From a virus, in IMG/VR virus record IMGVR_UViG_3300044837_000042, positions 1 through 36,626 of that record: 36,626 nucleotides of DNA; one strand, written 5' to 3'. The notes under the pieces are model-generated. The model was given only the letters and a program-made list of their open reading frames with translations, ran no database searches and was not told the origin of the DNA. A program made the translations under genes and the position numbers. Below, piece after piece: positions 1 to 36,626 of this stretch; the first letter of the stretch is position 1; each line of letters opens with the position of its first letter.

Positions 1-113
1 CGGCCGGTGCCGATGGTTTGGATTCCGTGCCGAGCCAACGCGCGAGTCAAGGTCCGACGCGACCAGCCCATCCTGGCGGCGGCATCAGACAGAGAAATCG
101 CGGGGTCGGGCAA
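1..113 (-). CDS. Partial small HTH protein (excisionase-like?), C-terminus outside window
   Basis: The N-terminal 37 residues of a leftward gene are visible; the rest lies beyond the left edge. The peptide reads as a helix-turn-helix: SLSDAAARMGWSRRTLTRAL, then ARHGI. That pattern is typical of small phage DNA-binding proteins such as excisionases or Cox-like regulators. I chose a TTG start because a GGAG ribosome site lies about 8 bases upstream and no ATG occurs in frame. It would be the last visible gene of the leftward early operon, a usual place for excisionase next to integrase. The excisionase role is inference from position and HTH only. Confidence 0.5.
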   Translation of the reverse strand, partial: MPDPAISLSDAAARMGWSRRTLTRALARHGIQTIGTG

Positions 114-174
114 AGCTATCTCCTAGAAATTCAGTGGTGGTCTTACACAGGCTGGCGTCATCGCCAGCACGCAA

Positions 175-291
175 CTACTTCCCCTTTCCCTTCCCTCCGG
201 CCGGTTCGTCGGAAGGATTAGGGGTGCCTTCGGGTCGCTCGGTAGACGGCCCCGACACATTGCCGAGGCCGCCTGCTGCAATCCGCGTCAC
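175..291 (-). CDS. Small Gly/Lys-tailed peptide, unknown
   Basis: A 38-residue ORF begins at a GTG that overlaps the TGA stop of the RyR-domain gene (GTGA), the coupling used throughout this operon. The product is rich in Gly, Pro and Ser and ends in PAGGKGKGK. That tail is encoded by a 20-base repeat also found near the end of the 46-residue gene at 762-902. No domain is recognised. The overlap favours a real gene, but the length and composition leave doubt. Confidence 0.4.
   Translation of the reverse strand: MTRIAAGGLGNVSGPSTERPEGTPNPSDEPAGGKGKGK
181..200. repeat. 20-bp direct repeat, copy 1
   Basis: CCCCTTTCCCTTCCCTCCGG is identical to 783-802. Both copies lie near the 3' end of a small minus-strand gene and encode a GGKGKG peptide tail. 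Confidence 0.85.
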
Positions 292-674
292 CCGATGCCT
301 TTGATTGGTCGGAGCGCGCCGACAATGGCCCGAAACACCGCGTCCTTCCGCTGCTGAAACAATGGCAATTGATCGAACGGCACGATGCATGGGTGGATCT
401 TGGCGGCAGCGTCCTTTGTCTCGCCGTACTTCCAGCCGTCGCGGATCTTGTCGGCCATCCACGCATCGTGCTGGGCGCTGTCGGGCGCGTCGGGATTGTT
501 GACGGCATACGTCACGCCAGCGATGGCGCTGTCTCTCTGCCATTGCTCGGCGTCATCCCAGAGCTTCTGCGAGGCGTCACCGCCGGCAATGCACCAGGCG
601 CGATTTGCCTCATGGCAGACCGTGGCGATATCGATAACCCACTTCGCCGGAATTGGTTGGCTGCTGTTGCTCAT
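288..674 (-). CDS. RyR-domain phage protein
   Basis: The 128-residue product carries a RyR domain (first described in ryanodine receptors) in its C-terminal half. Diagnostic pieces are HDAWMADKIRDGWKYGETKD, then AAKIHPCIVPFDQLP and a closing helix with FRAIVGAL. RyR domains are widespread in phage and bacterial proteins and are thought to bind ligands; the job in this phage is unknown. The N-terminal half (about residues 1-60) is a short helical region with no known motif. I set the start at the ATG at 674, because AGAAGGAGAG lies just upstream; a longer in-frame extension to 716 has no such site. The stop overlaps the next small gene by GTGA. Confidence 0.85.
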   Translation of the reverse strand: MSNSSQPIPAKWVIDIATVCHEANRAWCIAGGDASQKLWDDAEQWQRDSAIAGVTYAVNNPDAPDSAQHDAWMADKIRDGWKYGETKDAAAKIHPCIVPFDQLPLFQQRKDAVFRAIVGALRPIKGIG

Positions 675-761
675 CTTCTCTCTCCTTCTGGGCACGCTGC
701 CCGTTGCAAAACTCAATGTGTGATGTTCGTCAGATCGTGGTGAGCGACCCGATAGGCACCT

Positions 762-902
762 CTAAATCTTCTCGCCCGACCGCCCCTTTCCCTTCCCTCC
801 GGAAAGGGTGAGGGACTTGAGTTCGGCAAGATCGCAGCGCCGAAACGGCCAGCAATCAGGTTTCACTCTCCGCGGCTTTCTCTTGGGGGCAGCTCGTTTC
901 AT
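762..902 (-). CDS. Small basic protein, unknown (46 aa)
   Basis: The start ATG overlaps the TGA of the upstream 68-residue gene (ATGA at 899-902), which supports translation by coupling. The N-terminus is strongly basic (MKRAAPKRKPRRVKPDCWPF) and the C-terminus carries the GGKGKGRS tail encoded by the 20-base repeat. No domain is recognised; the charge would fit nucleic-acid contact, but that is a guess. Confidence 0.5.
   Translation of the reverse strand: MKRAAPKRKPRRVKPDCWPFRRCDLAELKSLTLSGGKGKGRSGEKI
783..802. repeat. 20-bp direct repeat, copy 2
   Basis: Identical to 181-200. It sits in the 3' part of the 46-residue gene and gives its Gly/Lys tail. Confidence 0.85.
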
Positions 903-1105
903 GGCTGGTCCTTTAGTTTGCCAATCGCCGCCATGATCGCCTCTTGCGGCGTATGTCCGTGGCCAGTGACCTCGTCCTCGTTGCTATCGTTATCCTCGAT
1001 CAGCCACGATAGCGTGCACACGAACCGCGTCCTACGTTGCCTCGTGCGCAAATCCCATGCGGTCGCTTTGGCTGGAATTAATGCTAGGGCTTCTTCAATC
1101 GTCAT
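899..1105 (-). CDS. Small acidic phage protein, unknown (68 aa)
   Basis: The ORF has a strong ribosome site (CAGGAGAAGAC) directly before its ATG and couples to the next gene by ATGA. The product starts MTIEEALALIPAKATAWDLR and has an acidic middle (IEDNDSNEDE). It ends in HTPQEAIMAAIGKLKDQP, a helical tail pattern often seen in small phage early proteins. No catalytic motif is visible and no function can be assigned. Confidence 0.7.
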   Translation of the reverse strand: MTIEEALALIPAKATAWDLRTRQRRTRFVCTLSWLIEDNDSNEDEVTGHGHTPQEAIMAAIGKLKDQP

Positions 1106-1151
1106 GTCTTCTCCTGCTTGGGTGCGTCGGGGAGGGGAGAGTTGGAGGTGG

Positions 1152-1607
1152 CTACGCGCTCGCGTTGCTCGCTACCGCCCCATCTCGTGCTGCATGCTTG
1201 GCTTTCGGCTTCCAATCGAGCACCGTGTCGCCCTTCATCAGCGGGGCCGAGAATCGCCACGAGTTGTCGTTGACGATGATCTTCTTCCAGCCGTTGCATT
1301 CCATGTTAGATAGCAAGATACGTTCCTTCGGATCGTTCCGCGCCTTGACCTGCCGAAGCGTTTCAATCTTGCCGCCCAGATAATATCGGCCACTGGTGGC
1401 GATGGTCTTGCTATCGAGGTCATCGTCGCCATGCCCTCGCGTCGAGAACTGGAACGCATAGGGCGTCGCGCCGTACCGCTCGGTGATCGTGTGAGCCATC
1501 TTGCTGGCAGCCTCGATATCCCAGCTATCGATCGGCTTCGTCGTCTCCTCCGAAACGAATGTGCCGGGGCTATAGAACGTGACGAAGTGCTTTTTCAGGG
1601 TTGTCAT
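1152..1607 (-). CDS. Conserved-looking phage protein, unknown (151 aa)
   Basis: The protein begins MTTLKKHFVTFYSPGTFVSE, an N-terminus I recall from hypothetical proteins of alphaproteobacterial phages. A central part has AYAFQFSTRG-like content followed by acidic residues, and a later stretch reads LSNMECNGWKKIIVNDNSWR. No enzyme motif is evident. I chose the ATG at 1607 because AGGAG lies 8 bases upstream. A GTG at 1616 would overlap the upstream stop by GTGA but has a poorer site. The C-terminus is Ala-rich and may be disordered. Confidence 0.75.
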   Translation of the reverse strand: MTTLKKHFVTFYSPGTFVSEETTKPIDSWDIEAASKMAHTITERYGATPYAFQFSTRGHGDDDLDSKTIATSGRYYLGGKIETLRQVKARNDPKERILLSNMECNGWKKIIVNDNSWRFSAPLMKGDTVLDWKPKAKHAARDGAVASNASA

Positions 1608-1612
1608 TGCAG

Positions 1613-1882
1613 TCACTCCTGCTTGTTGTGATCGAAAGGGGACGCCGCTGCGTCCGAGATATTATCTTCCCTCCCCTCCGCTACGGAGGGATGGAGAGCG
1701 GCTTCGCACATCTCAGCGAATTGCTTGTTGGTCTTAGCCTTTTCGATGGCGGCATGTGTTGGTCCTGTCGTCATCGCGGCGAGCGCTTTGGTGCGATGCT
1801 CTTGTTCGTAGAAGCGGAATTGTTTGGCCGCCTCCGCCAATGCCTCCCGCCATCCAGGCCGCTCTGCCTCCAGCTTCGTCAT
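1613..1882 (-). CDS. Small helical phage protein, unknown (89 aa)
   Basis: The start at 1882 is fixed by an excellent GGAGGGG ribosome site and by the ATGA overlap with the 31-residue gene upstream. The body (MTKLEAERPGWREALAEAAK onward) is alpha-helical with many Ala, Glu and Lys. The C-terminal tail includes SDAAASP, encoded by the GGACGC hairpin repeat at 1640-1655 that recurs in three other early genes. This looks like a core protein with a repeat-derived tail. No known family is recognised. Confidence 0.7.
   Translation of the reverse strand: MTKLEAERPGWREALAEAAKQFRFYEQEHRTKALAAMTTGPTHAAIEKAKTNKQFAEMCEAALHPSVAEGREDNISDAAASPFDHNKQE
1640..1655. repeat. GGACGC-N4-GCGTCC dyad repeat, copy 1
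   Basis: In the transcript sense this reads GGACGCAGCGGCGTCC, a 6-base stem with a 4-base loop. The same 16 bases occur on the other strand at 8747-8762. It encodes DAAAS in the C-terminal tail of the gene at 1613-1882. Confidence 0.75.
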
Positions 1883-1974
1883 AGCTTGCCCCTCCGACAT
1901 TTACGCTTGAACACGCACGAAATCAGATGGGTGCATTTCTGGCAGACTAGAAACGGCTCCTTTGATTGGCTCAT
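1879..1974 (-). CDS. Tiny Cys-rich peptide, possible zinc knuckle (31 aa)
   Basis: This very short ORF is linked to both neighbours by ATGA overlaps (1971-1974 and 1879-1882), the best evidence that it is translated. The peptide has CQKC and then two more Cys (SCVFKRKC), a spacing that could bind one zinc ion, and ends in a basic tail. No family is assigned. It may serve mainly to couple translation of its neighbours. Confidence 0.5.
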   Translation of the reverse strand: MSQSKEPFLVCQKCTHLISCVFKRKCRRGKL

Positions 1975-2000
1975 GTCTTGCTCCCATCGGGTGGAGAGGG
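1971..2000. repeat. 30-bp direct repeat, copy 1
   Basis: The block TCATGKCTTGCYCCCATCGG plus GTGGAGAGGG occurs here and at 2237-2266 with two mismatches. It covers the stop/start junction and the last codons of the gene. Confidence 0.8.
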
Positions 2001-2240
2001 CTGAAAAGCGGCACGAGCGATGTTCGCCCATGCCAGCAAATGCGCGGCCTGATGATTGAGTAGAAGAGCGTGGCGGCACTGCTTTCCGGCAGCCTCGACC
2101 TCCGCGACGATCCCGGCCCAGTAATCAGCCGGCGACGCGGCAAATAGAGCGAGTGCCTGTTCCAGCTTGTCAGCGCGTTTCATATGTCGTTCGGCCGCAT
2201 CGAAAAGACGCCCGATGCACTCGCGTTCGATTTCGCTCAT
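1971..2240 (-). CDS. Small helical phage protein, unknown (89 aa)
   Basis: Start and stop are set by ATGA overlaps with both neighbours. The product starts MSEIERECIGRLFDAAERHM and is almost wholly alpha-helical, with Leu, Ala and Glu periodicity that suggests a coiled coil or helical bundle. The C-terminus QPSPPDGSKT is near-identical to the end of the 355-residue neighbour (HPSPPDGGKP). Both tails come from a 30-base repeat in the DNA. No function is evident. Confidence 0.7.
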   Translation of the reverse strand: MSEIERECIGRLFDAAERHMKRADKLEQALALFAASPADYWAGIVAEVEAAGKQCRHALLLNHQAAHLLAWANIARAAFQPSPPDGSKT

Positions 2241-2266
2241 GGCTTGCCCCCATCGGGTGGAGAGGG
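2237..2266. repeat. 30-bp direct repeat, copy 2
   Basis: Matches 1971-2000 at 28 of 30 positions. It covers the stop of the 355-residue gene, the start of the next gene, and the SPPDG-encoding codons. Confidence 0.8.
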
Positions 2267-3304
2267 ATGGGAGAGGGCGCGGATACGAAGTGCAACCCTG
2301 CGCGCTCCTTCTTCCAGACCTTTCTGGAGGGCACCGTCGAAACTGCTGGCGCGCCGTTCGACATCGTCAGCGATCTTCGCGCATTCCTCGATCAGCGCTT
2401 CCCGTAGGGTTACATCCCGTACAGCCAACCTGTTCGTGCCTGAAGGACGAGAAAGTTGATTGGATACATCTGCTTGCGCGCGCACCTCGGCTTCCAGAGC
2501 GTGGATACGGTCCATGATAGCTTCGGCAAGGTCGGCTGGACGGCAATCTGACAAACGCTCACCGTCTGCGAGGACGCTGTCACCGAGCTTATCGAGAATG
2601 TCCAGCGCATCCCGTACATGTGGAGTGAATGAAAGAGCGGCTATACCTTTCGCGAGCAAGTCTTTCTCGCTGGTGCCATCGCCAATTAGCAATTCGTCGG
2701 TCGTCATGCCGTTCAACCGTTCGAAATAGGAGACGAACGCCTCCAGCGCTTCCCGTAGGGTTACATCCCGTACAGGTGGAGGGAAGAAGAGGGCATCGGC
2801 ATCGCGCGAAACCTTTTGCGCTTCGGCGAGCGTCATAGGGTGATAGAAAGCGTAGCCTGATGGCTGCCCCAAGACGGCAGGATCGCCACCGTCCGGCATC
2901 AGCGGGAACAGGCTGCGGAAGGCCAGCCAACGATCCTCGCCATTTCGCCAAAGCCATATCTTCTCGCCCATCCCATCCCGTACAGCGGGGGAGGGGGAAG
3001 AGGATGGCTCAGCATCGCAAACAGCGTTCTCGACGGCTTCGCGTAGAGCCGGCTTCATCACCGCCTCAAGCATCACGCGCTTGAGCAAGGCAGCGGGGGA
3101 GGGGTCGTTAGATGGGCGTGCGAGCGAATCGCTCGCCTGTGTAAGTCCGGCTTTCTTGCCAGCGTCATCCCGTTCTGGAATGGGGGCCGACTTCTCGAGA
3201 TATCGCGCCGCGGCGCCGGCAATCTCGGGCAGGATCGCTTGATAGGTGCCGTTGGCGAAGTTGCTCAACATCTCGATAACGCGGCCTCTGGTTGGCGCGG
3301 TCAT
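2237..3304 (-). CDS. Repeat-containing phage early protein, unknown (355 aa)
   Basis: This is the longest gene of the leftward operon, coupled to both neighbours by ATGA overlaps. It looks like a mosaic. The motif VRDVTLREAL occurs twice (about residues 180 and 300), encoded by an exact 32-base repeat, and shorter VRD echoes occur near residues 108 and 235. The segments between are distinct helical units. One, about residues 110-170, carries WLWRNGEDRWLAFRSLFPLM and a YHPMTLAEAQ stretch. The last unit (EECAKIADDVERRASSFDGA) resembles C-terminal helices of many small phage proteins. Proline-rich linkers (SSSPSP) join the units. No enzyme motif is seen. Confidence 0.75.
   Translation of the reverse strand: MTAPTRGRVIEMLSNFANGTYQAILPEIAGAAARYLEKSAPIPERDDAGKKAGLTQASDSLARPSNDPSPAALLKRVMLEAVMKPALREAVENAVCDAEPSSSPSPAVRDGMGEKIWLWRNGEDRWLAFRSLFPLMPDGGDPAVLGQPSGYAFYHPMTLAEAQKVSRDADALFFPPPVRDVTLREALEAFVSYFERLNGMTTDELLIGDGTSEKDLLAKGIAALSFTPHVRDALDILDKLGDSVLADGERLSDCRPADLAEAIMDRIHALEAEVRAQADVSNQLSRPSGTNRLAVRDVTLREALIEECAKIADDVERRASSFDGALQKGLEEGARRVALRIRALSHPSPPDGGKP
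2393..2424. repeat. 32-bp direct repeat, copy 1
   Basis: Exact copy of 2744-2775, beginning CAGCGCTTCCCGTAGGG and ending CATCCCGTACAG. It encodes VRDVTLREAL on the minus strand. The core CATCCCGTACA recurs at about 2604 and 2972 in the same gene. Confidence 0.9.
2744..2775. repeat. 32-bp direct repeat, copy 2
   Basis: Exact copy of 2393-2424 in the same reading frame of the same gene. Confidence 0.9.
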
Positions 3305-3729
3305 GATTTAATCTCCATTCCGGAGGGACGTTCCAGCGTTCGGCGCATGCGCAAATCGTGAGAGGATTCGATAGCGTTGGCGAACCAGCCGGTCATCCAG
3401 TCGTCAGCAATCTCGCCGTAGCCCAGTTTCTTGGCATGCTGGCAAAACGCAGTCGCCCACTTGCTTCCATCGTCCCGAAGCGCCCGCAATAGCTCGGGAC
3501 CATCCATCGCCGTGTAGTCTGGTTGCCCCGCCACCAAAGGAGCCGCCCCTGCGTCCACGCTATTACCCTCCCCCGAGGACAGCACAGGACCCTCCCCGGC
3601 CAGCAGCGCGCGGGCGTGGGTGACGAGCTTGTGCGCCAGTTCATGATCGCCATCTCCATAGCCGCCGGCGTCGATGAAGTTCGCGCAGCTTTCCAGCGCT
3701 GCTGCCATTGCCTTGGGGTCGACACTCAT
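3301..3729 (-). CDS. Phage early protein, unknown (142 aa)
   Basis: The ATG at 3729 overlaps the upstream HNH gene stop by ATGA and has an AAGGAA ribosome site; the longer reading to 3762 is not needed. The first 60 residues form a helical unit (MAAALESCANFIDAGGYGDG). A linker with NSVDAGAAPLVAG follows, made by the recurring GGACGC repeat. The second half (LLRALRDDGSKWATAFCQHA onward, with GEIADDWMTGWFANAIE) resembles a module I recall from small proteins of Rhizobiales phages. This is a two-module protein with no known activity. Confidence 0.7.
   Translation of the reverse strand: MSVDPKAMAAALESCANFIDAGGYGDGDHELAHKLVTHARALLAGEGPVLSSGEGNSVDAGAAPLVAGQPDYTAMDGPELLRALRDDGSKWATAFCQHAKKLGYGEIADDWMTGWFANAIESSHDLRMRRTLERPSGMEIKS
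3542..3560. repeat. GGACGC repeat, diverged copy
   Basis: The transcript sense reads GTGGACGCAGGGGCGGCT, encoding VDAGAA. The flanks (AATAGC upstream, CCTTTGGTGGCGGGGCA downstream) match the 8747 and 7011 copies, but the stem is broken by GTCC to GGCT. Confidence 0.65.
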
Positions 3730-4100
3730 GCTGTTTCCTTCGTGAGCCGCCCCAGCTTCCAATCGTACCGATAACCAGGTGGTGGCTTGGGGAATGTTGA
3801 ACGCTGTTTGATGCGTAGATGCTTGCGCTCGGCACGCTTAGATTTTGCGATGGCCGTCGCATCCTTCGCCGTCTTGCCGCCCTCGCCGCGATGGCAGCAG
3901 GCGCCCAGGAGCTGGCCGTCCAAGGCCGTCAGAGGAGCGCTCTTGTCGATGACAAGGGCCTCCGCGATGGTATGGTCGATCTCGTAGCGCTTGTGGGCGA
4001 GGATCTGGCCGCAACCCTCGCATACGATACGCCCTCGGCCATCCATCGCGCGGTGCACGATCTCGAGGCGGACCTTGGCGGAAAACTCGCGGCGGTTCAC
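3726..4100 (-). CDS. HNH-type endonuclease
   Basis: The 124-residue protein has the zinc-bound HNH layout. CEGC lies at residues 27-30, EIDHTIAEAL at 40-49 gives the catalytic Asp-His, and ACCHRGEGGKTAKDATAIAK follows at 67-86. HNH nucleases of this type nick or cut DNA, and in phages they often lie near recombination or packaging genes. The lone CCH in place of the usual second CxxC is slightly unusual, but I recall this form from alphaproteobacterial prophages. It starts at a GTG overlapping the upstream stop (GTGA) and sits directly downstream of NinB and one small gene, so a role in recombination or host DNA breakdown is plausible. Confidence 0.85.
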   Translation of the reverse strand: MNRREFSAKVRLEIVHRAMDGRGRIVCEGCGQILAHKRYEIDHTIAEALVIDKSAPLTALDGQLLGACCHRGEGGKTAKDATAIAKSKRAERKHLRIKQRSTFPKPPPGYRYDWKLGRLTKETA

Positions 4101-4327
4101 GGCTCAATGGCCTTCTGGTAGGCAACAATCGCATCCAAGGCGGCGTGGTCGTAGCCGCCAGCGTCGACGGGGCATTCACGCTTGAGGCGGTTCCAGTCAC
4201 CATGGCGGCCGCCGTTGCAAGGCCATTGGCAACAAGCGATGCCTTCGCAGGAGCGCGACTTGCAGATTGCTTGCGCGACAATCCGGACCAGCACGCGCTT
4301 GGCGAGAACGATATCCTCTTCGGTCAT
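4097..4327 (-). CDS. Small Cys-rich phage protein, unknown (76 aa)
   Basis: Both ends are fixed by four-base overlaps with NinB and the HNH gene. The N-terminal helix (MTEEDIVLAKRVLVRIVAQA) is followed by a Cys-rich stretch (CKSRSCEGIACCQWPCNGG), which could bind metal, and a helical C-terminus ending in IVAYQKAIEP. It lies between two recombination-linked genes. No family is recognised. Confidence 0.65.
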   Translation of the reverse strand: MTEEDIVLAKRVLVRIVAQAICKSRSCEGIACCQWPCNGGRHGDWNRLKRECPVDAGGYDHAALDAIVAYQKAIEP

Positions 4328-4731
4328 GACGGCTCCCTGAGCTGGATGCCGCGCTGCGCACACTCGGATTCGATGTAGTCCATAAGACTGCCAAGCTCTT
4401 CCTTGGTAAACGTCGTGGTCGAGCGCCTGAGCTGCACCGGCCGGCCGTTGAAGGCGATGATGTCGGACTGCTCGCCGTTCTCGATCATCCAGCCAGAGAC
4501 GAAAGCGATCTTGGCTTCTTCCTGGGTGAGGCGGCGTCCGTCGTCCGTCGCGATACCGCCATCGACCGCGTCCGCGATCATGGCGTGCAGGCGCTTGTTC
4601 TGCGCCAGCGAGCGCCGCTCCGGCTCGACCGCGACGTAGCAGCCGAGCGGAGCCGTCAGGACGAAGGAGGCGACCCACGCGCGGATCGTCTCTGTCCGGA
4701 GGCACCAACTGCGGGGCTCAATGACGCTCAT
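4324..4731 (-). CDS. ninB: NinB-like recombination protein
   Basis: The 135-residue product matches the NinB family (lambda Orf), which helps recombination mediators load annealing proteins on single-stranded DNA. Visible signatures are RRSLAQNKRLHAMIADA at residues 39-55, and IIAFNGRPVQLRRSTTTFTK at 91-110 followed by EELGSLMDYIESECAQRGIQ. The length is close to the family norm of about 140. The start at 4731 is supported by ATGA overlap with the ERF gene; longer upstream extensions are not needed. Being next to ERF is the classic arrangement of a phage recombination pair, so the two probably act together. Confidence 0.85.
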   Translation of the reverse strand: MSVIEPRSWCLRTETIRAWVASFVLTAPLGCYVAVEPERRSLAQNKRLHAMIADAVDGGIATDDGRRLTQEEAKIAFVSGWMIENGEQSDIIAFNGRPVQLRRSTTTFTKEELGSLMDYIESECAQRGIQLREPS

Positions 4732-5699
4732 TCGAGGTCGTCTCCGGTTACGTTCTGATAGGTCTGGCGCACCCGGAGATACTGACCCGGCGAGTTGTCT
4801 TTCAGCCATTCCAGCGGCGACTTGCGCTTGCCTTGAGGCACGGTCTGGGCCTCGCGTCGCCATTCCACGGCCTGCTGTGCGTTGCCATGGTTGATGCACT
4901 GAATGGCACCGTCTGCCCAATCTCGAGCCTTGTTGGCGCGATCGGCGTTGTAGGTCGAAAGAAGCTTCCCGGCGGCATCGCGCGGCGCATTTTTGGGGGC
5001 GAGAGATTCGATATCGCCGCTGCCGTCGTCTGCGCCATTGCCGTCGTCATCCTCGCCACGGGCCGAGATGTTGAGCAGAGCGAACGACGTATAGCGTTTC
5101 CCGTAGCTGGTGGACGAACCCCAGCCCTGCACATTGTTCTTTGAGCCCGATGTGTCGATCGGCAGAGAGATGGTGGTTTCTTCAGTGTGTCCTCCTCGAT
5201 GCCCAAGAACACCAGAGACGGCAATGCGTTCCGGTGTCGGCTGGGCAATGCGGAAGGACAGTGAGAAGCCATGCTCAGCAAGGATTGGGGTGATGCCCTC
5301 AACCACGTCCTCCCACTTGGCGTACTTTGTCATGGCGACCTGTTTGCCAGTCTTGGCGCCCCTGTCGTCCTTCTCGTTCATGCCGATGACGCCGTGTTTG
5401 GTAATAACCGGCAGCTTGGGCTGCATCTCTGCCAGCGCCGAGAGATAGGAGGCTTTCGCGTCACGAGCCTCCATGTCCAGCTTCATACGGAACAACCGCT
5501 CCATCTTGTCGATATCGACGTTGGGATCGCGCGATGCGCGCTCGATGATGGCGAGGATGGTGGACTCGCCAGCAGGGGCCGCGGCGGGGACCGGCGCCGA
5601 CGGAGACGTGGCAACAGCAAGTGCCTGTTCGGCCGCCGGCTGCATTGGGGCTGTCGAGAAGTCGATTGGCTCCAAGGTCAAGGTTTGAGCTTCAGGCAT
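4728..5699 (-). CDS. erf: ERF-family single-strand annealing recombinase
   Basis: The 323-residue protein belongs to the ERF superfamily of phage annealing proteins, which pair complementary single strands during recombination and genome circularisation. After a Pro/Ala-rich N-terminus (about residues 1-45), the core has DMEARDAKASYLSALAEMQP and then YAKWEDVVEGITPILAEHGF. Next come a GHRGGHTEETTI strand and GWGSSTSYGKRYTSFALLNI. These are the usual conserved blocks in order. The C-terminal 80 residues are divergent, as in the family. A GAGAGGAAG ribosome site precedes the ATG. It is the first large gene of the operon and is directly coupled to NinB. Confidence 0.9.
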   Translation of the reverse strand: MPEAQTLTLEPIDFSTAPMQPAAEQALAVATSPSAPVPAAAPAGESTILAIIERASRDPNVDIDKMERLFRMKLDMEARDAKASYLSALAEMQPKLPVITKHGVIGMNEKDDRGAKTGKQVAMTKYAKWEDVVEGITPILAEHGFSLSFRIAQPTPERIAVSGVLGHRGGHTEETTISLPIDTSGSKNNVQGWGSSTSYGKRYTSFALLNISARGEDDDGNGADDGSGDIESLAPKNAPRDAAGKLLSTYNADRANKARDWADGAIQCINHGNAQQAVEWRREAQTVPQGKRKSPLEWLKDNSPGQYLRVRQTYQNVTGDDLE

Positions 5700-5725
5700 A
5701 GTCGCTTCCTCTCGATTTGCTGGAA

Positions 5726-5803
5726 TTACACAGGCCGCGAAGCGGCGAGCGAACTAATCACGCCGACAAGGGAGGTGATGTGGTGGCGTTCGGAGTCGGT
5801 CAT
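5726..5803 (-). CDS. Tiny ORF, unknown (25 aa)
   Basis: A 25-codon ORF (MTDSERHHITSLVGVISSLA plus five residues) begins at an ATG that overlaps the upstream stop by ATGA. The overlap matches the pattern of every neighbour, which is the main support. The hydrophobic C-terminal half could touch a membrane. It may be a real micro-protein or a chance ORF. Confidence 0.35.
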   Translation of the reverse strand: MTDSERHHITSLVGVISSLAASRPV

Positions 5804-5988
5804 GACTCTTCGTCCCGCATCCGATCGTATTCGAAATCGGGATCGCGCCAGCTTGTGTTGCACTTCCCGGTGCAGTCTGCCGGTGCCCATCCTCCTCGGC
5901 TTTCGCGCGGATCGGCGCCACAGAACTCGCAACGGTCGTCGTCCGGGTTGTGCGTTTTCCAGTCGTCGTATCCAGGCAGTTCAGTCAT
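5800..5988 (-). CDS. Small zinc-finger-like protein (62 aa)
   Basis: The peptide has CEFCGADPRESRGGW and then ADCTGKCNTSW, giving two Cys pairs spaced like a small zinc ribbon. The ends are acidic (YDDWKTHNPDDD and YDRMRDEES). It is coupled to both neighbours by ATGA overlaps. Zinc binding is inferred from spacing; the target is unknown. Confidence 0.7.
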   Translation of the reverse strand: MTELPGYDDWKTHNPDDDRCEFCGADPRESRGGWAPADCTGKCNTSWRDPDFEYDRMRDEES

Positions 5989-6197
5989 AGCAAATCCTCC
6001 TCCGCCATCCGCTCCTCGATGTAATCCGCGATCTGATCCAGCAGATCAGCGATGGCAGCCTCTTTGGTCTCGCCATGGCCAAGCCAATTGCCAACGATGC
6101 CGCTGTCTGGCGCCCCGTCGTAATCGTCGAGATGCGCGCACCAATCGAAGCAGCGAACGGAGATGGGCGGGAAATCAAAATTAGTGACGATGTTCAT
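5985..6197 (-). CDS. Small phage protein, unknown (70 aa)
   Basis: The start at 6197 is set by the ATGA overlap with the upstream gene; the longer ORF extension reads through unrelated sequence. It begins MNIVTNFDFPPISVRCFDWC and contains HLDDYDGAPDSGIVGNWLGH. A helical tail follows (ETKEAAIADLLDQIADYIEE) of the kind seen in many small phage proteins that average or clip host signals. The N-terminal part may form a beta sheet. No function is assigned. Confidence 0.7.
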   Translation of the reverse strand: MNIVTNFDFPPISVRCFDWCAHLDDYDGAPDSGIVGNWLGHGETKEAAIADLLDQIADYIEERMAEEDLL

Positions 6198-6397
6198 GGG
6201 TCCACCAAAGTGATGCTGTCCAAGCCTTCCATGTCGAACCTCTTCATCGCCTCGCGCACTTCTTTGGCGCAGAAGCCGTGGTCTTGGTTCCATGTATCCA
6301 GGCGCGAGTGGGCGTGTAGGTCGCACCAACCCTGACGAAACCAATAGGCATCGCTATGTTCGCGCCAGCCCTGCATGTGAACGCGACAAGGGCTCAC
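6194..6397 (-). CDS. Small phage protein, unknown (67 aa)
   Basis: The GTG at 6397 overlaps the upstream stop (GTGA), so I prefer it to the longer reading. The product is rich in His, Trp and Cys (CRVHMQGWREHSDAYWFRQG, then WCDLHAHSRLDTWNQDHG), which suggests a compact, possibly metal-bound fold. It ends in a helix (AKEVREAMKRFDMEG). No family is recognised. Confidence 0.6.
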   Translation of the reverse strand: MSPCRVHMQGWREHSDAYWFRQGWCDLHAHSRLDTWNQDHGFCAKEVREAMKRFDMEGLDSITLVDP

Positions 6398-6621
6398 GCC
6401 AGCACCTTTGAGTGTGGCCGCACGAGTTGAATGATGGGCGTGTCGATCTGGCAGAACGGAATTCCATCGCGGCAAGCCGAGATGCCCAAACTCGTCCACC
6501 CCATCGGCGGCTCGCTATAGGAGCTGCGTGCATGCTCCAGATCGTCGCAAAGCTCATAGGAGCGCTGCTCTGCTGCGGCGTAGGTGACGAGAAAGCCGTC
6601 TGCTTTCTGGATGTCGGTCAT
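6394..6621 (-). CDS. Small phage protein, unknown (75 aa)
   Basis: ATGA and GTGA overlaps set both ends. The N-terminal half is helical (MTDIQKADGFLVTYAAAEQR, then CDDLEHARSS). The C-terminal half looks like beta strands (GWTSLGISACRDGIPFCQID). Its function is unknown. Confidence 0.6.
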   Translation of the reverse strand: MTDIQKADGFLVTYAAAEQRSYELCDDLEHARSSYSEPPMGWTSLGISACRDGIPFCQIDTPIIQLVRPHSKVLA

Positions 6622-7040
6622 GACGCGGCTCCTGTAGCTTTGGCGATGGCGGCGTGTCCCCTGCCGTACGCGGAGACGCGGATGCTTTCGTATTCATGCG
6701 GATCGAGATCGTCCGGATGGGTGTCGAACGCTTCCAGCAGTTCGCGCAGCGCGGATAGGAGCTCGGGCGCGGCATTGTTCAGGACGGCGCGCGACCGGGC
6801 AGTGGAGACTTCCTCGGCAGTCAGCGGTCCGCCGCCCTTGTCGACGCCGAACAATGTCTGGACACTGCGCAACATGGAGAAGGTGCGCTGCTGGCACTCG
6901 TGATCCGCGAAGGTGCCGAAGCCGTCTTGGTAGAGATCGCAGCACCGGCCGAACTTGGTGGCCTCGGCGCGCACTAGCCCAAGCAACGTCTCTGCGTCGG
7001 GATCGATAGGGGACGCTCCTGCGTCCGCGCTATTATTCAT
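6618..7040 (-). CDS. Phage early protein, unknown (140 aa)
   Basis: A strong purine-rich site (GAGGAGAGGGAAA) precedes the ATG. The first residues, MNNSADAGASP, come from the recurring GGACGC repeat, so the module here is N-terminal. The body is helical with Cys residues (EATKFGRCCDLYQDGFGTFA, then HECQQRTF) and ends in an Ala-rich helix (GRGHAAIAKATGAAS). The middle includes a segment (AAPELLSALRELLEAFDTHP) like the AAPxLL motif common in phage Ea22-like proteins. No activity is known. Confidence 0.7.
   Translation of the reverse strand: MNNSADAGASPIDPDAETLLGLVRAEATKFGRCCDLYQDGFGTFADHECQQRTFSMLRSVQTLFGVDKGGGPLTAEEVSTARSRAVLNNAAPELLSALRELLEAFDTHPDDLDPHEYESIRVSAYGRGHAAIAKATGAAS
7011..7026. 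repeat. GGACGC-N4-GCGTCC dyad repeat, copy 3
   Basis: The transcript sense reads GGACGCAGGAGCGTCC, a 6-base stem with a 4-base loop, encoding DAGAS near the N-terminus of the gene at 6618-7040. It lies about 300 bases into the leftward transcript. Confidence 0.75.
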
Positions 7041-7080
7041 TTTCCCTCTCCTCGTATCTGTTCGTCTGGATGGTTAGGGG

Positions 7081-7296
7081 CTACTCGTACCAACCTTCAT
7101 TGCCGCGCTCGGGGTTGCCGCGGCGCATCCAGGCCGGCCAGCAGTCCGCATCCACAACGGCGATGCGTTCGGATTCCGAGAAGTGCGGGTAGTAGCGGCG
7201 CATCTCGTCCAACTTCGCCTTACGGCGATCAGCGGCACGGGGGCCGCGAACGTTCTGGTTGGATGGAGACTGCGCGTTCTTCGTGCCTGCGGTCAT
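7081..7296 (-). CDS. First gene of leftward early operon, unknown (71 aa)
   Basis: This is the first gene behind the leftward promoter and has a clear AAGGAG ribosome site. The N-terminus is basic and Asn/Ser-rich (MTAGTKNAQSPSNQNVRGPR), followed by KAKLDEMRRYYPHFSESERI and a Trp-rich end (DADCWPAWMRRGNPERGNEG). The position corresponds to where some lambdoid phages encode an antiterminator. The basic arm is loosely compatible with that, but no N-protein motif can be claimed. Confidence 0.65.
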   Translation of the reverse strand: MTAGTKNAQSPSNQNVRGPRAADRRKAKLDEMRRYYPHFSESERIAVVDADCWPAWMRRGNPERGNEGWYE

Positions 7297-7322
7297 GGCG
7301 TGCTCCTTGAGGTGACAGGAGC

Positions 7323-7364
7323 ATCTTGCCGTTATGGAATGTCTAAGTCAATGCCGAAATGGAA
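7323..7364 (-). promoter_or_regulatory. Leftward early promoter with two repressor operators (pL/oL)
   Basis: On the minus strand a -35 box TTGACT (7346-7351) and a -10 box CAAGAT (7323-7328) are 17 bases apart. An operator-like TTCCATAACGGCA (7327-7339) fills the spacer and overlaps the -10 box. A second, TTCCATTTCGGCA (7352-7364), sits directly upstream of the -35, 25 bases away centre to centre. The predicted RNA start lies about 20 bases before the first gene at 7296. The same arrangement occurs at the rightward promoter, so the repressor encoded in between is the likely binder. Confidence 0.75.
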
Positions 7365-7370
7365 AGATAG

Positions 7371-7386
7371 TGGACAAAGTTTTCCA
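7371..7386. promoter_or_regulatory. Imperfect palindrome beside pL
   Basis: TGGACAAAGTTTTCCA reads nearly the same on both strands (TGGA arms, AAA/TTT inner arms). It lies between the repressor gene end and oL and includes a TTTCCA half-site like those in the operators, so it may be an extra operator. Confidence 0.4.
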
Positions 7387-7418
7387 CGCCCCGGAAGCAG
7401 GGCGAGCGGCGGGAGCGT

Positions 7419-8165
7419 CTACTTGTTCACGAGATCTTGCGTAGTCATCACGCGGTGGACCGCATCCACGTCGCCCGTATTGAGCGTGATGGTCTTTTCA
7501 GGATTGTATTGCCGCAGCTCGATCTTATCCCCAACCCAGCTCACGAGCAGCTTCAGGTAGGCGCAGTGCAGGTCGTCTTTGTCCGCTTTCAGACGAACCA
7601 CGACGTGATCATGCTTCCTGGGTGGCGGCCCGGTCTCGAGCAGGATCAATTCGCCATTTTCGTACCTGGGGGCCATTGTATCGCCCCGAACGAAAAGGCC
7701 GTAAATGTCTGTTCTATCAGCTAATTTTGGCGGCCGGCGCACGCGTAATGCAACTTCACTGACGGACATTGTAAAATCGCCCCCCGCCGCCGAAGGCCCC
7801 ATCCCGGTCCTATAGACGAGGATATCTGGTGGTCTTTCTGTGGCATTGGGCAAAGTAATCTGCTCGTCAGGTTGACGCACCGTCGAATCGCTATGCAATT
7901 CTGCATAGCTGCGGTTGCGAGCATCGGGGCGAAAGAATTCGCGGATCAGCGTCGCTTCTCTCTCCCGAAGCGGCCGCTTGTTATTATCGCTTAGCATTTT
8001 CGACATCTTAGATTCAGTGACCTTCAGGTGTTTCGCAAGCTTGGCCTGTTCGCCCTTCCCGAGCTGATCTCTCACCCATTTTTTTTCCATGTTGGTATTG
8101 TGCCGGATAAGCCATTCCATGGATATTTCCCGTTTGGAAAGTAGTCGTTGACGGAAGCTTTCCAT
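7419..8165 (-). CDS. S24-type phage repressor (CI-like) with Thr at the catalytic Ser position
   Basis: The 248-residue protein has an N-terminal helix-turn-helix (AKLAKHLKVTESKMSKMLSD, residues 41-60) and a C-terminal S24/LexA-like domain (about 115-245). The domain contains LFVRGDTMAPRYENGELILL and a later DDLHCAYLKLL. In self-cleaving members the first motif reads GDSM, with Ser as nucleophile and a later Lys. Here position 163 is Thr, with K205 in place. It lies between two promoters carrying matching operators, as a lysogeny repressor should. The ATG at 8165 would be at the 5' end of an RNA from a TAAGAT -10 box. A second in-frame ATG at 8120 is an alternative start. Confidence 0.85.
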   Translation of the reverse strand: MESFRQRLLSKREISMEWLIRHNTNMEKKWVRDQLGKGEQAKLAKHLKVTESKMSKMLSDNNKRPLREREATLIREFFRPDARNRSYAELHSDSTVRQPDEQITLPNATERPPDILVYRTGMGPSAAGGDFTMSVSEVALRVRRPPKLADRTDIYGLFVRGDTMAPRYENGELILLETGPPPRKHDHVVVRLKADKDDLHCAYLKLLVSWVGDKIELRQYNPEKTITLNTGDVDAVHRVMTTQDLVNK

Positions 8166-8200
8166 TACGGCATCTTACTTGCCATGGACCTTTCCAAACT
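8126..8200. promoter_or_regulatory. Rightward operator cluster (oR)
   Basis: Three related sites lie about 30 bases apart. A TTCCAAACGGG-type site on the minus strand falls near 8129-8140, TTCCATTACGGCA is at 8160-8172, and a partial TTCCAAAC is at 8192-8199. Only the middle one matches the oL sites well; the outer two are weaker and shorter. Confidence 0.55.
8148..8176 (+). promoter_or_regulatory. Rightward early promoter (pR)
   Basis: TTGACG (8148-8153) and CATCTT (8171-8176) are 17 bases apart, with operator TTCCATTACGGCA (8160-8172) across the spacer and -10 box. Layout and spacing copy the leftward promoter exactly. The predicted RNA start falls at about 8183, on the ATG of the Cro-like gene. 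Confidence 0.65.
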
Positions 8201-8372
8201 CATCGAAGGCTTGAAGCTCGATCATGTCGCTAAGACCTCGGGCATTCCAATCGCCACGCTGTGGCGCTGGAAAGAGAAGAACGCCATCCCGGGCCACCCT
8301 GATGTGCAGGCGGTCCAGCTAAAGCGCATCCAGAAGGCCGTCCGCCGACTCAAAGCAAAGGCGGACGCGTGA
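8184..8372 (+). CDS. Cro-like small DNA-binding protein (62 aa)
   Basis: The first rightward gene encodes a short helix-turn-helix protein: MDLSKLIEGLKLDHVAKTSG, then IPIATLWRWKEKNAIPGHPD, and a basic C-terminal helix (KAVRRLKAKADA). The size, the position opposite the repressor and the HTH match Cro-type regulators, which block repressor synthesis during lytic growth. No ribosome site precedes the ATG. With the -10 box ending 8 bases upstream, the mRNA is probably leaderless. The stop overlaps the next gene's start. Confidence 0.8.
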   Translation: MDLSKLIEGLKLDHVAKTSGIPIATLWRWKEKNAIPGHPDVQAVQLKRIQKAVRRLKAKADA

Positions 8373-8650
8373 TGGCCTACGATGCGGTTGCCGCTAGCGC
8401 GCGCTCCAAGGTCCAGAACGCAATATGCGCCGGGCGTCTGAAAAGGCAGCCCTGCGAGACGTGCGGTTCCGACTGGAATATCCACGGCCATCACGACGAC
8501 TACTTGAAGCCGCTCGATGTGCGCTGGCTGTGCGCCTCCTGCCACAAGATCCATCATCTGGAGCTCGCGAAGGCCAAGGGCATTGCCGGCGTCAACGAAG
8601 GGACGCTTGGCAAGCTCGCCATCGCGGCAGACCAGCGGCGGGTCGCGTGA
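8372..8650 (+). CDS. HNH-like zinc protein
   Basis: The product has a compact HNH-like core: CETCGSDWNIHGHHDDYLKP, then VRWLCASCHKIHHLE. Two CxxC pairs would hold a zinc ion, and the HGHHDDY segment gives the His-His-Asp of the nuclease site. Such small proteins are common in phages and are often labelled HNH endonucleases; activity is inferred. The ATG at 8372 overlaps the Cro-like stop (TGATG); a GTG one codon earlier is also possible. It is the second gene of the rightward early operon. Confidence 0.75.
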   Translation: MAYDAVAASARSKVQNAICAGRLKRQPCETCGSDWNIHGHHDDYLKPLDVRWLCASCHKIHHLELAKAKGIAGVNEGTLGKLAIAADQRRVA

Positions 8651-8733
8651 ATTTCACCCGCGGACTTCTCCTCGCCCTAGAGCTTGAGGCTTGGGTGGGG
8701 TTGCTCGCGTACGCGATTTGGAGGGCGCTGTGA
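8647..8733 (+). CDS. Tiny membrane peptide (28 aa)
   Basis: GTG overlaps the upstream stop (GTGA) and the stop overlaps the next GTG start. The peptide VNFTRGLLLALELEAWVGLL plus AYAIWRAL is mostly hydrophobic, enough for one membrane helix. Coupling on both sides is the main evidence. Its function is unknown. Confidence 0.5.
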   Translation: MNFTRGLLLALELEAWVGLLAYAIWRAL

Positions 8734-9149
8734 AAGATTTGGGCGTGGACGCAGCGGCGTCCCCTTTGCTGGCGGGGCATACACCGGGCCCATGGCGATG
8801 GGAAATCAACCTGCACAGCAAGCAGTTGAAGCTGTGCGGCGGTCGCAACCCATACGATCTCACGGTGATGGATTTCACGCGATGGGGAATGAGCGGCGCA
8901 AAGGCAAGGTTTCTCCGTTCTCACGAAGGCGCTGGCATGTTGATGCACGACGCCGAGGACTTTGCCGCCATCGTGCCAGGGCGCGAGCATCACGCGCGCT
9001 GGTTCCAGACGCTCGAACACCCGGACGCTCGCCTGATCGCCGCCGCGCCGCGTCTCTTGCAAGTCCTGCAGAGCATTGCCGCCAACACCTGCTGCGATGG
9101 ATGCCGCGAGGCCGCGATGGTCGCGCAAGCCGCGCTGGAAGGCCGCTGA
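8730..9149 (+). CDS. HTPGPW/AAAPxLL phage protein (Ea22-like)
   Basis: The 139-residue product carries AGHTPGPWRWEI at residues 17-28 and ends with ARLIAAAPRLLQVLQSIA. These two signatures recur in poorly understood early proteins of many phages (Ea22/Ead-like). In between are short beta-rich segments (YDLTVMDFTRWGMSG). The first residues, VKDLGVDAAASPLL, are built from the GGACGC repeat shared with leftward genes. The GTG start overlaps the upstream stop and has GGAGGGCGCT before it. No enzyme activity is known. Confidence 0.75.
   Translation: MKDLGVDAAASPLLAGHTPGPWRWEINLHSKQLKLCGGRNPYDLTVMDFTRWGMSGAKARFLRSHEGAGMLMHDAEDFAAIVPGREHHARWFQTLEHPDARLIAAAPRLLQVLQSIAANTCCDGCREAAMVAQAALEGR
8747..8762. 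repeat. GGACGC-N4-GCGTCC dyad repeat, copy 4
   Basis: GGACGCAGCGGCGTCC on the plus strand, identical in transcript sense to the minus-strand copy at 1640-1655. It encodes DAAAS at the start of the gene at 8730-9149. Confidence 0.75.
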
Positions 9150-9150
9150 C

Positions 9151-9270
9151 ATGAGCAGTCCAGACCTTGGCTTCTCCGTGATGACCCGCGTGACGGCCTG
9201 CATCCTGCTCTTGTGCGCGGCTGCACTTCTCTCCCTGGTTGGTGCCTTCGCTATTGGATGGGCGCTATGA
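9151..9270 (+). CDS. Small single-pass membrane protein (39 aa)
   Basis: A short ORF (MSSPDLGFSVMTRVTACILL onward) has one long hydrophobic helix that ends GAFAIGWAL. It starts 2 bases after the upstream stop and overlaps the next gene's ATG. Several such small membrane peptides occur in this operon. Their role is unknown. Confidence 0.55.
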   Translation: MSSPDLGFSVMTRVTACILLLCAAALLSLVGAFAIGWAL

Positions 9271-9914
9271 TCAAGCCCAAGCCCCCTGGCAGCGAACGGC
9301 TGGAATCGTTCGCAGATCGCATTGACCGGCTCGAGGAAGAGCGGAAGGCGATCGGCGCCGACGTGAAGGACGTTTACACCGAGGTCGATAAGGCCGGTTA
9401 CAACACGAAGGCCCTTCGCAAGGTGCTCGCTGAGCGCCGCAAGAAGACCGACGCAGAACTTGAAGCCGAGATCGATCGCTATCGCGTAGCGCTTGGCATG
9501 CCTGGGGCGACCTATCGCAGCGTCGCCGAAGATCTCGGCGTTCCCAAGAGCACCTTGCATCGGCTTGTCCCAGTCGCGTCCCGTGGGACGCGTCCCATGG
9601 TGGATGCCGACCTGGGCGAATGGCTGCCGTCTCACGACCTAGAAACCGGCGAGCTACCGCGCGAGATGACGGGCGACGATCTTGGGACCTTTGAGGGTGT
9701 GCATACTGAGCACACCCTTGGGCGCCCGATGACCGCCGACGACCTGGGCGACCCGCTTCTGGTGACCGACAAGGAGCGGGGACGCTTCCGCGACAAGGTC
9801 CGGACGCTCGCTGCAGGGATCAAGCCGGTAGCCGTCGAGGCCGTCAAGGTCGACACCCGCGCCTTTGACGAAATCGTCGGGGATATGCCGGCGCATCTAC
9901 GGAGGATCGCATGA
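9267..9914 (+). CDS. GapR/DUF2312-domain and HTH fusion protein
   Basis: The first 78 residues match DUF2312, the family of the alphaproteobacterial nucleoid protein GapR, which binds overtwisted DNA near replication forks. Visible blocks are ERLESFADRIDRLEEERKAI and DVYTEVDKAGYNTKALRKVL. Unlike GapR, the protein continues with a helix-turn-helix (ATYRSVAEDLGVPKSTLHRL, 81-100). A tail with three DLG repeats follows (DADLG, GDDLG, ADDLG). The length of 215 is over twice that of plain GapR. It lies directly upstream of a DnaA-like gene, so an origin-binding or fork-linked role is likely but inferred. Two hairpins lie inside the gene. Confidence 0.8.
   Translation: MIKPKPPGSERLESFADRIDRLEEERKAIGADVKDVYTEVDKAGYNTKALRKVLAERRKKTDAELEAEIDRYRVALGMPGATYRSVAEDLGVPKSTLHRLVPVASRGTRPMVDADLGEWLPSHDLETGELPREMTGDDLGTFEGVHTEHTLGRPMTADDLGDPLLVTDKERGRFRDKVRTLAAGIKPVAVEAVKVDTRAFDEIVGDMPAHLRRIA
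9575..9596. repeat. GCGTCCC/GGGACGC palindrome cluster
   Basis: CGCGTCCC-GT-GGGACGCG forms an 8-base stem (9575-9592), and GGGACGCGTCCC (9585-9596) is a perfect 12-base palindrome sharing the second arm. Both lie inside the GapR-HTH gene. Confidence 0.75.
9694..9718. repeat. Perfect 9-bp stem hairpin
   Basis: AGGGTGTGC, a 7-base loop and GCACACCCT form a perfect stem inside the GapR-HTH gene, about 110 bases from the palindrome cluster. There is no T-tract, so it is not a classical terminator. Confidence 0.75.
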
Positions 9915-10120
9915 TCGACCGCCAATCACAGAACGAAGCTTTCCGTCGCGACATTGCTTGTTCAACTGACAAGCCATGGCTTCGTCGCCAGCTCAGCGTC
10001 GAATTCGTAGAGCCGAAGGCGGTCCGATTCGCGGGATGGTGCGTGAAGCAGTTCACATTGGGAATGCTGGGCGCGGCGATTGTGCTGATATGCGCGGCTA
10101 CTTTCCCGGGATGGCGTTGA
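9911..10120 (+). CDS. Small membrane protein, unknown (69 aa)
   Basis: The ATG overlaps the GapR-HTH stop (ATGA) and the stop overlaps the next start. The first 40 residues are polar (MIDRQSQNEAFRRDIACSTD) and the last 25 form one membrane helix (FTLGMLGAAIVLICAATFPG). No family is recognised. Confidence 0.6.
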   Translation: MIDRQSQNEAFRRDIACSTDKPWLRRQLSVEFVEPKAVRFAGWCVKQFTLGMLGAAIVLICAATFPGWR

Positions 10121-10734
10121 TGGCCGGCATCCCAATCGACTCTCATACAGCGCATATCCTCGCCAAGCGCGCGCCGATCGAACGGCTGAGTGCAGGTGCC
10201 CGACATGCGGCGATGCCGACGATCTATGCGAAGCCGGTGCCCCTGATGGCCGGTCATGAAGGCCTCCGCGCCGAGAACATCGCCCTGAGGGCGCAGTGCA
10301 AGGCACTGGAAGCCGTCAATGATCAACTGAACCGGCGCTTCGTATCCCAGCAGGCCGAGATCAAACGCCTGCTCGCATCTCATAGCCGGATTGTCGACCG
10401 CCCCGTGACGATTGCGGAGGTCACGAAGCTCTACCTTGAAGCACTTGAGCGGGTCGGGCATTCGCTCGACGGAACGATCTATACCTCTCACGACCTTGCC
10501 GGACCGCGCCGCGCCAGACAGTCCGCGTGGCCGCGCATGGTGTGCATGTGGCTATGCCGCCGGCTTTGCCCGATGGCGTCGACGCCCGTAATCGCGAGAA
10601 CGTTCGGCGGCAGAGACCATACCACAGTCCTGCATGCCTGTGAACGCGCGCCGTTCATCATTGAGCGGAGTCCATCGCTCAAGACGGCGGCCGAGATCGT
10701 GCTGGCGACCTTTGAGAAAGAGGGGGCGCCGTGA
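10120..10734 (+). CDS. DnaA domain IV-like replication initiation protein
   Basis: The C-terminal 80 residues resemble DnaA domain IV, the DNA-box-binding part of the bacterial initiator. Examples are SHDLAGPRRARQSAWPRMVC and, at about 163-173, the signature GGRDHTTVLHA. DnaA's AAA+ ATPase is absent. The N-terminal half is instead a coiled-coil stretch (AENIALRAQCKALEAVNDQL, 51-70). Stand-alone domain IV proteins occur in several alphaproteobacterial phages and may recruit host replication proteins or compete for DnaA boxes. The ATG at 10120 overlaps the upstream stop; ATG 10111 is an alternative. Confidence 0.85.
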   Translation: MAGIPIDSHTAHILAKRAPIERLSAGARHAAMPTIYAKPVPLMAGHEGLRAENIALRAQCKALEAVNDQLNRRFVSQQAEIKRLLASHSRIVDRPVTIAEVTKLYLEALERVGHSLDGTIYTSHDLAGPRRARQSAWPRMVCMWLCRRLCPMASTPVIARTFGGRDHTTVLHACERAPFIIERSPSLKTAAEIVLATFEKEGAP

Positions 10735-11012
10735 AGTACGGCAATCAAATATTCGGGGAGGGCTTTCCCACAAACCCTCCCCAGGTCGGCGGAGCGGGGG
10801 CTCGCGCCAACCTTCCCAATTCCAAACGTGCTGCATTCTTCCCATCCGTGCGCACCCACGCACAGAGCAGCACGGCCCCGGCGGCATTTCTCCCCCGTCG
10901 TCGGGGCATCCCTATCTCCCCCATCCGGCGCAACTGCCTGAGCTCGCCCCGGACACCTCGCCTCGCCGCTTGTGGGAACGTGCGGCGGGGTCTTTTCTTG
11001 GAGGGCGCATAA
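10731..11012 (+). CDS. Doubtful ORF over a structured region (93 aa)
   Basis: A GTG overlaps the DnaA-like stop and the frame stays open to 11012. The first residues (MKYGNQIFGEGFPTNPPQVG) look possible, but the rest is Arg, Pro and Ser-rich with no helical pattern, and it runs through a terminator-like hairpin. I think the region is as likely to be untranslated leader as gene. Confidence 0.3.
   Translation: MKYGNQIFGEGFPTNPPQVGGAGARANLPNSKRAAFFPSVRTHAQSSTAPAAFLPRRRGIPISPIRRNCLSSPRTPRLAACGNVRRGLFLEGA
10756..10783. repeat. 8-bp inverted repeat
   Basis: GGGGAGGG, a 12-base loop and CCCTCCCC form a perfect stem just after the DnaA-like gene. There is no T-run, so its role is unclear. Confidence 0.55.
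10961..10999 (+). terminator. Probable intrinsic terminator
   Basis: CCTCGCCGC pairs with GCGGCGGGG (one U-G wobble) around a 12-base loop, followed at once by TCTTTTCTT. It lies 14 bases before the HNH gene at 11013 and would split the replication-initiation block from the genes after it. Confidence 0.6.
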
Positions 11013-11612
11013 ATGCGCGCCACGATTGCGGAGCGTCTCGCTCGCTACAGTATCGACGATCCGATCTCTGGCTGCCGCCTTTGGATTGGCGCCAAAGATC
11101 GCAAGGGATATGGCCGCATCTTCTATAAGGGGCGCAACGGGCAGGCGAGCCGGATAGCGCTTGAGCTTGCACTGGGGCGCACCCTCGCTCCCCACGAACA
11201 TTCCCGGCATCGTTGCGACACTCCCGCATGTATCAGCGAAGCCCATCTCTTGGTCGGCACCCGCGATGAAAACATGCGCGACATGGCCGAGAGAGGCCGC
11301 GCCTGGCGCAAACTGACTGAAGACCAAGCCGTTTCGATCATCTTCGACGGGCGCCGTTACGTCGATATCGCCGCTGCGTTCGGCGTTGCCCTGTCTACGA
11401 TCTGCAATATCAAAAAGGGGAAGACCTGGTTCACCCCTAGAGTTAACGATGCGCGCCGCAAGCTTGCCGGCAATCCGGCGCGCAACGTTTCCAAGTCTCT
11501 CGAAAGTGTCTCGGTCCCTCATGTTCAACAGCATGAGGCAACCGATGGTCGAGAAGTCGAACAAGCCTACCGGAATTCCGAAGGAGCCTGCCGTCATGTC
11601 GGCAACGGTTAG
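11013..11612 (+). CDS. Homing-type HNH endonuclease
   Basis: The protein begins MRATIAERLARYSIDDPISG, followed by GCRLWIGAKDRKGYGRIFYK. The HNH core is HSRHRCDTPACISEAHLLVG and then TRDENMRDMAERGR. That layout, with CxxPxC and the closing DN...DM, is typical of free-standing HNH endonucleases that move between phage genomes. A later segment (AVSIIFDGRRYVDIAAAFGV, then STICNIKKGKTW) looks like the small DNA-recognition HTH often fused to these enzymes. GGAGGG precedes the ATG. The gene directly follows a terminator, in keeping with an inserted unit. The last 17 bases overlap the next gene. Confidence 0.85.
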   Translation: MRATIAERLARYSIDDPISGCRLWIGAKDRKGYGRIFYKGRNGQASRIALELALGRTLAPHEHSRHRCDTPACISEAHLLVGTRDENMRDMAERGRAWRKLTEDQAVSIIFDGRRYVDIAAAFGVALSTICNIKKGKTWFTPRVNDARRKLAGNPARNVSKSLESVSVPHVQQHEATDGREVEQAYRNSEGACRHVGNG

Positions 11613-11916
11613 AGCAAATGAAATGCTCCGCGAGGTCTGCGGGCCGCGTGGATGGAACGATACGCGTGAGTCCTGGCTTGCACGGGGAGCGCGCGCCATT
11701 GGCATGTCGCCAAGGCGTGCGAGGGCTCTCTTTTACCAAGAACCAATAAGGCTTTCCGCGGATGAATACCTACAAATCGAGCGAGCTTACACGGCTGCCC
11801 ATGAGGCTGTGGCGAAGATTTCAGCACTGGCGCGCCATGCGGATCTACAGACGAGTCGATCGGATGCACTTCGAAGCGCAGGTGCTGACTTACCGAGCCG
11901 ATCGACTGATCGCTAA
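11596..11916 (+). CDS. Small phage protein with HTH-like region, unknown (106 aa)
   Basis: The product starts MSATVRANEMLREVCGPRGW and continues with DTRESWLARGARAIGMSPRR, a helix-turn-helix-like pattern I recall from regulatory proteins of Rhizobiales phages. It ends in a Ser/Arg tail. I placed the start at 11596, where AAGGAG lies 9 bases upstream; ATG 11545 and 11521 are also open. The last 116 bases overlap the next ORF in another frame, so the true C-terminus is uncertain. Confidence 0.6.
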   Translation: MSATVRANEMLREVCGPRGWNDTRESWLARGARAIGMSPRRARALFYQEPIRLSADEYLQIERAYTAAHEAVAKISALARHADLQTSRSDALRSAGADLPSRSTDR

Positions 11917-11968
11917 GCACGTTAAGCCGCCGATGCCGCTGTTCGACCGGCTCGATAGCAGGGGATGA
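11801..11968 (+). CDS. Small basic protein, unknown, overlapping its neighbour
   Basis: The ORF reads MRLWRRFQHWRAMRIYRRVD and continues with a helical basic stretch. It overlaps the previous gene by 116 bases in a different frame. Its regular basic-hydrophobic pattern looks more protein-like than the other frame here. No ribosome site is obvious, and the start could be 11762. Confidence 0.45.
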   Translation: MRLWRRFQHWRAMRIYRRVDRMHFEAQVLTYRADRLIAKHVKPPMPLFDRLDSRG

Positions 11969-11972
11969 TGCT

Positions 11973-12140
11973 GTGACGGCAAAACTGGAATTGCACAGGC
12001 GGCGTAATCGCCGCGCACAAAAGCTTTCCCGCATAGAGAAGCAACGCGCAAGAGCAGAAGCGGCCTACAAGAAAACGAAAAGCCATGTCTGGTACGCGCG
12101 CCTTCGGGATCTGACGACGAAGGCGCTTTCCCTCGCATGA
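11973..12140 (+). CDS. Small basic helical protein (55 aa)
   Basis: This ORF starts at a GTG with AGGGG 8 bases upstream and its stop overlaps the ATG of the DUF1064 gene (ATGA). The product is very basic and helical (VTAKLELHRRRNRRAQKLSR, then KQRARAEAAYKKTK), likely a nucleic-acid-binding helix. No family is recognised. Confidence 0.6.
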   Translation: MTAKLELHRRRNRRAQKLSRIEKQRARAEAAYKKTKSHVWYARLRDLTTKALSLA

Positions 12141-12445
12141 GCAAATACAAAAACATCAAGACGACGATCGGCGGGGAGAAGTTCGACTCCAAGCGCGAGG
12201 CGCTGCGCCACATCGTTCTGAAGGACATGGAGAAGCATGGGGAGATCAGCGGGCTAAAGCGCCAGCCGCGCTTCGTGTTGGGCGTCAATGGCCAAAAGAT
12301 TTGTGAGTATATCGGCGACTGGGCATATCTGGAGGGCAACCAATACGTTGTCGAAGATAGCAAGGGCGTCCAGACGCGAGACTTCAAGATCAAGTTCAAG
12401 CTCGCCAAGGCCCTTTTCCCTGACATCTGCTGGAGGCTGTCGTGA
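12137..12445 (+). CDS. DUF1064 phage protein (nuclease-like)
   Basis: The 102-residue product matches DUF1064, a phage family related to PD-(D/E)XK nucleases. Recognisable parts are KYKNIKTTIGGEKFDSKREA at the start, then RQPRFVLGV, YIGDWAYLEGNQYVVEDSKG, and a basic end (TRDFKIKFKLAKALFPDI). The D of GDWAY with VVEDSKG would form the metal site. Such proteins often take the place of Holliday-junction resolvases in phage replication blocks; that function is inferred here. The position between replication genes agrees. Confidence 0.8.
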   Translation: MSKYKNIKTTIGGEKFDSKREALRHIVLKDMEKHGEISGLKRQPRFVLGVNGQKICEYIGDWAYLEGNQYVVEDSKGVQTRDFKIKFKLAKALFPDICWRLS

Positions 12446-12624
12446 TCACGAAGCCTTTTTCACAAGAAACCAAACAGCCAGTCATCGCCGCTAGGCTAGA
12501 GCGGGGCGCCTACGATGCCCTTCGAAAAGAGGCTGAGACACAGCGTCGGTCGCTTGGCTCTCTGGTCCGCATCATCCTCGAAGACTACGTAGCCACCGTT
12601 TCCCCCTCGCGGGAGGGACGCTGA
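12442..12624 (+). CDS. Ribbon-helix-helix-like DNA-binding protein (60 aa)
   Basis: The core ARLERGAYDALRKEAETQRR with SLGSLVRIILEDYV resembles the Arc/MetJ strand-helix-helix fold used by small phage repressors. It starts at a GTG overlapping the DUF1064 stop. The tail SPSREGR is encoded by purine-rich sequence like the other gene-end repeats. Confidence 0.65.
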   Translation: MITKPFSQETKQPVIAARLERGAYDALRKEAETQRRSLGSLVRIILEDYVATVSPSREGR

Positions 12625-13430
12625 TGAGCGGGCGCTGGTTCCGGTTCTACGATGACGCTGTTCACGACCCAAAGGTTCAGTGTTTGCCCCCAGAGTTGTT
12701 CAAGTTCTGGGTCAATATGCTCTGCGTTTGCTCCAAGTTCGGCACGAGTATCCCAACGATTCAGCACCTGTCTTATTCGCTGCGAATGCAGGAGAGAAAG
12801 GTTGATAGACTGTTGGCGACTCTGTTCGAGGCTGGGCTAATTGACAGGGTAGATCAAGGGTTTGCGCCGCATAACTGGAATGTCAGGCAATACAAAAGCG
12901 ACGTTTCAACCGAGCGCGTGAAACGTTTCAGGGAACGTTCCAGTAACGTCAAGGAAACGCCCTCAGAGTCAGATACAGAATCAGATACAGATACAGAGAA
13001 GAAGAAAGATAAGATTCCGCGACAAGCGCGGAAAACAAAATTGCCAGAGGATTGGCAGGCAACTGAAGAGCTTCTTGCCTACGCTGCTGAGCACGGATGC
13101 CCTGATCCCAAAGACACCGCCGAACGATTCATGCTGCATCATCGCAGCAAGGGTACGCTGGCCGTCGATTGGGATCTCTCGTTCAAATACTGGTGCCGCA
13201 ACGAGAAAAACTTTGCCCGCTCGCAGAACGGGGCGCACGGCGCGCAGAAAAATGGGGCGGCGCGCACGGTAACCGACGACGGCAGCGAGTGGTCAGCACG
13301 GCTCAGCCGATACAAGCGCGGTGGCTTTTGGTCCCCCATGTGGGGCGAGAGGCCGGAGGACATCCCCGAGGGCCGCACGCCGACGCACATCCCCGCGCCC
13401 GTCTTGGCCGCATGGAGGGCCTCAGCATGA
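12624..13430 (+). CDS. Phage replication protein (replisome organiser / DnaT-like)
   Basis: The 268-residue protein begins MSGRWFRFYDDAVHDPKVQC, the N-terminus of many phage replication proteins. A winged-helix-like region follows (about 40-95, with LSYSLRMQERKVDRLLATLF). A polar linker (about 100-130, SESDTESDTDTEKKK) separates it from a C-terminal DnaT-like part. That part has LPEDWQATEELLAYAAEHGC and, further on, DWDLSFKYWCRNEKNFA. Such proteins bind the origin and bring in the host helicase. It lies downstream of the DnaA-IV and DUF1064 genes, which fits a replication block. ATG 12624 shares a base with the upstream stop. Confidence 0.8.
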   Translation: MSGRWFRFYDDAVHDPKVQCLPPELFKFWVNMLCVCSKFGTSIPTIQHLSYSLRMQERKVDRLLATLFEAGLIDRVDQGFAPHNWNVRQYKSDVSTERVKRFRERSSNVKETPSESDTESDTDTEKKKDKIPRQARKTKLPEDWQATEELLAYAAEHGCPDPKDTAERFMLHHRSKGTLAVDWDLSFKYWCRNEKNFARSQNGAHGAQKNGAARTVTDDGSEWSARLSRYKRGGFWSPMWGERPEDIPEGRTPTHIPAPVLAAWRASA

Positions 13431-13681
13431 GCGAGTTCATCAAGGCTGTGCGAGTTCTTGGACTGTGGCGCACCCTCTGGCTGCGATACGGCTATCGCCC
13501 GTTCATGCGGCTGGCCCATCGCATTGGCTGGCATTACGCGCCGCGCAATCAGTGGCTGACAAATGAGCATGGATGGGCGCTCCACCGCTGCCAATGGTGC
13601 GGACTGGCTGGATTTGTGGCGTCCAAAGGCGACCTAACGAAGCCCCTCGATCTCACGCTCAGCGTGAAGGCCAAGCCATGA
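13427..13681 (+). CDS. Small phage protein with Cys pair, unknown (84 aa)
   Basis: The ATGA overlap with the replication gene sets the start. It reads MSEFIKAVRVLGLWRTLWLR, then a basic aromatic region (YRPFMRLAHRIGWHY) and HRCQWCGLAGFVASKG. The CxxC suggests half a zinc site. No function is assigned. Confidence 0.65.
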   Translation: MSEFIKAVRVLGLWRTLWLRYGYRPFMRLAHRIGWHYAPRNQWLTNEHGWALHRCQWCGLAGFVASKGDLTKPLDLTLSVKAKP

Positions 13682-14031
13682 ACCCCGCCGACGACAAGAG
13701 CGGCCCACCGATCGGCCCCGAGCTCGCCGCCCGCGCCGCACGCCGGAGCACCAGCATCAAGATCTGGATGGAAGTGCAGGGCGCCCGGATACGCAACAAC
13801 CGGCACGAGCAGGTCTACGCGGCATGCCTGCTGATGGCTTTGGAACGCTGCTCCCGCGCTGACTGGCAGCACCTCACGCCCGCTCAGATCGAGGAATGCG
13901 ACATGCGGGCTGTCTCGCAGGCTCGAGTGCGGATGTTCGGGCCGAAACTGCCCCCGACGAACGAAGCGTGGGATGAGCAGATGGCCGAGATCCGCGCATC
14001 CTGGGCTCAGCCAAAGCAGGAGGCAGCATGA
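13678..14031 (+). CDS. Phage protein, unknown (117 aa)
   Basis: ATGA overlaps with both neighbours support the ORF. The product starts MNPADDKSGPPIGPELAARA, then has a helical core (STSIKIWMEVQGARIRNNRH) and a C-terminal helix rich in Gln and Ala. No motif is recognised; the Lys/Arg-rich centre could contact nucleic acid. Confidence 0.6.
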   Translation: MNPADDKSGPPIGPELAARAARRSTSIKIWMEVQGARIRNNRHEQVYAACLLMALERCSRADWQHLTPAQIEECDMRAVSQARVRMFGPKLPPTNEAWDEQMAEIRASWAQPKQEAA

Positions 14032-14246
14032 AGCGCAAGTACACTCAGCGCTATGACGGCGAGCGACTCCGAATAAAGGGCAGATCACATACCATTCGAT
14101 GCTGTGACTGCGGACTCGTTCACCATCTGAAATTCAGGCTCAGCAAGGGCAGCCAGCTATCGTTTCAGGCTTATCGAGACGACCGCGCGACTTCTGCATC
14201 GCGCCGCGGCAAGAGGTGGGCTCAGTCCAAATCGGGGACCACATGA
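14028..14246 (+). CDS. Small zinc-ribbon-like protein (72 aa)
   Basis: The product is basic, with CCDCGLVHHLKFRLSKG in the middle. That CxxCG...H pattern is typical of short phage zinc proteins. ATGA overlap with the previous gene sets the start. Its role is unknown. Confidence 0.65.
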   Translation: MKRKYTQRYDGERLRIKGRSHTIRCCDCGLVHHLKFRLSKGSQLSFQAYRDDRATSASRRGKRWAQSKSGTT

Positions 14247-14305
14247 TTGGCATCCATCGCTACGCCTGCATGCCGGCATGGGAATGGCGAGCGCATGAAA
14301 GGTGA
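14243..14305 (+). CDS. Tiny ORF, possible coupling peptide (20 aa)
   Basis: A 20-codon ORF (MIGIHRYACMPAWEWRAHER) starts at an ATG overlapping the upstream stop (ATGA) and ends 7 bases before the methyltransferase start I chose. Its main role might be to pass ribosomes on. It may not be a real gene. Confidence 0.25.
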   Translation: MIGIHRYACMPAWEWRAHER

Positions 14306-14312
14306 CTCGAAA

Positions 14313-14993
14313 ATGGACGACGTGATCAGGCAAGTTATCGCGGACGTGAGGCCCTACACTATGGTGCCCGATGAGGGGCTTTCCTGCACGATCGAGCTAA
14401 CCCTTAAAGCCATCAATGATGGCGTTCCGGGCGATCTCGTCGAATGCGGCACCTGGAAGGGCGGATCGAGCTTCGCCATGCTGCTGGCCCAGCGCTACGC
14501 CTACGGCGAGATCAAGCGGCCGGTATGGATGTACGATAGCTTCGAGGGCATGTCGCCGCCTAGCCCTGAGGATGGCAATGACGCGCATCAATGGCATGAG
14601 CGGTCGCTGACCGGGGTGGTGGACCCCAAGGGACAGAACTTCTGCAAGGCGCCGCTTGATCAAGTGTGGGCGGCCATCGATCACTTTGAGTTCGGCAACA
14701 AGGCCATCGTGCGTAAGGGCTGGCTGCATGAAAGCTTGCCGATCCAGAAGCCTGAGGCCATTGCTGTCCTGCGCATTGACTGCGACTGGTACGACCCCGT
14801 GATGTGCGTCTACCGCGAGCTCGAGCCGCTCGTCTCGGTCGGCGCGCCCATAATCATCGACGACTACGTTCGCTGGGATGGCTGCGTCCTAGCCACCCAT
14901 GAGTACTTGGCGCGCAATAGTTTGCCATGGCGCATCCGATCGGTGCCCAACAATGCCGGCGCCTGGATGATCAAACAGCCGGCGACTTCGTGA
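14313..14993 (+). CDS. TylF/MycF-like sugar O-methyltransferase
   Basis: The 226-residue protein follows the TylF/MycF methyltransferase family, which uses SAM and a metal ion to methylate hydroxyls on sugars. Motifs in order are DLVECGTWKGGSS (41-53, SAM site), YDSFEG (74-79), RIDCDWYD (154-161, metal-binding acids) and IIDDYVRWDG (181-190). I chose ATG 14313, with AGGTGA 9 bases before it; 14295 is also possible. It is unusual in an early phage operon. Its substrate is probably a host surface sugar, and it lies about 2 kb before a glycosyltransferase-like gene. That link is inference. Confidence 0.85.
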   Translation: MDDVIRQVIADVRPYTMVPDEGLSCTIELTLKAINDGVPGDLVECGTWKGGSSFAMLLAQRYAYGEIKRPVWMYDSFEGMSPPSPEDGNDAHQWHERSLTGVVDPKGQNFCKAPLDQVWAAIDHFEFGNKAIVRKGWLHESLPIQKPEAIAVLRIDCDWYDPVMCVYRELEPLVSVGAPIIIDDYVRWDGCVLATHEYLARNSLPWRIRSVPNNAGAWMIKQPATS

Positions 14994-15226
14994 TGAGAGG
15001 CAAGATCTGGATGGCCAAGGATACAGCCACGCTGATGGCGCTGAATCGCATCGGCTACGATGACGCGCTGATCGCTAAGCAGCTTGGAGTTTGCATCGAC
15101 ACCGTGCAGCGCAGACGCTCTGCCCTTGGCCTGCCGGCCTACTACCACATCCGTCCCGGCACATTCAGCGAGCTCCGTGCGGCGGCGCTGACAGCGATTG
15201 CGCTGGGGTGTAGGATGGCGGCATGA
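14993..15226 (+). CDS. Small HTH protein, last early gene (77 aa)
   Basis: The product contains AKDTATLMALNRIGYDDALI and then AKQLGVCIDTVQRRRSALGL, a clear helix-turn-helix. It lies just before the terminase block, so it may regulate late transcription or take part in DNA packaging; both are guesses. The ATG overlaps the methyltransferase stop (TGATG). Confidence 0.65.
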   Translation: MRGKIWMAKDTATLMALNRIGYDDALIAKQLGVCIDTVQRRRSALGLPAYYHIRPGTFSELRAAALTAIALGCRMAA

Positions 15227-15273
15227 GCAAGGAATACCCGATCAACTCGGCCATTTTCGGTCCTGGCGGATAG
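15223..15273 (+). CDS. Tiny ORF (16 aa)
   Basis: MSKEYPINSAIFGPGG starts at an ATG overlapping the upstream stop (ATGA). It ends at the intergenic region before the terminase genes. It is too short to trust. Confidence 0.2.
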   Translation: MSKEYPINSAIFGPGG

Positions 15274-15295
15274 AAAGCGCTTGACTTTCTAAGTC

Positions 15296-15305
15296 GGGAC
15301 GTCCC
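15296..15305. promoter_or_regulatory. 10-bp perfect palindrome
   Basis: GGGACGTCCC lies beside GACTTTCTAAGTC (another small inverted repeat) about 60 bases before the small terminase gene. It is a candidate protein-binding site. Confidence 0.5.
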
Positions 15306-15313
15306 ACTGAATT

Positions 15314-15339
15314 AAGCCGAATAGCAGCGAGTTCGGCTT
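15314..15339. promoter_or_regulatory. 8-bp stem hairpin before terminase genes (possible pac/cos region or terminator)
   Basis: AAGCCGAA and TTCGGCTT form a perfect stem around a 10-base loop. The T-run after it is weak (TTGAACTT). It lies in the only sizeable gap of this block, where packaging sites often occur. Confidence 0.5.
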
Positions 15340-15362
15340 GAACTTAAATCAAAATCTATCAA

Positions 15363-15632
15363 ATGCGCGGCGGTAAGCGCGAAGGCGCGGGCCGGCGTAA
15401 GGGCACGCCCAACAAGGCGACCGCTGATATCAAGGCCCAGGCGCAGAAATACACGCCCGACGCCCTGAAGACGCTGCACGCCATCATGCGGGACAGTGAG
15501 AGCGATGCTGCGCGAGTGAGCGCGGCCAAGGAACTGCTGGATCGAGGCTACGGCAAGTCGCCCCAGCCCCAGACCGGGGAAGGCGGCGAGGGGCCCATCA
15601 CCGTCGTCATTCGGAAGTTCTCCGATGGCTGA
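15363..15632 (+). CDS. Putative terminase small subunit (89 aa)
   Basis: The short protein lies directly upstream of the large terminase gene. It begins with a basic arm (MRGGKREGAGRRKGTPNKAT), which resembles AT-hook-like DNA-binding starts of small terminase subunits. A helical body follows (TPDALKTLHAIMRDSESDAA, then KELLDRGYGK). The role assigned is DNA recognition for packaging, from position and family resemblance. No ribosome site is seen before the ATG. The stop overlaps the large-subunit start by 8 bases. Confidence 0.7.
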   Translation: MRGGKREGAGRRKGTPNKATADIKAQAQKYTPDALKTLHAIMRDSESDAARVSAAKELLDRGYGKSPQPQTGEGGEGPITVVIRKFSDG

Positions 15633-17019
15633 AGTCCCGTTGCCCAACAACTGGCAGCCGCGCCGCTACCAAATGCCCTTCTGGACGGCCATGGAGCGGG
15701 GCTGCAAGCGCGCTATCCCCATCTGGCACCGTCGCGCCGGCAAGGATGACGCGGTTCTGCACTGGACGGCTACGGCTGCCCACGAACGCAAGGGCGTCTA
15801 CTGGCACATGCTCCCGCAGGCCAACCAAGCCCGCAAGGCCGTCTGGGACGCGATCAACCCGCATACCGGCCTGAAGCGCATCGACGAGGCCTTCCCCCTA
15901 GCCTTGCGCGCTAGCACCCGCTCGCAGGACATGGCGATCGAGTTCAAGTGTGGGTCGATGTGGCAGCTCGTCGGCTCGGACAATTTCAATAGCTTGGTGG
16001 GCAGCCCGCCAATCGGCATCGTGTTCTCAGAGTGGGCATTGGCCGACCCTGCCGCATGGGCATACCTATCGCCCATCCTTGAGGAAAACGGTGGCTGGGC
16101 GGTGTTCATCACCACGCCGCGCGGCAAGAACCACGCATACCGCATGCTGCAGAACGCCAAGAAGAACGCGGGCGAATGGTTCTCCCAAGTCCTGACCATT
16201 GACGATACGGGCATTTTGAGCGCCGAGCGCTACGAGGCCATCCGCAAGGACCGCATGGCCGAGTTTGGCGAGGTGTTTGGCAACGCCATGTGCGAGCAGG
16301 AATACCGCTGCAGCTTCGAGGCGGCGATCTTGGGGGCGTATTTCTCCAAGGAAATGGCGGACGCCGATCGCGAGGGCCGGGTCTGCGATGTAATGGCAGA
16401 TCCGAGCCAGCCGGTGCACACAGCATGGGATCTGGGCGTGGATGACAGCACGGCTATCTGGTTCTTTCAGGTGCTGGCCGGCGGCCTGCACATCGTCGAC
16501 TACTACGAGTCATCGGGCGTCGGCGCTGAGCATTACGTCGATGTGCTGAAAGAACGGGCCTATCCCTACGGCAAGCATTTCGTGCCGCATGACGCCAAGG
16601 TCAAGGAGTGGGGCTCAGGCCGCACCCGCGTTGAGGCATTGCAGGGCTTCAAGCTCAATCCGCAATTGGTGCCTGACCATTCGTTCGCTGACGGCATTCA
16701 GGCTGCCCGCACGACAATTCCGCGCTGCCGGTTCGATGCTGATCGCTGTGAGCGTGGCCTGGATGCGCTGCGGAGCTATCACGCCAAATACGACGAAGAG
16801 GCCCGCACGCTAGCCAAGATCGCCGTGCACGACTGGTCGAGCCACGGCGCCGATGCCTTTCGCTACATGGCGATGGCATGGCGTGAGCTGCGCGCTGCCG
16901 CTCCTCTACCGCGGAACACATCGGAGGTCTATGTCGGCCATCCGGACGGCTCTATCACGAGCAATCTGACCTTCGCTGAGATGGTCGCGCGCCAGGCCGA
17001 GCGCATGGACCGCGAATGA
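15625..17019 (+). CDS. terL: Terminase large subunit
   Basis: The 464-residue protein is a phage packaging ATPase and nuclease. The ATPase part has a Walker A-like WHRRAGKDD (34-42), Walker B-like GIVFSEWA with E136, and FITTPRGKNH (161-170). The nuclease part has WDLGVDDSTAIWFF (D269, D272/273), a VPHDAK motif (320-325) and HGADAFRYM (408-416). These acids would hold two metal ions. The order and length fit the family. The ATG lies 8 bases inside the upstream gene; a GGAAG site precedes it. The stop is coupled to the next gene by ATGA. Confidence 0.95.
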   Translation: MAEVPLPNNWQPRRYQMPFWTAMERGCKRAIPIWHRRAGKDDAVLHWTATAAHERKGVYWHMLPQANQARKAVWDAINPHTGLKRIDEAFPLALRASTRSQDMAIEFKCGSMWQLVGSDNFNSLVGSPPIGIVFSEWALADPAAWAYLSPILEENGGWAVFITTPRGKNHAYRMLQNAKKNAGEWFSQVLTIDDTGILSAERYEAIRKDRMAEFGEVFGNAMCEQEYRCSFEAAILGAYFSKEMADADREGRVCDVMADPSQPVHTAWDLGVDDSTAIWFFQVLAGGLHIVDYYESSGVGAEHYVDVLKERAYPYGKHFVPHDAKVKEWGSGRTRVEALQGFKLNPQLVPDHSFADGIQAARTTIPRCRFDADRCERGLDALRSYHAKYDEEARTLAKIAVHDWSSHGADAFRYMAMAWRELRAAAPLPRNTSEVYVGHPDGSITSNLTFAEMVARQAERMDRE

Positions 17020-18221
17020 CCGTCATGAAAACCATGGACGGCGAGAGGCTCGACCTACAGCCGGTCTTCAACATGGTCGCCATGTGGGCTGACAAGGAGA
17101 TGCGCGAGCTGTGGAGGCAGCCGCAAGAGTACCGCGGCGGCCTGTTTATGGGCTGTGCGGTGTGGGGAGCGCAGTTCTACCAGCGCTTCAAGGACTACTG
17201 CCTCTCATCGATGTTGACCGAGGCTAATCTAGCCGTCCTGCGCGGCAATTCGCATCTCGCCATCTTCACCGACCGCATGGGCTTCGGCCCGATGTGGGAG
17301 CTTCGCAAGCGGCTGGACGAGTGCGGCATCGCCAACACGATCCATGAGATCCCGGCCGAGATCATCGCCGAGGTGCCCAAGCATGCGCTGAACAGGTACT
17401 GGCCGATGGGCACGGCGCACAATCTCGCCATCCAGATGGCAGGGCGGCAGGGCAGGGCGTTTCACATGCTGTCGCCCGATGTTGTGACCTGCCCCGGCTA
17501 CTACGCCAACCTGATGAAGCTGGGCAAGACGCACGAAGGCATCGCGCAGACCACCATAAGTGCGCTGGAATCTACGGTGGTCCCTGAGCTTGAAGCGCGG
17601 CGTAGCCCAGACGGGACGCTGATCATTCCCGATCGCGACCTGGGCGATATCGCATGGCGCCACCTGCACAAGCAGATGCAGCACTTCATCATGAACGATC
17701 GGGACATTGAGACGGAGATGGTCCGCACCACATGGCTTGGCTGGCGCGGGCGCGACCGGATCTCGCTCTACAGCCCTCACCTGAACCCAGCCTATATGTC
17801 GCCACGCCTTTGCGTGAAGGCGCCCATGAGGATACCGGCGACGATTGACGCCGAGCTGCCGAGCTTCATTCCCCAACCACATTGCTACGTGGCCGAGATT
17901 GCGGACGGGCTGACGCTCATCGAGGTGAGCGACGAGACCAAGGCCGACCGGCCCGAGCTGATCGACTTCCCCGAGTTCGCTGCATCGGCCTGGGGGATCA
18001 TGAAATTCAGTGACGCCTACGTCCCCTACATGGCGACGCGGGGCGAGGTGCCGGTCCATCCGCAGAAGGACTTCCTCGAGCTGGATGAAATCGAGCGGCG
18101 GCAGGCTGCCATCATGCACCGGCTGGTGTGGGGCAACGGCGAGTCGATCCAGGCGGGCAAGGCTGCGGCGTCACTCGTAGCGCTGAGCAAGATCATGGAC
18201 ATGGGTGCGGGCAATGGCTGA
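17016..18221 (+). CDS. Glycosyltransferase-like protein, cargo between terminase and portal
   Basis: This 401-residue protein is not a known packaging or head protein. The block GCAVWGAQFYQRFKDYCLSS, then NLAVLRGNSHLAIFTDR, recalls alphaproteobacterial proteins with WGxxYxxxF...LPSxL...NLPxL that are linked to surface-sugar genes and thought to be glycosyltransferase-like. The match is from memory and only at pattern level. Other stretches are AHNLAIQMAGRQGRAFHMLS with PDVV (a possible DxD stand-in), and AQTTISALESTVVPELEARR. It starts by ATGA coupling with the large terminase gene and ends inside the portal start. The CDS is certain; the glycan role is inference. Confidence 0.75.
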   Translation: MTVMKTMDGERLDLQPVFNMVAMWADKEMRELWRQPQEYRGGLFMGCAVWGAQFYQRFKDYCLSSMLTEANLAVLRGNSHLAIFTDRMGFGPMWELRKRLDECGIANTIHEIPAEIIAEVPKHALNRYWPMGTAHNLAIQMAGRQGRAFHMLSPDVVTCPGYYANLMKLGKTHEGIAQTTISALESTVVPELEARRSPDGTLIIPDRDLGDIAWRHLHKQMQHFIMNDRDIETEMVRTTWLGWRGRDRISLYSPHLNPAYMSPRLCVKAPMRIPATIDAELPSFIPQPHCYVAEIADGLTLIEVSDETKADRPELIDFPEFAASAWGIMKFSDAYVPYMATRGEVPVHPQKDFLELDEIERRQAAIMHRLVWGNGESIQAGKAAASLVALSKIMDMGAGNG

Positions 18222-20403
18222 TCAGGCCGACAACACGCAGAGCGGCACGGCCGAGACCGTTGCCGAGACCCGCAGGAGCCCGGGCGAGTTCGCCAAGTTC
18301 TGGCTGCAGGCCATCCAACTTGCGAGCGATGACGAGGGCGACTGGCGCAAGGATGCCGAAGAGGCGCTGAAGCGCTTCCGCACGGGCAAGAAGCAGGGCT
18401 TCAACATCCTGTACGCCAACACGCAGACGACGGTGCCGGCGCTCTACAACAGCCCGCCAGCGCCCGACGTTCGCAGGCGCTTCGATCTCATCACGCCGCA
18501 ACCGCCGCAGAGCCAGCCCCAGCCGCAACCCCAGCCAGGCATGCCTCCGCCGCCGCCCGATCCGCAGGCGCAGATGGCGATGCAGGCCTATCAGGCGCAG
18601 GTCGCGCAGGCCAAGCAAGGGCAGGAGGACGGCAAGCAGGTCTGCACAGCCATCGAGCGCGCGATATCGGTCGCGTCCGAGCTCTACAACTTCGATGGCG
18701 TCATGCAGGCGGCCGTCCTCGATCGCCAATTGCCCGGCCGCGGCGTGACGCGCGCCCGTATCTGCATGGGTGCCGCCGGCTCCAAGTGGGTAGAGTGCGA
18801 GCAGGTCCAGTGGGACGACTTCAGGCACGGGCCCGGGAAGACGTTCAAGGACTGGCCGTGGGTGGCCTTCCGCCATCGGCAGACGCGCGAGGAGCTGGTC
18901 AAGCTGGCGGGGCCGGTGATTGGACAAGAGGTCAAGCTGGACGCCCAGGTGGGTGACACGCCGGCCAAGAACACGGACAGCCTGCCCGATTCATTCAAGC
19001 GCGCCCTCACGTGGGAGGTCTGGGACAAGGAAGAGCGCAAGGTCTACTGGTTCGCTGAGTCCTACAAGGACGCGCCGCTCGCGGAGCAGCCCGACCCCTA
19101 CGAACTGCGCGAATTCCTGCCGATTCCCGAGCCGCTGTACCAAGTGAGGGTGCCCGACTCGACGACGCCGATCTGCGAGTTCCGGCTATGGAAGCAGCTT
19201 GCGGACGAGGTGGACAGTATCACCACCCGCATTATCGGGCTGATCAGGGTGCTGAAGGCCAAGGGCCTGTATGACGGCGCCTTCGCGAGCATCGTCGAGA
19301 AGCTCAAGAGCCTGGATGACGGCGAGTTGGCCGCTGCGGACGACGCAGGCCGCTCAATGGCCCAGGGTGGCATCGACAAGGCCATCTGGATGTGGCCGGT
19401 GGATGCGATCGTCAAGGTCGTGGAGAGCCTGTACGAGGCCCGTGAGCGCGCCAAGAATGCGCTGTACGAGTTCACGGGCGTGGCTGACATCATGCGCGGC
19501 CAGACCGAGCCCAGCGAGACGCTCGGCGCCCAGCGGATCAAGGCGCAGTGGGGCAGCTTGCGGCTGCAGAAGGGCCAAGCCGACGTTCAGCGCTATGCCC
19601 GCGACCTGTTCAGGCTGATGGCCGATCTGCTGGCCTATGCGTGGGAGCCTGCGGAATGGCAGGCAGTGACGGGCGTTCAGCTTACGCCGGCGCAATTCAA
19701 GCTGATCAAGAGCGACCTGCAGCGCGAATTCGCGATCGAGATCGAGACGGACTCGACGATCCGGGCCGACCTCTCTCGAGCGCAGGAGAATATCTCGGGC
19801 TTTGTGACCGGGCTCGGCGCCTTCATGACCGCGGTCGGCCCCGCGGTAGCCGAGGGCTTCATGCCACCGGACATTGCGGTCAAGTACATCTCCGCCTTCG
19901 CGCGCAACTTCAAGCTTGGCCGGGAGGCCGAGGACTTGGGTGACGAGTGGGTGAAGTGGCTGGAGGACAAGGCGCAGAACCCGCAGCCGCCGAAGCCCGA
20001 CCCCAAAGTGCAGGCCGAGCAGATCAAGGCCGCCACCATTGCTCAGCAGTCGCAGGCGAGGGTGCAGGAGACCCAAGTCAAGGCGCAGGCCAAGGTGCAG
20101 GAAATCCAGGTCAAGGCCCAAGCCACCGCGCAGCAGACGCAGTTGGATACGCAGGCGGCTATTGCCGAGTTCCAAATGGAGATGAAGCAACTGGAGACCA
20201 AGATGCAGGCGTTCCTGGCGGAGCATGCGGCCGGCATGCAGACGCGGCGCGCCGATGCGGCGCTGGCGGCCGGCGATCACATGCTGCAGGCGGACTCTCA
20301 GGCAAGGCAGGGGCAGGCGGCAGAGCGCGGGCATGAGATCGCGCTGGAGGGGCTGGAGGCCAAGCGCCGGGCCCAGCAGCAGCCGAACGGAGGCGACCGG
20401 TGA
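18214..20403 (+). CDS. Portal protein
   Basis: The 729-residue protein is a podovirus-type portal. It forms the dodecameric ring through which DNA enters the capsid. After an N-terminal helical region, it carries GFNILYANTQTTVPALYNSP and a Pro-rich insert (about 95-120). Later come a beta-rich middle and YEFTGVADIMRGQTEPSETL before GAQRIKAQWGSL. These are patterns seen in large podoviral portals. The C-terminus (about 590-700) is a long Gln/Ala/Lys coiled coil (QARVQETQVKAQAKVQEIQV), possibly the barrel region. ATG 18214 is preferred over the longer in-frame start at 18205. It overlaps the upstream stop by 8 bases. Confidence 0.9.
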   Translation: MADQADNTQSGTAETVAETRRSPGEFAKFWLQAIQLASDDEGDWRKDAEEALKRFRTGKKQGFNILYANTQTTVPALYNSPPAPDVRRRFDLITPQPPQSQPQPQPQPGMPPPPPDPQAQMAMQAYQAQVAQAKQGQEDGKQVCTAIERAISVASELYNFDGVMQAAVLDRQLPGRGVTRARICMGAAGSKWVECEQVQWDDFRHGPGKTFKDWPWVAFRHRQTREELVKLAGPVIGQEVKLDAQVGDTPAKNTDSLPDSFKRALTWEVWDKEERKVYWFAESYKDAPLAEQPDPYELREFLPIPEPLYQVRVPDSTTPICEFRLWKQLADEVDSITTRIIGLIRVLKAKGLYDGAFASIVEKLKSLDDGELAAADDAGRSMAQGGIDKAIWMWPVDAIVKVVESLYEARERAKNALYEFTGVADIMRGQTEPSETLGAQRIKAQWGSLRLQKGQADVQRYARDLFRLMADLLAYAWEPAEWQAVTGVQLTPAQFKLIKSDLQREFAIEIETDSTIRADLSRAQENISGFVTGLGAFMTAVGPAVAEGFMPPDIAVKYISAFARNFKLGREAEDLGDEWVKWLEDKAQNPQPPKPDPKVQAEQIKAATIAQQSQARVQETQVKAQAKVQEIQVKAQATAQQTQLDTQAAIAEFQMEMKQLETKMQAFLAEHAAGMQTRRADAALAAGDHMLQADSQARQGQAAERGHEIALEGLEAKRRAQQQPNGGDR

Positions 20404-20600
20404 ACGACAAGTATCGCCCCTTCTCGCGCTGGGAAACGAATGCGGATTTCGTGCATTGGCAGGCCACCGAAGAGCGCCGACTGATCGAGATGCAGAAGTC
20501 GACCCCGCCTGTGGTCTGCCTGCCGCTGATGACGAAGCCCGCGCGCGAGGTAGAGGGGCCCAACCCGCTCGACGGCACGCGGCTATGGGACAACTCATGA
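20400..20600 (+). CDS. Small phage protein, unknown (66 aa)
   Basis: GTG overlaps the portal stop. The product begins MNDKYRPFSRWETNADFVHW and is polar, with one Pro-rich stretch. It lies among head genes; no family is recognised. Confidence 0.6.
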   Translation: MNDKYRPFSRWETNADFVHWQATEERRLIEMQKSTPPVVCLPLMTKPAREVEGPNPLDGTRLWDNS

Positions 20601-20800
20601 AGCCCACAGACCCCGCGACCTACGACAATCCGCGCACATTCCCGATTGGCCCGGAGGCGTTCGCCGTCTTTCGCGAAGCATGGCGCAGCCTTGGCCCATG
20701 GCATCGCGTGGTCGATCGCTGGCGCTTTGATCTCGGTTGGCACGTCGAGCCGGAAGTAGTGCGCACGCTCCTCGAGCGTGACCATGCGAGGCTCCATTGA
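20597..20800 (+). CDS. Small phage protein, unknown (67 aa)
   Basis: ATGA overlap with the previous gene sets the start. It reads MKPTDPATYDNPRTFPIGPE, then a Trp-rich helix (AWRSLGPWHRVVDRWRFDLG). It may be a minor head protein; no evidence beyond position. Confidence 0.6.
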   Translation: MKPTDPATYDNPRTFPIGPEAFAVFREAWRSLGPWHRVVDRWRFDLGWHVEPEVVRTLLERDHARLH

Positions 20801-21144
20801 GCCGGGGTCGCTTCATCTTCGACAAGGCCGGCAACCTCGTCGAGCGCAAGACCGGCGAGCCTCTAGCCGCGCCCGACCGCATCGCCTCGCCCATGCTGGT
20901 GCGTGACGTGCACTACAAGTCGCCACTGTCTGGCAAGCCCGTCACCAGCCGCAGCCAGCGCCGCGAGGAGATGAAGATCCACGAGGTGCGCGAGCTGGAC
21001 CCGAGCGAGTTCACGCCGACCTATCGCAGCAAGAAGTATGCGGAGCGGCAGCGCGGGCACCATCAGCCGATCGAGCGACCTAAGGACGATGCGCCGTATG
21101 AGCGTCTATCCCGAAACGATCTGCCGGCGAGACTGAAGACTTGA
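20797..21144 (+). CDS. Small basic phage protein, unknown (115 aa)
   Basis: It starts at a TTG that overlaps the upstream stop (TTGA). The product is basic (SRGRFIFDKAGNLVERKTGE, then VTSRSQRREEMKIHEVRELD). The position before the scaffold gene suggests a minor head protein. No family is recognised. Confidence 0.6.
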   Translation: MSRGRFIFDKAGNLVERKTGEPLAAPDRIASPMLVRDVHYKSPLSGKPVTSRSQRREEMKIHEVRELDPSEFTPTYRSKKYAERQRGHHQPIERPKDDAPYERLSRNDLPARLKT

Positions 21145-21168
21145 CCCCCTAACTAGTTGTGTGGTTAC

Positions 21169-22194
21169 ATGAGCGACGAAATTCAGACGACCGACACAGG
21201 CGGCGGCACTCCGGCAGTAGTGGAGACGACGCCCGCCGCAGAGGCTCCCAAGCCTTCACTGTCGGACACGATGGATCGCATTGGCAGGGAAATCCTTTCC
21301 CGTGAGCCGGTCCGCGGTTCAGACGGCAAGTTTCAGCCGAAGGTCGTAGCGCAAGGCGCTCCCGACGGCGCCGGAGTACCCGGCAGCCCCCAGGCTGCGC
21401 CGCCCGACCCACAGCCCGTGGTCATCGAGGCGCCGCAGTCGCTGCCGGCGGATGTGAGAGAGAAGTGGGGCGCGCTTCCACCCGAGGTCCAGAAGTATTG
21501 GGCCGGCCGGGAAGGCGAGCTCCACAAGAAGTTCACGACCGATGGGGAGCGGATCAAGTCACTCAGCGCCTACGAAGAGGTTCTTTCTCCGTATCAGGAG
21601 CGTGTGAAGCAGGTCGGGGCGACGCCCACGGAATACGTCCGTAGGCTGGCCGAGGCCGACAAGCTTCTCTCATCTGATCCGCGAGCTGGCATCGTCGAAG
21701 TCGCGCGCATGTATGGGATTGATCTCAGGTCCGCTTTTCAACCCGGCGCACAGCCGGACCCCAATAGCGCACTGGCTCGCGAACTCTCTCAAGTCAAATC
21801 CCAGCTCTCAGACCTCACCAAGGGCGCGGAGACTGCAAAGCTCAGCGCCGCCCAGCAGGTCATCGACGACTTCAGGAAGGACAAGCCGCATTTCGATGCG
21901 GTCGAACCGGACATAGTCCAGTTGATGGAATCGGGCATGGCCAAGAATCTGTCGGAAGCTTACGCGAAAGCGCTCAAGCTGAATGACGGGGTGAGTGCCA
22001 AGATCGAGGCCGAGGCCAAGGCGGCAGCCGAGAAGAAGGCAGCCGACGAAGCCAAGGAGAAGGCCGCCAAGGACGCCAAGCTTGCCCCGCATGCAAGGCG
22101 CCCCGGAGCGACCCCAACGGCCCCCCTGAAGGGCAAGACCATGTGGGACACGATGGACCGAGTAGGACGCGAAGTCATAGGGCGCACTGACTAA
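21169..22194 (+). CDS. Putative scaffolding protein with repeated end motif
   Basis: The 341-residue protein lies between the minor head genes and the major capsid gene, the usual scaffold position. It is acidic and Pro/Ala-rich, with long helices (about 130-260) and an Ala/Lys/Glu-rich stretch (AEAKAAAEKKAADEAKEKAA), all typical of scaffolds. DTMDRIGREI (residues 33-42) recurs as DTMDRVGREV (327-336) with different codons, so the peptide seems kept by selection. The start at 21169 is chosen over a longer in-frame option at 21157. Confidence 0.75.
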   Translation: MSDEIQTTDTGGGTPAVVETTPAAEAPKPSLSDTMDRIGREILSREPVRGSDGKFQPKVVAQGAPDGAGVPGSPQAAPPDPQPVVIEAPQSLPADVREKWGALPPEVQKYWAGREGELHKKFTTDGERIKSLSAYEEVLSPYQERVKQVGATPTEYVRRLAEADKLLSSDPRAGIVEVARMYGIDLRSAFQPGAQPDPNSALARELSQVKSQLSDLTKGAETAKLSAAQQVIDDFRKDKPHFDAVEPDIVQLMESGMAKNLSEAYAKALKLNDGVSAKIEAEAKAAAEKKAADEAKEKAAKDAKLAPHARRPGATPTAPLKGKTMWDTMDRVGREVIGRTD

Positions 22195-22205
22195 GGATCA
22201 GCGCA

Positions 22206-23174
22206 ATGGCTTCCCCCAACGCAACGTTTACGGAAATCGTCACCACGACGCTCCGTGAGCACCCTGACGATGTCGCGGACAACGTCAGCAACCACAACGC
22301 TCTCTACCGCTGGCTCAAGGAAAAGGGCAAGATCGAGAAGGAAGACGGCGGCTACGAGATCGTCTGCCCGCTCGACTACGCCGAGAACTCCACGTTCCAG
22401 CGCTACTCTGGCTTCGATCCGCTGAACATCAGCGCATCGGATGTCCTGACGGCGGCGAAATACGACTGGATGCAGGCTGCGATTCACGTCGTGGCGTCCG
22501 GCCGTGAGCTTCGCATGAACTCGGGCAGCAACCAGATCATCGATCTGGCGAAGGCCCGGCTCAAGAACGCGGTGCGCACCGCCTCCAACAACGCCTCGGT
22601 CGATATCTACTCGTCCGGCTCGTTGACCAACCAGATGGGCGGCCTCGGCGCGCTGATCACGGCGGCCGGCACCGGCACCGTGGGCGGCATCAACTCCAGC
22701 ACCTACGCCTGGTGGCAGAACCAGTTCCTAGAGATCACCGGGACGAACGCCTGGACCAAGTCCACGATCAAGGGCTTCATGAACACCCTCTGGCTGGCCT
22801 GCGTCCGCGGTACGGACAAGCCCGACCTGATCGTGTCCACGAACGACTTCTACTCGGCGTATTGGGAAGGCCTGCAGGATCTGCAGCGCTTCACCACGGC
22901 CGGCAAGTCGGCGAGCTACGGCTTCGACTCGATCAAGTACCTCGACTGCGACGTGGTGCATGACCTGAACACGAACTTCGCCAGCACCGGTGAGACGATG
23001 TACTTCGTCAACACCGAATACCTGGAGATGAGCGTCCACCGGGCGGCCAACTGGACGCAGTTCGACGAGAAAATGAGCGTCAATCAGGATGGCGTCGTCA
23101 TCCCGCTCCTGTTCATGGGCAACCTGACCTGCAGCAACCGTGCCCGCCAGGGTCGCTTGCTGGATGCGTCGTAA
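22206..23174 (+). CDS. Major capsid protein
   Basis: The 322-residue protein, in the major-capsid position after the scaffold gene, begins MASPNATFTEIVTTTLREHP with VADNVSNHNALYRWLKEKG, the N-terminal arm seen in coat proteins of podovirus-like phages. Later parts (AWWQNQFLEITGTNAWTKST, and KPDLIVSTNDFYSAYWEGLQ) match the family I recall. An HK97-type fold is presumed. AAGGATC lies before the ATG. It is probably the most abundant virion protein. Confidence 0.85.
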   Translation: MASPNATFTEIVTTTLREHPDDVADNVSNHNALYRWLKEKGKIEKEDGGYEIVCPLDYAENSTFQRYSGFDPLNISASDVLTAAKYDWMQAAIHVVASGRELRMNSGSNQIIDLAKARLKNAVRTASNNASVDIYSSGSLTNQMGGLGALITAAGTGTVGGINSSTYAWWQNQFLEITGTNAWTKSTIKGFMNTLWLACVRGTDKPDLIVSTNDFYSAYWEGLQDLQRFTTAGKSASYGFDSIKYLDCDVVHDLNTNFASTGETMYFVNTEYLEMSVHRAANWTQFDEKMSVNQDGVVIPLLFMGNLTCSNRARQGRLLDAS

Positions 23175-23198
23175 GCCGGAAGGGAAGGAGCAAATCCA

Positions 23199-23708
23199 AT
23201 GGCATACGTAATCACCAACCCCGGCTACATCGGCACGCAGCCGATCGCCGTCACCGACACCGTCAAGCGTCACCTGACGGGGACCATCATCCAGGCGCAG
23301 GACCCCGTCTACGGGTCCGGCGAGTTCATCTACTTGCTGGGCGTGGCTTCGACCACGATCGGTGATGTGGTGACCTTCGTAACCTCGGATGGTGTCACGC
23401 AGAACGGCAGCACGACCCGCTGGGCTGGTACCGCCATCACCCCCGTTCCGCTGGCTGTCGCAATGTCGGCCAACGTCTCGGGCCAGTACGGCTGGTACCA
23501 GATCCAGGGCTCGGCAGTGGTCAACGCCAGCGGCACCGTTGCCGCGGGCGACAAGGCCCACTTCCAGGCGACGGCGCAGGTCACCAGCACTGTGGTGGCC
23601 AGCAAGCAGGTGATCGGCATGATCGCCTCTTCGGCGCAGGCCGTCCCGGTCTCTGGGCAGGCCATCTACATCCTGGAGCGTCCGTCCGCTCAGAGCGCGA
23701 TCACCTAA
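23199..23708 (+). CDS. Capsid decoration or head-fibre-like protein (169 aa)
   Basis: The product is beta-rich and small-residue rich (MAYVITNPGYIGTQPIAVTD, then TAITPVPLAVAMSANVSGQY). It directly follows the major capsid gene and has a strong GGAAGGAG site. Beta-rich proteins in this position often decorate the capsid surface. A terminator follows at once, which fits a highly expressed capsid pair. Confidence 0.65.
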   Translation: MAYVITNPGYIGTQPIAVTDTVKRHLTGTIIQAQDPVYGSGEFIYLLGVASTTIGDVVTFVTSDGVTQNGSTTRWAGTAITPVPLAVAMSANVSGQYGWYQIQGSAVVNASGTVAAGDKAHFQATAQVTSTVVASKQVIGMIASSAQAVPVSGQAIYILERPSAQSAIT

Positions 23709-23716
23709 CTGCTACG

Positions 23717-23746
23717 GGCGGGGGCTTCGGCTCCCGCCTTTTCTTT
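23717..23746 (+). terminator. Strong intrinsic terminator
   Basis: GGCGGGGGC, a TTCG tetraloop and GCTCCCGCC (one wobble) are followed by TTTTCTTT. It lies 8 bases after the decoration-gene stop and probably limits read-through from the capsid genes. Confidence 0.9.
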
Positions 23747-23763
23747 CCACTACAGGAGTTTGA

Positions 23764-24315
23764 ATGTTCGACGCCCGCCCCGAAGACCGTTCTCAGATTG
23801 CCCTGTTCGTTCTGGAAATCTGGAGGGACCACAAGCCCGGTCCTGACGGCAACCTGATCGAGGTGCACAAGGTCAAGTTCGGCAAGAAGGGCGCGGAGAA
23901 ATTCGAGCGTGAGGATGAGATCCCCAAGCTCAAGAAGATCGAGCCCGATGTCTACGCATGGTTCGAGCCGCTCTATAAGGGCTGGCTGGAGAACAACAAG
24001 ATCACCCGAGAGGGCCTGCCGCTGGAGTCGTGGCCCGCGATCACCAAGGGGCAGATCAGGGCCTGCCATGACATTGGCCTGCATGTGGTTGAGGACATCG
24101 CCACGGCGACCGATACGATCCGGCAGAAGCTGGGCATGGGCGCCACTGACCTGATTGCCAAAGCCAAGGCTTTCCTTGCCAACCAACAGAACAGCGCGAC
24201 CGCCAACAAGGTGACCGAGTTGGAGAAGGCCGTCGAGATGCTCACCAAGGAACTCGAGGAAGAGCGCGCGGCTCGCAAGGCCAAGCGGAAGTCCAAGGAG
24301 GACACCGATGGCTGA
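23764..24315 (+). CDS. Phage head-proximal protein, unknown (183 aa)
   Basis: The N-terminal half is beta/helix mixed (RSQIALFVLEIWRDHKPGPD). A middle segment reads WPAITKGQIRACHDIGLHVV and then QKLGMGATDLIAKAKAFL, a helix-hairpin-helix-like pattern. The C-terminus is a short Lys-rich coiled coil. CAGGAG precedes the ATG. It is found between capsid and tail genes, so it may help join head and tail; no family name can be given. Confidence 0.65.
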   Translation: MFDARPEDRSQIALFVLEIWRDHKPGPDGNLIEVHKVKFGKKGAEKFEREDEIPKLKKIEPDVYAWFEPLYKGWLENNKITREGLPLESWPAITKGQIRACHDIGLHVVEDIATATDTIRQKLGMGATDLIAKAKAFLANQQNSATANKVTELEKAVEMLTKELEEERAARKAKRKSKEDTDG

Positions 24316-24682
24316 CAAGAACAAGCGGCTGGCGCAGTTGATAGCCGGTCTTGGCGGCGCATCGGCGGGCCCGAGTGCTCCCAACTTCGCGCCGCTGCCG
24401 CCATTCACTCCGCCTGGTGCATCTGCCGGCATGATGCCGTGGCGCGGCCTGCCGCAGCAGGCACCCGAACAGCCTCCGCTCGTGACGGCGCAGGCACAGG
24501 CCCCGCAGCCCGCATCGATGCCCCAGCCGCAGGCCGCTCTGCCGCCCCTGGACGTACCGCCTGCAATGCCTCCGATGCCGCCGCCTCAGCAGATCGGCCC
24601 GCAGGCCGGTATCGACCCCAACGACCCGCGCTATCTGCCCGAGCAGTGGAAGGGCGCCTTTAACCCGGGATGGCAGGGCTAG
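24308..24682 (+). CDS. Pro/Gln-rich phage protein (124 aa)
   Basis: The ORF overlaps the upstream gene by 8 bases and has GGAGG before its ATG. The product is about one quarter Pro and rich in Gln and Ala (QQAPEQPPLVTAQAQAPQPA). It is largely disordered and likely a flexible structural or accessory protein. It ends with DPRYLPEQWKGAFNPGWQG. Confidence 0.6.
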   Translation: MADKNKRLAQLIAGLGGASAGPSAPNFAPLPPFTPPGASAGMMPWRGLPQQAPEQPPLVTAQAQAPQPASMPQPQAALPPLDVPPAMPPMPPPQQIGPQAGIDPNDPRYLPEQWKGAFNPGWQG

Positions 24683-26650
24683 ATGACTACGATTGCGCCC
24701 GTCTCTAACGTCACTCCTGCGTTTATTGACGAGCTGAATGCCAATTTTGCTGCGATCGACGCGGTCCTTGATCGGACCATAGACGCCAGAGACTTTCGCG
24801 TCGCCATTGGCACTTTGGAAGATCAAAGCACAAAACTACAGGCGGCTATCGCTGCCGCTGAAGCCGCCAAAATAAGGCTTCTGCTGCCTGCGGGATACAT
24901 CCGCATCGACAACACGATCACCCTAGGCACGAATGCCCCGATATGGATGGAGGGGCCGTTGTCGCACAACTTCACCGGCTTCACCGACAACCCCATCGAT
25001 GCTGTCACTGTCCTTTATTGCGCCAACCTTCCGAGCAACGTCCCGGCGATCAAGTTTGACCAAACTGTCACCGGCAACACTCGCGACGGGATCACGCTCA
25101 AGAACGTCGTCATCTATCGCCCAACGCCATCCACGGCAGGGGCCGGGGACAAGGGCATTCTCCTGCTCGGCGTCACCAACCCGCGCATCGAAAATGTGCT
25201 GGTGTCGGGCTTCGATACCGGCGTGCATTTCAACGAAAGCACGGACGGCACTCGTGCGACGCTCATGGGGAACTTTACCAACCTCAATGTCCAGCTATCC
25301 GGCAACTACGGCGGTCTTGTTGAAAGTTGCATTGAGTGTCTGTGGGATCACTGTGCTTTTGGCGGCGCGACTATCGCCAGTCTGGGCATCATTGCGCCAA
25401 CGCTCATTGGTCCTGGCCCGGCCAACGTCATATCGAACGGAAACTATTTCGAGCATTGCAAGTTCATCGCATCGACCGGAACGGTGCCGCCGAACAACGT
25501 CCGCATCGACGTTGGCTTCTGGAACAACTTCGATACTTGCGCGTTTGAGCAAGCTACCGGCGAAAACTTTAAGTCCGACATGAGTACGACAGGCGGGCAC
25601 ACGGACAACCGCGTCGATGTTGTTCTAGTGGATTGCTGGTTCAATAACGACTTTGCCTCCAACACTGGCTGCCTCAACCTCATCGACACGAACTTTGAGA
25701 TCATCGGTGGCCGCGCTGGCAGCACCGTTTCCGTCGACAGTATCATCAAGGTAGACATATCTGGCGTGAACATTCTCACGCTTGGTTCCTGCATCATGGG
25801 GATGCGCGTAAATTTCCCGGCTGTCAGCGGCATCCACCTGGGCAACGTCGAGGGCTGCCAGATAATCGGAAACATCATCGAGGACCAGAGCGCTTCTGGC
25901 CTGCCTTGCATTGTAACGGGGGCAACCTCTGGCAGGAGCGCTATTTCCGCGAACCGCTTCAGGACTACTCACGCCACTGGCTACACGAATGGCAGTGAGG
26001 CCGTAGGCGGTGGAAATATTTTCGTCGATAACGTCCTGTCCAACAACTTCTCGTCGGACGCCTTCTATAAGAAGGCTATCGGCGGCCCCGTACAAACTGT
26101 CGGCGGGCAGGTGGCGAAATGGCAATTCTTAGGCGTTGATCAGGCATCAGCAGAACGCTTAATAGCGCGCTATTCTGCCGACACTGGTGCGCCTTTCACA
26201 CTTTACTACAAGAGCCGCGCAACAGCCCCCGGCGCCGCGCGCGCCGCGGTCTCCAGCGGTGACGGTGTCTCCGTCCGTCGCTTTTATGCGGATGATGGAA
26301 CGGCCGACCAAGAGGTTTTCCGCGAGACCGTCAATGTCGATGGCGTCACCGGAGGCAGTTGGTCGCTAGCCAACAAGATCGCAGCGGGCGCCCTGACAAC
26401 CCGCATTACGCTCGACAATGCCGGCGTCTGGACTATTACCGGCACATGGAATTTCACCGGAAACAGTGTGCTCACGGGGAGCCTGACCACCACCGGCACC
26501 ATTACTGGACCCGCAGGTACTACCGCTGCCGCCACCTTGCGTGTGCCACATGGAGCAGCCCCGACATCCCCGACCAATGGCGACATCTGGACCACGACGG
26601 CTGGCCTTTTTGTCCGAATCAACGGCGTGACGGTGGGGCCGCTGACATGA
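24683..26650 (+). CDS. Beta-helix tailspike-like protein
   Basis: The 655-residue protein has repeated short strands rich in Asn, Gly, Thr and Val across about residues 110-450. An example is GNTRDGITLKNVVIYR followed by NPRIENVLVSGFDTGV. That points to a right-handed beta-helix, as in phage tailspikes that bind or cut host sugars. The first 60 residues are helical, and the C-terminal block (SPTNGDIWTTTAGLFVRING) resembles tail-fibre ends. AT content seems higher than in neighbours. It lies between head genes and the adaptor gene rather than at the tail-gene end. Confidence 0.8.
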   Translation: MTTIAPVSNVTPAFIDELNANFAAIDAVLDRTIDARDFRVAIGTLEDQSTKLQAAIAAAEAAKIRLLLPAGYIRIDNTITLGTNAPIWMEGPLSHNFTGFTDNPIDAVTVLYCANLPSNVPAIKFDQTVTGNTRDGITLKNVVIYRPTPSTAGAGDKGILLLGVTNPRIENVLVSGFDTGVHFNESTDGTRATLMGNFTNLNVQLSGNYGGLVESCIECLWDHCAFGGATIASLGIIAPTLIGPGPANVISNGNYFEHCKFIASTGTVPPNNVRIDVGFWNNFDTCAFEQATGENFKSDMSTTGGHTDNRVDVVLVDCWFNNDFASNTGCLNLIDTNFEIIGGRAGSTVSVDSIIKVDISGVNILTLGSCIMGMRVNFPAVSGIHLGNVEGCQIIGNIIEDQSASGLPCIVTGATSGRSAISANRFRTTHATGYTNGSEAVGGGNIFVDNVLSNNFSSDAFYKKAIGGPVQTVGGQVAKWQFLGVDQASAERLIARYSADTGAPFTLYYKSRATAPGAARAAVSSGDGVSVRRFYADDGTADQEVFRETVNVDGVTGGSWSLANKIAAGALTTRITLDNAGVWTITGTWNFTGNSVLTGSLTTTGTITGPAGTTAAATLRVPHGAAPTSPTNGDIWTTTAGLFVRINGVTVGPLT

Positions 26651-27402
26651 GCTTCGACCTTCCCTTCCAATTCAGCTTTTCCAGCCCCGCGGCGAGTGGA
26701 ACGCTTCTTAATATGATCCGCCGCATCTCGCGCCGAGTGATCAATCAGACGCCGAGCGTGGTTGCGACTGCGACCGACGCCACGACGCTGCTTCTCCTGG
26801 AGCTGGCGCAGGAGGAGGGCGAGCAACTCGCGCGTTTTGGCGACTGGCGAGCGCTTCGGTCGGAGAAGACCTTCACGACGGTTGCGGCCGAGACGCAGAC
26901 CGACACGCCCATCCCTACCGATTGGGCAGGCTTCATTGACGATACCTTTTGGAACCGCTCGCGCCGCATGCGCCTGTACGGTCCTGCTACTGCAGAAGAG
27001 TGGCAGCGTTGGAAGGCTGGCAGCACATTTCCCGTCACCGGCACATTTTACTTCCGGGGATCATCGCTGCTGATCCAGCCGACCCCTACGGCGGGCGATA
27101 CGGTTGCCTACGAGTATCGCTCTAGTTGCTGGTGCCAGTCGTCTACGGGCGTAGCGCAGGATTCTTGGCTGGCTGATACCGATGTTGGCCGTCTCGACAC
27201 GCGCCTGATGGGCCTTGGGGTCATCTGGCGCTACCGGCAGAACCGCGGCCTGGATTGGCAGACCGATTTCGACAAGTACCAATTCGAGGTCGAGCAGGCG
27301 CTATCGAAGGACCAGCCGCGCAAGGTCATCGACATGAAGGAAACGGGCATGCAGTCCCGCATTCCGGGGCTTGTGATCCCAGAGGGAAGCTGGTCCCTGT
27401 AA
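26647..27402 (+). CDS. Head-tail adaptor-like protein
   Basis: The 251-residue protein starts MSFDLPFQFSFSSPAASGTL and has the core LELAQEEGEQLARFGDWRAL, then FIDDTFWNRSRRMRLYGPAT and EYRSSCWCQSSTG. These are patterns of podovirus adaptor proteins that sit below the portal. ATGA overlap with the tailspike gene sets the start; longer readings extend into that gene. The position before the stabilisation-like gene agrees. The assignment rests on recall of family pattern. Confidence 0.7.
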   Translation: MSFDLPFQFSFSSPAASGTLLNMIRRISRRVINQTPSVVATATDATTLLLLELAQEEGEQLARFGDWRALRSEKTFTTVAAETQTDTPIPTDWAGFIDDTFWNRSRRMRLYGPATAEEWQRWKAGSTFPVTGTFYFRGSSLLIQPTPTAGDTVAYEYRSSCWCQSSTGVAQDSWLADTDVGRLDTRLMGLGVIWRYRQNRGLDWQTDFDKYQFEVEQALSKDQPRKVIDMKETGMQSRIPGLVIPEGSWSL

Positions 27403-28967
27403 TGCTGCTTCAGACCAACAAGGCGCGCTCGATGCCGGCCATGGGCTCGGGATCTATCCCGGCACCGGTGGGCGGCCTGCAGCTCAAGAGCGGCATTGCA
27501 GCGCTGAAGCCCAACGAAGCCCTGCTGTTGGACAACTGGTTCCCCAAGCCCGGCTATGTCCAAGTGAGGGGCGGCTACACGAGTCAGGCTACCGGCATCG
27601 GTGCACTGGTTGGCTCCCTCCTGGAATGGGCAGGGCCTGCCTCGCGCAAGTTCTTTGCCGCCAAGTCCACTGCCATCTACGAGATCACCGCTGGCGGCGC
27701 GGTGGGAGCCGCTGCAGTCTCCAGCCTGAATAGCGCCTACTGGCAGACGGTCAATTTCACGACCGCGGGCGGCAGCTTCCTTGTGCTTTGCAACGGGGCC
27801 GACTCGGTCCGGAACTACGACGGCACGACTTGGACCACGCCCAGTATCACAGGCGTGACGAGCTCCAACCTGATCAACGTGGCGTCCTACAAGACGCGCC
27901 TGTGGTTCGTCGAGAAGGACAGCACCAAGGCCTGGTACATGCCCACGAGCGCGATTTCGGGGGCCGCTACTTCCCTGGAGATGGGCGACAAGTTCACGAA
28001 GGGCGGCAAGCTTCAGATCATTGGCACCCTTTCGCGAGATGCGGGCAACGGCGCGCAGGACATTATCTGCTTCGTGTCCTCCCGCGGCGAGGTCATCGCC
28101 TACCAAGGGTCAGACCCGACCGACACCAACAACTGGACCCTCATCGGCAAGTACATGGCCGCTCCGCCGATCAGCAATCGGGCGCTGATTCGCATAGATG
28201 GCGACCTCGGGCTGTTGACCAGCAAGGGAGTCGTCTCCCTGCGCCAGGTGGCTGCCGGCGGCATCTCGGCGGCCGACCGCGGCGCTATCACCGGCAACGT
28301 GGACCAGGGCATTATCGACGATTTCACGTCCTATGGCGCCCTGACGGGCTGGGAAATGATCGTCCACCCGCAGACGCGGCAGATGATCGTCAACGTCCCC
28401 ACGTCGAACTCGACCGCCACTCAGTACGCCATGAACATCCAGACGGGGAAGTGGTGCACCTACGGCCGCTATGCCTCGCCGCTCGATGCGACTTGCTGGG
28501 GGATCTTCAACGAAAGCCTGTACTTCGGCACATCTGGCGGCACAGTCTACAAGGCCGAAACCGGCGCTCAGGACAACGGTAGCGCCATCACGGCGCAGCT
28601 CAAGACGAGTTTCCAGAGCTATGGCCGGAAGGGCGGCGTCGCGCGGATCACCATGGTCCGGCCGCTTTTCACCGCGGGCGGCCAAGTTCTGCCGGCCATC
28701 CGGGTCAACGTGGACTACCGCAACGACACGCCGATGACGACCGACGAATTCCCCAGCACCTCAGGCTCTGCGGGCGCGGTTTGGGATGTGAGCCTGTGGG
28801 ATACGGGCGTGTGGGGCGACACCGATACGCCCTACGCCGACTGGCTGGCCGCGCAGGGCATCGGAACCGTCTCGAGCATCAACATGGTTGTGAGACCCGA
28901 CGGCATGCCAGTGAAGCTGAATGCGATCGACGTTCTCTATGAAGTAGCGCGGGGGATGAGCCTTTGA
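27402..28967 (+). CDS. Packaged-DNA stabilisation-like (P22 gp10-type) tail protein
   Basis: The 521-residue protein begins MLLQTNKARSMPAMGSGSIP and then has PVGGLQLKSGIAALKPNEAL with LLDNWFPKPGYVQVRGGY. I recall these segments from podovirus tail-hub proteins compared with P22 gp10. The rest is beta-rich with repeated Trp and Asn/Gly motifs, suggesting a propeller. The ATG shares a base with the upstream stop (TAATG). It likely closes the portal channel and bears the tail. Confidence 0.75.
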   Translation: MLLQTNKARSMPAMGSGSIPAPVGGLQLKSGIAALKPNEALLLDNWFPKPGYVQVRGGYTSQATGIGALVGSLLEWAGPASRKFFAAKSTAIYEITAGGAVGAAAVSSLNSAYWQTVNFTTAGGSFLVLCNGADSVRNYDGTTWTTPSITGVTSSNLINVASYKTRLWFVEKDSTKAWYMPTSAISGAATSLEMGDKFTKGGKLQIIGTLSRDAGNGAQDIICFVSSRGEVIAYQGSDPTDTNNWTLIGKYMAAPPISNRALIRIDGDLGLLTSKGVVSLRQVAAGGISAADRGAITGNVDQGIIDDFTSYGALTGWEMIVHPQTRQMIVNVPTSNSTATQYAMNIQTGKWCTYGRYASPLDATCWGIFNESLYFGTSGGTVYKAETGAQDNGSAITAQLKTSFQSYGRKGGVARITMVRPLFTAGGQVLPAIRVNVDYRNDTPMTTDEFPSTSGSAGAVWDVSLWDTGVWGDTDTPYADWLAAQGIGTVSSINMVVRPDGMPVKLNAIDVLYEVARGMSL

Positions 28968-29497
28968 GCCACAACTACCTGTTTGGCTTCGACGAACAAC
29001 TGGCGCGCTGGGCCTGCGATCGCATCCCGTGGGCCGATTACCAGCCGACCATGAAGGCGGTGGGCATTGCGGACGGCGACACGGAGGCATCCAAGCTCCT
29101 GGCCGTCTGCGTCTACCACAGCTACATCCCGACCAAGACGATCGACGGAAAGCCCTGGTTTGGCCTTTGTGAGATTTCCTTTGCGGCTGCGAGCCCCAAA
29201 TGGGCAACCCGTAGCGCAATATCGTTCTTGCTTGGAATACCCTTCCTGCAATACAATTGCCGGAAGGTAGTGACGATCATTCCCTCCACGAATAAGCGCG
29301 CGCTCCGCTTTAACGAAGGGATCGGTCTGAAGCCGGAAGGCACGCTGAGGCACCACTTCGCCAAGGGCGTGCATGCCTGCATCCACGGGATTTTAAGGTC
29401 GGAATACGACGCGCGGTGGAAACACCCGCATCGCCGACGCCCCTCCGGATCGCAGGCCCATGGGCAAATCGACGCCGCAAGCGCCGCCAGCGCCTAA
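28964..29497 (+). CDS. GNAT-like acetyltransferase
   Basis: The 177-residue product resembles GNAT-fold proteins found in podovirus tail regions. GLCEISFAAASPKWATRSAI lies in the middle, followed by TNKRALRFNEGIGLKPEGTL with RHHFAKGVHACIHGILRSEY, the part that would bind acetyl-CoA. It starts at TTG overlapping the upstream stop (TTGA). The Ser/Arg-rich end overlaps the next gene by 38 bases. The target is unknown. Its position among structural genes could reflect modification of a virion protein or of a host factor. Confidence 0.65.
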   Translation: MSHNYLFGFDEQLARWACDRIPWADYQPTMKAVGIADGDTEASKLLAVCVYHSYIPTKTIDGKPWFGLCEISFAAASPKWATRSAISFLLGIPFLQYNCRKVVTIIPSTNKRALRFNEGIGLKPEGTLRHHFAKGVHACIHGILRSEYDARWKHPHRRRPSGSQAHGQIDAASAASA

Positions 29498-30362
29498 CCC
29501 TTCCGGCCTCGTCCAGCAGCAGGGCGCTCAGAACGTCGGGACCGCGATTGCAAACGCGCGCCTGAACAACACCAATCAGGTTGGTCCCAACGGCAGCCTG
29601 ACCTACTCGGAAACTGGCGGCGGCTACGACAGCAACAACACATGGGTGCCGTCATTCACGGCGACCACGGCGCTTAGCCCCGGTCAGCAGAAGCTGTACG
29701 ACACACAGCAGGGCATCAGCCAGGGCACGTCAGACCTCGCCAAGAGCTATATCGATCGCATCGGGGCAGCGACGGCAACGCCCTTCACGCTCGACAACAT
29801 GCCCCAGACGGGGCCGATGCCCGTCTACGACAAAGATTATCGCCAGCACGAATACGACACCATCCTGCAGCGCAATCAGCCGCAGCAGGACAATGACCAG
29901 CGGGCGCTTGCCCAGCGCTTGGCGGATCAAGGCATCGGCATCAACGATCCGGCCTATCGCACGGCGATGGATCAGTATGACCGGGGGGTGAACGACTTCC
30001 GTCTTGGGGCTGATCTTCAGTCGGGGCAGCAGGCAACGCAGGATTTCGGCAACCAGGTCCAGGGCTATGGCTTGACGGTCGATGCCCGCAATCGAGCGAT
30101 CCAAGAGGCGCTCCTGCAGCGCACCCAGCCGATCAATGAAGTGACGGCCCTGATGGGCACCGGCCCGGGCGTGCAGATGCCGCAATTCGTCAACACGCCC
30201 ACGACGCAGGTTGCGCCCACGGACGTGTACGCGCCCTACGCCATGCAGCAGCAAGCGGGGCTGCAGCAGCAGCAAATCGCGACGCAAGCCAACAGCGCAG
30301 CGACCGGCGGCCTGTTCGGCTTGGGCGGGGCCGCCCTGATGGGCGGGGCGATGTTCCTATGA
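29460..30362 (+). CDS. Gln-rich internal virion or tail protein (300 aa)
   Basis: The protein is rich in Gln, Asn and Pro (MGKSTPQAPPAPNPSGLVQQ, later GLQQQQIATQANSAATGG) and ends in a glycine-zipper-like hydrophobic helix (LFGLGGAALMGG). Such helices appear in proteins ejected with DNA, where they may enter the membrane. It starts inside the GNAT gene. The stop abuts the convergent lipoprotein gene with no gap. Confidence 0.7.
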   Translation: MGKSTPQAPPAPNPSGLVQQQGAQNVGTAIANARLNNTNQVGPNGSLTYSETGGGYDSNNTWVPSFTATTALSPGQQKLYDTQQGISQGTSDLAKSYIDRIGAATATPFTLDNMPQTGPMPVYDKDYRQHEYDTILQRNQPQQDNDQRALAQRLADQGIGINDPAYRTAMDQYDRGVNDFRLGADLQSGQQATQDFGNQVQGYGLTVDARNRAIQEALLQRTQPINEVTALMGTGPGVQMPQFVNTPTTQVAPTDVYAPYAMQQQAGLQQQQIATQANSAATGGLFGLGGAALMGGAMFL

Positions 30363-30578
30363 TCAGGGCTTGTCGCACGAAAATGCCAGATAGCCGCCCC
30401 AGGTCTGGACTTGTGTTACCCGCGCGATTCGGCCGTAACGCTCGCAATGAGCATTGGCCGCGCTCACTGCGGGGCCTGGCGAGGCGCCGTACCACTGCGC
30501 CACGCCCCCAAGTTCCGTTGCATCTATCGCCGGGGCGCAACCGGCAAGTCCGAGCGCCGCTATGACAAAAAGCCTCAC
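30363..30578 (-). CDS. Small lipoprotein on the opposite strand (71 aa)
   Basis: A minus-strand ORF encodes GTG-started MRLFVIAALGLAGCAPA, a lipoprotein signal with the lipobox LAGC (Cys at residue 14). The mature part has two Cys (HCERYGRIARVTQVQTWGG, then FSCDK) that could form a disulfide. A GGAAGG site precedes the start. It is convergent with the upstream gene and divergent from the PP-loop gene, so it needs its own promoter. Such lysogen-expressed genes (morons) often alter the host surface or block other phages; the role here is unknown. Confidence 0.75.
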   Translation of the reverse strand: MRLFVIAALGLAGCAPAIDATELGGVAQWYGASPGPAVSAANAHCERYGRIARVTQVQTWGGYLAFSCDKP

Positions 30579-30579
30579 G

Positions 30580-31305
30580 ATGCCGCCTTCCTTTTCCCGC
30601 GGCGGGAATGTGGCGCTTCAGTTCAGCGGCGGCAAGGACAGTTTGGCGCTGGCCTACCTCCTGCGCCCGCATTGGGAGTGTCTGACGCTGTACCACGTCG
30701 ACACCGGCGACCTTCTCCCGGAGGTCCGCGAGATCGTCGATATGGTCGAAGCCATGGTGCCCAATTTCCAGCGCATTGAGACGGACGCGAAGGGATGGAC
30801 GGCTGCCATAGGCCTGCCGAGCGATCTGGTGCCCACAACGAGCACGCGGGCGGGCCTCGCCATCGGCGCGAGCAGGCAACCGATCGTCGATCGCTTCGAC
30901 TGCTGCGCCTCCAACATTATGGCGCCGATGCATGAGCGCATGGTTGCGGACGGGATCAAGCTCGTAATCCGGGGCACCAAGCGCGTGGACGTTCCCCGGC
31001 TGCCGGCCGAAGATGGCGACACCGGCATGGGCTACGCGCTCTGGCTGCCCCTTCTGACTTGGTCGAATGATGACGTGTTCGCCTATCTCCGCGAGGTCGG
31101 CGCTCCGATCTGCCGCGTCTACGAGCATCACGTGCAGGCGCCGGAATGCGCGACATGCCCCGCGTGGTGGTCTGAGGGCCGCGCTGCCTACCTGAGCAAG
31201 CATCACCCGGATTTGTTCTCGGCCTACCGCGCCAAGCTCGCGCTGGTGGCGGCCGAGGTCACGCCTCATTGGCAAGCACTCCAGACGGAGGTGGCCGGTG
31301 GCTGA
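30580..31305 (+). CDS. PP-loop ATPase, PAPS reductase-like
   Basis: The 241-residue protein has the PP-loop ALQFSGGKDSLALAYLL (SGGKDS at residues 16-21), which binds ATP or PAPS in the PAPS-reductase/sulfotransferase superfamily. Further features are HVDTGDLLPE, DCCASNIMAPMHE, and PECATCPAWW. The Cys pairs could hold a metal or take part in sulfur transfer. Phage members of this family are common, but their chemistry is often unproven; thiolation or DNA/RNA modification are options. ATG 30580 is chosen because it does not overlap the lipoprotein; 30562 is an alternative. It lies among virion genes, which is unusual for an enzyme. Confidence 0.8.
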   Translation: MPPSFSRGGNVALQFSGGKDSLALAYLLRPHWECLTLYHVDTGDLLPEVREIVDMVEAMVPNFQRIETDAKGWTAAIGLPSDLVPTTSTRAGLAIGASRQPIVDRFDCCASNIMAPMHERMVADGIKLVIRGTKRVDVPRLPAEDGDTGMGYALWLPLLTWSNDDVFAYLREVGAPICRVYEHHVQAPECATCPAWWSEGRAAYLSKHHPDLFSAYRAKLALVAAEVTPHWQALQTEVAGG

Positions 31306-33085
31306 TTATAGCGACCTCGCCTATTCGCTGTCGGGGCTCGGCAAGCCCGCGAATCCCTACGACCAGCGCCGCAAGTTTGCCTACAGCATGATGCAGCAGG
31401 GCGCCGATGCTTCGCCTATCCAGTCGCCGTGGCAGGGAGTGAGCCGCCTTGCGCAGGCGCTTGTCGGCGGCCTGATGCTGAACAAGACGGAAGGCGATGA
31501 GCAGGAGGCGAATAAGAAGCGCTCCGACGCGCTGGCGCAGGCGATGGCCGAGCCGGACCCGCAGAAGCGCATCGGCCTGATTGCCGCCTACGATCCCGAC
31601 GCCGGTGCGCGCGCGGCGGGCTCTCTGGCCGTTGAGCAGGCGAAGCTCGGGCAGCAGACGGCGATGCTGAACCAGGGCGCCAATTCGTTCGGACAGTCCT
31701 ACGGAGCTCCTCAGGGGCAGCCCGCAGGCGGTCCGCAGCAGGCCGGCTTCCAGCCAACACTCGCCGGCTACGAGGCCAACAACAATCCACAGGCGGTCAA
31801 TCCGCAATCTGGCGCTGGTGGCCTCTATCAGTTCCTGCCCGGCACATGGGCGAACGTGCGCGCCTCGAATCCCGACCTCAACCTGCCGGCGACGGTTGGC
31901 GAGGCGAGCGATCAGCAGCAGCACGCGGCGGAGCAGCGGTTCCGGACAGCTAATGCACAAGGCCTCCAACAGGCCGGTATCCCGGTCAATCCGACCACCC
32001 TTTACCTCGCCCATCGAACCGGCGTGGACGGAACAAAGACGATCCTGTCGGCATCGCCTGATGCCCCGCTGTCGACCGTGGTTCCTCCGCAGTGGGTCCA
32101 GCAAAACCCCGACATGCGCACGACGGTGGGCCAGTTCGTGCAGATGGCGCAGAGCCGGTTTCCATCGGGGCCGCCGCCTCAGGGCGCGCCGCCTCCTGCC
32201 GCCGTTGCCGCCCTCCCTCAGGGCGCTCCACAGCCCTACGGTGGTCCTCAAGGCGACAATCCTGCGGTCGCACCGGGCCAGCCGCCACAGCCGTCTCCGC
32301 AGGGCGTCAGCGGCCCCGCCGTGGTCGCACCTCCGGGTGTGCCCGACGTGCCGCGGCCGCAGCCGACGCCTCAGCAGATCCAGCAGGTCCAGCAGCGCCT
32401 GCGGTCTGGCGAGTTCGGTTTCGACGCCAGCGCCGTTTCCAAGGCGCGAGCCGCCCTCGACGCCGATCTCGATCGCCAGTGGGGCGTGCAGCGCGATCAG
32501 GCGAAGATGGGCTATGACGCGCAACTGTCGTCTTTCGGTCGCCGCGAATCGAACGACCTGCAGCAGCCGCAGAATAACGCGCAGAACGAATCGAAGATGC
32601 GCGAGCAGTTCGACCAACTGCAGACGGTCAAGGACTACCGGAAGGCCAACACGGTCTTCCGATCGGCTATCGACGCGGCCAAGAACGACACGAAGGCATC
32701 GGACCTGAACTTGGTCTACGCCTTTGCCACGCTGATGGACCCGGGCTCGGTGGTGCGTGAATCCGAGACGGGCATGGTCACGGCTACCGCGAGCGCTTCC
32801 GCCCGCGTTCAAGGTCTCATCAACGGCCTCCAAGGAAAGTCCACGTTCGATAACGCGACAAGGCAGGCGCTGGTGGCCGAAATGGCCAGCCGATATCAGG
32901 CCTACAAGACGGCGCACGATGACCTGGCCGGCACATTCGGCGGCATTGCCGATCGCACGCCGGGCGTGAACCGCCAGAACGTCGTGGTGCCCTATCCCGA
33001 CGTGCAATACGAGCGCCCGACCGTGGCGCAGATGCCCGGTGCTTCATCTCCTCCGCCGCCTCCCGGCTACAAGGTGATGAAGTGA
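31298..33085 (+). CDS. Ejection protein with lytic transglycosylase-like domain
   Basis: The 595-residue protein has an SLT-like segment at about residues 150-260. GYEANNNPQAVNPQSGAGGL carries a candidate catalytic Glu, and YQFLPGTWANVRASNPDLN follows. That layout belongs to lytic transglycosylases that cut peptidoglycan. In podoviruses such proteins are ejected with DNA. The rest is Gln/Pro/Ala-rich and likely flexible. GTG 31298 overlaps the upstream stop and has GGAGGTGG before it. Confidence 0.75.
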   Translation: MADYSDLAYSLSGLGKPANPYDQRRKFAYSMMQQGADASPIQSPWQGVSRLAQALVGGLMLNKTEGDEQEANKKRSDALAQAMAEPDPQKRIGLIAAYDPDAGARAAGSLAVEQAKLGQQTAMLNQGANSFGQSYGAPQGQPAGGPQQAGFQPTLAGYEANNNPQAVNPQSGAGGLYQFLPGTWANVRASNPDLNLPATVGEASDQQQHAAEQRFRTANAQGLQQAGIPVNPTTLYLAHRTGVDGTKTILSASPDAPLSTVVPPQWVQQNPDMRTTVGQFVQMAQSRFPSGPPPQGAPPPAAVAALPQGAPQPYGGPQGDNPAVAPGQPPQPSPQGVSGPAVVAPPGVPDVPRPQPTPQQIQQVQQRLRSGEFGFDASAVSKARAALDADLDRQWGVQRDQAKMGYDAQLSSFGRRESNDLQQPQNNAQNESKMREQFDQLQTVKDYRKANTVFRSAIDAAKNDTKASDLNLVYAFATLMDPGSVVRESETGMVTATASASARVQGLINGLQGKSTFDNATRQALVAEMASRYQAYKTAHDDLAGTFGGIADRTPGVNRQNVVVPYPDVQYERPTVAQMPGASSPPPPPGYKVMK

Positions 33086-35220
33086 CCGACTTCGCCGTCA
33101 ATGACGCTGGCGATGTGCTGGCCTTCGACGGCAAGGACTGGAAGCCCGCGCAGGTCGCCATGAACGACAAGGGAGAGAAGGTCGCCTTTGACGGGAAGGC
33201 TTGGCGTCCGCTCAATGGGCAGCAGGTCGGTCCCAACGTCAATGAGGGCATGCAGAATGCCTTCGGCAACAGCCTGGCATTCGGCTTCGGTGACGAGCTC
33301 AAGGCCGGTCTCCGCGCGACGGCGGCTCCCGCCATTCAGGCCGGCATGAAGTATCTCGGCGGCGGTGCTGGCGGGGAGGATTTCCAGAAGAGCCCAATGG
33401 GGCAGGCGTCGGCGGCTCCAGACTGGAGCGCTCGCTACAACGAGGAATTGACCAAGGAGCGTGAGAGGGCGAAGGCGTTCGAAGCATCCAATCCCAATCT
33501 TGCCGCGGCCTCCAATGTCGCGGGCAGCGTGGCGGGCTCGACGGCTGCATTGGCCGCCCTGCCTGCTGGCGTCACTGCGGCGGGGCCGAGTCTCGTCGGC
33601 AATGTGGCGAAACTTGCGGCCACCGGTGGCGGCTTGGCGGGCCTGCAGGGCTTCGGGGAAGGCGAGGGCGGCCTTGGCGCGCGACTGTCGAACGCCGTCA
33701 TCCCTGCCGTCGTTGGCGTCCTTACAGGCGGCGGCATCCCCGTCGGTGGCGCGCTAGCCCGGAAAGCGTTGGAGACAGGTCCGGGCCGCTACGTCAGCGA
33801 GAAGGTCATTTCCCCCATTGCGCGCCTGATCGCGGGCGGCACGGAAGGCGTTGCGCCCAAGTCGCTGTCGGCCGCGGCTCCCGATGGCTCGGCCGGCGTC
33901 CAGGGTCCCATCGCGGAGTTTGCCGAGCGCACAGGCAACCAGGCGGAGACCGGCGCGATCGAGCGCCTGACAACCTCCCTGCAGCGCTCCGGCATGACGC
34001 CAGAACAGATCACGGCGAAGCTGAAGACGCTGGGGCCTGAGGCGGTTCTTGCCGACGCCGACCCACAATTCCTTTCGGCGGCGCAGGGCGTGAAGGTGCT
34101 TCCGGGGGAAACCCGCAGCCTCGCCAAGAACGTGCTTGAAGGGCGTGACCGACAGGCGGGCAATCGCTTGACGACTGCCTTTGAGGGCAACGAACCGCCG
34201 CCGTCCGCCTTCGCCTTGCGCGGTGAGGGGCAGGCGTTCGATGAAAATGCGCGGGCTGTAGGGGCTGATGCCTATGGCGCAATGGCCGACCAGAAGCTGC
34301 GTCTCTCCGGCGAGATGCAGAAAATCATGGCTGATGCCCCTGACATCGGGAAAGCATTGAAGACGGAGTTGGCGCAGAACGCAGGCACCGGCACGAAACT
34401 CTCACCAATTGAACTCATGGACCGCGTCAAGCAGCGTCTCAACAAGGGGGCGGATGCCGCGTTCAATTCCGGAACGGTTGTCAACAAAGCCGATATCGGC
34501 GCGATGGCCGATCGGTTCGAGAAGGCTTTTTGGCGAGCCAACCCAGGAGCCGAAGAGGCAGCCACGCGGTTCGCGCAAGCCAAGTCTCTGCCCGGGCATT
34601 TCGACGTTGGCGCGGCCCTGCTTGCCCGTGAGGGCACATCTGAACCGGCGCTGGAGAAGTCGGCCGCTCGACTAACCGAGCTTCTCGCCAAGGCAGATCC
34701 TCAGCAGAAGCTGGCGACCCGCGTGGGGGCCACGACCGCCGCTCGCAATCAGGCGCAGGAGAGCACCGCGCTCGCTCGCGCTCTGGCCAAGCGGGTCGAT
34801 GAGAGCGCGCCTGTTCAATCCAAGATCGCCCAACTGTACGAGCCGGGTCATGCGGCGGCGATCACCAAGCAGGCGGCTGCAGAGCGCCAGTTCGCCGAGA
34901 CGAGCAACAAGCTGCTGGGCGGCAGCCAGACGGCGGAAAAGACGGCTGACGCCCTGGAGACCAATGCCGGCATTCGCATCAGCAACTCGAGCGCCAGCGC
35001 CCGCGTCTTCGAGCATCTGGGCGATATCTATCACTCGCTGGTGTCCGGCAATGAGCCAGTCCGCGACGCCATCGGCCGCGCGACGCTCAACATGGACCCG
35101 TCCGAGAAAGCGCGTTTGGTGCGCCTGATCGCGGCGAACCTCGCACGCCGCCAGCAGGGTTCCCCCCTGGCTGCATCCCTCGCTGGCTCGTCCGGCAACC
35201 TCATTCCTTCAAGCAGGTGA
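33082..35220 (+). CDS. Large internal virion (DNA ejection) protein
   Basis: The 712-residue product starts with two short repeats of VNDAGDVLAFDGKDWKPA type (the second is MNDKGEKVAFDGKAWRPL). It contains a Gly/Ala-rich membrane-like region (about 150-240) and then long helical stretches. That fits proteins that leave the virion and form a channel in the host envelope. It starts at a GTG overlapping the upstream stop and lies next to the transglycosylase-like gene, as ejection genes usually do. No closer family is recognised. Confidence 0.7.
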   Translation: MTDFAVNDAGDVLAFDGKDWKPAQVAMNDKGEKVAFDGKAWRPLNGQQVGPNVNEGMQNAFGNSLAFGFGDELKAGLRATAAPAIQAGMKYLGGGAGGEDFQKSPMGQASAAPDWSARYNEELTKERERAKAFEASNPNLAAASNVAGSVAGSTAALAALPAGVTAAGPSLVGNVAKLAATGGGLAGLQGFGEGEGGLGARLSNAVIPAVVGVLTGGGIPVGGALARKALETGPGRYVSEKVISPIARLIAGGTEGVAPKSLSAAAPDGSAGVQGPIAEFAERTGNQAETGAIERLTTSLQRSGMTPEQITAKLKTLGPEAVLADADPQFLSAAQGVKVLPGETRSLAKNVLEGRDRQAGNRLTTAFEGNEPPPSAFALRGEGQAFDENARAVGADAYGAMADQKLRLSGEMQKIMADAPDIGKALKTELAQNAGTGTKLSPIELMDRVKQRLNKGADAAFNSGTVVNKADIGAMADRFEKAFWRANPGAEEAATRFAQAKSLPGHFDVGAALLAREGTSEPALEKSAARLTELLAKADPQQKLATRVGATTAARNQAQESTALARALAKRVDESAPVQSKIAQLYEPGHAAAITKQAAAERQFAETSNKLLGGSQTAEKTADALETNAGIRISNSSASARVFEHLGDIYHSLVSGNEPVRDAIGRATLNMDPSEKARLVRLIAANLARRQQGSPLAASLAGSSGNLIPSSR

Positions 35221-35223
35221 CCC

Positions 35224-36213
35224 GTGAGTAGAGACGGCAGTGGCAACTACTTGCTTCCGCAGGCGGCTTTCACGTCGGGCACGACGATCGAGAGCGCGAA
35301 GGTCAACTCCGACTTCTCCGACATCGCGTCCGCGCTGACACAGTCGGTCTCCAAGGACGGCCAAACCACGCTGACCGGTAACCTGCCGTTCGGCGGCTTT
35401 AAGGGCACCGGCCTCGGGGCCGCATCGGGCTCCGGCGAGTCGGTGCGCTATGACGAGTTCAAGGCGGCGTTTCGCTCGCTGCTTGTCGGCCTCGGGATGT
35501 CCAACAACGTCTCGCCGAACACGAAGGTGGATGTGGCGGCAGGCTCTTGGACCGAGGTTGGGCAGGGGACCGTTCTGGCCAATGTCGCCGGCACGATCGA
35601 CTGCGGCACGACGGGCGCCAACGGCTTGGATGCCGGCTCGCTGGCCAACAGCACGTGGTATCACGCCTTTGCCATCGGCAAGACGGACTTAACGACGGCG
35701 CTCCTGGCTTCGACCAGCGCGTCAAGCCCGACGATGCCGAGCGGCTACACGCTGAAGCGGCGCATCGGCAGTTTCAGGACGGATGGCTCGGCACATATCC
35801 TAGCCTTCGTTCAAGACGGTGATGATTTCTATTGGGCCACGCTTATTAGCGATGTGTCGGCGAGCAACCCCGGAGCGTCGGCCGTAACGCGCACGCTCAC
35901 CGTTCCAACCGGGGTCAATGTCAAGGCCTATTTACAGGCGTCCACCTTCAATAGCGGCGCTGCCGGCGGCGTGCTTGCCTATTTCAGCGACCTGGCGACC
36001 ACGGATTCTGTTCCGACGGAAAGTGCACCGCAAATCGCCGATCTATCCCGCACCGCAAATATTGCGGGCAACGTCCAGACTTCCGGCGGCCGCTTTTACA
36101 TTCGCACGAATACATCAGCCCAAATTCGCAGCCGGCTCGGCTTCTCGGACGCAAGCTGTTCTCTGTTCATCAGTACGCTCGGCTGGGTCGACACCCGCGG
36201 GCGGTTCGCGTGA
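35224..36213 (+). CDS. Tail fibre-like protein (329 aa)
   Basis: The N-terminus MSRDGSGNYLLPQAAFTSGT with NSDFSDIASALTQSVSKDG resembles the start of podovirus tail fibres. The rest is beta-rich, with TGNLPFGGFKGTGLGAASGS and a C-terminal LGFSDASCSLFISTLGWVDT. It is a second candidate receptor-binding protein besides the tailspike at 24683. A GTG start with AGGTGA upstream is used. Confidence 0.75.
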   Translation: MSRDGSGNYLLPQAAFTSGTTIESAKVNSDFSDIASALTQSVSKDGQTTLTGNLPFGGFKGTGLGAASGSGESVRYDEFKAAFRSLLVGLGMSNNVSPNTKVDVAAGSWTEVGQGTVLANVAGTIDCGTTGANGLDAGSLANSTWYHAFAIGKTDLTTALLASTSASSPTMPSGYTLKRRIGSFRTDGSAHILAFVQDGDDFYWATLISDVSASNPGASAVTRTLTVPTGVNVKAYLQASTFNSGAAGGVLAYFSDLATTDSVPTESAPQIADLSRTANIAGNVQTSGGRFYIRTNTSAQIRSRLGFSDASCSLFISTLGWVDTRGRFA

Positions 36214-36214
36214 C

Positions 36215-36325
36215 CTATTGCTCGCGCAGCAGGACGATAGTCCCTCCCACGACAGCGCCGATAAGGACGATGGCGATGAATGAAATCGCGCCGAGGAACA
36301 GAGTCATGAGGCTGATGCAGGCCAT
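36215..36325 (-). CDS. Possible small membrane peptide on the minus strand (36 aa)
   Basis: The minus-strand ORF reads MACISLMTLFLGAISFIAIV and continues hydrophobic to a short polar end (LLREQ). That makes one membrane helix, whereas the plus strand here gives no sensible protein. No clear ribosome site precedes the ATG. It faces the tail-fibre gene, a layout like the lipoprotein island at 30363. It may be a small holin or moron, or chance. Confidence 0.35.
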   Translation of the reverse strand: MACISLMTLFLGAISFIAIVLIGAVVGGTIVLLREQ

Positions 36326-36339
36326 GAGGGAGCTAACCA

Positions 36340-36549
36340 ATGTTCGTTGATCGCGTCAACGGCGAGATTTGCGGCTCCTATGCCAGCCCGCAGCACGAAG
36401 GGCAGGAGGAATTGCCAGACGATAGTAGCGAACTGGCCGCCTTCTTCCAGAGAATTAGCCCCGAACCGATCGCGTCAACTCCGACGCAAAAACTGGAGGC
36501 TATTGGCCTTTCGGTGGCAGACCTCAAACAACTACTCGGCATCGCTTAG
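36340..36549 (+). CDS. Small phage protein near tail fibre, unknown (69 aa)
   Basis: GGGAG precedes the ATG. The product starts MFVDRVNGEICGSYASPQHE and ends in a helical PTQKLEAIGLSVADLKQLLG. It lies after the tail-fibre gene, a place where small accessory proteins are common. No family can be named. Confidence 0.6.
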   Translation: MFVDRVNGEICGSYASPQHEGQEELPDDSSELAAFFQRISPEPIASTPTQKLEAIGLSVADLKQLLGIA

Positions 36550-36559
36550 GAGACGATCA

Positions 36560-36626
36560 ATGTTCGATGACATGAAAAAAGCGGGGAAGCACTACCTCGC
36601 TATAGCCGCGTCCACGACGGTGACGC
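36560..36626 (+). CDS. Partial CDS at right edge, unknown
   Basis: ATG follows a good AGGAGA site. The visible start is MFDDMKKAGKHYLAIAASTT, with a hydrophobic trend that could begin a membrane protein such as a holin. The rest is outside the window. Confidence 0.4.
   Translation, partial: MFDDMKKAGKHYLAIAASTTVT

Follow-up and report, generated by a model that had tools for sequence, protein, structure and literature searches.

Between the large terminase (terL) and portal genes of a tailed phage lies a gene, here called X, whose product has the GT-A glycosyltransferase fold in a high-confidence model. Relatives of X recur in the head and packaging region of other phages, and X is linked to a gene for a TylF-family sugar O-methyltransferase. 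On balance, we think it probable that X and TylF form a virion-glycosylation cassette, which would place methylated glycans on the phage particle.

The window, that is, the whole stretch of 36,626 bases that was analyzed, is an IMG/VR virus record. It belongs to an Mx8-like tailed phage, and its terL, portal, and capsid kin include those of the Myxococcus phages Mx8 and Mx9, the Rhizobium phage RHph_I3_18, and the Bradyrhizobium phage ppBjS10J-1. The phage looks temperate, as an S24-type repressor gene is present. The main features are listed in Table 1. X has an ATG start and 401 codons. Its start and the terL stop share the sequence ATGA (17016-17019), and the start codon of the portal gene, also ATG, lies inside X, 8 bp from the end of the X stop codon, so that both the position and the two-sided overlap given in the preliminary description were confirmed. 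The GC contents at the three codon positions of X (0.61/0.43/0.84) follow a coding-frame pattern, and the protein aligns over its full length with relatives at 24-41% identity, indicating that X is a real gene. An open reading frame on the reverse strand (17229-18119, 296 aa) was taken as a shadow of the X coding frame.

Table 1. Positions in the window of X, its motifs, and the genes discussed with it
Feature	Position	Strand	Basis
TylF-family SAM-dependent sugar O-methyltransferase (macrocin O-methyltransferase-like)	14247..14993	+	PF05711 E 2.3e-34
Terminase small subunit candidate	15363..15632	+	phrog_15261 E 2e-24; weak small-subunit matches; upstream of terL
terL, large terminase	15625..17019	+	phrog_2472 E 1e-41, phrog_2 E 1e-23; 54% to RHph_I3_18 TerL
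X, GT-A-fold glycosyltransferase (predicted)	17016..18221	+	AlphaFold model, PDB fold matches, homologues
FHMLSPD, residues 149-155 of X, DXD-equivalent donor/metal motif after strand 4	17460..17480	+	alignment, model strand positions
HLH, residues 216-218 of X, HxH motif, candidate catalytic/metal histidines	17661..17669	+	alignment column counts
Portal	18214..20403	+	phrog_12082 E 1.4e-123; tblastn to Mx8 and other portals
Major capsid protein, candidate glycan acceptor	22206..23174	+	phrog_9953 major head protein E 1e-84

Several accessory genes were found elsewhere in the window. A PAPS-reductase-family moron (30454-31305; PF01507, E 1.6e-10) lies among the tail genes, and an acyl-CoA N-acyltransferase-like moron (28964-29497, phrog_4470) is flanked by an amidase-like gene on one side and structural genes on the other. 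A 655-residue β-helix (NosD-like) protein with a tail-fibre-like C-terminus is encoded at 24683-26650 by a gene of lower GC content (0.574), which is inserted between the head and tail-tube genes and is absent from the related loci L010 and L016; its product may be a tailspike or a depolymerase encoded at an unusual site. A diversity-generating retroelement (DGR) was considered around an Mtd-like match in the tail fibre gene (35224-36213) and rejected, since the record contains no reverse transcriptase and positions 30000-36626 contain no template repeat.

Searches with the single X sequence gave no match in Pfam, NCBIfam, PHROGs, PDB sequences, 50,697 phage records, or an IMG/VR scan; a weak match to aspartate carbamoyltransferase (E 0.71) was discarded as chance. 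Relatives were instead reached stepwise, through relatives of TerL, then through the locus L017, and then with alignments of two and five sequences. An AlphaFold model based on an 18-sequence alignment, which contained no cellular sequences, reached a pLDDT of 89.6 and a pTM of 0.88 and superseded an earlier five-sequence model (pLDDT 60.7). Foldseek and VIA-align matched the model to GT-A glycosyltransferases and related sugar nucleotidyltransferases in the PDB, including RmlT, AvpGT, TarS, TarP, SpsA, WrtF, and COLGALT1 (Z 12-13.4), with superpositions of ~3 Å across ~180 residues. Among viral models, the best match was an uncharacterized Caudovirales protein (TM 0.67/0.77), followed by named glycosyltransferases. 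X resembles RmlT, TarS, TarP, SpsA, AvpGT, and COLGALT1 in the fold over residues ~39-310, in the nucleotide-sugar domain, and in a DXD-like motif, whereas the identity is only ~10%, the C-terminal part of X is less covered, and the motif reads xPD rather than DXD. Membership of X in the TarP/TarS or COLGALT1 families is thus not claimed, as only the fold is in common. The preliminary description had read X as a glycosyltransferase-like enzyme and had named a packaging or head fold as the outcome that would speak against this; the structure prediction gave the GT-A fold instead, and the cellular relatives of X, described below, lie in polysaccharide clusters.

The alignment supports a predicted donor/metal site. 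F149 and D155 are invariant in all 18 copies of X; the motif is xPD at residues 153-155, and the first Asp of the canonical DXD is not conserved. Both His residues of the HxH motif (216 and 218) are present in 14 of the 18 copies, and this motif is mostly or wholly lost in the tandem copies of the records G392 and G400. Tandem X pairs lie at L160 (3041-5127) and L163 (3444-5551), with HxH partly or wholly lost and H150/P154 missing as well from the first copy; these pairs are possibly heterodimers with one inactive partner. No transmembrane segment was found in X (maximum 19-residue Kyte-Doolittle mean, 0.9), and its acceptor must therefore be accessible from the cytosol.

Beyond the window, 15 IMG/VR records were found to contain homologues of X, as was one contig of a Microvirga metagenome-assembled genome (MAG); this contig and one of the 15 records seem to represent a single phage. 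Wherever the position could be determined, X was in the head/packaging region. The order terL-X-portal, with small genes tolerated in between, was present in 9 of the 14 placeable records, the window included (the window, G003, G392, G393, G394, G397, G398, G399, and G400); the assignments of terL and portal were verified with PHROG, tblastn, or BLAST against copies already confirmed or annotated. X follows the capsid gene in G001 and, as a second copy, in G003, precedes the terminase genes in G002 and G391, and lies near presumed capsid genes, assigned from their position, in G401 and G402. In G395 and G396, X follows terL and no portal gene was found. Among the records with X at the junction, the terL proteins form four sets with no detectable mutual identity or at most 29%, and the X copies of these four sets are on separate branches of the X tree, most of which are weakly resolved at depth. 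The search for the terL-enzyme-portal order, which had been proposed as a check, thus revealed that the arrangement recurs in four terL lineages. A rough binomial estimate for four of seven terL lineages at one of ~50 junctions gives p ~5e-6, an illustration only, which ignores that the slot is prone to insertion and that the records are not a random sample.

Close relatives of the window phage lack X. Terminase and portal genes are adjacent in L010 (TerL 85% and portal 63% identical to those of the window) and in L015/L016 (83% and 51%), and in L034 (TerL 83%) the portal gene directly follows terL. Neither the L010 nor the L016 record yielded an X gene. These results indicate that X is an insertion. 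The statement that terL and portal are normally adjacent held for L010 and L015/L016 and was weakened in the wider set: among 57 non-redundant loci with a related terL, the gap between terL and portal, counted with mechanically taken portal starts, was <60 bp in 25, 60-999 bp in 26, and at least 1 kb in 6. A gap of at least 60 bp in 32 of the 57 relatives shows that the junction is commonly used for insertion. In many relatives the slot is occupied by unrelated genes, for example those for HTH proteins. In L045 it holds a protein with an Acb2/Tad1 hairpin domain (anti-defence type, 7765-8184), suggesting that the slot may take counter-defence genes too, and in L056 it holds a 933-residue open reading frame of unknown family (5310-8111). 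A gene in the equivalent slot of the Manatee Spring phage (L004, 2598-3695) showed no detectable kinship to X. Because these phages generally use the terL-portal junction for insertions, the placement of X may reflect tolerance rather than function.

The O-methyltransferase gene of the window, which is separated from X by the terminase genes, scored 119.3 bits against PF05711 (curated cut-off 23). Its product retains the SAM motif GDLVECG, and E66, C67, G68, D178, D180, D205, and D206 are invariant in the alignment. A TylF gene lies beside X in G391, G392, G393, and G400, where the protein is 57-67% identical to that of the window, and in G401, where it is 39% identical. In a separate scan of IMG/VR with TylF, four of the five closest sequences were beside X as against one of the next 75 (that of G401; Fisher p 1.6e-5), which bears out the earlier suggestion that X is paired with the upstream TylF-like gene. 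Although the scan profile included the X-linked TylF sequences, ranking by identity to the window TylF left the order unchanged. TylF and X are thus truly linked. The fifth of the closest contigs, L172, showed no X in the 16.7 kb read; its TylF gene (7983-8678), 55% identical to that of the window, is in the head-tail region and may pair with another glycosyltransferase. Both genes are absent from the L016 record. No TylF gene was seen in 10 of the 15 other X records, some of which are fragments.

Cellular relatives of X are encoded in 18 of 385 sampled genomes from the class of the Microvirga MAG; the matches within the Microvirga MAG itself are phage. These relatives reside in alphaproteobacterial surface-polysaccharide clusters, with neighbors typical of such clusters: asparagine synthase-like, ABC-2 exporter, UDP-galactopyranose mutase, FkbM methyltransferase, and epimerase genes, as well as DegT aminotransferase, heptose-type kinase/nucleotidyltransferase, and aminosugar-type genes. 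In L150, a TylF gene encoding a protein 31% identical to the window TylF directly adjoins the X relative. Homology between this family (for example, loci L109, L112, L144, and L146-L150) and X is detectable at profile E-values of 1e-10 to 1e-48, and the two have in common the motif WG..Y...F...LPS..AP.NL, similar neighbors, and, once, TylF. The cellular proteins differ from X in being 450-1087 aa long and often consisting of two tandem domains. X relatives occur as tandem genes or two-domain proteins of up to 1087 residues in L142, L143, L145, L109, and L113. No Pfam or NCBIfam model covers the cellular family.

To our knowledge, glycosylated particles have been shown for few phages, and decoration with methylated sugars has been reported mainly for some mycobacterium phages. 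The preliminary description knew of no system like that of the window. This does not hold, since cluster O mycobacteriophages carry a TylF-family O-methyltransferase and three glycosyltransferases in the head operon, between the portal and capsid protease genes (PMC4351075, PMC11600133). The cluster O enzymes are made in infected cells and were not found in twice-purified virions, and modification of the capsid was proposed by the authors from the scarcity of capsid peptides (PMC4351075). Freeman et al. 2023 (doi 10.1016/j.chom.2023.05.028), as cited in PMC11600133, PMC12363180, and PMC12619734, reportedly found glycans on the capsid and tail-tube proteins of these phages. Firecracker was compared here as the cluster O representative in place of Corndog. 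Its gene order is portal, O-methyltransferase, three glycosyltransferases, protease, and capsid. The methyltransferase gp33 belongs to PF05711 (47.5 bits, cut-off 23) and matches the window TylF-family profile (hhalign, 98.1%), whereas the glycosyltransferases gp34-gp36 gave no match to the X profile. Corndog gp35-gp38 and Firecracker gp33-gp36 thus resemble the window in combining a TylF-family O-methyltransferase with one or more glycosyltransferases in a head operon. They differ in that their glycosyltransferases are of other sequence families than X, that the cassette lies between portal and protease rather than being divided between the terL-portal junction (X) and a site upstream of the terminase genes (TylF), and that the hosts are different. 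Because the proposed mode of action and the methyltransferase family are common to both and the glycosyltransferase family is different, we regard the window system as a variant and not as a proven member.

By this reading, X would be a soluble GT-A glycosyltransferase, probably metal-dependent, that is produced late together with the head proteins and moves a sugar from a host nucleotide-sugar onto a virion protein in the cytoplasm. The capsid, portal, decoration, or tail proteins are candidate acceptors. TylF would then O-methylate a hydroxyl of that sugar, and the methylated surface glycans might shield the particle, change its adsorption, or stabilize it. The C-terminus of the window capsid protein showed no notable difference from those of relatives without X, and thus gave no support to a capsid extension serving as an acceptor sequence exclusive to X phages.

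The main rival explanation is that X and TylF act on the host surface, altering LPS, capsule, or S-layer sugars via cytosolic glycan intermediates, at a late stage of infection or during lysogeny, and thereby blocking re-adsorption or superinfection. The cellular relatives of X, one of them with an adjoining TylF, are equally compatible with an acceptor on the cell surface, the phage looks temperate, and the tailspike-like β-helix gene could read host polysaccharide. Gtr-type serotype-conversion systems have membrane segments, however, whereas X has none, and in many lineages X is grouped with the late head genes rather than placed next to the repressor. We therefore consider this explanation rather unlikely. 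A general moron, in which X glycosylates small molecules or host proteins, has no special tie to the virion, and merely occupies a tolerant slot with late expression, is in keeping with the filling of the same slot by unrelated HTH and Acb2/Tad1-type genes in many relatives; it is improbable, given that unrelated head lineages repeatedly carry the X family at the slot and next to the capsid gene. Phage glycosyltransferases that act on modified DNA bases exist (reviewed in PMC12619734), and X adjoins the terminase, which would suit glycosylation of a modified base of the phage DNA. Such a role is highly improbable, since the partner is from a sugar O-methyltransferase family, two X relatives follow the capsid gene, and a search for the thymidylate synthase/hydroxymethylase families found no member in 13 X-phage records, the window included. 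A non-enzymatic packaging or head-assembly factor with a borrowed GT-A fold, to which the overlaps with terL and portal and the loss of HxH in the G392/G400 tandem copies might point, is scarcely to be expected given the invariant D155, the retention of HxH in most copies, the intact metal site of the linked methyltransferase, and the close relatives that do without X, which disfavor a purely structural role.

Virion glycosylation thus remains our preferred function for X and TylF. More broadly, and more tentatively, it is quite conceivable that an unnamed glycosyltransferase family, found both in phages and in alphaproteobacterial surface-glycan clusters, was repeatedly recruited, often with TylF, to the terL-portal junction of unrelated phages, where it would build methylated glycans on the particle. 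It would then represent a second virion-glycosylation system, assembled independently of that of the mycobacteriophages. The case is of interest for its nameless family, for the recurrent recruitment of that family to a single genomic site, and for a directly testable prediction on phage particles. The proposal would provide a likely job for an enzyme family without a Pfam model and, if true, would mean that virion glycosylation is more widespread among phages and has more than one origin.
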